A DNA stretch of 64,000 nucleotides from Arenicola marina (Eukaryota > Annelida > Polychaeta > Arenicolidae), in NCBI GenBank assembly GCA_964019135.1, contig OZ025249.1, forward strand, positions 16,393,088-16,457,087, written 5' to 3'. The translations under genes and the position numbers were made by a program. A model generated the notes under the pieces. That model was given only the letters and a program-made list of their open reading frames with translations. It searched no databases and was not told the DNA's origin. Shown here in pieces: positions 1-64,000 of the stretch (position 1 is the first letter of the stretch; each line of letters opens with the position of its first letter).

Positions 1-3000
1 TGACAGATACATGGGGTCCGCCAGATGCCGATGGGTCTGACAGATACATGGGCATGATGGGGTCCGACAGATGCCGATGGGTCTGACAGATACATGGGGT
101 CCAACAGATGCCGATGGGTCTGACAGATACATGGGGCCCAACAGATGCCGATTGGTCTGACAGATACATGGGGTCCGACAGATGCCGATGGGTCTGACAG
201 ATACATGGGGTCCGACAGATGCCGATGGGTCTGACAGATACATGGGCATGATGGGGTCCGACAGATGCCGATGGGTCTGACAGATACATGGGGTCCGACA
301 GATGCCGATAGGTCTGACAGAACCATGGAGTCCGACAGATGCCAATCGGTCTGACAGATACATGGGGTCCGACAGATGCCGATGGGTCTGACAGATGCAT
401 GGGTTCCAACAGATGCCGATGGGTCTAACAGATACATGGGGTCCGACAGATGCCGATGGGTCTGACAGATGCATGGGGTCCGACAGATGCCAATGGGTCT
501 GACAGATACATGGGATCCGACAGATGCCGATAGGTCTGACAGATATATAGGGTCCGACAGATGTCGATGGGTCTGACAGATGCCGATGGGTCCGACAGAT
601 GCCGATGGGTCTGACAGATGCCGATGGGTCTGACAGATGCCGATGGGTCTGACAGATGCCGATGGGTCTGACAGATACATGGGGTCCGACAGATACAGGT
701 CTGACAGATACATGGGATCCGAGAGATGCCGATGGGTCTGACAGATACATGGGGTCCGCCAGATGCCGATGGGTCTGACAGATACATGGGCATGATGGGG
801 TCCGACAGATGCCGATGGGTCTGACAGATACATGGGGTCCAACAGATGCCGATGGGTCTGACAGATACATGGGACCCAACAGATGCCGATTGGTCTGACA
901 GATACATGGGGTCCGACAGATGCCGATGGGTCTGACAGATACACGGGGTTCGACAGATGCCGATGGGTCTGACAGACACATGGGGTCCGACAGATGCCGA
1001 CGGGTCTGACAGATGCCGATGGGTCTGACAGAGACATAGGGTACGACAGATGCCGATGGGTCTGACAGATACATGGGGTCCGACAGATGCCGATGGGTCT
1101 GACAGATGCATGGGGTCCGACAGATGCCAATGGGTCTGACAGATACATGGAATCCGACAGATGCCGATAGGTCTGACAGATATATAGGGTCCGACCGATG
1201 CCGATGGGTCTGACAGATGCCGATGGGTCCAACAGATGCCGATGGGTCTGACAGATGCCGATGGGTCCGACAGATGCCGATGGGTCTGACAGAAGCCGAT
1301 GGGTCTGACAGATACATGGGGTCCGACGAACGCCGATGGATTTGACAGATGCCGATGGGTCTGACAGATACATGGGGTCCGACAAACGCCGATGGGTCTG
1401 ACAGATACATGGGGTCCGACAGATGCCAATGGGTCTGACAGATACATGAGATCCGACAGATGCCGATGGGTCTGACAGATATATAGGGTCCGACAGATGC
1501 CGATGGGTCTGACAGATGCCGATGGGTCTGACAGAGACATGGGGTACGACAGATGCCGATAGGTCTGACAGATACATGGGGTCCAACAGATGCCGATGGG
1601 TCTGACAGATACATGGGGCCCAACAGATGCCAATTGGTCTGACAAATACTCGGGGTCCGACAGATGCCGATGGGTCTGACAGATACACGGGGTTCGACAG
1701 ATGCCGATGGGTCTGACAGATACATGGGGTCCGACAGATGCCGACGGGTCTGACAGATACATGCGGTCCGACAGATGCAGGTCTGAGAGATACATGGGAT
1801 CCGAGAGATGCCGATGGGTCTGACAGATACATGGGGTCCGACAGATGCCGATGGGTCTGACAGATACATGGGGCCCGACAGATGCCGATGGGTCTAACAG
1901 ATACATGGGGTCCGACAGATGCCGATTGGTCTGACAGATGCATGGGGTCCGACAAATGCCGATGGGTCTGATATATGCATGGGGTCCGACAGATGCCGAT
2001 GGGTCTAACAGATACATGGTGTCCGACAGATGCCGATGGGTCTGACAGATGCATGGGGTCCCACAGATGCCGGTGGGTGTGACAGATAAATGGGGTCTGA
2101 CAGATGCCGATGCGTCTGACAGATGCCGATGGGTCTGACAGATACATGGGGTCCGACAAACGCCGATGGGTCTGACAGATACATGAGGTGCGACAGATGC
2201 CAATGGGTTTGACAGATACATGGGGTCAGACAGATGCCAATGGGTGTGACAGATGCATGGGGTCCGACAAATGCCGATGGGTCTGACAGATGCATGGGGT
2301 CCGACAGATGCCGATGGGTCTAACAGATACATGGTGTCCGACAGATGCCGATGGGTCTGACAGATGCATGGGGTCCGACAGATTCCAATCGGTCTGACAG
2401 ATGCATGGGGTCCGACAAATGCCGATGGGTCTGACAGATGCATGGGGTCCGACAGATGCCAATCGGTCTGACAGATGCATGGGGTCCGACAAATGCCGAT
2501 GGGTCTGACAGATACATGAGGTGCGACAGATGCCGATGGGTCTGACAGATACATGGAGTCCGACAGATGTCAATCGGTCTGACAGATGCATGGGGTCCGA
2601 CAAATGCCGATGGGTCTGACAGATGCATGGGGTCCGACAGATGCCGATGGGTCTAACAGATACATGGTGTCCGACAGATGCCGATGGGTCTGACAGATGC
2701 ATGGGGTCCGACAGATGCCGGTGGGTGTGACAGATACATGGGGTCCGACAGATGCCGATGCGTCTGACAGATGCCGATGGGTCTGACAGATACATGGTGT
2801 CCGACAGATGCCGATGGGCCTAACAGATACATGGTGTCCGACAGATGCCGATGGGTCTGACAGAAGCATGGGGTCCGACAGATGCCAATCGGTCTGACAG
2901 ATGCATGGGGTCCGACAAATGCCGATGGGTCTGACAGATACATGAGGTGCGACAGATGCCGATGGGTCTGACAGATACATGGAGTCCGACAGATGCCAAT

Positions 3001-4053
3001 CGGTCTGACAGATGCATGGGGTCCGACAAATGCCGATGGGTCTGACAGATGCATGGGGTCCGACAGATGCCGATGGGTCTAACAGATACATGGTGTCCGA
3101 CAGATGCCGATGGGTCTGACAGATGCATGGGGTCCGACAGATGCCGGTGGGTGTGACAGATACATGGGGTCCGACAGATGCCGATGCGTCTGACAGATGC
3201 CGATGGGTCTGACAGATACATGGGGTCCGACAAACGCCGATGGGTCTGACAGATACATGAGGTGCGACAGATGCCGATGGGTCTGACAGATACATGGGGT
3301 CAGACAGATGCCAATGGGTGTGACAGATACATGGGATCCGACAGATGCCGATGGGTCTGACAGATATATGGGGTCCGACAGATGCGGATGGGTCCGACAG
3401 ATGCCGATGGGTCCGACAGATGCCGATGGGTCTGACAGATACATGGGGTCTGACAGATGCCGATGGGTCCGACAGATGCCGATGGGTCTGACAGATACAT
3501 GGGGTCTGACAGATGCCGATGGGTCTGACAGACATGTGGTCCGACAGATGCCGATGGGTCTGACAGATACATGGGGTCCAACAGATGCCGATGGGTCTAA
3601 CAGATACATGGGGCCCGACAGATTCTGATTGGTCTGACAGATACATGGGGTCCGACAGATGCCGATTAGTCCGACAGATGCCGATGGGTCTGACAGATAC
3701 ATGGGGTCTGACAGATGCCGATGGATCTGACAGATGGCGATTGGTCTGACATATACATGGGGTCCGACAGATGCCGATGGGTCTGACAGATACATGGGGT
3801 CTGACAGATGCCGATGGATCTGACAGATGGCGATGGGTCTGACAGACCCATGTGGTCCGACAGATGCCGATGGGTCTGACAGATACATGGGGTCCGACGA
3901 ACGCCGATGGGTTTGACAGATGCCGATGGGTCTGACAGATATATGGGGTCTGACAGATGCCGATGGTTCTGACAGATACATGAGGTCCGACAGATGCCGA
4001 TGGGTCTGACAGATACATGGGGTCCGACAGATGCCAATGGGTCTGACAGATAC
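1..4053. repeat. 37-bp satellite array (about 110 units), left edge open
   Basis: Tandem units of about 37 bp fill this stretch. Each unit is an imperfect dimer of an 18-19-bp motif: one half reads CTGACAGATACATGGGGT, the other CCGACAGATGCCGATGGGT. Some units have lost or gained a half. Longer periods are visible, for example blocks about 333 bp apart (nine units) between 2320 and 3054. Because 37 is not divisible by 3 and stops are rare, long frames appear on the minus strand; they are repeat artefacts. The array ends abruptly at 4053 against unique sequence. It lies 3 kb downstream of the TBC gene and is not shown to be in a gene. Confidence 0.97.
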
Positions 4054-4432
4054 AAGCTGAGCGTCACGGCGTGGGCTTGGTGCAGTATATTACAGGCCAG
4101 TGCCCGACAGGAACCCACTTCGCCAACTAATTTAGCCCTGTAAATAATGTTTCCTTATATTTTAAAAGATGTACTGGTCTTGTCGGGATGTAGACCTTTC
4201 GTATGACACCTCATGTGATATAATATGTGAATTAATAAAGAAACTACAGCCCGGAGCCCGTTGTGGACATTGGGACCACAAGCCTAAGCTGAGCGTCATG
4301 GCGTGGGCTTGGGGCCGTATATTTCAGGCCAGTGCCCGACAGGGACCCACTTCGCCAACTATTTTGGTCATGTAAATGAGGTCACTTTATATTTTAAAAG
4401 ATGTACTTGTCTTATCGGGATGTAGACCTTTC
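4054..4432. repeat. pair of 147-bp direct repeats
   Basis: Two similar copies (4054-4200 and 4286-4432, offset 232 bp) share AAGCTGAGCGTCA, CAGGCCAGTGCCCGACAG, CCACTTCGCCAACTA and TCGGGATGTAGACCTTTC. The first copy abuts the 37-bp satellite. They look like two copies of an old dispersed element. No coding potential is supported. Confidence 0.85.
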
Positions 4433-6268
4433 CACACGGGTTCTGAATCAGCTAGTACAGTTCGTACATTCATTTGGACCAGACCTTAGCGATAGTTGTG
4501 AATTGATAATTGTGAAACCTTATGATAAGCAAGTTACATAATTGAAACCTAGTGGGAGCTTCATTTGGCCTCATCACTTGTTTAATTATATATATATCGG
4601 AGTCTGATAAATAATCATAATAATAGTGAATAGTTTCATGAACGCAGGTTTCACATATTAATAACATATGCTATTAATAATCAGGATGCCATCAACGTAC
4701 CCAAGAGGTCGCTGAACGTCAACCAAAGGGAAACGCCCTCCAAACTCCCAAGCTTCAGAATGGAACTACGAATTCATCTTGGTCAAAGAACAACTAAAAC
4801 ACTGAATTTTTCACAACAAAATCTTCAATCAGAAAGTCAATATTGTTAACATAGTATCACTTGTGGATCACATATTCCATAAAATATATTTCAAAGGTTT
4901 AAAATGACCGTTTGTCCGTACAGACGGAAAGCACTTGCTTCCTGAACAAGATTTCCGAGGGGCGCACTTCATATAGTTAGGAAAATGTGCCGCCCAAATG
5001 ACCCTTTCTTCTCTCAATCACCGGAGGAGAAATAAACAATTTCTGTCGAAGTCCCCATTTGAGATTTGAGAGTTTTTTTTCTGTAGTCCAGCTCTTGACT
5101 ATGTGTTCTAGTTAGATCCAAGGTGTTCAAACAATTAACCTCCATATACATTGCCATTAGTGTCAGTGTCTATTTTGGACGCCTTTTTGTAATCCAAAAA
5201 TGTTCTCTCAATGACCACAAACTCACGCAAGTTCCTTTCTCCATATGTCCTCTATGACATGGGCGGCAAATCCCCCCCCCCCACCGGGACAACATTAAAG
5301 CGCATTTCTAACAAACGTCATCACAGCTTGATCGACATGGTTCAAATATAAGCGAAAACCGATGGCACGAGCCACAAATTATAAAACTTGTTCAATAAGT
5401 CAATCTGCACAAACATAGACACGGATACATTGAACATTAAATTAAAAATGCAATGTATATTCTGAGGTTACTTAAGGGGTAGTTGGCAACAGAAACATTT
5501 ATCTGTTACAGGGGGATCGACTTACGGGTACAGGTGGCTTAGACATAAAACGTTGATTATTAAGCACTGTATAATAATCATACCGCAAGTGATATAACGC
5601 ATTAGCATTGACATTAACCCGTGTGATTTTCAACATCTTAACCATTATTCGCCTTGTCTATGTGTACCACTTCGTTTCGCGGACCAATAATACCTGAGGT
5701 CAGTTACATAATACCCGAAGCATAAATGTTTTGATGGGGTGCGGCAAAGAGCTAATTGGTAAGTACAGGTATGAAGGAAACCCCCTCTTAACAAGTTTGG
5801 GACGTAAGAGCCCATTATCATGGTAGCGAAGGCTTCGGACCCGGGATGGGCAGCGAGGGCTCCACAACCGACTTGGCAGCCTCTTGGACCCGCCGCTGAA
5901 ACCCATTTACATCAATGGTCACAGAACCCATAGCAGAATGCCCAAGCAAACTTTGAAAAACTTTGAAAAGGTCGAGGGGGTCCACTTTGGGTAAGCTCGA
6001 AATCTCACGCGTGCCGGGGGGGGGGGGGTGAACGGGGGGGGGGGGTCCACCTGGCTTGCAGTTTGCTTTGAAAAAGGGCATCCTCGTTCAAAGGGGGGGG
6101 GGGGGGGAGGATCGAAACCCCTTGCATCAGCCAGATATACATCCCATTATTGTAAGCGGCATGCGGTCTGCACACATATTATACACCAATAATACTGGTC
6201 ACAGTTCGGTGCGCAGGCAATTGTAATATTTGTCTTTTCGCCTTTGTAGTTGCGTACTTAGCGTACAT
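4433..6268. other. non-coding stretch with a dispersed repeat and homopolymer runs
   Basis: No gene is supported here. It holds one copy of a dispersed repeat (4957-5048), a C-run near 5271 and G-runs near 6017, 6035 and 6098. A short minus-strand frame over 5818-6081 runs through the G-runs and has no recognisable domain. The rest is AT-rich sequence with no feature I can name. Confidence 0.6.
4957..5048. repeat. dispersed repeat, copy 1
   Basis: It shares CATATAGTTAGG, GTGCCGCCCAAATGACCC and TTCTCTCAATC, in order, with 19955-20051. The second copy follows a long G-run. Both look like the end of the same mobile-element family; the type cannot be assigned. Confidence 0.75.
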
Positions 6269-6496
6269 GATCGCTAGCAACAGATCTTGTTCGATCACTG
6301 TCATAATGTAACAAAGGGAATCTTTGGCTTCGTGCTGGTAGTTTGATCGCCAGCAAAAGATCTTGTTCGATCATTGTCATAATGTAACAAAGGGAATCTT
6401 TGGCTTCGTGCTGATAGTTTGATCGCCAGCAAAAGATCTTGTTCGATCATTGTCATAATGTAACAAAGGGAATCTTTGGCTTCGTGCTGGTAGTTT
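6269..6496. repeat. 76-bp tandem repeat, three copies
   Basis: Three near-identical 76-bp units start at 6269, 6345 and 6421. Each begins GATCGC and contains AGATCTTGTTCGATCA and TTTGGCTTCGTGCTG. The copies differ at only a few positions, so the expansion is recent. It lies in the 3' flank of the TBC gene. Confidence 0.95.
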
Positions 6497-7013
6497 AAAA
6501 TACCATTATGGGTGACTATGAAATTTCCATAGCATTTAAGGTTTCGGTTTAACACAAGCCTACTGACAAAAAGCAACCCATCGCAAAGGGGGGACAAATA
6601 CTTTCTTCTTGGCACAATCCGGCTAAGGTGACCTTTTCATTATAACGACATCCACAATGATATCAACGAGACATTAAGATACACACGCACTTCTTTAATC
6701 AAAAGATATGCTTTTTTGAGTTAACACATCCCGACTGACCTGCGGTGCTTACATAAAACAGCGGCATATATATATGGTAGACCAGCTACATAAGCCAAAC
6801 ATATAGTCAATATAAATAACCATATCACATGTCACCATCGCCTTTGCTCCCATTAGTTTAGAATATTTCCAGTCATTGTTGCTCCGCACAAAATGTAATG
6901 TTTCACTTCACCACCAACCAAATTATAAAAACTGTCTTCACAGTTACATCGTTCATAAGGCTACACGCTCAGGGTCACAATGCGCTAGAGAGTTCTGCTT
7001 GAAAGAGACAAGG
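6497..7013 (-). other. 3' flank / probable 3' UTR of the TBC gene
   Basis: Sequence downstream of the TBC stop codon at 7014-7016. An ATTAAA hexamer on the minus strand (6699-6694) could be a polyadenylation signal about 315 bp after the stop. No AATAAA was seen nearer. No other gene is supported. Confidence 0.4.
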
Positions 7014-7161
7014 TCATGACTTCTTGGAGGGGACGTGGCACTCCGTGGGCGAGGGAAGGTCGAGCACCAGAAAACAGTCATGGACGGTCTTCTTGCAGTA
7101 CTTATAAAACAATACTTCCGCCTTCAAGAGCAACTCATCCAAATTGAGCATTGAGTTCACG
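7014..7161 (-). CDS. TBC gene exon 11 (terminal coding exon)
   Basis: Acceptor TTTCATTTCAG. It encodes NLDELLLKAEVLFYKYCKK, the last TBC helix, then a short tail ending PSKKS and TGA at 7016-7014. Confidence 0.94.
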
Positions 7162-10100
7162 CTGAAATGAAAACGAAAATGGGATTTCTATATATGTGAA
7201 ACGTCACTGCATATAGTTTGTGAAATTTTAGCCGTAACATAGCTTATGTAGCAACAAAGGAAATTTTCTCGCATCCTATGCTGCTTTGGTTCGGCTGGTC
7301 AAAACTTAAACACTTGCTTGTTCCAATATAAAGTCAAAGTCATAAATGCCGTAGAGACACGTTTCGGCCCATATTTTTCGCGAATTTGCCTCGATCATTC
7401 TCAAAATCACTGACGTGAGAAAGCAACACTAGACCATTTTAATGATACTGAACTTACGTTTGTACTGCAATGTTATCCTTTTTCAAGACACAAACAATAT
7501 TTCTCCATGCTAACACTCCATTGGGAGCAGACACACTTTCGCAAAGACTAAATCACAGACAATGAAAGGCTCTATAGTTGCCGTGGCATCCTCGTGGCTG
7601 GTATAAATATAGAGCATGTATTGTTCAAAGCAAGTTCGGCGCCATGGCAACCATCATTTTATGACGCGTGTTTTAGTATTTTGGCGACAGAGAGCCCTCT
7701 GCCAATGGCGTGTCAGCATGGAGAAATATTCTTTGTGTCATAAAAACGGATAACATCGCATTGCAAACGTAAGTTTGGTATCATTAAAATGGTCTAGTGT
7801 TGCTTTCTCACGTCAGGGATTTTTAGAGTGATCGAGGCAAATTCGCCGAAAATATGGGCCGAAACGTGAGTCTACGGCATTTATGACTTTGACTGTAGTT
7901 ACCGTGCGTGAGGCTCGCGCCTAGAACCTTGAGCCGTATATGGGTTTAGAAGAAACACCAATCACAGTTCGTTTCCGTCGTATGTGGCTATATTCGTAAT
8001 CGAAACATTTTTTCCCTACAGCTGAACACCTTAATCAAGTACCGTCTAAATCGAATGACCATGCTAACCTGCAAAACAGCTGAAAGATTTCGGCAGTGTC
8101 GGAGCAGTCGAAGATGAGGCTGCGGTGCTGCAGGAGGATGGTGACGCAGAGGAAGACATCAAATGTGAAATCTGTGTTGCCGGGCGCCTCCTCCACCTTG
8201 TTCTTGCCACCTGGTACATTCAAGGTCATCTTCAACTCACCACGTCAGGTGTATAATATTAATACTACTAATAATAATAATAATACATAGCTTCATTACT
8301 TAAGGCCTGAGGCCCTTAGTACAGTAAAATAACGAAAACATTTCGATTGAAAAAAAACGCTCTTCAAATACTGGTGGAATGTTCATTCATTGCGGTGTAA
8401 ACATAAGCAGCGAGACTGCTTACGACGGTTTTCTCCTGACTTAACATTAAATCTATAAATTCCTGTTCCGTTAGGACACCTTGACAAATTCAGATACCGA
8501 GTTCTTATGTCATCATCAAAAGGACACACCATTATAAAGTTAAATAATGAATAAAATGAATAATGGCCATAAATATAACCTGAAGTTCAAATTTGTAGTA
8601 CAGTGATTGTCTCGCTCTATTCATTTTGTAACAATAAGCATGCGATGACAACATGTCGAGCTTAACACACTCTCCCTTCTCTCATAATTTCTCACCCCGG
8701 GCTTCTGAACTTAGTAAAACAGTACAAGCGTATGGAATTTATGTCAGATAACATTGACCCACCTATCCGCCCAAACTGTTAATATATTTCAAACCAATCA
8801 AGATTTAAGATTTTCTACAAATGTCCGTGACAGTTTCCACCGATCGCCTCCCTCATTGTGGCTTCTCTGTCACTAGCACCGTCTTAACTGTCCCCAGCAC
8901 CGTCTCAACTGTCACCAGCACCGTCTGTACTGTCACTAGCACCGACTCAACTGTCCCCAGCACCGTCTCAACTGTCACCAGCACCTTCTCAACTGTCACC
9001 AGCACCTTCTCAACTGTCCCCAGCACCGTCTGTACTGTCACCAGCACCGACTCAACTGATACCAGCAGTCACCAGCACCAACTCAACTGTCACCAGCACC
9101 GTCTCAACTGTCACCAGCACCGACTCAACTGTCACCAGCACCGTCTCAACTGTCATTAGCACCGTCTCAACTGTCACCAGCACCTTCTCAACTGTCACCA
9201 GCACCTTCTCAACAGTTCACCAGCACCGTCTCAACTGTCACCAGCACCGACTCAACTGTCACCAGCACCGTCTCAACTGTCACCAGCTCCTTCTCAACTG
9301 TCACCAGCACCATCTCTACTGTCACCAGCACCGTCTCAACTGTCACCAGCACCGTCTGTACTGTCACCAGCACCGACTCAACTGTCCCCAGCACCGTCTG
9401 TACTGTCACCAGCACCGACTCAACTGATACCAGCAGTCACCAGCACCAACTCAACTGTCACCAGCACCGTCTCAACTGTCACCAGCACCGACTCAACTGT
9501 CACCAGCACCGTCTCAACTGTCACCAGCACCGACTCAACTGTCACCAGCACCGTCTCAACTGTCACCAGCACCTTCTCAACTGTCACCAGCACCTTCTCA
9601 ACTGTCACCAGCACCATCTCTACTGTCACCAGCACCGTCTCAACTGTCACCAGCACCGTCTCAACTGTCACCAGCACCGTGTCAACTGTCACCAGCACCA
9701 GCAAATTCCCATAATTTTCAAATTTTACGTGATTTGGTGACCACACCTGTACTCTGGAAGTCTTGTCGCCGGTGTACCTCTCGCAGTCTCTCTGCTACCA
9801 GGCTGCTCACCTCTAAGTGCTGACTTCGCAGAATTTCAAAACACTTGAACGAATCTGGTAACGTGAACTCACGTTTAAAACTCAACAACAACCATCTGGA
9901 AACGCAAAGAAATAGAAGGGTGAAAAAAAAAATCCTTGCACATGCAAAGTTACTTGCCGCAATATTCTCCAAGCAGGAATGTCTTATAATTGAAAAATGC
10001 CATTATCTGTTGTTGCGACAAACTAAGATTGCCGATACCAGTATGATGCAGGTAAGATAACCTTTGTGACTATATGCTTACCTATGACAAAACGTAAGAT

Positions 10101-13100
10101 CACCGATACCAATAGATACAAGTAAGGGAACCTTTTGATTATATGCTTACCTATCACAAAACGTAAGATCACCGATACCAATAGATACAAGTAAGGGAAC
10201 CTTTTGATTATATGCTTACCTATCACAAAACGTAAGATCACCGATACCAATAGATACAAGTAAGGGAACCTTTTGATTATATGCTTACCTATCACAAAAC
10301 GTAAGATCACCGATACCAATAGATACAAGTAAGGGAACCTTTTGATTATATGCTTACCTATGACAAAACGTAAGATCACCGATACCAATAGATACAAGTA
10401 AGGGAACCTTTTGATTATATGCTTACCTATGATAAAACGTAAGATCACCGATACCAATAGATACAAGTAAGGGAACCTTTTGATTATATGCTTACCTATG
10501 ACAAAACGTTAGATCACCAATACCAATATGCTGCAGGTAGATTAACAGATCTGGATCTAGCTCTTCCAGCAAGTGGCAACAATGGTCTAAACAGAAAGAA
10601 AGACCACTGTCTATTTCGTACTGCTAGCAACTGGTCTGTGGTATAACATATACAGGTGTACAAATAATGGTGGCGTCGAACGTCTACACAGCAACAAAAG
10701 TATCGTTTAATAAATTTGTTTTTAAACTAGCAATGACTCTCGCACCATAAGTACAAGTCGTTCATCGAGATATATCAGTGGCGACCAAATGCTACATAGC
10801 GTATACTTTACTTCGAGTTAATACCGAACAATTTCCTGCAGGTATAGGTCCAGGTTATATCCCATGGAATTGATTGATGTAGAGAGGGCGCTGCGTGCGA
10901 GTAATACGTGAGATATACCGAAACACTGGTTCGGCAGAAAATGAAGAATGGCGGACCACAGACCTTGTAGAATTGTAAGAGTGCGGCGTGAAATGCAATG
11001 AAGTGAATTGGTGTTTTAGGCCGCTTTCGTGCGCACAAGGGTTAAACTGGGCCAAGGAACCTCCCGGGGCGATGAAGGATGAACGGATAAAACGTGCCAC
11101 AGATTATGTGCCCGGACCCTGATTCGAACCCAGGACCTATTGATCTGCGGTCTAGTGCGCTAACCACTACAGCAGGGAGGCCCCCATGACCTATTGATCT
11201 GCGGTCTAGTGCGCTAACCACTAACAGCGGAGAGGTCCCCATGACCTATTGATCTGCGGTCTAGTGCGCTAATCACTAGAGCAGGGAGGCCCCCATGACC
11301 TATTGATCTGCGGTCTAGTGCGCTAATCACTACAGCGGAGAGGTCCCTAGGACCTATTGATCTGCGGTCTAGTGCGCTAACCACTAACAGCGGAGAGGCC
11401 CCCATGACCTAATGATCTGCGGTCTAGTGCGTTAATCACTACAGCAGGGAGGCCCCCATGACCTATTGATCTGCGGTCTAGTGCGCTAATCACTACAGCG
11501 GAGAGGTCCCTAGGATCTATTGATCTGCGGTCTAGTGCGCTAATCACTACAGCGGAGAGGTCCCTAGGACTTATTGATCTGCGGTCTAGTGCGCTAATCA
11601 CTACAAAGGAGAGGTCCCCATGACCTATTGATCTGCGGTCTAGTGCGCTAACCACTACACCAGAAAGGTCCCCCTGAATGCGGCGTGAAGGACTCTCACT
11701 TAGTTTTCTAAGCATTCCCTCCTCCAGGAAATCCATTCGAACAGGCTCCAGATTCATGTAATGCTCAAAGCACCAATAGGTTTCCACCTGAAAATACAAA
11801 AGAAATCCGTAGTACTACCAACTACACGATAACATCCACCCTTTCTTTGACTTTACATATTACAAAATACCGATAACCTTCCGAACACGGGGTTTTAGTG
11901 ATATGTAAGTCATACAGCATTACAGGCTATTTGATGTAATGCAACACAATAGTTAACTGTCTAATACCGAAGCGCATTACTTAAACATATACAGTGTACC
12001 ATCGTAAATGGTATAATACCTAAACATATTCATAGCAGCCTGAATTACCTCCGAGTCAAAGACTTGCAGAAATAGGCTGGCAATGTCGTTCATGCCCTGA
12101 GCGTAGCCGACATCAGGGTGGAACACGGCGTAAGTGACCAGCACGTCTCGTAACGTGCGTAGATGTGGGTTACCATCTCCCCTGGGGAAACCCAAACGAT
12201 ACCGACATGGAGTGGCATTCGCCATTATAACTCTCAGTGACCAGTCCTCTACACGTCAAGGAGTGGCATTCACCATTATAACCCTCAGTTACCAGTCCTC
12301 TACACGTCATGGAGTGGCATTCGCCGTTATAACTCTCAGTTACTAGTCCTCCATACGTCATGGAGTGGCATTCGCCATTATAACTCTCAGTTACCAGTCC
12401 TCTACACGTCAAGGAGTGGCATTCACCATTATAACCCTCAGTTACCAGTCCTCTACACGTCATGGAGTGGCATTCGCCATTATAACTCTCAGTTACCAGT
12501 CCTCTACACGTCATAGAGTGGCATTCGCCATTATAACCCTCAGTTACCAGTCCTCTACACGTCAAGGAGTGGCATTCGCCATTATAACCCTCAGTTACCA
12601 GTCCTCTACACGTCATGGAGTGGCATTCGCCATTATAACCCTCAGTTACCAGTCCTCTACACGTCATGGAGTGGCATTCGCCATTATAACCCTCAGTCAC
12701 CAGTCCTCTACACGTCATGGAGTGGCATTCGCCATTATAACTCTCAGTTACCAGTCCTCCACACGTCATGGAGTGGCATTCGCCATTATAACCCTCAGTT
12801 ACCAGTCCTCTACACGTCATGGGAGTGGCATTCGCCATTATACCCTCAGTTACCAGTCCTCTACACGTCATGGAGTGGCATTCGCCATTATACTCTCAGT
12901 TACCAGTCCTCTACACGTCATGGAGTGGCATTCGCCATTATAACCCTCAGTTACCAGTTTTCTACACGTCATGGAGTGGCATTCGCCATTATACCCTCAG
13001 TTACCAGTCCTCCACACGTCACGGAGTGGCATTCGCCATTATAACCCTCAGTTACCAGTCCTCTACACGTCATAGAGTGGCATTCGCCATTATAACTCTC

Positions 13101-16100
13101 AGTTACCAGTCCTCTACACGTCATGGAGTGGCATTCGCCATTATAACTCTCAGTGACCAGTCCTCTACACGTCAAGGAGTGGCATTCACCATTATAACCC
13201 TCAGTTACCAGTCCTCTACACGTCATGGAGTGGCATTCGCCGTTATAACTCAGTTACTAGTCCTCCATACGTCATGGAGTGGCATTCGCCATTATAACTC
13301 TCAGTTACCAGTCCTCTACACGTCAAGGAGTGGCATTCACCATTATAACCCTCAGTTACCAGTCCTCTACACGTCATGGAGTGGCATTCGCCATTATAAC
13401 TCTCAGTTACCAGTCCTCTACACGTCATAGAGTGGCATTCGCCATTATAACCCTCAGTTACCAGTCCTCTACACGTCAAGGAGTGGCATTCGCCATTATA
13501 ACCCTCAGTTACCAGTCCTCTACACGTCATGGAGTGGCATTCGCCATTATAACCCTCAGTTACCAGTCCTCTACACGTCATGGAGTGGCATTCGCCATTA
13601 TAACCCTCAGTCACCAGTCCTCTACACGTCATGGAGTGGCATTCGCCATTATAACTCTCAGTTACCAGTCCTCCACACGTCATGGAGTGGCATTCGCCAT
13701 TATAACCCTCAGTTACCAGTCCTCTACACGTCATGGGAGTGGCATTCGCCATTATACCCTCAGTTACCAGTCCTCTACACGTCATGGAGTGGCATTCGCC
13801 ATTATACTCTCAGTTACCAGTCCTCTACACGTCATGGAGTGGCATTCGCCATTATAACCCTCAGTTACCAGTCCTCTACACGTCATGGAGTGGCATTCGC
13901 CATTATACCCTCAGTTACCAGTCCTCCACACGTCACGGAGTGGCATTCGCCATTATAACCCTCAGTTACCAGTCCTCTACACGTCATAGAGTGGCATTCG
14001 CCATTATAACTCTCAGTTACCAGTCCTCTACACGTCATGGAGTGGCATTCGCCATTATAACTCTCAGTTACCAGTCCTCCACACGTCATGGAGTGGCATT
14101 CGCCATTATAACCCTCAGTTACCAGTCCTCTACACGTCAAGGAGTGGCATTCGCCATTATACTCTAAGTTACCAGTCCTCTACACGTCATGGAGTGTCAT
14201 TCGCCATTATAACCCTCAGTTACCAGTCCTCTACACGTCATGGAGTGGCATTCGCCATTATAACCCTCAGTTACCAGTCCTCTACACGTCATGGAGTGGC
14301 ATTCGCCATTATAACCCTCAGTTACCAGTCCTCTACACGTCATGGAGTGGCATTCGCCATTATAACTCTCAGTTACCAGTCCTCCACACGTCATGGAGTG
14401 GCATTCGCCATTATAACCCTCAGTTACCAGTCCTCTACACGTCATGGGAGTGGCATTCGCCATTAAACCCTCAGTTACCAGTCCTCTACACGTCATGGAG
14501 TGGCATTCGCCATTATACTCTCAGTTACCAGTCCTCTACACGTCATGGAGTGGCATTCGCCATTATAACCCTCAGTTACCAGTCCTCTACACGTCATGGA
14601 GTGGCATTCGCCATTATACCCTCAGTTACCAGTCCTCCACACGTCATGGAGTGGCATTCGCCATTATAACCCTCAGTTACCAGTCCTCTACACGTCATGG
14701 GAGTGGCATTCGCCATTATACCCTCAGTTACCAGTCCTCTACACGTCATGGAGTGGCATTCGCCATTATACTCTCAGTTACCAGTCCTCTACACGTCATG
14801 GAGTGGCATTCGCCATTATAACCCTCAGTTACCAGTCCTCTACACGTCATGGAGTGGCATTCGCCATTATACCCTCAGTTACCAGTCCTCCACACGTCAC
14901 GGAGTGGCATTCGCCATTATAACCCTCAGTTACCAGTCCTCTACACGTCATAGAGTGGCATTTGCCATTATAACTCTCAGTTACCAGTCCTCTACACGTC
15001 ATGGAGTGGCATTCGCCATTATAACTCTCAGTTACCAGTCCTCCACACGTCATGGAGTGGCATTCGCCATTATAACCCTCAGTTACCAGTCCTCTACACG
15101 TCAAGGAGTGGCATTCGCCATTATACTCTAAGTTACCAGTCCTCTACACGTCATGGAGTGTCATTCGCCATTATAACCCTCAGTTACCAGTCCTCTACAC
15201 GTCATGGAGTGGCATTCGCCATTATAACCCTCAGTTACCAGTCCTCTACACGTCATGGAGTGGCATTCGCCATTATAACCCTCAGTTACCAGTCCTCTAC
15301 ACGTCATGGAGTGGCATTCGCCATTATAACCCTCAGTTACCAGTCCTCTACACGTCATGGAGTGGCATTCGCCATTATAACTCTCAGTTACCAGTCCTAC
15401 ACACGTCATGGAGTGGCATTCGCCATTATAACCCTCAGTTACCAGTCCTCTACACATCATGGGAGTGGCATTCGCCATTATACCCTCAGTTACCAGTCCT
15501 CTACACGTCATGGAGTGGCATTCGCCATTATACTCTCAGTTACCAGTCCTCTACACGTCATGGAGTGGAATTCGCCATTATAACCCTCAGTTACCAGTCC
15601 TCTACACGTCATGGAGTGGCATTCGCCATTATACCCTCAGTTACCAGTCCTCCACACGTCACGGAGTGGCATTCGCCATTATAACCCTCAGTTACCAGTC
15701 CTCTACACGTCATGGAGTGGCATTCGCCATTATAACCCTCAGTTACCAGTCCTCTACACGTCATGGAGTGGCATTTGCCATTATGACCCTCAGTTACCAG
15801 TCCTCTACACGTCATGGAGTGGCATTCGCCATTATAACTCTCAGTTACCAGTCCTCTACACGTCATGGAGTGGCATTCGCCATTATAACTCTCAGTTACC
15901 AGTCCTCCACACGTCATGGAGTGGCATTCGCCATTATAACCCTCAGTTACCAGACCTCTACACGTCAAGGAGTGGCATTCGCCATTATACTCTAAGTTAC
16001 CAGTCCTCTACACGTCATGGAGTGGCATTCGCCATTATAACCCTCAGTTACCAGTCCTCTACACGTCATGGAGTGGCATTCGCCATTATAACTCTCAGTT

Positions 16101-19100
16101 ACCAGTCCTCTACACGTCATGGAGTGGCATTCGCCATTATAACTCTCAGTTACCAGTCCTCCACACGTCATGGAGTGGCATTCGCCATTATAACCCTCAG
16201 TTACCAGTCCTCTACACGTCAAGGAGTGGCATTCGGTATTATACTCTCAGTTACCAGTCCTCTACACGTCATGGAGTGGCATTCGCCATTATAACCCTCA
16301 GTTACCAGTCCTCTACACGTCATGGAGTGGCATTCGCCATTATAACCCTCAGTTACCAGTCCTCTACACGTCATGGAGTGGCATTCGCCATTATAACTCG
16401 CAGTTACCAGTCCTCTACACGTCATGGAGTGGCATTCGCCATTATAACTCTCAGTTACCAGTCCTCCACACGTCATGGAGTGGCATTCGCCATTATAACC
16501 CTCAGTTACCAGCCCTCTACACGTCAAGGAGTGGCATTCGCCATTATACTCTCAGTTACAAGTCTTCTACACGTCATGGAGTGGCATTCGCCATTATAAC
16601 CCTCAGTTACCAGTCCTCTACACGTCATGGAGTGGCATTCGCCATTATAACCCTCAGTTACCAGTCCTCTACACGTCATGGAGTGGCATTCGCCATTATA
16701 ACCCTCAGTTACCAGTCCTCCACACTTCATGGAGTGGCATTCGCCATTATAACCCTCAGTTACCAGTCCTCTACACGTCAAGGAGTGGCATTCGCCATTA
16801 TAACCCTCAGTTACCAGTCCTCTACACGTCATGGAGTGGCATTCGCCATTATAACCCTCAGTTACCAGTCCTCTACACGTCATGCAGTGGCATTCGCCAT
16901 TATAACCCTCAGTTACCAGTCCTCTACACGTCATGGAGTGGCATTCGCCATTATAACCCTCAGTTACCAGTCCTCTACACGTCATGGAGTGGCATTCGCC
17001 ATTATAACCCTCAGTTACCAGTCCTCTACACGTCATGGAGTGGCATTCGCCATTATAACCCTCAGTTACCAGTCCTCTACACGTCATGGAGTGGCATTCG
17101 CCGTTATAACTCTCAGTTACCAGTCCTCTACACGTCATGGAGTGGCATTCGCCATTATAACCCTCAGTTACCAGTCCTCTACACGTCATGGAGTGGCATT
17201 CGCCATTATAACCCTCAGTTACCAGTCCTCTACACGTCATGGAGTGGCATTCGCCATTATACTCTCAGTTACCAGTCCTCCACACGTCGCGCTGAGAAGA
17301 TTGCCAGTCCGGATGCAGGGGCGGATCCAGCAGGCAGTCATGCGAGGGTCACAAGCGGGCGCAGATCCAGTAACTTGAAAGGGGGGAGGCACTTGAGTAT
17401 CGAAATTCTTACGATCGGGTGGGGGGTCCACGGAACCAAAATAAGGGCTGCCCTTGCAAAAGGTAATCCACGCTCCAAAACTTAAAAGGAGGGGAGTACT
17501 CAGACCCCCCAATACTACCGCTCAGATATTTTTATAATGCATTTGCCGGAACCAGCAGCAATAACCTGTGACCCTTAACTACCTACCAAGCAGGGGTCCC
17601 AGGATCCCAGTGACCCCTCCTTGGATCCTCGCCTGGGATGTACAAGATATGCCCGGAGGGTGGCGGCCCTTGTGATGAGATGCCAGAAACCATTACATGA
17701 CAAAATGGGGATCTTGCGTGGAGAATATCAAAAGTATATTATCTATAAAGCACCCTAAAGAGACCAGGCATACTTAATTTGGGTCACTTACTTGAAGTAT
17801 GCAGATCCTCGGTCCGTGCGAGGCACATCCTTGTCGATAACTTTCAATGAAGAAACAAAAGATTCCCTGTTCATGTTTTGTCGACCAGCATATACCTACA
17901 TGTAAAAACAATATGTTTACCGCATTATAATACAGGTAATATATTGCTGGTATAAATACTGCTACAAATACCCTGTTACACCCCGATACACTGCAGTGGC
18001 GGTGATATGTTCTTCAAGGTCAAATATTAATATGATCACACAGAATTTTGAGTAATTTGTTCTAAAATTTACATTGCAATCATCATATGAGTTATCCCAT
18101 GTCGTTTATGTAGATTTAGTCGTCCATGCCGGATTACAATAGCAAAGGGTATCATCAATGAAAAAACCTGTCATTCCCCTGACCCCAACTAAGTAAAGGG
18201 TAATCTCATTGGCGAAGCAATGTCATGAACATTGTCGCAGAGGGAAATATAATGAGAAACACACAGCGTAACACACATGTAACAAATTGACAAGGACAAA
18301 CTATATACGATTATGATAATAAGCCTTATGAAGAACATTTCTGAGGTTGAATTGTAACCGCATTAACAAGGTAAAGCAGACCTCGAATTTACTCTGTAAT
18401 CTGAAGTTAATAGACCTGGGTGCTGGACAACTAATTAACACAAACCTGGGTGCTGGACAACTAATTAACACAAACCTGTGCTTGGAATGTCAGAAAGGTC
18501 TCTTGCTGACTGCGATCTGCGGCTCCCTCTGCACCCTCACCACTGGAAGATGATAAGTGAATTTCTGGACTTTCAGCTTCAGGAATTTCTTTCAAGTAAT
18601 TTGGATGGAGCAGCTTATCGCCATCGCGATCAACTTCTGAAATAGAAACAGACTATTTGTTACAATTATTCCAAGAAATATTGATTTGTATGCATCATGC
18701 ATATTCAACATAAAGAAGTAAACTATTCTTTAGTACCTATTGATGCAAACTACATGTTGAACATTTAAATATATGACAATATGAAAATAAGAAAAACGGA
18801 AATAACTACGATACTCCCACTAAAGTGAAGTTTTAGTTGTAATCAATCAGGGTTTTCTCGTGATAAATCACCCAATAATATCTGTAAAATAAAAAATATG
18901 AAACGTTATCAAAGATATCACAGGAGAGATGCTCGCTACAATGCTACCAAAATATTTCTAAACTGGTTGCAATATCAGCAGGGTTTACACTCACCACGGC
19001 TAAGTATGAGTTTCCACCGATGCTTTAGGGCTTTATACTTGGCTGAGTAATCACCCATTAACACATCCCGCTCTCTGCATCATAAAGATAAAGACAACAA

Positions 19101-20940
19101 ATTAACCTATTATCTAGATGTGTTAAAGTTTTAAAGTTTGATGTGCATTTGAACTTGAATGAAATCAAATACCTTATGGTCTGCAAGATTTATCAGCCGA
19201 ATCGTTAGTTTATAATCTAATTTAAAAGAAAATACAGGGGGGCTGCAATGTGATATAAAAATTAAACTCTGTTGGTATAAAATCTATTTGCCGTTAATCG
19301 TTCTGTTTAAAAATAAAGCATTATCGAGAAAATCTCACATCAACAGTATAAAATACATCAAGCGGGTGTCGACATATTTTCAACACGTGACAAGAGTTAG
19401 CCAATCACACGCAAGGCGTTGACGTCACTGGCGACTACCTTCCGCTGAACCAACACTTTGTTTACATGCGAGCAGTGCGTCTTTGGAACAAGCTGTCAGC
19501 CTAACACCTCTCATGAATAGTGACAAGCGAATTTGATTCATAAACTTGAAACATCGATGCATTTAGAACAAAATGGTGTACTATTCAGCTCTTGAATGTT
19601 ACAATTCAAGTGCAAAAAAGGACAGCAGAAACAGGATATCTTTCTACCGCTGGCCACTAGGCGACCCGCAGCTTTTGCGGCGATGGCTACGCAAGATTGC
19701 TCGTGTGAGTTTTAAAACCACTAAACATTCAAGAGTGTGTTCCGACCACTATGAAAACAATTGCTTTGAGTTGACCCGGCTGTTAGCTTCACGCACCACT
19801 CCTCCCTCCACCCCTCCCCACCACGCCACCCAAACCCATACGGCCGTTCTGTAGTACGGCAGTCCTCTCCATACACTCTTCTGTGACAGTGAGTTTCTAA
19901 GACAGCAGCTGTATCAAGTTACACACTGCCACTCCCGGGGGGGGGGGGGGGGGGGAGGGGGCACTACATATAGTTAGGTATATACATATGTGCCGCCCAA
20001 ATGACCCCTTTTTTCTCTCAATCCCCGAAGCAGAAATCTGCAATTTCTCTCGCTATTCTCTCGACCGATGGTAGTAGTCGTCTAAACCTACTGGTCGCTT
20101 CATCGCCGGTGACGTCATCATCAGTGCACTGAGGCGGGTGCCCATGGCAAGTTGGGTGGTCGTGCAAAAGTGCTTAAAACTTCATTAATGTATGATTAAA
20201 AAAATATATATTCTGTGTAATGTTTAGTTAATTCCCTGTAGTTTAACTGTAAATGTAAATGATAATTGATAATATAATTGAGAAAAACTTTACTTGACTA
20301 AACTGGAGGCTCAAAATATTTCAGCAAAAGTCAAAACGTCATAGGCAATACATGCTTAAAACCATCTTCGACTATACTGAAATTGAACTACATCTTTCTT
20401 ACCTATATGTGGAATTCATAGGGTAGAGCTTGAAAAGAAATTTCCAGACATCTTTTCTGATATCAGGATCCACTCCACCTGGGAATAAAATGTGAAAAGT
20501 TTCTGTTGCTCATTGATGATGAATGTTATGATAGTACAAATATCTAACTACCGGGAAAATGTATTTATGTTTACAAAAAGCCTCACTATACCCAGGTACC
20601 AAACAAATCTGTTACCTGTGATTGACTTACATTACATAGCGATATTTTATTTCAAAGACATGTCCTTCTATCCATGTAAGGTGTTAAACTACCAAAGATA
20701 TGAAGTTACAACCATGGAGAATCCTACTCAGGACACATACAAACCTTGGAAAACAGCTTTTCTGAGTCTGTGTTCATCAACAAGTCTACCATCCACATCA
20801 AGATAACTTTTGAAGGCCTCTGGTGTGAGGGGAGGAGAGGGTCGACTGCTGAGGCTTGTAATGTCATTTGTTAAGCTCAGTGTAGTTGCTGCACGTGGCG
20901 GATATTCCACTTCCTCAAAGTGATCCCATGCAGTTTCCAT
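7014..20940 (-). CDS. TBC-domain Rab GTPase-activating protein, 11 exons
   Basis: The protein should stimulate GTP hydrolysis by a Rab GTPase on endomembranes. Exons in order: 20940-20745, 20478-20403, 19074-18995, 18636-18476, 17895-17792, 12181-12049, 11787-11700, 10586-10496, 9895-9747, 8210-8069, 7161-7014. They total 1368 bp (455 residues plus TGA), with matching phases at all ten GT-AG introns. The TBC domain runs from GVDPDIRKDVW (about residue 67) to near the C-terminus. Finger A is VIDKDVPRTDR (Asp194, Arg197); finger B is GYAQGMND (Tyr232, Gln234); later comes FCHRWLLLSFKREF. All the residues expected of an active dual-finger GAP are present. The ATG at 20940 has G at -3 and +4 and an in-frame TAA two codons upstream; further upstream non-coding exons are possible. 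Overall shape recalls TBC1D25/TBC1D15-type proteins, but I do not assign an orthologue. Five introns carry tandem arrays close to splice sites. Confidence 0.95.
7333..7893. mobile_element. MITE with about 150-bp terminal inverted repeats in TBC intron 10
   Basis: The left arm (7333-7483) and the right arm (7742-7893) are near-perfect reverse complements. The outer ends are GTCAAAGTCATAAATGCCGT and its complement. About 258 bp separate the arms. There is no transposase frame, so it is a non-autonomous foldback-type element. No clear target-site duplication was recognised. Confidence 0.9.
8069..8210 (-). CDS. TBC gene exon 10
   Basis: Probable acceptor TGTACCAG (phase fits), donor TGCAG|GTTAGC. 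It encodes a polar loop GGKNKVEEAPGN and then FDVFLCVTILLQHRSLIF, the C-terminal TBC helix. Another AG 65 bp further in also fits the phase but has a poor tract, so the 5' boundary is less sure than the rest. Confidence 0.85.
8870..9707. repeat. 21-bp minisatellite in TBC intron 9 (about 40 units)
   Basis: The unit on the plus strand is CACCAGCACCGTCTCAACTG plus T. An irregular block with CTGATACCAGCAGTCACCAG recurs at about 9056 and 9424, showing a segmental duplication of about 368 bp inside the array. In gene orientation the array starts about 40 bp after the exon 9 donor. Open frames of ETVLVTV repeats are by-products of a stop-free 21-bp unit. Confidence 0.96.
9747..9895 (-). CDS. TBC gene exon 9
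   Basis: Acceptor GCGTTTCCAG, donor ACAG|GTGTGG. It encodes WLLLSFKREFTLPDSF and CFEILRSQHLEV, the classic late TBC block. It ends in phase 1. A 21-bp minisatellite begins about 40 bp downstream. Confidence 0.95.
10022..10540 (-). repeat. 69-bp array copying TBC exon 8's 3' end and 5' splice site
   Basis: Units of 69 bp repeat the splice junction at 10496, 10427, 10358, 10289, 10220, 10151 and 10082. A partial eighth, more divergent exon-like piece lies at 10022-10060. In gene orientation each unit reads GTAAGCATATAATC through to GATCTTACGTTTTG and ends ATAG, followed by the next GTAAGC. The exon reads GATCTAACGTTTTGTCATAG at the same place. Some copies carry GTGATAG instead of GTCATAG. The most distant copy keeps an exon-like stretch (ATGATGCAGGTAAG against the exon's ATGCTGCAGGTAG), which supports the exon as the source. 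Confidence 0.95.
10496..10586 (-). CDS. TBC gene exon 8
   Basis: Acceptor TTTCTGTTTAG, donor TCATAG|GTAAGC. It encodes CHLLEELDPDLLIYLQ and GDLTFCHR. The last part of the exon and its donor are tandemly copied downstream (69-bp units). The copy at 10496 is the one that reads intact and joins exon 9. Confidence 0.94.
10587..11133. other. TBC intron 7, non-array part
   Basis: Intronic sequence between exon 8 and the SINE-derived array. It includes the remaining SINE body (about 11041-11133), with the B box near 11118. No coding sequence is supported; short minus-strand frames at 10808-11100 show no domain. Confidence 0.6.
11041..11185 (-). mobile_element. tRNA-derived SINE head (tRNA-Cys-like)
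   Basis: On the minus strand the sequence has an A box TAGTGGTTAGCGC, an anticodon-loop-like CCGCAGA (GCA, as in tRNA-Cys), then GGTCCTGGGTTCGAATC containing the B box. A non-tRNA tail follows toward 11041. It lacks a proper acceptor stem, so it is a SINE, not a functional tRNA gene. Confidence 0.75.
11134..11675 (-). repeat. 54-55-bp array built from a SINE A-box half (about 10 units)
   Basis: Each unit repeats the 5' half of the adjacent tRNA-derived SINE: TAGTGGTTAGCGCACTAGAC, then CGCAGATCAATAGG, then a spacer ending in CCTCCCTGC or CCTCTCCGC. The B box is not included, so only the A-box half has been amplified. The array begins about 25 bp after the TBC exon 7 donor. Confidence 0.92.
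11700..11787 (-). CDS. TBC gene exon 7
   Basis: Acceptor TATTTTCAG, donor CTAA|GTGAGAG. It encodes VETYWCFEHYMN and a Glu-rich helix ending GMLRKL. It enters in phase 0 and leaves in phase 1. A SINE-derived tandem array starts about 25 bp into the following intron. Confidence 0.95.
12049..12181 (-). CDS. TBC gene exon 6 (glutamine finger)
   Basis: Acceptor GTTTCCCCAG, donor GAG|GTAATT. It encodes NPHLRTLRDVLVTYAVF and then GYAQGMNDI, the YxQ finger (Gln234). A 5-kb 51-bp array ends only 25 bp upstream of this exon's acceptor. Confidence 0.96.
12207..17288. repeat. 51-bp array in TBC intron 5 (about 100 units)
   Basis: The plus-strand unit contains CATGGAGTGGCATTCGCC, ATTATAACCCTCAG and TTACCAGTCCTCTACACGT. 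Variants are 50 bp (one A lost in ATTATAACCC) and 52 bp (GGGAGTGG). Higher-order duplication is clear: 12365-13226 recurs 914 bp later at 13279-14140, and 13733-14466 recurs 964 bp later. Every unit can be read on both strands without stops, which gives long false frames. The array ends 25 bp before the exon 6 acceptor. Confidence 0.97.
17289..17791. other. TBC intron 5, proximal unique part with possible hAT end
   Basis: Between the exon 5 donor and the 51-bp array. CAGGGGCGGATCCAG at 17316-17330 resembles the terminal sequence common in hAT-type elements. A matching opposite end was not found nearby, so this is a weak call. No coding sequence is supported. Confidence 0.4.
17792..17895 (-). 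CDS. TBC gene exon 5 (arginine finger)
   Basis: Acceptor CATGTAG, donor TTCAA|GTAAGTG. It encodes VYAGRQNMNRESF, then VIDKDVPRTDR with catalytic Arg197 in the IxxDxxR motif. It ends in phase 2; joining to exon 6 gives FKGDGNPHL. Confidence 0.95.
17896..18413. other. TBC intron 4, unique part
   Basis: AT-rich intron sequence between exon 5 and the 30-bp repeats. I see no other feature in it. Confidence 0.6.
18414..18476 (-). repeat. 30-bp duplication copying the TBC exon 4 donor
   Basis: Directly after the exon 4 donor, two 30-bp units each read GTTTGTGTTAATTAG and then TTGTCCAGCACCCAG. A third AG|GT follows at 18416/18415. The unit end CAGCACCCAG resembles the exon end CAAGCACAG. The AG|GT junction is therefore present three times in 63 bp. 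Confidence 0.9.
18476..18636 (-). CDS. TBC gene exon 4
   Basis: Acceptor CTATTTCAG, donor GCACAG|GTTTGTG. It encodes an acidic, Ser-rich insert in the TBC domain (about residues 118-171). The donor is followed by two 30-bp copies that end in the same CAG|GT junction, so the exon end is inferred from phase and from homology of the flanking exons. Confidence 0.87.
18995..19074 (-). CDS. TBC gene exon 3
   Basis: Acceptor GATGCAG, donor CGTG|GTGAG. It encodes ERDVLMGDYSAKYKALKHRW, the helical segment after the first TBC helix. It enters in phase 2 and leaves in phase 1. Confidence 0.93.
19210..19262 (-). mobile_element. LINE 3'-end remnant, copy 2
   Basis: It shares GGCTGCAATGTGATATAAAA and flanking bases with the 3' end of the LINE fragment at 27011-27045. 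It is too short to classify alone. Confidence 0.6.
19573..19854 (+). pseudogene. degenerate THAP zinc-finger domain, antisense in TBC intron 2
   Basis: The 93-residue frame starts MVYYSALEC and continues NRISFYRWPLGDP, LLRRWLRKIAR, FKTTKHSRVCSDHYENNCF. This is the THAP (C2CH) pattern: Cys9, Trp after LLRR, then C-x2-H (CSDH). The first zinc-ligand Cys, normally at position 5, is absent, and the C-terminal AVPTIF-type box is missing; after NCFEL the frame runs into a Pro/Thr/His-rich tail. THAP domains are found in DNA-binding regulators and in P-element-like transposases. This may be a decayed copy or a divergent first exon; no further exon was found. Confidence 0.65.
19937..20051. repeat. 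G-run followed by dispersed repeat, copy 2
   Basis: A G-run of about 20 bases (from 19937) is followed by the same repeat seen at 4957-5048 (CATATAGTTAGG, then GTGCCGCCCAAATGACCC). Homopolymer length is unreliable in assemblies. Confidence 0.75.
20403..20478 (-). CDS. TBC gene exon 2
   Basis: Acceptor TTCCCAG, donor ATAG|GTAAG. It encodes the start of the TBC domain, GVDPDIRKDVWKFLF, with the family R-x-x-x-W pattern, then a loop ending NSTYR. It ends in phase 2. Confidence 0.95.
20745..20940 (-). CDS. TBC gene exon 1
   Basis: Residues 1-65 and the first base of codon 66. It starts METAWDHFEE, then a Ser/Pro/Thr-rich linker, then DVDGRLVDEHRLRKAVFQG leading into the TBC domain. The donor is CCAAG|GTTTGT, phase 1. 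Confidence 0.88.
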
Positions 20941-23419
20941 AACTTAATTAAGTGGGCAATATTCTGAAAATATGTTACACAGTTTAAATGACAAGCGAAC
21001 AGACAGGTAGGGGTAATAGAATATATTTTTTCTTGCTATGTAAGTTTAAAACAATTTACTTTAATGTTTTGCATAATCATCATTATAACATAATAATAAT
21101 TTCAAAGTACCCCTTTACGTACTGCAATCAGACTGGACTTCCATTAAAAGTTTAAATACTTAGATTTACATTAATCTAGTCTCTCAATCCTTATGTTAAC
21201 CCACCGCTGTAATGGCTCCTAATATTGGATACTGTCTTCTGGCCCCTAACGCTGCATTAAAACAGTGACATGCCATACAAAAACCTATATGGCACCCTGG
21301 CACAACAGCAAGTTCTAATTATACAGTCATATATTCCAAGTTCTGATGGAGATACGCTAATTTATTTTATGTATGTACTGATGGCAGCAGTGGTGAACAG
21401 TCTTCCCCTTGGGCAGGTGGATATCCATCTCAGGCACCTTAAAGCTATACCTGGAATAGCCTCATGTGACATTTTTGGTTTCAAAACTGTCTCATATGGG
21501 ACTACATCATAGCTTCTAGGTTACAGAGATAGAACTATACTCCTTGGCAAGTACCAATATTACTGGGCACTTGTTCAATAAAAGTTGTCCATTGTAATCA
21601 TGCTGTTCTTAATTCTGAGATTAATCAGAATATTAGTTCAGATAGCTCTATGTTTTCTGTAGGATTGTATACAGCCCAAAAGACTACAGTATGAGAAAAT
21701 TATTTCAAGGCTGCATGCCCATAAAGCATTTTTTCACCTATGGCTATGTCATAATTGTTAAAATAGCTTACAAAAACGGTTCTAGACACATTATCTCTCT
21801 AAATGTTAACTTGATAAAAAAGGTTAAAAGGTAAACAAAAATGCTGGAATTTTGATGATATAGAGTTTAATACATAAGGAAATGACACTTTACCACTGTA
21901 TGCCTGAAAACACAAAGTTACTGGGCCTATCGTAAGACAGTTGGCAATGGGATATTATTTCGTCTTGGCGAGCTTTCTCAGTTTCTGTCATAAGACAGAA
22001 AGCTCGCCAAGACGAAATAGTGAAGTTGGAAAGACATAAGCTTCTGATGTACAAATGTATATAGGAAGTTTGACCAGACTGTTTAATTCGGTCAGATAAT
22101 TCTTATATTACTGTTAAGACTTTAACTTTAGTGCGAGTTATTGTACCAATCTTGAAAAAATAGCGCACCATCACCAGATCACCTGATCACAACATTGCAC
22201 ATACACTCGGACCAAACACCGAAAAAAATGATAGCGCCCCAAATGGTCAATTTCCATGATGCAAATTCCCAATTTTCTACAAAATTGTATAATTTTGAAT
22301 ACTTATACTTATCTCCCATCAACGTATTGTATGACAGATTCTATAATATGGTAACCATTTGATTTTTTAATAGATCCTATAATATGTTGTAGGTAAAACC
22401 TAGAAGGCGAGCGTAGACTTTGACTTTGTTGTGAAGCAATTTTTTGGACCCCCACTGATGATAACTGGGCTAAACTGTTTCTCATAACCTTAGTTATGAC
22501 TTGTTCTTTTTAAAGGTGAAGTTTTACATAATATGCTATTTTGTATATTTAATATCAAAGTTTTGGTACTGAAAAAGTAAATCTAGTAGTCTAGTAGTAC
22601 ATTTGATTTGTAGTCAAGTGACCTGCCCCTGACCGAATCTGTCATGATTTAGGTTTCTATTACCCTAGGTTGCTTTATTTGTGATCTGTAAAGTTTTGTT
22701 CGAGAGAAATTGCCATCTAAAAATAGGCTAAGGCAATGAAATCAATTTCCATCCCCTGGTACATTGACTGACCGAAAATGTTTGTTCTCAAAGTTTAAAA
22801 GTGCCGTGTTTTATGGGGGGGGGATCATTGCATGGTGTAGGTGGAGTGCCATGGTCAGATAGATGTGGCCGGCAATAGTTATGTTCCTGCCTTCCTGCTC
22901 CCCGATTTGGATTTGTAACTTCACGACTCAGCTCATGTAATGAGCGTGAGTAATTATGCTCAAGATCTCTAGAATTTGAAACTGGACGACTGGACGACTG
23001 GTTGACTGGGTTGTGTTACGGTTACCCAGTGTGAAGCAAAGTACTGTGAATATTTTTTTAAGTAAGGGTGGTCCGCCCTCATTCAACGCAGCAAAACCAG
23101 CAAGAAGTAGTCTACGATAGACAGAGATCCCAAATGACAAGCAGCTGTGATAGAAGCTTTTATTTTTTAAGTAGATGTGCTAAGGAAGGGGAGCACAACT
23201 TGTTTTGATTTGATAATTGGACTACTGTAAGAACTTACTACTTTTTAAATATAATGAAGAATGCTAATGGATAGATGTTCGAAGATCTTGATAACTTATC
23301 TCTAGATGTAGGCTAATCTTAACTGAAGGGTTTGTTATAAACCAAAAAAAGGCAATTTTTGCGCCAAATTGTTTAAAGCTTGGATCCAGCTTTATATATT
23401 ACCTTCTAGCTAATCTATA
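20941..23419. other. intergenic, upstream of the TBC gene
   Basis: AT-rich sequence between the two head-to-head genes. It should contain the TBC promoter, but no core element was convincing. A strong 23-bp hairpin lies at 21956-22019. Short frames (21270-21512, 22928-23140) show no domain. Confidence 0.6.
21956..22019. repeat. perfect 23-bp inverted repeat with 18-nt loop
   Basis: The left arm 21956-21978 (TATTTCGTCTTGGCGAGC plus TTTCT) is the exact reverse complement of 21997-22019. An inner alternative stem TTTCTGTC/GACAGAAA with an ATAA loop overlaps it. It could be a foldback element core or a transcribed hairpin. Confidence 0.92.
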
Positions 23420-24005
23420 TTATTACGAGTTGGTGGGCATGTTAACTAGTACAATAGCGTTACATCTGAAGGCCTCTAAAATCCCGTATTCTGACCCAAA
23501 CCGCCCTGCTGCCCATGCAATCGACAATCGTTGCCATGGCGACGCTGCATAGAACAATGAAACATGACGTCACGCACAAAAGAATTGTAGTTATAGCTTT
23601 AAATAGTCCGCTTCCATGACTAGTTGCCTAGTTGCACATGCTATGTTTCTTGGCAACATATATATGGTATAAACAGGCGACTGGCCAACTATATGTGGAA
23701 AGGCTTGCGATTTGCGGACAGTCAGTCCCAAAATGCTTTACTGTTGTCGTTGCATGCGGAAATTAAACCAAAGAAGCAGAGACAAGTCAACGCCTTAAAT
23801 TTAAATTCAACTCGTAATAATAGTAATAGCGCGAGTTTTGCTTGGCGTTAGGCATTTTATTGGCCCTTCATCAAGCTGTAGCAGCCCTTCATTTTCATTA
23901 TCCGCCCTCGGCCTTGCGGCCTCGGGCCGATAATGAAAATTGGCGGGCTGCTACAGCTTGATGTCGGGCCAATAAAATTGCCTAACGCCCCGCAAACTCG
24001 CGCTA
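23420..24005. mobile_element. TIR MITE plus palindromic foldback element, copy A
   Basis: The first part (23420-23820, 401 bp) has 13-bp perfect terminal inverted repeats TTATTACGAGTTG / CAACTCGTAATAA. Immediately after it (23827-24005) is a 179-bp palindrome whose arms begin TAGCGCGAGTTT and end AAACTCGCGCTA. The arms of about 85 bp meet near GGCCTTGCGGCC. No transposase is present. A CRE-like TGACGTCA lies at about 23565. Confidence 0.88.
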
Positions 24006-24223
24006 TTGTCATATTAGAAGTTAGTTATTTGACGAATCCTACACGGACGCCTAATGAACTTTCAAACAACCCGTTTGTATGAACACAGATGTTGCTTTGA
24101 TTCGATAATTAGAGTAAGGTTACTTTTTAAAGGAAGCTTAATTATATTAAAGAAATTGCCAATGGATAGATGTTCGAAGATCTTAATAGATCTAACTTAT
24201 CTCTAGATATAGACTAAGCTTAA

Positions 24224-24809
24224 TTATTACGAGTTGGTGGGCATGTTAACTAGTACAATAGCGTTACATCTGAAGGCCTCTAAAATGCCGTATTCTGACC
24301 CAAACCGCCCTGCTGCCCATGCAATCGACAATCGTTGCCATGGCGACGCTGCATAGAACAATGAAACATGACGTCACGCACAAAAGAATTGTAGTTATAG
24401 CTTTAAATAGCCCGCTTCCATGACTAGTTGCCTAGTTGCACATGCTATGTTTCTTGGCAACATATATATGGTATAAAAAGGCGACTGGCCAACTATATGT
24501 GGAAAGGCTTGCGATTTGCGGACAGTCAGTCCCAAAATGCTTTACTTTTGTCATTGCATACGGAAATTAAACCAAAAAAGCAGAGACAAGTCAACGCCTT
24601 AAATTTAAATTCAACTCGTAATAATAGTGATAGCGCGAGTTTTGCTTGGCGCTAGGCATTTTATTGGCCCTTCATCATACTGTAGCAGCCCTTCATTTTC
24701 ATTATCCGCCCTCGGCCTTGCGGCCTCGGGCCGATAATGAAAATTGGCGGGCTGCTACAGCTTGATGTCGGGCCAATAAAATTGCCTAACGCCCCGCAAA
24801 CTCGCGCTA
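24224..24809. mobile_element. TIR MITE plus palindromic foldback element, copy B
   Basis: Near-identical second copy of the whole composite, offset exactly 804 bp: MITE 24224-24624 and palindrome 24631-24809. Flanking sequence before the two copies (about 23208-23330 and 24110-24220) is also related but more diverged. This points to a tandem segmental duplication rather than two insertions. Confidence 0.88.
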
Positions 24810-27003
24810 TTGTCATATTAAAATTTTGTTAAAAATCCGCCAAACAACAGCAATTTTTGCCTCAATTTTTTTTAAAGCTTTGATCCAACTTAAAGTTGCA
24901 TGTGGAGTTGTTTCGCTGTTTTTGAATGCCAAATTTGCGTATAAGAACACAAACCTAAGGCCTTAAGGTTCATAACAGACAATAAACACCTACCATATCG
25001 CTCACCAATTATCTGCCAATGAGCAAAACATTTCAAATTCATGAATTGTCCGCCACAAAAATGAAAACTTGTGCTGATTTGAAACGTCATAAACGTGTGT
25101 AAGCAAGTCGTTTACCGGTGCCTCCGACAGGGGGCCCAAGCGATAAATTATATGAGACAATAGAAGCGTCCGGAGCGCCACTTTTTCTTTGGCGGTGGCC
25201 GTTGACACTGCTTGTGGTCAAAGGTAACATTTCCTGTTTATGTTTATTTTGGTACAGCCGTTGCAACGGCCAGCTCCACATGTAACTTTAAGCTTAATAA
25301 GTCTTACATTTATTTCCAGCTAGATCTGCATTAGAAGTCTATTTTAATGAAAGGCTAAAAGACGGTTGTCCCAATCAAATGGTTCCCTTAGCTTGTCCAG
25401 GAATCAATACAAATTTCTTGACGGATCCTGCACGGATGCCTGATGAACTGTCAAATAACCCAGTTAATTAAATGTGACACAAATAAGTGGTGAAAGTCAT
25501 ATGATTATAGCCTAAATGTGACGTTAGATCTAGCACCTTTTGGATCACCAACCTTGATCTATATTTACAAAAGCTGAACTAGATTGTAGACCTAACGGAT
25601 CTAGATCTGGATCTAGGCCTAAGCTTAGATCTAGTCCATGTAACGTGTTAACGAAGCAATTTTTGCCTCAAATTGTTTAAAGCTTAGATCCAACTTAAAC
25701 TAGATCTAGGGAACTTACATTAACTTAACTTCCAGCTAGATCTATATTAGTCAATTAGAAGTCTATGTTGCTGAAAGGCTCAGTAAACATTAGCTAAAAG
25801 AGTCAAATGGTCCCCTGGTCAGGGTCAAAACTGTTCTATGGATCCTACACTGGCGCCTGATGAACTGTCAAATAGATCTAACTCCTAGGCTAGATCTAAA
25901 TATTACACAAATAAGTTACCTTAGCACTTTAATGTATCACCAACCTTGATATAAATTGACAAAAGCTAGACTAGACGTGGAAATGTTGTAACATCAACGA
26001 AGCCTGGTAAACTGCTGACAAATCTGAAACTGTCGTCTGCGCGTTCGACTTGTGCTGCCACCAAACGAATGCATCGCGCGCGCGTGTTGAGCGCCCTCTG
26101 TCAGGAGAGAGGAGGAAACATGCATGTTGTCGCTATGATCAGCGTTTCATCAGTTGGAATTATGTTTTTGTATGTAAATTATCTACCAATTATGTACATT
26201 CGTTTGTTAATGTGGGGGTTTGAGCTGCATATAAGTTTTTGAAAAAAAAAAAAAACATGAAATTTCCCAGAATGCATTTAAACGCATGCGCATGTCACAC
26301 CACTGGGGTTCGACTTCCCGTTGATTTTTTTTCGCGCTTTACAGTATGGGATTGAGATACAGATTTTGTCAGTTTTTTACGTGTGTGTTATCTAAAGAGC
26401 TCGCTACGCTCGCTATAAATATATACTTTTAAAAACATCTTTCGGTGGCGGATTTCACGAACACAGTTTAGCCGACTACAGTGGGGGAGTGTGCGTGTGG
26501 GGGGGGGGGGGGGGGAGGGGGGTACCCCCTCTGAATTGCAAATCCGCAAGGATTAGGGAGAGCAATATCGAATCTCCAAGATTAGGATCTTTATAGCTTG
26601 GCGCGAAAAATTGCTTTAAACGATGATAATATCTAGAACATCGAGGAATTCGCAGACTGCTATAACGGATCGCGGTAAATATGGGCAAAAGGTCTTCGCG
26701 TCAATTGAACTAGGAATTGTACAGATAACGATCCCCCAAAATTGCCAACAGCTGATCGCGAATCTCCAAGAATTCCTGGATTCCCTACCCCCCACCCCCC
26801 TTCCCCACTACGGGGTTTATAGTCGACCAAAGTTACCATATATACATGGGATATTGTTGTCGACTAAGCCCCGTAGCCGGCTAAACTATGCACATGAAAA
26901 AGGCTACTGGTGTACGCCCTTTTTCCTACGGCACATATGGCTTATCAACTTTGCAAATTTCCAACTTTGTTGTTTCATCTTTCTGTAGTTCTGTCTTTCC
27001 AAT
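24810..27003. repeat. intergenic with diverged direct repeats
   Basis: Blocks with TTAGAAGTCTAT, a GGATCCTxCAC-like segment and GATGAACTGTCAAATA recur at about 25332-25455 and 25752-25875; a third related block lies at about 24013-24070. The stretch is rich in AGATCT/TAGATC. A G-run lies near 26500, and an imperfect hairpin (GTCGAC-centred) near 26807-26878. No gene is supported. Confidence 0.6.
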
Positions 27004-27590
27004 TTAGTAAAAAATACCGGGCGGCTGCAATGTGATATAAAAATAAAATTCCTTGGCAGAGTTGGCTAACTTCGTTTTCTTGTTGAGCATGTTCCATAGC
27101 TGGCTACCTTGATACTTCACTGAATTATGGCAATAAGCTGTTGTCTTAGCGCGTGGCATGCATATAGTTGGCCCATTTTTTAAAATGGAAGTGCTTTTCT
27201 TTACGTTATGCATGTCCTGAAGGTAACTGGGCCCAATCTTGTTGATACTCTTGTAAACTACTTTTGTAACGCTATGCAGCGCAATCGTTTAACATATAGC
27301 GATGGTCAACCTATAGCTGCTCTCTTCCTCAACTCTGCGTATTCTGATCTAAAGTCATTAAAAGCATACCTCAATGCACGATCCTGCATGTATGTTTTCA
27401 ATCTTACGTATATTTTTCATATCACAAAAATACCATACAACGGGACAATAATTAAAATGTAAAAGGATGAACGAATGAAATATCGTAAGTCTGCTATCAA
27501 CATCCATTGATTTAGAAACTCTAGCTAATACATACCTAGCGTCCAGTTGAATACCTAGTAAATAAATTACTTAGAAATCGGACTTAGGCA
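27004..27590 (-). pseudogene. 5'-truncated, broken LINE reverse-transcriptase C-terminal region
   Basis: On the minus strand, starting near 27590, frames read YLLGIQLD, ARVSKSMDVDSRLTIF, HFNYCPVVWYFC, then, after a frameshift, DRALRYAFNDFRSEYAEL, a stop, LYVKRLRCIAL, and after another shift KSINKIGPSYLQDMHNV and SVKYQGSQLWNML. This block order is typical of the end of non-LTR retrotransposon polymerases (jockey/CR1-like). At least two frameshifts and one in-frame stop show it is dead. Confidence 0.88.
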
Positions 27591-28252
27591 TTTACGGGGC
27601 CCGTCAAGCGCGCTAAAGGTGCGATATTGGGGGTTGAAGCGGGTGCCTGTCGCTCAGTTCGAGCGGGAGTTGGACACCTTGTGTGTTTAGTATGCGTTGT
27701 GGGGCCCCCTACCCCCCCCCCCCCCCCCCACTGGCCTCCTCCCTCCACTGATTTACTGTGCCTGTGTTCCTAGCTGTTTCGCTGCCAGTTCTGTTCCAGA
27801 AATCGAAAACGACCGGTGCTGACCTGATTCGTTTCTCTTTTCAAACAATATTGCCTGGTACTTACTTGGGTGAACCACGTTGTTATCTCCGATGATGCCT
27901 TTTCTAGAGTAACCTTAACGTTGTTAAACTGTGTTCATTATTTCACTATTGTTTACTATTTCGTCTTTTTATCAGTCTGTCTTTCCAACTTCTCTATTTC
28001 GTCTTCGTCTTTCGGTTTTTTAACCTCAAGCCACTGCTCAATCCCAGGCCCTTCGTCCGAAGTCGAGGTCCAAGCCTCATCGCACGGTTAGTAACATTTT
28101 CGGTAACTAGAGATTGTGGCCAGTGGGCGGTTTCGAGGGCGCTGCGGGACAAAGTAGATCTGGGACGGCCATTTGGGACTCGCAATAAAGATTAAATTTG
28201 TGTAGTGTGTGTTCGGTGTCACTACCGCTGTTTGATAAGTTCGATACAAATA
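27591..28252. other. upstream region of the xylose isomerase gene
   Basis: It contains a C-run near 27711-27730. The promoter and 5' UTR should lie here, but no TATA box or other element is convincing. No other gene is supported. Confidence 0.5.
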
Positions 28253-28325
28253 ATGTCACAGGTTCCGAAAAAAAGAACCAAACCATCTGACAATGATGCA
28301 CTTCCCGAAAAGAACTATTTATCAG
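28253..28325 (+). CDS. xylA-like: xylose isomerase exon 1
   Basis: ATG at 28253. It encodes a short basic, polar N-terminus, [15 protein letters not shown] to EKNYLS. Donor TCAG|GTTGG, phase 1; the split codon G|AC gives Asp at the exon 2 join. An in-frame GTG upstream is not taken as a start. Confidence 0.8.
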
Positions 28326-31300
28326 GTTGGCACTTAGCCCTGGCCTGGGCGCATTTCTTTGGGAAGTTTGGGCCAGGTTCGGTATACCTGTATACGCCCA
28401 GGATCCGTGACAGGGAACTTCCGGGTGTGCCGCAGATCGACTGACACAGGCCGGGGGGCTGTGGGGTGTGCTGATAGGGATATGCCTATTCCAATGAAAT
28501 GTACACACCATTTACATCTGGTGCGAATAGGGGCACTGGAACCTGGGAACCAACCTACTCTCGTCACCTTTCAATCAGCTGCCAATTTTCTTGAATGGGT
28601 ACATCAGCATATACTTAATGGATGCATGCCATGCGCACCCATACCCGGGTGAAAGAAGTGTAAGATGGTATACTGATGCGTAAAATGTGTATTCGATCTT
28701 AGGGAGATATATCCGGATTACTAAAGAAATACGCTTCTTGTAATATAGCTCACTTTGACCGCAGTCCGTTTTGACTGCTGGATGATTTGACTATAAAAGT
28801 GTGGATGGGAAGGGTGTGTAGGCCTCATATGTGGCTGGGGAATGGGACCCTGTCTCGTTACTTCAGGCAGGCAGCCAGCTCATCGGAATACAGGATGCCC
28901 ATCTCTGTCTTCTCGCCACTGTAGCTAATGTTGCTTAGCTGATATGGCTGACGCCTCCGGCCCGAAGAACTTTACTGAACTGAACCGAAGAACCCTTTCC
29001 TGCTGCCCACCCCATCCGCCATGTTTCAGCTGATTAATGATAACAACCAGCTATTTCAATCCCTCTTCACCTGGGCGTACCTCTACCCCTTCAAATATTG
29101 ACCAAGGTCTACCACCATACCTAACACAAATTTTAACCCCCCACCCTTTTGGCATCCAGCAGCAAAAATAGGTGTAAACTAATCCCATATTAGCTTTGAC
29201 ATTAAAACCCATGCACACTAAGGGTTTAGATAAGTTGCATATAATTTTCCTGTCTCAGTCATCTGGAAGTAAATATATTTAAAAAAAAGTTCTTTGCTAG
29301 AAGGATAGTGACATATACTTTCTGAATCCTTGAGTGTCAATTTCACTATAAGGTAAATATTCAGAGTTCTATCCTTTAACAGAGATGACAGTAAAAATGT
29401 ATTTGTGTCATGACATATATACACACCTCCCCAGCAGACATGTGATACTAAAGAAATTTTAAGACTGCCTATGCCTATGTCATACAACTTTATCTATGAT
29501 TTACACATTGTGAAAGTGCAACTGTTTATTCTGTGTACCACTAATTTATACTGGTATGATTCAGAAGTGATAATGTTTTTAATTTTGTTCTGTTATATAG
29601 ACATTGGGAAAATTGCCTACAATCCCAAGGCAGGGCCAGAAGATACCTTAGTGTTTAAGCACTACAATGCCTGTGAGGTAAAAATGCATATCTATATGTA
29701 TAAATTATATCACATAATATCATATGATAAATATAAGTTAGATAATTAAGCATATGACCCATGAACAACATGGGAATGATAGTATATGCTATTGTCAAAC
29801 AATAACATTAGTCATGTATAAAAATATAGCATTTATAACTGAAGTAAGTGGTATGAAAATGAAGTAAATGCAATTGCAGACATTGGTTTGATTTTAGTTC
29901 TCTTGTATGTCATCACTTCATGCAGGTGGTTCAGGGCAAGTCCATGGAAGAGTGGCTTCGCTTTGCTGTTTGCTTCTGGCACACTTTCAGGGGAACAGGT
30001 AAAGGAATTGCATCAGTGTTGACAATCTGGTATAGTATGCGGATTTCATACTTCATCAGAACAGGATGTATCATTGATCTTTATAGTGGGTTACGGGTAT
30101 AGTTCTATTTTGTTGTTCTGTATCCCTTAGATAAGTTTCAATATAGCTACTCATACAGCAGTTTTAGACTTTCTCCAACCTTTTTTGTCCCATGCACTAC
30201 ACACAGTATCAGATTTCCTCAGTGTTTACCCTGTAATCAATGCATATATTGTAAGAATATCTATTAATATCAGTAAATTTCATTGTCTGGGAGCTGGCTT
30301 TAATCCCAATAGTGAAGCAATAAATTAGTTTAGTGCATCGCACATTCGACTATTGTCCTGTATACTCTCCTAGGCTAGCCCAAGCAACTGGTGCATTGTT
30401 CGAATCCCACCTTTTTGTACATGACTCTGCCGGATAAAGATGCCATGTCTATCTGCACAAAGAGTGGGGGGTTACTCTCGGAGACATGGCTACTCTTCCT
30501 AGATTCTTCCCATTGTCGCTTTATGATCTTATCTATGCAGGTTAAAGCGACAAACTTAAGCATGATTTTCCCCAGTATGTTGTAGAGAGAAATGGTATTA
30601 TATTTTGTTTAAGGTTTGGATCCATTTGGAGCTCCAACCATAAAGAGACCATGGGATGATGGCTCCGAGAGCATCGCTAACCACAAGAGAAGATTGCGTG
30701 TTGCATTTGAATTCATGTCGAAGTTGGGGGTCAAGTACTGGACTTTCCATGACAGGTGGGTAATTAACCTTCCTGTTGTTGAACTGCTTAAAGTAAGTTG
30801 TCGTCAGTTATGCATGTTAATATATGCACTAATTGTAACACGTATCCATTATGTGTGTTTAAACCCGTTGTAGCAGCAATGTTATTGTTTATCATCTACA
30901 AAGTTAGGTAAACTGGCTACAGGCGAATGAGCCTCTTAAATGGAAATCATTAACAGCAATTCTGTGTAACATTGCTATATGGATATCTTGTGCCACCTGA
31001 AGATGCAGGGTTTGGTGATTTTTACCCTATAGCGGAACACTATTTTTAAGTTATATTATTGAACGTTAATAATAGCAAATTATTTTTAATTGTATGCAAT
31101 TTAATCTCACAAAAAGGTCATCTAGAATAGAGCACAATATGAAAGTAGTACATTTATTTCTATTTTGTCAAAAAAATCCTTTATCATATACACTATCCAG
31201 GGACATATCGCCAGAAGGTTCCAACATAAAGGAATCTAACGCGAATCTGGATGAAATGACCGACTTGGCACTGGAGTTACAATCCCAGTATGGTATCAAG

Positions 31301-34300
31301 CTGCTATGGGCCACGTGTAACCTGTTTGCTCATCCCAGGTATGTACTGTGGACCACGTGTAACCTGTTTGCTCATCCCAGGTATGTACTGTGGACCACGT
31401 GTAGCCTGTTTGCTCATCACAGGTATGTACTGTGAACCACGTGTAACCTGTTTGCTCATCACAAGTACGTATAGGGACCACGTGTAACCTGTTTGCTCAT
31501 TCCAGGTATGTACTGTGGACCACGTGTAACCTGTTTGCTCATTCCAGGTATGTACTGTGGACCACGTGTAACCTGTTTGCCCATCCCTGGTATGTACTGT
31601 GGACCACGTGTAACCTGTTTGCTCATCCCAGGTATGTACTGTGGACCACGTGTAACCTGTTTGCTCATCCCAGGTATGTATGGGGACCACGTGTAACCTG
31701 CTTGCTCATCCCAGGTATGTAATTTGGACCACGTGTAACCTGTTTGCTCATCCCAGGTATGTACTGTGGACCACGTGTAACCTGTTTGCCCATCCCAGGT
31801 ATGTACTGTGGACCACGTGTAACCTGTTTGCTCATCACAGGTATGTACTGTGGACCACGTGTAACCTGTTTGCTCATCATAGGTATGTACTGTGGACCAC
31901 GTGTAACCTGTTTGCTCATCCCAGGTATGTATGGGGACCACGTGTAATCTGCTTGCTCATCCCAGGTATGTACTGTGGACCACGTGTAACCTGTTTGCTC
32001 ATTACAGGTACGTATGGGGACCACGTGTAACCTGTTTGCTCATCCCAGGTATGTATGGGGACCACGTGTAACCTGCTTGCTCATCCCAGGTATGTATGGG
32101 GACCACGTGTAACCTTTTTGCTCATCCCAGGTATGTACTGTGGACCACGTGTAACCTGTTTGCTCATCACAGGTATGTACTGTGGACCACGTGTAACCTG
32201 TTTGCTCATTACAGGTACGTATGGGGACCACGTGTAACCTGTTTGCCCATCCCAGGTATGTACTGTGGACCACGTGTAACCTGTTTGCTCATCCCAGGTA
32301 TGTACTGTGGACCACGTGTAACCTGTTTACTTATCCCAGGTATGTACTGTGGACCATGTGTAACCTGTTTGCCCATCCCAGGTATGTACTGTGGACCACG
32401 TGTAACCTGTTTGCTCATCCCAGGTATGTACTGTGGACCACGTGTAACCTGTTTGCCCATCCCAGGTATGTACTGTGGACCACGTGGAACCTGTTTACTC
32501 ACCCCAGGTATGTAGTGTGGACCGCGTGTAACCTGTTTACTCATCCCAGGTATGTACTGTGGACCACTTGTAACCTGTTTACTTATCCCAGGTATGTACC
32601 GTGGACCACGTGTAACCTGTTTGATCATCCCAGGTATGTACCGTGGACCACGTGTAACCTGTTTACTCATCCCAGGTATGTTCTGTGGACCACGTGTAAC
32701 CTGTTTACTCACCCCAGGTATGTACTGTGGACCGCGTGTAACCTGTTTACTCATCCCAGGTATGTACTGTGGACCACGTGTAACCTGTTTGATCATTCCA
32801 GGTATGTACCGTGGACCACGTGTAACCTGTTTACTCATCCCAGGTATGTACTGTGGACCACGTGTAACCTGTTTACTCATCCCAGGTATGTACCGTGGAC
32901 CACGTGTAACCTGTTTGATCATCCCAGGTATGTACCGTGGACCACGTGTAACCTGTTTGCTCATCCCAGGTATGTACTGTGGACCACGTGTAACCTGTTT
33001 GCTCACCCCAGGTATGTAGTGTGGACCAGTTGTAACTGCCCATGCAGGTATCTACTGTGAACTAATGGTACGACCAATGGCAGTGCAAGGCGTTACATAT
33101 GAAAAGGGCAGCCTAGGTCTTTTACGATTCGATTCTCGCTAGTCTACAACAAATGCCCCTTGTAACTTCCAGTCAAGAAATTATTGGCTGAATTTCTCCA
33201 AGTTTAATTTGCCGGGTAATAGCGCCTGTGCTATATGTTGTATAATGCGATCTGCATTGCTGGTAGCGTATGACACTGAGCACGCCACTTTCCAGGTACA
33301 TGAACGGGGCGGCTACCAACCCGGACGCTCATGTCGTGGCTTTTGCTGCTGCGCAAGTCAAAAAAGGTCTTGACGTTGCCAAGAAACTTGGCGCGGAAAA
33401 TTTTGGTAGGTGACCTTTGACATGAGTAGTAGCAGACGGTGTATGTGTTGATGGCCCGGTGGGCAGATCAAACCGAGAGACCACAAGAACAGAATGTCTC
33501 TGTTTAGTGCCGATCTTTAAATCCTACTGATGTGGACGCACAGCTGTGTGTATTAGTTATGAAATCATAAGATTTATCATTGTAAACGCGGTTTGCAGGT
33601 AAGCTTACGACTGATGCATTATCGCTCGATCCATGTGAATGCATGGGTAAAACATGTGACTCGTTGCGTTCGACAGTTTTCTGGGGAGGTCGAGAAGGCT
33701 ACCAGTCCTTGCTGAACACGGATATTGCCGCTGAGTTGTCACACATGGCGAATTTCTTCAAGATGGCTGTCGGTATGTGTGTTGTCGTGATCACCGTACT
33801 AAAGCTTGTGCGTGTATTGTTGCGCGAAATAGTACCTAGTCTAGTTATCACTTTTATCAAACTATATTATTAAAGTTGATTTGGTATATCGGTATACACT
33901 TAATGCTACCTCGTCTTTATAGGATAACTCCAGTTCTACGTCTGAACGGAAGGACAATTGGTGATTTCGGAAATAGTTTAAAGTGTTCGTTATTCATGTA
34001 TTCGCTCTAGCCATTTTGGAAACGATATCACTTCACCTATGTTCATTTGTCACGGTAGCGTACAAGAAGAAAACTGGCTTTAAAGGTCAACTGTTTATAG
34101 AACCTATGTGTTTTTTGTCACGGTAGCGTACAAGAAGAAGATTGGCTTTAAAGGTCAACTGCTCATAGAACCTAAGGCCAAAGAACCGACTAAGCACCAA
34201 TACGACTATGGTGAGATTAATGTGTACATACATAAATATATATGCATATATCCACTATCGAATGTTTCTGACTGTTTTTCTATTCAGTAGGGATGCCTAC

Positions 34301-37300
34301 CGAGTTATGAAATAATAGTGATAAATTATATTTGTCACTTGAAAGTAATCAATGCATATTATCAAGGGTTTTAACGACAGTAACAAAATGACCAGGACGT
34401 TAACACTAAAACTGCATTTTTCAGGAGAAGCATCAATCCTATAATATAATTATAAAATGAAGTATATATTGACCATCAGTCGTCTGATGACCATCATTTT
34501 CGGTGTCTGTATAACTGCTTATTTATCACAGACGCCATGACAGTAATTGGGTTCCTCAAGCACTTTCACCTCGAAGACGATTTCAAATTGAACGTGGAAC
34601 CCAATCACACAACGCTGGCAGGTCACGTGTACGAGCATGACGTCATCATGGCCGCCAAGTGAGTTGTCTTCTCCGATAGCTGGTGCCCTGGACAGCGGCC
34701 TGTGGCAGAATTACGTTGTTTAGTATAAAGAGGTTTAGGCAGTTTGTGCCATGAATACATGCCCAGTGGTAATAACGTATTTTGTGTTCGCAATAATGTT
34801 AAAGTCCATATCTTATGTCCTACGTTACTTTGCATATATTTGGTCCATTTGCACTATATTAACGAGATTCCCTACGCACTGAATTTATTTGCCATCAATA
34901 TTAACAATATTAGCGATTTTATCACAGACCTACCCAAAAAGGTAGAAGATGGACAGGGGCAACTTTTTCATTGATTCGTGACGTCACAAGATGAACCGGT
35001 TTCGTTGCGCAATACGGTAAACGCGACTTTTGAGCATGGCGTCTATAGGAGGGCCCATCGTCCTTCCGCATCGATCGGGGTGCAGCTATGCTAGCGCGAT
35101 AATTCGGAATTAATGATTGTTAGAGTGAAAAAGGACAAGTGGAGGTATCCGGGCAACCGGAGCATGTGTTCTGCCGCCGTACGTATCGCTTCGAGCCATC
35201 TCGACTGGAGATTGCTAAGGAACTGTAGAAGTTGAAAACCTCAAAACGCCCTTCGCAAAAAAGTAGTGCGAACGCCTCATTCATAAAAAGTGATGTTTAT
35301 TATATCATGGGATCTAGATCAAAAACCTGCAAATATGTCTTATAATCAAATAAAATATTAATTGGGCGACCAGCAGACAAATTGGTGAAAGCTACTTAGT
35401 TATTTGTCCCAACCGGACACCATAACGTTCGGGTTTCCACAAGTAGTCGGCGCGTTTAATATCTGCCGCCTCGCTTTCGTAGATATTGTTGTCCGTGTAC
35501 CATTTGCAGCCACGATTTATGTATTTATTTGCTCCATTACACGAGACCCGTGTGATTTTAACTTACTTGAAAGTGTATCTCCTTTAATAACAGCACAACA
35601 CGATAGTCTCTAGCATAAAGTATAGCAGACGAAGATGTGTTGACAGCCGTCTTTTTATGACGTCGTAAGGTGAAGGTCATATTACTGCGTTTTCATTGGT
35701 TAAAAGAAGTAAGCCCAAAGGAGAGTCTAATATCAGGCACTAGAACAGGGGACAGAGCATTATGTGCCCATGCAAAGTTTCTATACTAACAGTAATTTTA
35801 GCGTCTCAAAGCAAAAGCAATGCAAAAGGAATGAGTTTGTAGCTTCAATGTTCATATATATGAGTGGAACTATAAACGCATGTAAGCTTAATTCAAGTTA
35901 CGGCTTGACATTGACACAACGTAACCCCCCTGCCCAAAATACCAGCAATACTATCGCCCACATACATGACAGATGACAAGGTAAACAGAGCGACGGCCAT
36001 AGCTAAACTTGTCCGCTTCGTTTGCGTGAAACTCATAATGTTGGTATCATGTGAATTTATTTGACAACAGGAATGTGAGTGCGCCAAATTCTGTTGGGTC
36101 TTTGGTTCAAGTTGACAAATATAAACTGATTTTAGGCTTGTCAATGAAACATTTCGTGACAAATTAGAAAACGAGGCGGCAAATAGTTTCCGTGCCGACT
36201 ATAAAATGTACGTGATGAATCATATGACTAGATTGGTGCGCTGCCTGTGTTTTAGGCTAGGCCGATAAATGCCGCCCTCCCTCCCTTTTGATGTGCGTAA
36301 AGAACTTCTTTTAATATATACATTTAACCCTGGATCTAGATTGTATGTCTACGATTGGACGGACGTCCCCGAGACGGCCCGTCCCCTACTGTAGCCTAGC
36401 CCACCCTTTCCATTTTTGGAAAGAAACGTAGCCCGTAGGCTGGCAACACTGGCAGTGGCAGTGGCCACTGCAGCTGTTTGTTTTCAGTAACAGTCTGTGA
36501 GTCATTGTCACGAATGTTGCTCTAACCAACAAGGTCACACCTCTAATGTCATAGATCAAGGTCTATCTAGATCTACATGTGGCAAATGTTCATCATGAGT
36601 TAATGTTAACCGAAATAAACTAAGTTAAGAGCTTCCCTGCTGCACGTACATTCATTCAAACAGCGCGGGCAGTCGAAGCGAGCGAGACGCACTCAAACCG
36701 GTTCATCTTGTGACGTCACAAATCTCTACTCTGGGCGGGGGTTTGGAAATGGATCGTTCGCTGCTTGAGTTTATTTTTGGCGACTTTAGATATTAATATT
36801 TATGGCATAAGAGACATTGTAAAATAATTGCATCTGATAAATGGCTTTAGTAACCACTGGGAAATGTATATTTGGAAGTGATTTAGTAACAAATACCCCC
36901 CCAAGAGATGGACTTTAACGTGTTATTTAAAGACCATTTTTGAAATCTTTGCTTTTTGTGATTATTAGCTCTTGCCCTTTGCTTCTGAGCCATGTGAAGG
37001 TTTAAGCGGCGAAATCGTGGCTGGCGGTGTCTTCTAAATTTAATTTTGAGCTACAGATAGGACGGAAAATTCTGTAATTTGGAGGATGAACACTTGGGTA
37101 TTGTATGAATCGGTAAACAGTAGAGGCCAGACTGGCGGCTTTCTGTAACATTATATATTGTGTTCATTCTGCAGGACGCACATTGGTCCGATATAGCCGT
37201 GATTTGTCGTATGTTCAAGACGCTTTAACCAATTCTGATCATATCGCATCCATTGGAGAAGAAAAGGAAGAGCGGAACCATATGCCGGGGGTACCTCCCT

Positions 37301-40300
37301 ACTCTGTAGATAAGGATCTTTGGTCCACTACGACCACACAGACATGGCAACAACAGGGCTCGAATCACCTATTAACGTGCCGTTAGGCTCTCAGGTGGCC
37401 AGAGCCCTCAATGCGAGGGCTCTAACCCACTGAGCTATCCGGGCGGCCCTCAAATACTGCGTGAACGTCAATGAAGCATTCCGCCTCTCTGTTCTACCCC
37501 TGCTCCTTCCCTTTTACGCGAGGTGACCGTAGATGTGAAATAAAATGTGTTTACGCCAATATTGTGACCATAAAGGCTAATGTGGGCCAAGCAAGCCTTG
37601 TTTCCTGCCCGATGACGCCAGGCGTTGTCACGTCATAACTTACTAGTGACTCTCTGATTGTCCTCGCCAGGCTTGGGATGCTCGGCTCCATCGACTCCAA
37701 CACTGGCTCTCCGGACTGTGGCTGGGACACGGACCAGTTCCCTATGGATGTGAAGAACAGCACCATGGTCATGAAGGTGGGTACAGATCAGCAAGTGGAA
37801 AAGGACCTGAAATGTTGATAATTTCGACCGCTTATGTGCACATGAAGGCTAAATTGGGCCATAGAAACTAGCCGAGACAATAAAATGGGGTTGGATGAAA
37901 GTTCCCCAGATACCCGGGCCGGGGTTTGTAACCACGCCATTTTGGTCTGCAGTTCAGCTTTATTATCAATTGAGCTAGAGAGGCTTCCTCTCATGAAGCT
38001 GGTTCTTGTATTGGAGGCGGGTTCTTGTTATCAAGTTGGTTCTTGTTAAAAAGGTGGGTTATTGTCATAATGGTGGGCTATAGTGATTCTGATAGTTAGG
38101 CCAGTGGGTGGGGTCCCAGTGTCCCAGAGCTCCTTAAAATTATGGGACATCCGAAAAATAATGGGACATTAATTTAAGTGAAATATTCCGTAGTCTGCTC
38201 ACTCTATATTTACAATGCGTCACCATGTCCCCTCACAGCTCAGTGAAATGCGTCATTTAGAATTGTTATGTGACGCATGACTCGTACCTATCAGAATCAC
38301 TGTTGTCATGAAGGTGAGTTGTGATATTTCAATCTTTAAATTTATTAAACGGTTCTTTTTTGGAAGTTTGTTATAAGAGGAGCACATTCCGTAAACAGCT
38401 GTTCATGGTCGACGGTACATCGGTTGCCCGAGGCCTTCAAATAGCTGTGTGACTGTGGTTTCTGGCTTTCACGTGGTCATGGCAACCGGGTTGACGTTTG
38501 TGGTTTTCCATAGCGGGGAGCCGTTCTATTGTTGTTTCAACTACCCTCATCGCTCATTCACCGACCTCTGTCCACTGACGCTGGTCGCCACCCGAACCGG
38601 CTCGCATTATCTCCCGTCGGTCCGGCCATTGTTTCTGAGGGAGGTTGGGGGTGGGGGGTTGTATTCCCCTGAAGATCATCTTTCTCCCCTGTGTGCCGAA
38701 TGTAGCGTCCACGGGTCCGTGCGTGCGGTGGAGGGAGACATGCTGGGGTGGGGGTGGGCGAGGGGAGGAGAGGGGGGTATCGGAAATAAGACCCACACCC
38801 TGGACTAACGAGAGATCGAGTACATGTGCCTCCTAAGTACCCGGATGGGGTATGATGGCAGTCTTCAGTTACCAAGGCGTGTCTTTAGAGAGAATTACGT
38901 TGGGGTGTGACTGTTCTACCTACGCTCTCCGACTAATAGAGTGCGAGGGGGTACGGACACGCGGGAAAATTGCTCCGGACAACTGCCCCCCAGGCAATGA
39001 CACCCCGGACAACTGCCCCACCCCGGACATTGATACCCCGGGCAATGACACCCCGGACAACTGCCCCACCCCCGGACATTGATACCCCGGGCAATGACAC
39101 CCTGGGCAATGACACCCCGGGCAATGACCCCCCGGGCAATGACACCCCAGACAACTGCCCCACCCCCGAACATTGATACCCCGGGCAATGACACCCCGGA
39201 AAACTGCCCCATCCCCGGACATTGATACCCCGGGCAATGTCACCCAGGACAACTGCCCCACCCCCGGACATTGATACCCCGGGCAATGACACCCCGGACG
39301 ACTGCCCCACCCCCGGACATTGATACCCCGGGCACTGACACCCCGGACAACTGCCCCACCCCCAGACATTGATACCCCGGGCAATGACACCCCGGACAAC
39401 TGCCCCACCCCCAGACATTGATACCCCGGGCAATGACACCCCGGACAACTGCCCCACCCCCGGACATTGATACCCCGGGCAATGACACCCCGGACAACTG
39501 CCACACCCCCAGACATTGATACCCCGGGCAATGACACCCCGGACGACTGCCCCACCCCCGGACATTGATACCCCGGGCAATGACACCCCGGACAACTGCC
39601 CCACCCCCAGACATTGATACCCCGGGCAATGACACCCCGGACAACTGCCCCACCCCCAGACATTGATACCCCGGGCAATGACACCCCGGACAACTGCCCC
39701 ACCCCCGGACATTGATACCCCGGGCAATGACACCCCGGACAACTGCCCCACCCCCAGACATTGATACCCCGGGCAATGACACCCCGGACAACTGCCCCAC
39801 CCCCGGACATTGATACCCCGGGCAATGACGCCCCGGACAACTGCCCCACCCCCGGACATTGATACCCCGGGCAATGACACCCCGGACAACTGCCCCACCC
39901 CCAGACATTGATACCCCGGGCAATGACACCCCGGACAACTGCCCCACCCCCAGACATTGATACCCCGGGCAATGACACCCTGGACAACTGCCCCACCCCC
40001 GGACATTGATACCCCGGGCAATGACACCCCGGACAACTGCCCCACCCCCGGACATTGATACCCCGGGCAATGACGCCCCGGACAACTGCCCCACCCCCAG
40101 ACATTGATACCCCGGGCAATGACACCCCGGACAACTGCCCCACCCCCGGACATTGATACCCCGGGCAATGACGCCCCGGACAACTGCCCCACCCCCGGAC
40201 ATTGATACCCCGGGCAATAACACCCTGGACAACTGCCCCACCCCCGGACATTGATACCCCGGGCAATGACACCCCGGACAACTGCGCCACCCCCAGACAT

Positions 40301-43300
40301 TGATACCCCGGGCAATGACGCCCCGGACAACTGCCCCACCCCCGGACATTGATACCCCGGGCAATGACACCCCGGACAACTGCCCCACCCCCAGACATTG
40401 ATACCCCGGGCAATGACACCCCGGACAACTGCCCCACCCCCGGACATTGATACCCCGGGCAATGACACCCCGGACAACTGCCCCACCCCCGGACATTGAT
40501 ACCCCGGGCAATGACACCCCGGACAACTGCCCCACCCCCAGACATTGATACCCCGGGCAATGACACCCTGGACAACTGCCCCACCCCCGGACATTGATAC
40601 CCCGGGCAATGACACCCCGGACAACTGCGCCACCCCCAGACATTGATACCCCGGGCAATGACGCCCCGGACAACTGCCCCACCCCCGGACATTGATACCC
40701 CGGGCAATGACGCCCCGGACAACTGCCCCACCCCCGGACATTGATACCCCGGGCAATGACACCCCGGACAACTGCCCCACCCCCAGACATTGATACCCCG
40801 GGCAATGACACCCCGGACAACTGCGCCACCCCCAGACATTGATACCCCGGGCAATGACGCCCCGGACAACTGCCCCACCCCCGGACATTGATACCCCGGG
40901 CAATGACGCCCCGGACAACTGCCCCACCCCCGGACATTGATACCCCGGGCAATGACACCCTGGACAACTGCCCCACCCCCGGACATTGATACCCCGGGCA
41001 ATGACACCCCGGACAACTGCGCCACCCCCAGACATTGATACCCCGGGCAATGACGCCCCGGACAACTGCCCCACCCCCGAACATTGATACCCCGGGCAAT
41101 GACACCCCGGTCAACTGCCCCACCCCCGGACATTGATACCCCGGGCAATGACACCCCGGTCAACTGCCCCACCCCCGAACATTGATACCCCGGGCAATGA
41201 CACCCCGGTCAACTGCCCCACCCCCGGACATTGATACCCCGGGCAATGACACCCCGGACAACTGCGCCACCCCCGGACATTGATACCCCGGGCAATGACG
41301 CCCTGGACAACTGCCCCACCCCCGGACATTGATACCCCGGGAAATGACACCCCGGACAACTGCGCCACCCCCGGACATTGATACCCCGGGCAATGACACC
41401 CCGGGCAATGACGCTCCGGACAACTGCCCAACCCCTGGACATTGATACCCCGGGCAATGACACCCCGGACAACTGCGCCACCCCCGGACATTGATACCCC
41501 GGGCAATGACGCCCTGGACAACTGCCCCACCCCCGGACATTGATACCCCGGGAAATGACACCCCGGACAACTGCGCCACCCCCGGACATTGATACCCCGG
41601 GCAATGACACCCCGGGCAATGACGCTCCGGACAACTGCCCAACCCCTGGACATTGATACCCCGGGCAATGACACCCCGGTCAACTGCCCCACCCCCGGAC
41701 ATTGATACCCCGGGCAATGACGCCCCGGACAACTGCCCCACCCCCGAACATTGATACCCCGGGCAATGACACCCCGGTCAACTGCCCCACCCCCGGACAT
41801 TGATACCCCGGGCAATGACACCCCGGACAACTGCGCCACCCCCGGACATTGATACCCCGGGCAATGACGCCCTGGACAACTGCCCCACCCCCGGACATTG
41901 ATACCCCGGGAAATGACACCCCGGACAACTGCGCCACCCCCGGACATTGATACCCCGGGCAATGACACCCCGGGCAATGACGCTCCGGACAACTGCCCAA
42001 CCCCTGGACATTGATACCCCGGGCAATGACACCCCGGACAACTGCCCCACCCCCAGACATTGATACCCCGGGCAATGACGCCCTGGACAACTGCCCCACC
42101 CCCGGACATTGATACCCCGGGCAATGACACCCCGGACAACTGCGCCACCCCCGGACATTGATACCCCGGGCAATGACGCCCTGGACAACTGCCCCACCCC
42201 CAGACATTGATACCCCGGGCAATGACACCCCGGACAACTGCCCCACCCCCAGACATTGATACCCCGGGCAATGACACCCCGGGCAATGACGCTCCGGACA
42301 ACTGCCCAACCCCTGGACATTGATACCCCGGGCAATGACACCCCGGACAACTGCCCCACCCCCAGACATTGATACCCCGGGCAATGACGCCCCGGACAAC
42401 TGCCCCACCCCCGGACATTGATACCCCGGGCAATGACGCCCCGGACAACTGCCCCACCCCCGGACATTGATACCCCGGGCAATGACACCCCGGACAACTG
42501 CGCCACCCCCAGACATTGATACCCCGGGCAATGACACCCCGGACGACTGCCCCACCCCCAGACATTGATACCCCGGGCAATGACACCCCGGACAACTGCC
42601 CCACCCCCGGACATTGATACCCCGGGCAATGACACCCCGGACGACTGCCCCACCCCCAGACATTGATACCCCGGGCAATGACACCCCGGACAACTGCCCC
42701 ACCCCCGGACATTGATACCCCGGGCAATGACGCCCCGGACAACTGCCCCACCCCCAGACATTGATACCCCGGGCAATGACACCCTGGACAACTGCCCCAC
42801 CCCCGGACATTGATACCCCGGGCAATGACGCCCCGGACATTGATACCCCGGGCAATGACGCCCCGGACAACTGCCCCACCCCCGGACATTGATACCCCGG
42901 GCAATGACACCCCGGACAACTGCCCCACCCCCAGACATTGATATCCCGGGCAATGACACCCTGGACAACTGCCCCACCCCCGGACATTGATACCCCGGGC
43001 AATGACGCCCCGGACAACTGCCCCACCCCCGGACATTGATACCCCGGGCAATGACACCCTGGACAACTGCCCCACCCCCGGACATTGATACCCCGGGCAA
43101 TGACGCCCCGGACAACTGCCCCACCCCCGGACATTGATACCCCGGGCAATGACACCCCGGACAACTGCCCCACCCCCGGACATTGATACCCCGGGCAATG
43201 ACACCCCGGACAACTGCCCCACCCCCGGACATTGATACCCCGGGCAATGACGCCCCGGACAACTGCCCCACCCCCAGACATTGATACCCCGGGCAATGAC

Positions 43301-46300
43301 GCCCCGGACAACTGCCCCACCCCCGGACATTGATACCCCGGGCAATGACACCCCGGACAACTGCCCCACCCCCAGACATTGATACCCCGGGCAATGACAC
43401 CCTGGACAACTGCCCCACCCCCAGACATTGATACCCCGGGCAATGACACCCCGGACAACTGCCCCACCCCCAGACATTGATACCCCGGGCAATGACACCC
43501 TGGACAACTGCCCCACCCCCGGACATTGATACCCCGGGCAATGACGCCCCGGACAACTGCCCCACCCCCAGACATTGATACCCCGGGCAATGACGCCCCG
43601 GACAACTGCCCCACCCCCGGACATTGATACCCCGGGCAATGACACCCCGGACAACTGCCCCACCCCCGAACATTGATACCCCGGGCAATGACGCCCCGGA
43701 CAACTGCCCCACCCCCGGACATTGATACCCCGGGCAATGACACCCCGGACAACTGCCCCACCCCCAGACATTGATACCCCGGGCAATGACACCCTGGACA
43801 ACTGCCCCACCCCCAGACATTGATACCCCGGGCAATGACACCCCGGACAACTGCCCCACCCCCGGACATTGATACCCCGGGCAATGACACCCTGGACAAC
43901 TGCCCCACCCCCGGACATTGATACCCCGGGCAATGACACCCCGGACAACTGCCCCACCCCCAGACATTGATACCCCGGGCAATGACACCCTGGACAACTG
44001 CCCCACCCCCGGACATTGATACCCCGGGCAATGACACCCCGGACAACTGCCCCACCCCCAGACATTGATACCCCGGGCAATGACACCCCGGACAACTGCC
44101 CCACCCCCGGACATTGATACCCCGGGCAATGACACCCCGGACAACTGCCCCACCCCCAGACATTGATACCCCGGGCAATGACACCCTGGACAACTGCCCC
44201 ACCCCCAGACATTGATACCCCGGGCAATGACACCCCGGACAACTGCCCCACCCCCGGACATTGATACCCCGGGCAATGACACCCCGGACAACTGCCCCAC
44301 CCCCAGACATTGATACCCCGGGCAATGACACCCTGGACAACTGCCCCACCCCCGGACATTGATACCCCGGGCAATGACACCCCGGACAACTGCCCCACCC
44401 CCGGACATTGATACCCCGGGCAATGACACCCCGGACAACTGCCCCACCCCCAGACATTGATACCCCGGGCAATGACGCCCCGGACAACTGCCCCACCCCC
44501 GGACATTGATACCCCGGGCAATGACACCCTGGACAACTGCCCCACCCCCAGACATTGATACCCCGGGCAATGACACCCCGGACAACTGCCCCACCCCCAG
44601 ACATTGATACCCCGGGCAATGACACCCCGGACAACTGCCCCACCCCCGGACATTGATACCCCGGGCAATGACACCCCGGACGACTGCCCCACCCCCAGAC
44701 ATTGATATCCCGGGCAATGACACCCCGGACAACTGCCCCACCCCCAGACATTGATACCCCGGGCAATGACGCCCCGGACAACTGCCCCACCCCCGGACAT
44801 TGATACCCCGGGCAATGACACCCCGGACAACTGCCCCACCCCCGGACATTGATACCCCGGGCAATGACACCCTGGACAACTGCCCCACCCCCGGACATTG
44901 ATACCCCGGGCAATGACGCCCTGGACAACTGCCCCACCCCCAGACATTGATACCCCGGGCAATGACACCCTGGACAACTGCCCCACCCCCGGACATTGAT
45001 ACCCCGGGCAATGACGCCCCGGACATTGATACCCCGGGCAATGACGCCCCGGACAACTGCCCCACCCCCAGACATTGATACCCCGGTCAACTGCCCCACC
45101 CCCGGACATTGATACCCCGGGCAATGACGCCCCGGACAACTGCCCCACCCCCAGACATTGATACCCCGGGCAATGACACCCTGGACAACTGCACCACCCC
45201 CGGACATTGATACCCCGGTCAACTGCCCCACCCCCGGACATTGATACCCCGGGCAATGACGCCCCGGACAACTGCCCCACCCCCAGACATTGATACCCCG
45301 GTCAACTGCCCCACCCCCGGACATTGATACCCCGGGCAATGACGCCCCGGACAACTGCCCCACCCCCAGACATTGATACCCCGGTCAACTGCCCCACCCC
45401 CGGACATTGATACCCCGGGCAATGACGCCCCGGACAACTGCCCCACCCCCAGACATTGATACCCCGGGCAATGACACCCCGGGTTCCCGGACAGTGCTGA
45501 ATGGACGTCAGCTTGAAATGTGAAAAACTGACATTTGACCTCTAGCTCATATGGCTGGGCTATCGTTGGCTGTATGACACTGCACTGATTCGCCTGTCAG
45601 TCTTTACATGTGGTTCGATCCATTGACCAACAGCTATAACAAAATGGTAAATGGAGACCAGGAGGGCCTAGAATATGTTATTACCATACGACTAATCCAA
45701 ACCTTTACGTCGCTTGCACTTTGGTTATTACAATCCTGCTGAGGTAAGTTCCGCCTGTAGACGATGTCACATTCACGTTGTCAACAGCAACCCCCCTTAT
45801 ATGGATATGAGTCATGTGTGTCAGGAGGCTGTGACAGCCAACAAACAGACAGGCGAGCTCCAATTAATTCATGGTGAGCACCAAAGGGAGAGGTTCGTTA
45901 GAGGTATGAATATCTCCGAATGAAATTCTGTTTTTGCTGAATAACGCCGATTTGTCATTTTATAACCTGTGTAGAATCTTCAAATGTGATGACCCACCTT
46001 GGAGACAAGGTATGCAATTAAAATAAAACGTCATATGACATATATATCATATACTTTCTGATATGGTTTCGTTGGACCTTTTTGTTATGCGTGTTGCAGA
46101 CTGTTCTTGAGCAAGGCGGCATTGCTCCGGGGGGCCTCAACTTTGACGCCAAGGTCCGTAGAGAGTCTACAGACATCAGGGATATGTTCATCGCACATAT
46201 AGGTAAGAATGATAGGTCAGTTGCACTAATTGTAACATAATACGACCGTATTTGTAGCACTCGCATACGTTTCGTGTGAGAAAAACCGAATGGAGTCTTC

Positions 46301-47214
46301 CCTTCGTCTGCCCTGAATGGAAGACCTGCTGGGGTGAGGGTGGGGGAGGGGAGGAGAGGGGGTCTCGAAAATAAGACCCACACCCTGGACTTACGAGATA
46401 TCGAGTACATTAATTTCGAGTGCCTCCTAATTAACCGGATGGGGTATGATGGCAGTCTTCAGTCTCCTGCTTGTGTTACCGTAGGCGCCATGGATACCTT
46501 CGCACGAGGACTGAAAAACGCCGCCAAAATGGCTGACGACGGCATCTTGCAAGCGGCGTTACAGGTAAACGTTGTCCCTCACACACCAATCTATCCACAT
46601 GTCGCTCCGATACTTCTCATGATAGATTGCAACCATGCTGTATATCTTTGACACTCTGAACCACCTAGCAGATATAGCCATTATTAATATACTTGTGGTC
46701 ATTTTAACCTTGGAATTCTTGGAATTCGGGGGTGATCTGCAGGAGGACGCCAGAGTTGGTGTGATCGTATTTAAGCTGTTTTGTGCGAGTTACCACTGTC
46801 CATCTTCATCGCTTTTTAAAATATTGAGTAGTGTATATGATATTTAATAACTTACATTAAATTAAGGATCGACTGAGGATAACTTCTTTGTATCGGGATA
46901 AGGTTAGATTCTGAGGTGGAACATTTGCTCGTAAAATTAAAGCCTGTATTGCGAAGCTGCTTATGAATCATAATCTTTAGGTCTACAGAGGACTTCGAAG
47001 AGCAAAACCCGGTGTGATGAAGTAAATATAAAACAAATTGCACGAAACAGAGGATATCATTTCCCCATACTTTTAATTCAGTAAATTACCATGTTATCAC
47101 CATTTATATATCTGATCTCAAAAAACATATTTTCTACAGGAAAGATACACGAGCTTCAACTCTGGTATCGGAGCTCAAATACAAGCTGGCACTGCCACTT
47201 TGGAAGACTGCGAG
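28253..47214 (+). CDS. xylA-like: xylose isomerase, 13 exons seen, 3' end outside the window
   Basis: It interconverts D-xylose and D-xylulose (and glucose/fructose) using two divalent metals. Exons: 28253-28325, 29601-29677, 29926-29998, 30614-30755, 31201-31338, 33296-33405, 33677-33772, 34127-34210, 34532-34658, 37671-37776, 46100-46202, 46485-46564, 47140-47214. They total 1284 bp = 428 codons, with all phases matching. Family signatures are FHDRDISPEG and [10 protein letters not shown], plus WGGREGY. The catalytic residues are His120 and Asp123. The metal ligands are Glu251, Glu287, His290, Asp315, Asp326, Asp328 and Asp358. All nine equal E. coli XylA positions plus 19, so the enzyme should be active. 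The N-terminal extension fits class II enzymes. About 30 C-terminal residues are missing, because exon 14 lies beyond the array that starts at 47500. There is no signal peptide, so a cytosolic location is likely. The many introns rule out bacterial contamination. Confidence 0.97.
28326..29600 (+). other. xylose isomerase intron 1
   Basis: 1275-bp intron. Overlapping short frames at 28334-28652 read on both strands and show no domain. I see no other feature. Confidence 0.75.
29601..29677 (+). CDS. xylA-like: xylose isomerase exon 2
   Basis: Acceptor TTATATAG, donor TGTGAG|GTAAAA. It encodes [12 protein letters not shown] and [10 protein letters not shown], the conserved start of the isomerase fold (I-x-Y, F-K-x-Y-N). 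Confidence 0.95.
29926..29998 (+). CDS. xylA-like: xylose isomerase exon 3
   Basis: Acceptor CTTCATGCAG, donor AACAG|GTAAAG. It encodes [19 protein letters not shown], a block highly conserved in class II enzymes. Confidence 0.97.
29999..30613 (+). other. xylose isomerase intron 3
   Basis: 615-bp AT-rich intron. I see nothing else in it. Confidence 0.75.
30614..30755 (+). CDS. xylA-like: xylose isomerase exon 4 (catalytic His)
   Basis: Acceptor TTGTTTAAG, donor GACAG|GTGGGT. It encodes [32 protein letters not shown], ending with catalytic His120. It ends in phase 2. Confidence 0.96.
30756..31200 (+). other. xylose isomerase intron 4
   Basis: 445-bp AT-rich intron. I see nothing else in it. 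Confidence 0.75.
31201..31338 (+). CDS. xylA-like: xylose isomerase exon 5
   Basis: Acceptor CACTATCCAG; first donor CATCCCAG|GTATGT. It encodes [19 protein letters not shown] (catalytic Asp123) and [13 protein letters not shown]. The last 30 bases and the donor seed the 42-bp array downstream. Using the first donor gives [12 protein letters not shown] on joining exon 6, which matches the family with no insertion. Confidence 0.96.
31309..33022 (+). repeat. 42-bp array copying the xylose isomerase exon 5 donor (about 40 units)
   Basis: The exon end CACGTGTAACCTGTTTGCTC, then ATCCCAG|GTATGT, is followed by about 40 further copies. Each runs from GTATGTACTGTGGACCACGT to ATCCCAG. A few units are 41 bp (GTATGTATGGGGACC). 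Each unit holds a donor-like AG|GTATGT, a branch-like GTAAC, a pyrimidine-rich tract before CAG, and the palindrome CACGTG. In the exon frame the first two units are open (14 codons each); a G-to-A change then gives TGA at 31433-31435. It fills most of the 1957-bp intron 5. Confidence 0.97.
33296..33405 (+). CDS. xylA-like: xylose isomerase exon 6
   Basis: Acceptor ACTTTCCAG, donor TTTTG|GTAGGT. It encodes [20 protein letters not shown] and KKLGAENF. Confidence 0.97.
33406..33676 (+). other. xylose isomerase intron 6
   Basis: 271-bp intron with no other feature seen. Confidence 0.75.
33677..33772 (+). CDS. xylA-like: xylose isomerase exon 7
   Basis: Acceptor GTTCGACAG, donor GTCG|GTATGT. 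It encodes [16 protein letters not shown] and [16 protein letters not shown] is a family hallmark near the active site. Confidence 0.97.
34051..34186 (+). repeat. 68-bp duplication of the exon 8 acceptor and exon head
   Basis: TCACGGTAG followed by CGTACAAGAAGAA, then GGCTTTAAAGGTCAACTG and ATAGAACCTA, occurs at 34050 and again 68 bp later. The first copy changes Ile to Thr and Leu to Phe and runs out after EP. Because 68 is not divisible by 3, use of the upstream acceptor would shift the frame. Confidence 0.92.
34127..34210 (+). CDS. xylA-like: xylose isomerase exon 8
   Basis: Acceptor TCACGGTAG at 34118-34126, donor CTATG|GTGAGA. It encodes [20 protein letters not shown] (metal ligand Glu251) and TKHQYDY. 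A partial copy of its head and acceptor lies 68 bp upstream. This downstream copy is the one that stays in frame. Confidence 0.94.
34211..34531 (+). other. xylose isomerase intron 8
   Basis: 321-bp AT-rich intron. I see nothing else in it. Confidence 0.75.
34532..34658 (+). CDS. xylA-like: xylose isomerase exon 9
   Basis: Acceptor TTATCACAG, donor GCCAA|GTGAGT. It encodes [20 protein letters not shown] then NHTTLAGH; Glu287 and His290 are metal ligands. Confidence 0.97.
34978..36719. mobile_element. 1.74-kb element with 25-bp perfect TIRs in xylose isomerase intron 9
   Basis: GTGACGTCACAAGATGAACC plus GGTTT at 34978-35002 is exactly inverted at 36695-36719. The TIR contains the self-complementary GTGACGTCAC, a CRE-type core. 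The inside has no transposase I can recognise (short frames at 35404-35613 and 35893-36162 show no domain), so it is probably non-autonomous. Outside the TIRs GATTC and AAATC are partly complementary; no clear target duplication. Confidence 0.75.
36720..37354 (+). other. xylose isomerase intron 9, right part
   Basis: Intron sequence between the TIR element and the SINE. No gene or other repeat is seen. Confidence 0.6.
37356..37448 (-). mobile_element. tRNA-derived SINE head
   Basis: On the minus strand, GGATAGCTCAGTGGGTTAGAG (37440-37420, A box) is followed by a strong hairpin AGAGCCCTC/GAGGGCTCT and then GGTGATTCGAGCCC (37369-37356, B box). The A-to-B interval and lack of acceptor pairing argue against a working tRNA gene. 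It differs from the SINE at 11041-11185. Confidence 0.7.
37671..37776 (+). CDS. xylA-like: xylose isomerase exon 10
   Basis: Acceptor CCTCGCCAG, donor ATGAAG|GTGGGT. It encodes [12 protein letters not shown] and [10 protein letters not shown]; Asp315, Asp326 and Asp328 are metal ligands. It ends in phase 0. Confidence 0.97.
37777..38740 (+). other. xylose isomerase intron 10, left part
   Basis: It holds degenerate 18-20-bp repeats at about 37993-38085 (GAAGCTGGTTCTTG, GGCGGGTTCTTGTTATCAAG, AAGGTGGGTTATTGTC, ATGGTGGGCTA). These vaguely echo the exon 10 donor ATGAAG|GTGGGT. A closer echo, GTCATGAAGGTGAG, lies near 38308. No coding sequence is supported. Confidence 0.55.
38741..38868. repeat. 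intronic segment shared with intron 11, copy 1
   Basis: About 130 bp highly similar to 46327-46462: TGCTGGGGTG, GGGAGGAGAGGGGG, AATAAGACCCACACCCTGGA, GGGTATGATGGCAGTCTTCA. The two copies flank the 49-bp array in the same orientation. Confidence 0.9.
38976..45485. repeat. 49-bp GC-rich array in xylose isomerase intron 10 (about 130 units)
   Basis: The plus-strand unit contains GACAACTGCCCCACCCCC, GGACATTGATACCCCGGGCA and ATGACACCCCG. Common variants are ACACCC/ACGCCC, CCCGG/CCAGA and CCCCG/CCCTG. Units carry a CCCGGG site. Some units are shortened (for example CCCCGGGCAATGACACCCCG directly repeated near 39100 and 41395). Because 49 is not a multiple of 3 and the minus strand lacks stops, all three minus frames stay open for up to 1389 codons; none is a gene. 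Confidence 0.97.
45486..46099 (+). other. xylose isomerase intron 10, right part
   Basis: Unique sequence between the 49-bp array and exon 11. Frames at 45714-45923 have no domain. Nothing else is seen. Confidence 0.65.
46100..46202 (+). CDS. xylA-like: xylose isomerase exon 11
   Basis: Acceptor GTGTTGCAG, donor ATAG|GTAAGA. It encodes [20 protein letters not shown] (ligand Asp358) and DMFIAHI. It lies 600 bp after the 49-bp array. Confidence 0.97.
46327..46462. repeat. intronic segment shared with intron 10, copy 2
   Basis: Partner of 38741-38868. This copy ends 22 bp before the exon 12 acceptor, within intron 11. Confidence 0.9.
46485..46564 (+). CDS. xylA-like: xylose isomerase exon 12
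   Basis: Acceptor GTTACCGTAG, donor TTACAG|GTAAAC. It encodes [20 protein letters not shown] and ILQAALQ. Confidence 0.96.
46565..47139 (+). other. xylose isomerase intron 12
   Basis: 575-bp AT-rich intron. I see nothing else in it. Confidence 0.75.
47140..47214 (+). CDS. xylA-like: xylose isomerase exon 13
   Basis: Acceptor TTTTCTACAG, donor GAG|GTAAGC. It encodes [19 protein letters not shown] and ends in phase 0. Comparison with the family length implies one more exon of about 30 codons. Confidence 0.95.
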
Positions 47215-47499
47215 GTAAGCTTTTCCCCAACTACCTTTATATTTATTATACCTTTGTAAGTGCATAGGCGGATATGCATGGCTCCGGCCTATAATGGGTG
47301 GTTCTGCTCTCACTGAGACTCCGTATTACAATGGTTTCTTGAAAACGTATTGTAGTGGCATCGTGACTTCGAGAATCTGGCCATACGCTTACCATGCAAT
47401 GTCGCCATCTAACGGCTGTACATGCAGAGAACCTTCATCCTCGGGTAGCGAGAGATGTTTCTGAAAGACATCTCAGCGGCTTTTAGACAGTCTAAGACC
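47215..47499 (+). other. xylose isomerase intron 13, proximal unique part
   Basis: 285 bp between the exon 13 donor and the 45-47-bp array. There is no sign of the missing last exon here. Confidence 0.65.
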
Positions 47500-50400
47500 C
47501 ACACCACACCCACAGCTCCATTACACAGGCACGGTGATAACGCCCACACCACACCCACAGCTCCATTACACAGACACACGGTGATACCGCCCACACCACA
47601 CCCACAGCTCCATTACATAGACACACGGTGATACCGCTCACACCACACCCACAGCTCCATTACACTGACACACTGTGATACCGCCCACACCACACCCACA
47701 GCTCCATTACACTCACACACGGTGATACCGCCCACACCACACCCACAGCTCCATTACACAGACACACGGCGATACCGCCCACACCACACCCACAGCTCCA
47801 TTACACTGACACACTGTGATACCGCCCACACCGCACCCACAGCTCCATTACACTCACACACGGTGATACCGCCCACATTACACCCACAGCTCCATTACAG
47901 ACACACGGTGATACCGCCCACACCACACCCACAGCTCCATTACACAGGCACGGCGATACCGCCCACACCACACCCACACTTCCATTACAAAGACACGGCG
48001 ATACCGCCCACACCACACCCACACTTCCATTACACAGACACAGTGATACCGCCCACACCACACCCACAGCTCCATTACGCAGACACACGGTGATACCGCC
48101 CACAACACCCCACAGCTCCATTACGCAGACACACGGTGATACCGCCCACACCACCCCACAGCTCCATTACAGACACACGGTGATACCGCCCACACCACAC
48201 CCACAGCTCCATTACACAGACACGGCGATACCGCCCACACCACACCCACACTTCCATTACACAGACACGGCGATACCGCCCACACCACACCCACACTTCC
48301 ATTACACAGACACACAGTGATACCGCCCACACCACACCCACAGCTCCATTACACAGACACACGGCGATACCGCCCACACCACACCCACAGCTCCATTACA
48401 CAGACACACGGCGATACCGCCCACACCACACCCACAGCTCCATTACACAGACACACGGCGATACCGCCCACACCACACCCACACTTCCATTACACAGACA
48501 CACAGTGATACCGCCCACACCACACCCAAACTTCCATTACACAGACACACAGTGATACCGCCCACACCACACCCACAGCTCCATTACACTGACACACGGT
48601 GATACCGCCCACACCACACCCACACTTCCATTACACAGACACGGCGATACCGCCCACACCACACCCACAGCTCCATTACACAGACACACGGCGATACCGC
48701 CCACCCCACACCCACAGCTCTATTACACAGACACGGCGATACCGCCCACACCACACCCACAGCTCCATTACACAGACACACGGCGATACCGCCCACACCA
48801 CACCCACAGCTCCATTACACAGACACGGTGATACCGCCCACACCACACCCACAGCTCCATTACACAGACACGGTGATACCGCCCACACCACACCCACAGC
48901 TCCATTACACAGACACACGGTGATACCGCCCACCCCACACCCACAGCTCTATTACACAGACACGGCGATACCGCCCACACCACACCCACAGCTCCATTAC
49001 ACAGACACACGGCGATACCGCCCACACCACACCCACAGCTCCATTACACAGACACGGTGATACCGCCCACACCACACCCACAGCTCCATTACACAGACAC
49101 GGTGATACCGCCCACACCACACCCACAGCTCCATTACACAGACACACGGCGATACCGCCCACCCCACCCCCACAGCTCTATTACACAGACACGGCGATAC
49201 CGCCCACACCACACCCACAGCTCCATTACACAGACACACGGCGATACCGCCCACACCACACCCACAGCTCCATTACACAGACACGGTGATACCGCCCACA
49301 CCACACCCACAGCTCCATTACACAGACACGGTGATACCGCCCACACCACACCCACAGCTCCATTACACAGACACAGTGATACCGCCCACACCACACCCAC
49401 AGCTCCATTACACAGACACACGGTGATACCTCCCACACCACACCCACAGCTCTATTACACAGACACACGGTGATACCGCCCACACCACACCCACAGCTCC
49501 ATTACACAGACACGGTGATACCGCCCACACCACGCCCACAGCTCCATTACACAGACATGGTGATACCGCCCACACCACCCCACAGCTCTATTACACAGAC
49601 ACACGGTGATACCTCCCACATCACACCCACAGCTCCATTACACAGACACACAGTGATACCGGCCACACCACACCCACAGCTCTATTACACAGACACACAG
49701 TGATACCGCCCACACCACACCCACAGCTCCATTACACTGACACACGGTGATACCGCCCACACCACACCCACAGCTCTATTACACAGACACACGGTGATAC
49801 CTCCCACACCACCCCACAGCTCTATTACACAGACACACGGTGATACCGCCCACACCACACCCACAGCTCCATTACACAGACACACGGTAATACCGCCCAC
49901 ACCACACCCACACTTCCATTACACAGACACACGGTGATACTGCCCACACCACACCCACAGCTCCATTACACAGACACAGTGATACCGCCCACACCACACC
50001 CACAGCTCCATTACACAGACACACAGTGATACCGGCCACACCACACCCACAGCTCCATTACACTGACACACGGTGATACCGCCCACACCACACCCACAGC
50101 TCCATTACACAGACACGGTGATACCGCCCACACCACACCCACAGCTCCATTACACTGACACACGATGATACCGCCCACACCACCCCACATCTCCATTACA
50201 CTGACACACTGTGATACCGCCCACACCAGACCCACAGCTCCATTACACAGACACAGTGATACCGGCCACACCACACCCACAGCTCCATTACACTGACACA
50301 CTGTGATACCGCCCACACCACCCCACAGCTCCATTACAAAGACACACAGTGATACCGCCCACACCACCCCACAGCTCCATTACACTGACACGGTGATACC

Positions 50401-53400
50401 GCCCACACCACACCCACAGCTCCATTGCACTGACACACTGTGATACCGCCCACACCACACCCACAGCTCCATTACACAGACACGGTGATACCGCCCACAC
50501 CACACCCAGAGCTCCATTACACAGACACACGGTGATACCGCCCACACCACACCTACAGCTCCATTACACAGACACACAGTGATACCGGCCACACCACACC
50601 CACAGCTCCATTACACAGACACACGGTGATACCGCCCACACCACACCCACAGCTCCATTACACTGACACACGATGATACCGCCCACACCACACCCACAGC
50701 TCCATTACACAGACACAGTGATACCGCCCACACCACACCCATAGCTCCATTACACAGACACACAGTGATACCGGCCACACCACACCCACAGCTCCATTAC
50801 ACAGACACACAGTGATACCGCCCACACCACACCCACAGCTCCATTACACAGACACACGGTGATACCGGCCACACCACACCCACAGCTCCATTACACAGAC
50901 ACACGGTGATACCGGCCACACCACACCCACAGATCCATTACACAGACACACAGTGATACCGCCCACACCACACCCACAGCTCCATTACACAGACACACGG
51001 TGATACCAGCCACACCACACCCACAGCTCCATTACACAGACACACGGTGATACCGGCCACACCACACCCACATCTCCATTACACAGACACACAGTGATAC
51101 CGCCCACACCACACCCACAGCTCCATTACACAGACACACGGTGATACCGGCCACACCACACCCACAGCTCCATTACACAGACACACAGTGATACCGCCCA
51201 CACCACACCCACAGCTCCATTACACAGACACACGGTGATACCGCCCACACCACACCCACAGCTCCATTACACTGACACACGGTGATACCGCCCACACCAC
51301 ACCCACAGCTTCATTACACAGACACAGTGATGCCGCCCACACCACACCCATAGCTCCATTACACAGACACACAGTGATACCGGCCACACCACACCCACAG
51401 CTCCATTACACAAACACACAGTGATACCGCCCACACCACACCCACAGCTCCATTACACAGACACACGGTGATACCGCCCACACCACACCCACAGCTCTAT
51501 TACACAGACACACGGTGATACCGCCCACACCACCCCACAGCTCCATTACACAGACACACGGTGATACCGCCCACACCACCCCACAGCTCCATTACACAGA
51601 CACACGGTGATACCGCCCACACCACACCCACAGCTCTATTACACAGACACACAGTGATACCGCCCACACCACACCCACAGCTCCATTACACAGACACACA
51701 GTGATACCGGCCACACCACCCCACAGTTCCATTACACTGACACACGGTGATACCGCCCACACCACACCCACAGCTCCATTACACTGACACGGCGATACCG
51801 CCCACACCACACCCACACTTCCATTACACAGACACGGTGATACCGCCCACACCACACCCACAGCTCCATTACACAGACACGGTGATACCGCCCACACCAC
51901 CCCACAGCTCTATTACACAGACACACGGTGATACTTCCCACATCACACCCACAGCTCCATTACACAGACACACAGTGATACCGGCCACACCACACCCACA
52001 GCTCTATTACACAGACACACAGTGATACCGCCCACACCACACCCACAGTTCCATTACACTGACACACGGTGATACCGCCCACACCACACCCACAGCTCTA
52101 TTACACAGACACACGGTGATACCTCCCACACCACACCCACAGCTCTATTACACAGACACACGGTGATACCGCCCACACCACACCCACAGCTCCATTACAC
52201 AGACACACGGTGATACCGCCCACACCACACCCACACTTCCATTACACAGACACACGGTGATACCGCCCACACCACACCCACAGCTCCATTACACAGACAC
52301 AGTGATACCGCCCACACCACAACCACAGCTCCATTACACAGACACACAGTGATACCGGCCACACCACACCCACAGCTCCATTACACTGACACACGGTGAT
52401 ACCGCCCACACCACACCCACAGCTCCATTACACAGACACGGTGATACCGCCCACACCACACCCACAGCTCCATTACACTGACACACGATGATACCGCCCA
52501 CACCACCCCACAGCTCCATTGCACTGACACACTGTGATACCGCCCACACCAGACCCACAGCTCCATTACACAGACACAGTGATACCGGCCACACCACACC
52601 CACAGCTCCATTACACTGACACACTGTGATACCGCCCACACCACCCCACAGCTCCATTACACAGACACACAGTGATACCGCCCACACCACCCCACAGCTC
52701 CATTACACTGACACGGTGATACCGCCCACACCACACCCACAGCTCCATTGCACTGACACACTGTGATACCGCCCACACCACACCCACAGCTCCATTACAC
52801 AGACACAGTGATACCGCCCACACCACACCCATAGCTCCATTACACAGACACACAGTGATACCGGCCACACCACACCCACAGCTCCATTACACAGACACAC
52901 AGTGATACCGCCCACACCACACCCACAGCTCCATTACACAGACACACGGTGATACCGGCCACACCACACCCACAGCTCCATTACACAGACACACGGTGAT
53001 ACCGGCCACACCACACCCACAGCTCCATTACACAGACACACAGTGATACCGGCCACACCACACCCACAGCTCCATTACACAGACACACGGTGATACCGCC
53101 CACACCACACCCACAGCTCCATTACACTGACACACGGTGATACCGACCACACCACACCCACAGCTCCATTACACAGACACAGTGATGCCGCCCACACCAC
53201 ACCCATAGCTCAATTACACAGACACACAGTGATACCGCCCACACCACCCCACAGCTCCATTACACTGACACGGTGATACCGCCCACACCACACCCACAGC
53301 TCCATTGCACTGACACACTGTGATACCGCCCACACCACACCCACAGCTCCATTACACAGACACGGTGATACCGCCCACACCACACCCAGAGCTCCATTAC

Positions 53401-56400
53401 ACAGACACACGGTGATACCGCCCACACCACACCCACAGCTCCATCACACAGACACACTGTGATACCGGCCACACCACACCCACAGCTCCATTACACAGAC
53501 ACTCGGTGATACCGCCCACACCACACCCACAGCTCCATTACACTGACACACGGTGATACCGCCCACACCACACCCACAGCTCCATTACACAGACACAGTG
53601 ATACCGCCCACACCACCCCATAGCTCAATTACACAGAGACACAGTGATACCGGCCACACCACACCCACAGCTCCATTACACAGACACACAGTGATACCGC
53701 CCACACCACACCCACAGCTCCATTACACAGACACACGGTGATACCGCCCACACCACACCCACAGCTCCATTACACAGACACACGGTGATACCGGCCACAC
53801 CACACCCACAGCTCCATTACACTGACACACGGTGATACCGCCCACACCACACCCACAGCTCCATTACACAGACACACTGTGATACCGCCCACACCACACC
53901 CACAGCTCCATTACACAGACACACGGTGATACCGCCCACACCACACCCACAGCTCCATTACACAGACACACAGTGATACCGCCCACACCACACCCACAGC
54001 TCCATTACACAGACACACTGTGATACCGGCCACACCACACCCACAGCTCCATTACACAGACACACGGTGATACCGGCCACACCACACCCACAGCTCCATT
54101 ACACAGACACACAGTGATACCGCCCACACCACACCCACAGCTCCATTACACAGACACACGGTGATACCGGCCACACCACACCCACAGCTCCATTACACAG
54201 ACACACAGTGATACCGGCCACACCACACCCACAGCTCCATTACACAGACACACAGTGATACCGCCCACACCACCCCATAGCTCAATTACACAGACACACA
54301 GTGATAGCGGCCACACCACACCCACAGCTCCATTACACAGACACACAGTGATACCGCCCACACCACACCCACAGCTCCATTACACAGACACACAGTGATA
54401 CCGCCCACACCACCCCATAGCTCAATTACACAGACACACAGTGATACCGGCCACACCACACCCACAGCTCCATTACACAGACACACAGTGATACCGCCCA
54501 CACCACACCCACAGCTCCATTACACAGACACACGGTGATACCGCCCACACCACACCCACAGCTCAATTACACAGACACACGGTGATACCGGCCACACCAC
54601 ACCCACAGCTCCATTACACAGACACATAGTGATACCGCCCACACCACGCCCACAGCTCCATTACACAGACACACAGTGATACCGCCCACACCACCCCATA
54701 GCTCAATTACACAGACACACAGTGATAGCGGCCACACCACACTCACAGCTCCATTACACAGACACACAGTGATACCGCCCACACCACACCCACAGCTCCA
54801 TTACACAGACACACAGTGATACCGCCCACACCACCCCATAGCTCAATTACACAGAGACACAGTGATACCGGCCACACCACACCCACAGCTCCATTACACA
54901 GACACACAGTGATACCGCCCACACCACACCCACAGCTCCATTACACAGACACACGGTGATACCGCCCACACCACACCCACAGCTCTATTACACAGACACA
55001 CGGTGATACCGCCCACACCACACCCACAGCTCTATTACACAGACACACGGTGATACCGCCCACACCACACCCACAGCTCTATTACACAGACACACGGTGA
55101 TACCGCCCACACCACACCCACAGCTCCATTACACAGACACACGGTGATACCGCCCACACCACCCCAGAGCTCCATTACACAGACACACGGTGATACCGCC
55201 CACACCACACCCACAGCTCCATTACACAGACACACAGTGATACCGGCCACACCACCCCACAGCTCCATTACACTGACACACGGTGATACCGCCCACACCA
55301 CACCCACAGCTCCATTACACTGACACGGCGATACCGCCCACACCACACCCACACTTCCATTACACAGACACAGTGATACCGCCCACACCACACTCACAGC
55401 TCCATTACACTGACACACGGCGATACCGCCCACCCCACACCCACAGCTCCATTACACAGACACGGTGATACCGCCCACACCACACCCACAGCTCCATTAC
55501 ACAGACATATAGTGATACCGGCCACACCACACCCAGAGCTTCATTACACAGACACACGGTGATACCGGCCACACCACCCCACAGCTCCATTACACAGACA
55601 CATGGTGATACCGCCCACACCACACCCACAGCTCCATTACACAGACACACAGTGATATCGCCCACACCACCCCACAGCTCCATTACACAGACACACGGTG
55701 ATACTGCCCACACCACACCCACAGCTCCATTACACCAACACGGCGATACCGCCCACACCACACCCACACTTCCATTACACAGACACGGCGATACCGGCCA
55801 CACCACACCCACACTTCCATTACACAGACACAGTGATACCGCCCACACCACACCCACAGCTCCATTACACAGACACGGTGATACCGCCCACACCACCCCA
55901 CAGCTCCATTACACAGACACAGTGATATCGCCCACACCACACCCACAGCTCCATTACACAGACACACAGTGATACCGCCCACACCACCCCACAGCTCCAT
56001 TACACAGACACACGGTGATACCGCCCACACCACCCCACAGCTCCATTACACAGACACACAGTGATACCGCCTACACCACCCCACAGCTCCATTACACAGA
56101 CACACGGTGATACCTCCCACACCACACCCACAGCTCCATTACACAGACACGGTGATACCGCCCACACCACACCCACAGCTCCATTACACAGACACAGTGA
56201 TACCGGCCACACCACACCCACAGCTCCATTACACAGACACGTTGATACCGCCCACACCACACCCACAGCTCCATTACACAGACATGGTGATACCGCCCAC
56301 CCCACACCCACAGCTCCATTACACAGACACGGCGATACCGCCCACACCACACCCACACTTCCATTACACAGACACAGTGATACCGCCCACACCACACCCA

Positions 56401-59400
56401 CAGCTCCATTACACTGACACACTGTGATACCGCCCACACCACCCCACAGCTCCATTACACAGACACACGGTCATAACGCCCACACCACCCCACAGCTCCA
56501 TTACACAGACACACGGTGATACCGCCCACACCACACCCACAGCTCCATTACACAGACACACGGTGATACCGCCCACACCACACCCACAGCTCCATTACAC
56601 AGACACACAGTGATACCGCCCACACCACACCCACAGCTCCATTACACTGACACATGGTGATACCGCCCACACCACACCCACAGCTCCATTACACAGACAC
56701 ACGGTGATACCGCCCACACCACACCCACAGCTCCATTACACAGACACACAGTGATACCGCCCACACCACACCCACAGCTCCATTACACTGACACATGGTG
56801 ATACCGCCCCCACCACACCCACAGCTCCATTACACAGACACGGTGATACCGCCCACACCACACCCACAGCTCTATTACACAGACACGGTGATACCGCCCA
56901 CACCACACCCACAGCTCCATTACACAGACACGGTGATACCGCCCACACCACACCCACAGCTCCATTACACAGACACGGTGATACCGCCCACCCCACACCC
57001 ACAGCTCTATTACACAGACACGGTGATACCGCCCACACCACACCCACAGCTCCATTACACAGACACACGGTGATACCGCCCACACCACACCCACAGCTCC
57101 ATTACTCAGACACACAGTGATACCGCCCACACCACACCCACAGCTCCATTACACTGACACATGGTGATACCGCCCCCACCACACCCACAGCTCCATTACA
57201 CAGACACGGTGATACCGCCCACACCACACCCACAGCTCCATTACACAGACACGGTGATACCGCCCACCCCACACCCACAGCTCTATTACACAGACACGGT
57301 GATACCGCCCACACCACACCCACAGCTCCATTACACAGACACACAGTGATACCGCCCACACCACACCCACAGTTCCATTACACAGACACACGGTGATACC
57401 GCCCACCCCACACCCACAGCTCTATTACACAGACACGGTGATACCGCCCACACCACACCCACAGCTCCATTACACAGACACACAGTGATACCGGCCACAC
57501 CACACCCACAGCTCCTTTACACTGGCACACGGTGATACCGCCCACATCACACCCACAGCTCCATTACACAGACACACGGTGATATCGCCCACACCACACC
57601 CACAGCTCCATTACACAGACACACAGTGATATCGCCCACACCACCCCACAGCTCCATTACACAGACACACTGTGATACCGCCCACACCACACCCACAGCT
57701 CCATTACACTGACACACGGAGATACCGCCCACACCACACCCACAGCTCCATTACACTGACACACGGTGATACCGCCCACACCACCCCACAGCTCCATTAC
57801 ACAGACACACGGTGATACCGCCCACACCACACCCACAGCTCCATTACACAGACACAGTGATACCGCCCACACCACACCCACAGCTCCATTACGTAGACAC
57901 ACGGTGATACCGCCCACACCACACCCACAGCTCCATTACACAGACACACAGTGATACCGCCCACACCACACCCACAGCTTCATTACACAGACACGGTGAT
58001 ATCGCCCACACCACACCCACAGCTCCATTACACAGACACATGGTGATACCGCCCACACCACCCCACAGCTCCATTACACAGACACACAGTGATACCGGCC
58101 ACACCACACCCACAGCTCTATTACGCTGACACACGGTGATACCGCCCACCCCACACCCACAGGTCTATTACACAGACACGGTGATACCGCCCACACCACA
58201 CCCACAGCTCCATTACACAGACACACAGTGATACCGCCCACACCACACCCACAGTTCCATTACACAGACACACGGTGATACCGCCCACCCCACACCCACA
58301 GCTCTATTACACAGACACGGTGATACCGCCCACACCACACCCACAGCTCCATTACACAGACACACAGTGATACCGGCCACACCACACCCACAGCTCCTTT
58401 ACACTGGCACACGGTGATACCGCCCACATCACACCCACAGCTCCATTACACAGACACACGGTGATATCGCCCACACCACACCCACAGCTCCATTACACAG
58501 ACACACAGTGATATCGCCCACACCACCCCACAGCTCCATTACACAGACACACTGTGATACCGCCCACACCACACCCACAGCTCCATTACACTGACACACG
58601 GAGATACCGCCCACACCACACCCACAGCTCCATTACACTGACACACGGTGATACCGCCCACACCACCCCACAGCTCCATTACACAGACACACGGTGATAC
58701 CGCCCACACCACACCCACAGCTCCATTACACAGACACAGTGATACCGCCCACACCACACCCACAGCTCCATTACGTAGACACACGGTGATACCGCCCACA
58801 CCACACCCACAGCTCCATTACACAGACACACAGTGATACCGCCCACACCACACCCACAGCTTCATTACACAGACACGGTGATATCGCCCACACCACACCC
58901 ACAGCTCCATTACACAGACACATGGTGATACCGCCCACACCACCCCACAGCTCCATTACACAGACACACAGTGATACCGGCCACACCACACCCACAGCTC
59001 TATTACGCTGACACACGGTGATACCGCCCACACCACACCCACAGCTTCATTACACAGACACGGTGATATCGCCCACACCACACCCACAGCTCCATTACAC
59101 AGACACATGGTGATACCGCCCACACCACCCCACAGCTCCATTACACAGACACACAGTGATACCGGCCACACCACACCCACAGCTCCATTACGCTGACACA
59201 CGGTGATACCGCCCACATCACACCCACAGCTCCATTACACAGACACACGGTGATACCGCCCACACCACACCCACAGCTCCATTACACTGACACACGGTGA
59301 TACTGCCCACACCACACCCACAGCTCCATTACACAGACACACAGTGATACCGCCCACACCACACCCACAGTTCCATTACACAGACACACGGTGATACCGC

Positions 59401-62400
59401 CCACCCCACACCCACAGCTCTATTACACAGACGCGGTGATACCGCCCACACCACACCCACATCTCCATTACACAGACACACAGTGATACCGGCCACACCA
59501 CACCCACAGCTCCTTTACACTGGCACACGGTGATACCGCCCACATCACACCCACAGCTCCATTACACAGACACACAAGGTGATATCGCCCACACCACACC
59601 CACAGCTCCATTACACAGACACACAGTGATATCGCCCACACCACCCCACAGCTCCATTACACAGACACACTGTGATACCGCCCACACCACACCCACAGCT
59701 CCATTACACTGACACACGGAGATACCGCCCACACCACACCCACAGCTCCATTACACAGACACACAGTGATACCGGCCACACCACACCCACAGCTCCATTA
59801 CACTGACACACGGTGATACCGCCCACACCACACCCACAGCTCCATTACACTTGACACATGGTGATACCGCTCACACCACACCCATAGCTCCATTACACTG
59901 ACACACGGTGATACCGCCCACACCACACCCACAGCTCTATTACATAGACACGGTGATACCGCCCACACCACACCCACAGCTCCATTACACAGACACACGG
60001 TGATACCGCCCACACCACACCCACAGCTCCATTACTCAGACACACAGTGATACCGCCCACACCACACCCACAGCTCCATTACACTGACACATGGTGATAC
60101 CGCCCCCACCACACCCACAGCTCCATTACACAGACACGGTGATACCGCCCACACCACACCCACAGCTCCATTACACAGACACGGTGATACCGCCCACCCC
60201 ACACCCACAGCTCTATTACACAGACACGGTGATACCGCCCACACCACACCCACAGCTCCATTACACAGACACACAGTGATACCGCCCACACCACACCCAC
60301 AGTTCCATTACACAGACACACGGTGATACCGCCCACCCCACACCCACAGCTCTATTACACAGACACGGTGATACCGCCCACACCACACCCACAGCTCCAT
60401 TACACAGACACACAGTGATACCGGCCACACCACACCCACAGCTCCTTTACACTGGCACACGGTGATACCGCCCACATCACACCCACAGCTCCATTACACA
60501 GACACACGGTGATATCGCCCACACCACACCCACAGCTCCATTACACAGACACACAGTGATATCGCCCACACCACCCCACAGCTCCATTACACAGACACAC
60601 TGTGATACCGCCCACACCACACCCACAGCTCCATTACACTGACACACGGAGATACCGCCCACACCACACCCACAGCTCCATTACACTGACACACGGTGAT
60701 ACCGCCCACACCACCCCACAGCTCCATTACACAGACACACGGTGATACCGCCCACACCACACCCACAGCTCCATTACACAGACACAGTGATACCGCCCAC
60801 ACCACACCCACAGCTCCATTACGTAGACACACGGTGATACCGCCCACACCACACCCACAGCTCCATTACACAGACACACAGTGATACCGCCCACACCACA
60901 CCCACAGCTTCATTACACAGACACGGTGATATCGCCCACACCACACCCACAGCTCCATTACACAGACACATGGTGATACCGCCCACACCACCCCACAGCT
61001 CCATTACACAGACACACAGTGATACCGGCCACACCACACCCACAGCTCTATTACGCTGACACACGGTGATACCGCCCACCCCACACCCACAGCTCTATTA
61101 CACAGACACGGTGATACCGCCCACACCACACCCACAGCTCCATTACACAGACACACAGTGATACCGCCCACACCACACCCACAGTTCCATTACACAGACA
61201 CACGGTGATACCGCCCACCCCACACCCACAGCTCTATTACACAGACACGGTGATACCGCCCACACCACACCCACAGCTCCATTACACAGACACACAGTGA
61301 TACCGGCCACACCACACCCACAGCTCCTTTACACTGGCACACGGTGATACCGCCCACATCACACCCACAGCTCCATTACACAGACACACGGTGATATCGC
61401 CCACACCACACCCACAGCTCCATTACACAGACACACAGTGATATCGCCCACACCACCCCACAGCTCCATTACACAGACACACTGTGATACCGCCCACACC
61501 ACACCCACAGCTCCATTACACTGACACACGGAGATACCGCCCACACCACACCCACAGCTCCATTACACTGACACACGGTGATACCGCCCACACCACCCCA
61601 CAGCTCCATTACACAGACACACGGTGATACCGCCCACACCACACCCACAGCTCCATTACACAGACACAGTGATACCGCCCACACCACACCCACAGCTCCA
61701 TTACGTAGACACACGGTGATACCGCCCACACCACACCCACAGCTCCATTACACAGACACACAGTGATACCGCCCACACCACACCCACAGCTTCATTACAC
61801 AGACACGGTGATATCGCCCACACCACACCCACAGCTCCATTACACAGACACATGGTGATACCGCCCACACCACCCCACAGCTCCATTACACAGACACACA
61901 GTGATACCGGCCACACCACACCCACAGCTCTATTACGCTGACACACGGTGATACCGCCCACACCACACCCACAGCTTCATTACACAGACACGGTGATATC
62001 GCCCACACCACACCCACAGCTCCATTACACAGACACATGGTGATACCGCCCACACCACCCCACAGCTCCATTACACAGACACACAGTGATACCGGCCACA
62101 CCACACCCACAGCTCCATTACGCTGACACACGGTGATACCGCCCACATCACACCCACAGCTCCATTACACAGACACACGGTGATACCGCCCACACCACAC
62201 CCACAGCTCCATTACACTGACACACGGTGATACTGCCCACACCACACCCACAGCTCCATTACACAGACACACAGTGATACCGCCCACACCACACCCACAG
62301 TTCCATTACACAGACACACGGTGATACCGCCCACCCCACACCCACAGCTCTATTACACAGACGCGGTGATACCGCCCACACCACACCCACATCTCCATTA

Positions 62401-64000
62401 CACAGACACACAGTGATACCGGCCACACCACACCCACAGCTCCTTTACACTGGCACACGGTGATACCGCCCACATCACACCCACAGCTCCAATACACAGA
62501 CACACAAGGTGATATCGCCCACACCACACCCACAGCTCCATTACACAGACACACAGTGATATCGCCCACACCACCCCACAGCTCCATTACACAGACACAC
62601 TGTGATACCGCCCACACCACACCCACAGCTCCATTACACTGACACACGGAGATACCGCCCACACCACACCCACAGCTCCATTACACAGACACACAGTGAT
62701 ACCGGCCACACCACACCCACAGCTCCATTACACTGACACACGGTGATACCGCCCACACCACACCCACAGCTCCATTACACTTGACACATGGTGATACCGC
62801 TCACACCACACCCATAGCTCCATTACACTGACACACGGTGATACCGCCCACACCACACCCACAGCTCTATTACATAGACACGGTGATACCGCCCACACCA
62901 CCCCACAGCTCTATTACGCAGATACACGGTGATATCGCCCACACCACACCCACAGCTCCATTACACAGACACACGGTGATACCGCCCACACCACACCCAC
63001 AGCTCTATTACACAGACACGGTGATACCGCCCACACCACACCCACAGCTCCATTACACAGACACGGTGATACCGCCCACACCACACCCACAGCTCCATTA
63101 CACAGACACGGTGATACCGCCCACACCACCCCACAGCTCCATTACACAGACACGGTGATACCGCCCACGCCACACCCACAGCTCCATTACACAGACACGG
63201 TGATACCGCCCACACCACACCCACAGCTCCATTACACAGACACGGTGATACCGCACACACCACACCCAGAGCTCTATTACACAGACACGGTGATACCGCC
63301 CACACCACACCCACACTTCCATTATACAGACACGGTGATACCGCCCACACCACACCCACAGCTCCATTACACAGACACACGGTGATACCGCCCACCCCAC
63401 ACCCACAGCTCTATTACACTGACACACAGTGATACCGCCCACACCACACCCATAGCTCCATTACACTCACACACGGTGATACCGCCCACACCACACCCAC
63501 AGCTCCATTACACAGACACGGTGATACCGCCCACACCACACCCACAGCTCCATTACACAGACACGGTTATACCGCCCACACCCCACCTAGAGCTCTATTA
63601 CACAGACACGGTGATACCGCCCACACCACACCCACACTTCCATTACACAGACACGGTGATACCGCCCACACCACACCCACAGCTCCATTACACTGACACA
63701 CGGTGATACCGCCCACACCACACCCACAGCTCCATTACACAGACACGGTGATACCGCCCACACCACACCCACAGCTCTATTACACAGACACGGTGATACC
63801 GCCCACACCACACCCACAGCGCCATTACACAGACACGGTGATACCGCCCACACCACACCCACAGCTCTATTACACAGACACGGTGATACCGCCCACACCA
63901 CACCCACAGCTCCATTACACAGACACGGTGATACCGCCCACACCACACCCACAGCTCCATTACACAGACACGGTGATACCGCCCACACCACCCCACAGCT
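47500..64000. repeat. 45-47-bp array (about 360 units), right edge open
   Basis: The plus-strand unit contains GATACCGCCCACACCACAC, CCACAGCTCCATTACACAG and ACACACGGT. Variants are 45 bp (ACACGGT), 46 bp (CACCCCACAG) and 47 bp. Large internal duplications are visible. About 57000-59930 recurs as 59930-62895 with a 2930-bp offset and few differences. An 882-bp offset repeats 57547-57954 at 58429-58836. A 2323-bp offset links 50011-50545 and 52334-52868. A 229-bp (five-unit) period occurs at 48676-49436. It occupies isomerase intron 13. Frames on both strands are repeat artefacts. Confidence 0.97.

Follow-up and report, generated by a model that had tools for sequence, protein, structure and literature searches.

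Intron 5 of the xylose isomerase gene in a 64,000-nucleotide stretch of Arenicola marina DNA (hereafter the window) opens with an array of 42-bp tandem units, each of which joins the tail of exon 5 to the head of the intron. We propose that this array is probably a mirage, that is, a slippage-born minisatellite lying across the exon 5/intron 5 boundary and tolerated because the 5'-most donor would win. The surprising part of the analysis, which deserves attention, is the frequency of such arrays at ordinary splice sites.

For the host gene, the assembly yields nine exon matches, every one of them inside the window, and two further exons were placed by eye. Exons were found by homology to P0001, their splice sites were read by eye, and their numbers are those of the initial annotation (Table 1). 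The assignment of the gene to xylose isomerase made in that annotation is upheld by the nine matches and by the join of exons 5 and 6, which align gap-free to PDB 1a0e when joined at the first donor. As all nine genome matches fall in the window, a second copy of the gene was discarded as a candidate empty site. The closest database matches of the gene (window positions 29926–47200) are echinoderm proteins (Patiria, 82 per cent). The echinoderm origin that these matches suggest was rejected, because the mitochondrial COX1 on C762 reads best with genetic code 5 and shares 91 per cent identity with that of Pilargis wolfi (Annelida, Phyllodocida); by this marker the genome looks annelid and close to Pilargidae. 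Exon 8 has acceptors before 34059 and before 34127, and its first copy runs into a stop.

Table 1. Features of the window, in window coordinates (a slash marks the exon/intron junction)
Feature	Position	Strand	Basis
Second donor-spanning array, 69 bp x 7.4, at TBC-domain exon 10496–10586	10020–10528	-	TRF
Third array, probably across a donor, 30 bp x 2.2, CAG/GTTTGT ending ORF 18476–18636	18414–18478	-	TRF; exon by open frame and acceptor only
Xylose isomerase exon (...FRGTG)	29926–29998	+	Homology to P0001, splice sites by eye
Xylose isomerase exon (...FHD+R)	30614–30755	+	Homology, splice sites by eye
Exon 5; its last 31 nt recur as the exonic portion of each unit	31201–31338	+	Homology; gap-free alignment to PDB 1a0e
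Donor-spanning minisatellite (probable mirage), 42 head-to-tail units, the last degenerate	31307–33058	+	TRF and manual splitting
First GT, predicted canonical donor of intron 5	31339–31340	+	31338 joined to 33296 gives conserved protein
In-frame TGA, a stop for donors 4–42	31433–31435	+	Reading frames
Single-copy remainder of intron 5, 237 nt, predicted acceptor CTTTCCAG	33059–33295	+	Similarity test against unit
Exon 6 (...AENF)	33296–33405	+	Homology, splice sites by eye
Exon 7	33677–33772	+	Homology, splice sites by eye
Tandem duplication across an acceptor (end of intron, start of exon 8), 68 bp x 2.1	34035–34174	+	TRF, splice sites by eye
Exon 8, second copy	34127–34210	+	Homology, splice sites by eye
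Exon 9	34532–34658	+	Homology, splice sites by eye
Exon 10	37671–37776	+	Homology, splice sites by eye
Exon 11	46100–46202	+	Homology, splice sites by eye

TRF delimits the array at 31307–33036 (period 42, 41.4 copies, 92 per cent matches, score 2900, above chance), and manual splitting yields 42 units over 31307–33058. The unit consists of the last 31 nt of exon 5 (...CNLFAHP+AG) and, after them, the opening 11 nt of intron 5. The tail of exon 5 itself counts as unit 1 and measures 42 bp with the intron start; among units 2–41, 33 measure 42 bp and seven 41 bp, and unit 42 is a degenerate 36-nt copy that ends at 33058. The donor GT is present in 42/42 units, the exact CAG/GTATGT in 36/42, and AG before the GT in 40/42, in agreement with the roughly 40 copies of an AG/GT junction first described. 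The unit had also been said to start exactly at the donor GT. That description fails, as repeat homology starts at 31307–31308, 31–32 nt inside exon 5, at TGGGCC (the third G of which is A in every inner copy), and in any case the phase of a tandem repeat is arbitrary, so that a start at GT has no meaning. Variants between units are clustered along the array. The remainder of intron 5 showed no similarity to the array unit (its score was reached in 220 of 500 shuffles), and the whole intron is shorter than 2 kb.

Scored junction by junction, as the initial annotation had proposed, the inner donors mostly pair with U1 at -9.7 to -10.2 kcal/mol (the weakest, in unit 4, at -3.3), on a par with the eight further donors examined in this gene (-5.7 to -13.0 kcal/mol). 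The pyrimidine fraction before the array junctions (mostly 0.69, range 0.56–0.75) likewise resembles that of the gene's real acceptors (0.62–0.75). Since U1 pairing hardly distinguishes most inner donors from real ones, choice among them should follow position, not strength, and we infer that the first donor is most likely the one used and that the rest is intron. An open, in-frame message results from three of the 42 donors only, and the other 39 lead to a stop codon. Donors 2 and 3 stay in frame, with 14 and 28 additional residues, because 42 bp is 14 codons. The seven 41-bp units additionally shift the frame.

The presence of exon tail and intron head in the array, the gap-free protein obtained at the first donor, and the stops that follow from 39/42 donors favour the mirage reading. 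Under this scenario, a 42-bp segment straddling the exon 5/intron 5 boundary would have been tandemly duplicated by slippage or unequal exchange involving two similar short sequences, CTATGGGCC in the exon and CTGTGGACC in the intron, which are spaced one unit apart and form a possible slippage pair, and subsequent expansion would have brought the array to about 41 copies. Exon definition would pick the 5'-most donor (after 31338), and all inner copies would leave as intron; a message from donor 4 or later, which contains the TGA, should be degraded. In a minisatellite-rich genome, such junction duplications may be tolerated and neutral.

Minisatellites make up 36.2 of the 64 kb of the window (11 merged arrays) and 27.7 of 70 kb in seven stretches of contig C1 picked by position (16 arrays). 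The second donor-spanning array in the window belongs to a TBC-domain gene, whose exons, when joined across 10020–10528, align gap-free to TBC1D17. The same window holds very large arrays at 38975–45482 and 47498–64000, with units of 49 bp (more than 100 copies) and 47 bp (more than 350 copies); the former sits in the intron that separates exon 10 of xylose isomerase from exon 11. A 51-bp unit repeated 100 times with 95 per cent matches occupies 12206–17288 and ends a few tens of bases before the acceptor of a TBC exon, on the minus strand. At 8867–9699, 21-bp (seven-codon) repeats carry a Ser/Thr/Val-rich frame that is open for about 180 codons, and two blocks at about 23430–23950 and 24220–24760, near-identical by their ORF translations, are probably a repeated element.

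Genome-wide, three occurrences of AGGTAWGT at 30–60 bp spacing were matched 13,557 times, compared with 9,878 matches for the backward pattern. Among the matches listed, which cover the first 4.6 Mb of C1, we distinguished seven arrays, six of them with a left edge, and four of these six start in the tail of an exon. Three of the four exons match known proteins or domains, namely ALDH1L1 (PDB, 2.2e-25), an Ig domain (I-set, 5.2e-21) and a tubulin-tyrosine-ligase-like protein (TTL, 6e-15), and the fourth is an ORF with an acceptor and no Pfam match. At ALDH1L1 a 39-bp unit is repeated 169 times, and the exons on either side of the array join gap-free to the known protein. Within this array (L039/L040, C1:605765–612311) the frame (WCDKIQ-VSTARPL) is open to the end of L039, and inner donors could therein add 13 residues each, unlike those of the xylose isomerase array with its closed frame. 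A thinner donor pattern gave 35 matches versus 17 for its backward form, corresponding to about 20 arrays, and six of the 10 with a visible edge were called exon tails. One of the six is MUC4-like (C8-3, 8.1e-6) and one resembles ankyrin (3.5e-4, below the cut-off); the other four were called by open frame, plus an acceptor in L054. In L065, a 60-bp junction array has a frame that is open through the whole fetched kilobase.

As a control, seven arrays of the backward motif were fetched, and of the four with a visible edge we called none as starting within an exon tail. The comparison of donor motif and control (10/16 versus 0/4, Fisher P = 0.087; 6/16 under stricter calling, P = 0.27) is too small to stand alone. 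One control array, L080, is a TGGA microsatellite beside an apparent exon on the opposite strand, which we take to resemble a granulin exon. Searching with the acceptor pattern TTTTCAGG in three copies revealed no enrichment by that route (74 matches versus 861 in the backward control).

Among the alternatives to a mirage, the one that fares best, and still an unlikely one, is that the inner copies are regulated decoys or alternative donors, through which expression is tuned via unproductive messages or 14 or 28 residues are added to the protein. The initial annotation had raised the possibility of many alternative donors. Its premise stands, in that most inner donors equal real ones in U1 pairing and the second and third are in frame, but a stop codon awaits messages from all the others. 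There is also a human precedent: the IFI6 (6-16) minisatellite, described by Turri in 1995, reportedly has multiple splice donor sites and is said to have units of about 12 bp. The xylose isomerase array resembles it in offering several donors, nearly all of which, judging from sequence, would here close the frame.

Constraint within arrays also bears on this alternative. In six arrays, the windows at least as conserved as the donor core (positions -1 to +6) number 5/42, 32/39, 31/41, 21/38, 34/52 and 13/69; the core is not unusually conserved. The donor GT is changed in just 5/638 cells over the six arrays, versus 4.2 per cent of all cells, and this low rate could hint at constraint; dinucleotides as unchanged as GT (GT itself counted) number 7/42, 7/39, 20/41, 31/38, 25/52 and 45/69 per array. 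Array periods show no bias toward multiples of three (7/18, about the chance level). Selection on the donor core or on the frame was thus set aside, as conservation windows and periods give no clear signal, and we see no clear sign that inner donors are maintained.

Recursive splice sites are zero-length exons, in which a pyrimidine tract and CAG stand directly before the GT. From this layout it had been suggested that intron 5 may leave stepwise via the repeated CAG/GTATGT sites. Each internal splice would then remove whole units and regenerate the same junction. The layout itself is present: nearly all junctions read AG/GT, the preceding pyrimidine fractions are those of real acceptors, TAAC lies about 19 nt upstream of the junction (by reading), and the unit contains no other AG. 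However, what resembles an acceptor (the branch site, the pyrimidine tract and the CAG) encodes the conserved protein motif C-N-L-F-A-H-P-R, because the unit includes the coding tail of exon 5; unlike in recursive sites, the motif is coding by origin, and the intron is short. In 12 other junction units, the pyrimidine tail at -14 to -5 reaches at least 0.6 in seven, as recursive splicing would have it, but is weak (at most 0.5) in five. Because of these five, the tail appears dispensable for such arrays and varies with the exon, and the comparison lends no clear support to recursive splicing as their cause. A single unit of 42 nt would, moreover, be very short for an animal intron. We consider stepwise removal improbable.

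Less probable again is a recent gain of intron 5 by duplication of an AGGT exon segment, also raised initially. Intron gain via AGGT tandem duplication is an established model (Rogers), illustrated by ATP2A1 and by 24-bp repeats in fission yeast (PMC4974935; see also PMC3087553, both as far as their available text goes). The unit does hold AG/GT, as the duplicated segment of that model does; unlike there, the segment straddles a junction that was already present, and none of the copies contains the acceptor, which lies past 237 nt of single-copy intron that is unlike the unit, and so does not derive from the last duplicated copy. The array looks to have been added to a pre-existing intron. An assembly artefact is scarcely credible: long arrays are hard to assemble, but variants that differ between units and are clustered along the array, the recurrence of like structures with different units on other contigs, and the intact flanking exons weigh against it.

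To estimate how often splice sites lie in such arrays, we surveyed exons chosen without regard to repeats in two housekeeping families, CCT chaperonins and proteasome subunits (other genes may differ). Junction-spanning arrays include 5/64 donors (7.8 per cent, 95 per cent interval 2.6–17.3 per cent). Specifically, 4/42 assessable CCT donors (L085, L094, L102 and L117) and 1/22 assessable proteasome donors (L130; PSMA3 match, 4e-8) lie in arrays, as do 2/43 assessable CCT acceptors (L100 and L127). The acceptor of L085 and the donor of L084, where the donor itself appears to mark the start of the array, were borderline and left uncounted. There were 49 CCT matches, of which 46 were fetched; the three omitted are long single open frames and were taken as intronless. 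The 42 donors remain after setting aside the last exons L104, L107 and L116 and the short flank after the donor in L106, and the 43 acceptors after setting aside L103, L122 and L124 (short flank before the exon). The 25 proteasome matches were reduced to 22 by L129 (donor outside the stretch) and by L139 and L140 (donor not located). If the genome has about 10^5 introns, as we assume, thousands of donors would be affected.

The CCT survey contains seven arrays in 18.5 kb of flank. Six arrays lie across junctions versus 1.8 expected under uniform placement (P = 0.011, with thresholds set after the data were seen), and none was found inside internal coding exons, between the splice sites, where 3.0 would be expected if all exon bases are counted (P = 0.05; with L116 counted, P = 0.20, not significant). 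This placement test omits arrays of less than 20 bp or fewer than two copies, and two further arrays, one in the 3'UTR of L107 and one across the stop codon of L116. We regard the junction excess as suggestive and the avoidance of exons as weak. The excess is a point against a neutral model, as junctions may be preferred. In L116 (C9:22307672–22308255, minus strand), a 52-bp array spans the stop codon (DAVRAGDLDG*) in the last exon of a CCT gene, and its extra copies fall outside the coding part of the message, as with splice-site arrays. At G000:C5:14202022–14202759, two CCT matches share one listed frame of 1049 amino acids, yet in the fetched DNA a stop directly follows the first match; no array of at least 9 bp spans the ends of these matches.

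Mirages were described in amphioxus as tandem repeats across exon–intron boundaries, in Adh3, the globins BflGb6 and BflGb9, and TnC, with similar imperfect repeats in PGBD5 (PMC3087553, PMC3902484). As far as the accessible portions of these papers extend, the repeats are unstable in length and no interference with regular splicing is reported. The globin paper, in its available text, gives unit lengths of 10–160 bp, a range that includes the 42 bp found here, and three and six units in the two haplotypes of BflGb6, and proposes mirages as a source of new introns (PMC3087553). As in amphioxus, the A. marina unit holds exon and adjoining intron sequence with AG/GT splice signals. The differences are one of scale, with about 41 units in xylose isomerase and 169 in ALDH1L1 against the three and six of BflGb6; one of phylum, here Annelida; and one of frequency, with several per cent of donors affected, by a small survey, where amphioxus provided single genes.

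Within annelids, earthworm metallothionein genes have intronic minisatellites, similar to the present case in having repeats of minisatellite length in an intron; the part of that paper available to us does not mention spanning of a boundary (PMC12783039). In a literature search that included few subscription journals, we came across neither annelid arrays that span a boundary nor any figure for how frequent such arrays are across a genome. The xylose isomerase array, as a mirage, is of a known kind, and its phylum is new as far as searched.

Any splice that pairs an inner AG with an inner GT takes out an integral number of units and leaves the exon end as it was, which can make such arrays 'splice-neutral'. 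We raise, as a tentative and rather doubtful generalization, that junctions are a favoured birthplace of minisatellites in this genome and that near-identical donors, from several to over 100 of them, stand at the start of thousands of introns. Donor choice would then have to obey a strict first-donor rule or rely on a clean-up by resplicing. If this is true, either could be read out genome-wide. The mirages that we found in print come from single amphioxus genes, and the same structure now appears in another phylum. Each array is a natural experiment that presents tens of near-identical donors at fixed spacing to one exon, and the arrays can be used to test how the spliceosome chooses a donor, where the limits of exon definition lie, and with what frequency duplicated junctions contribute to intron gain or to new exon ends.
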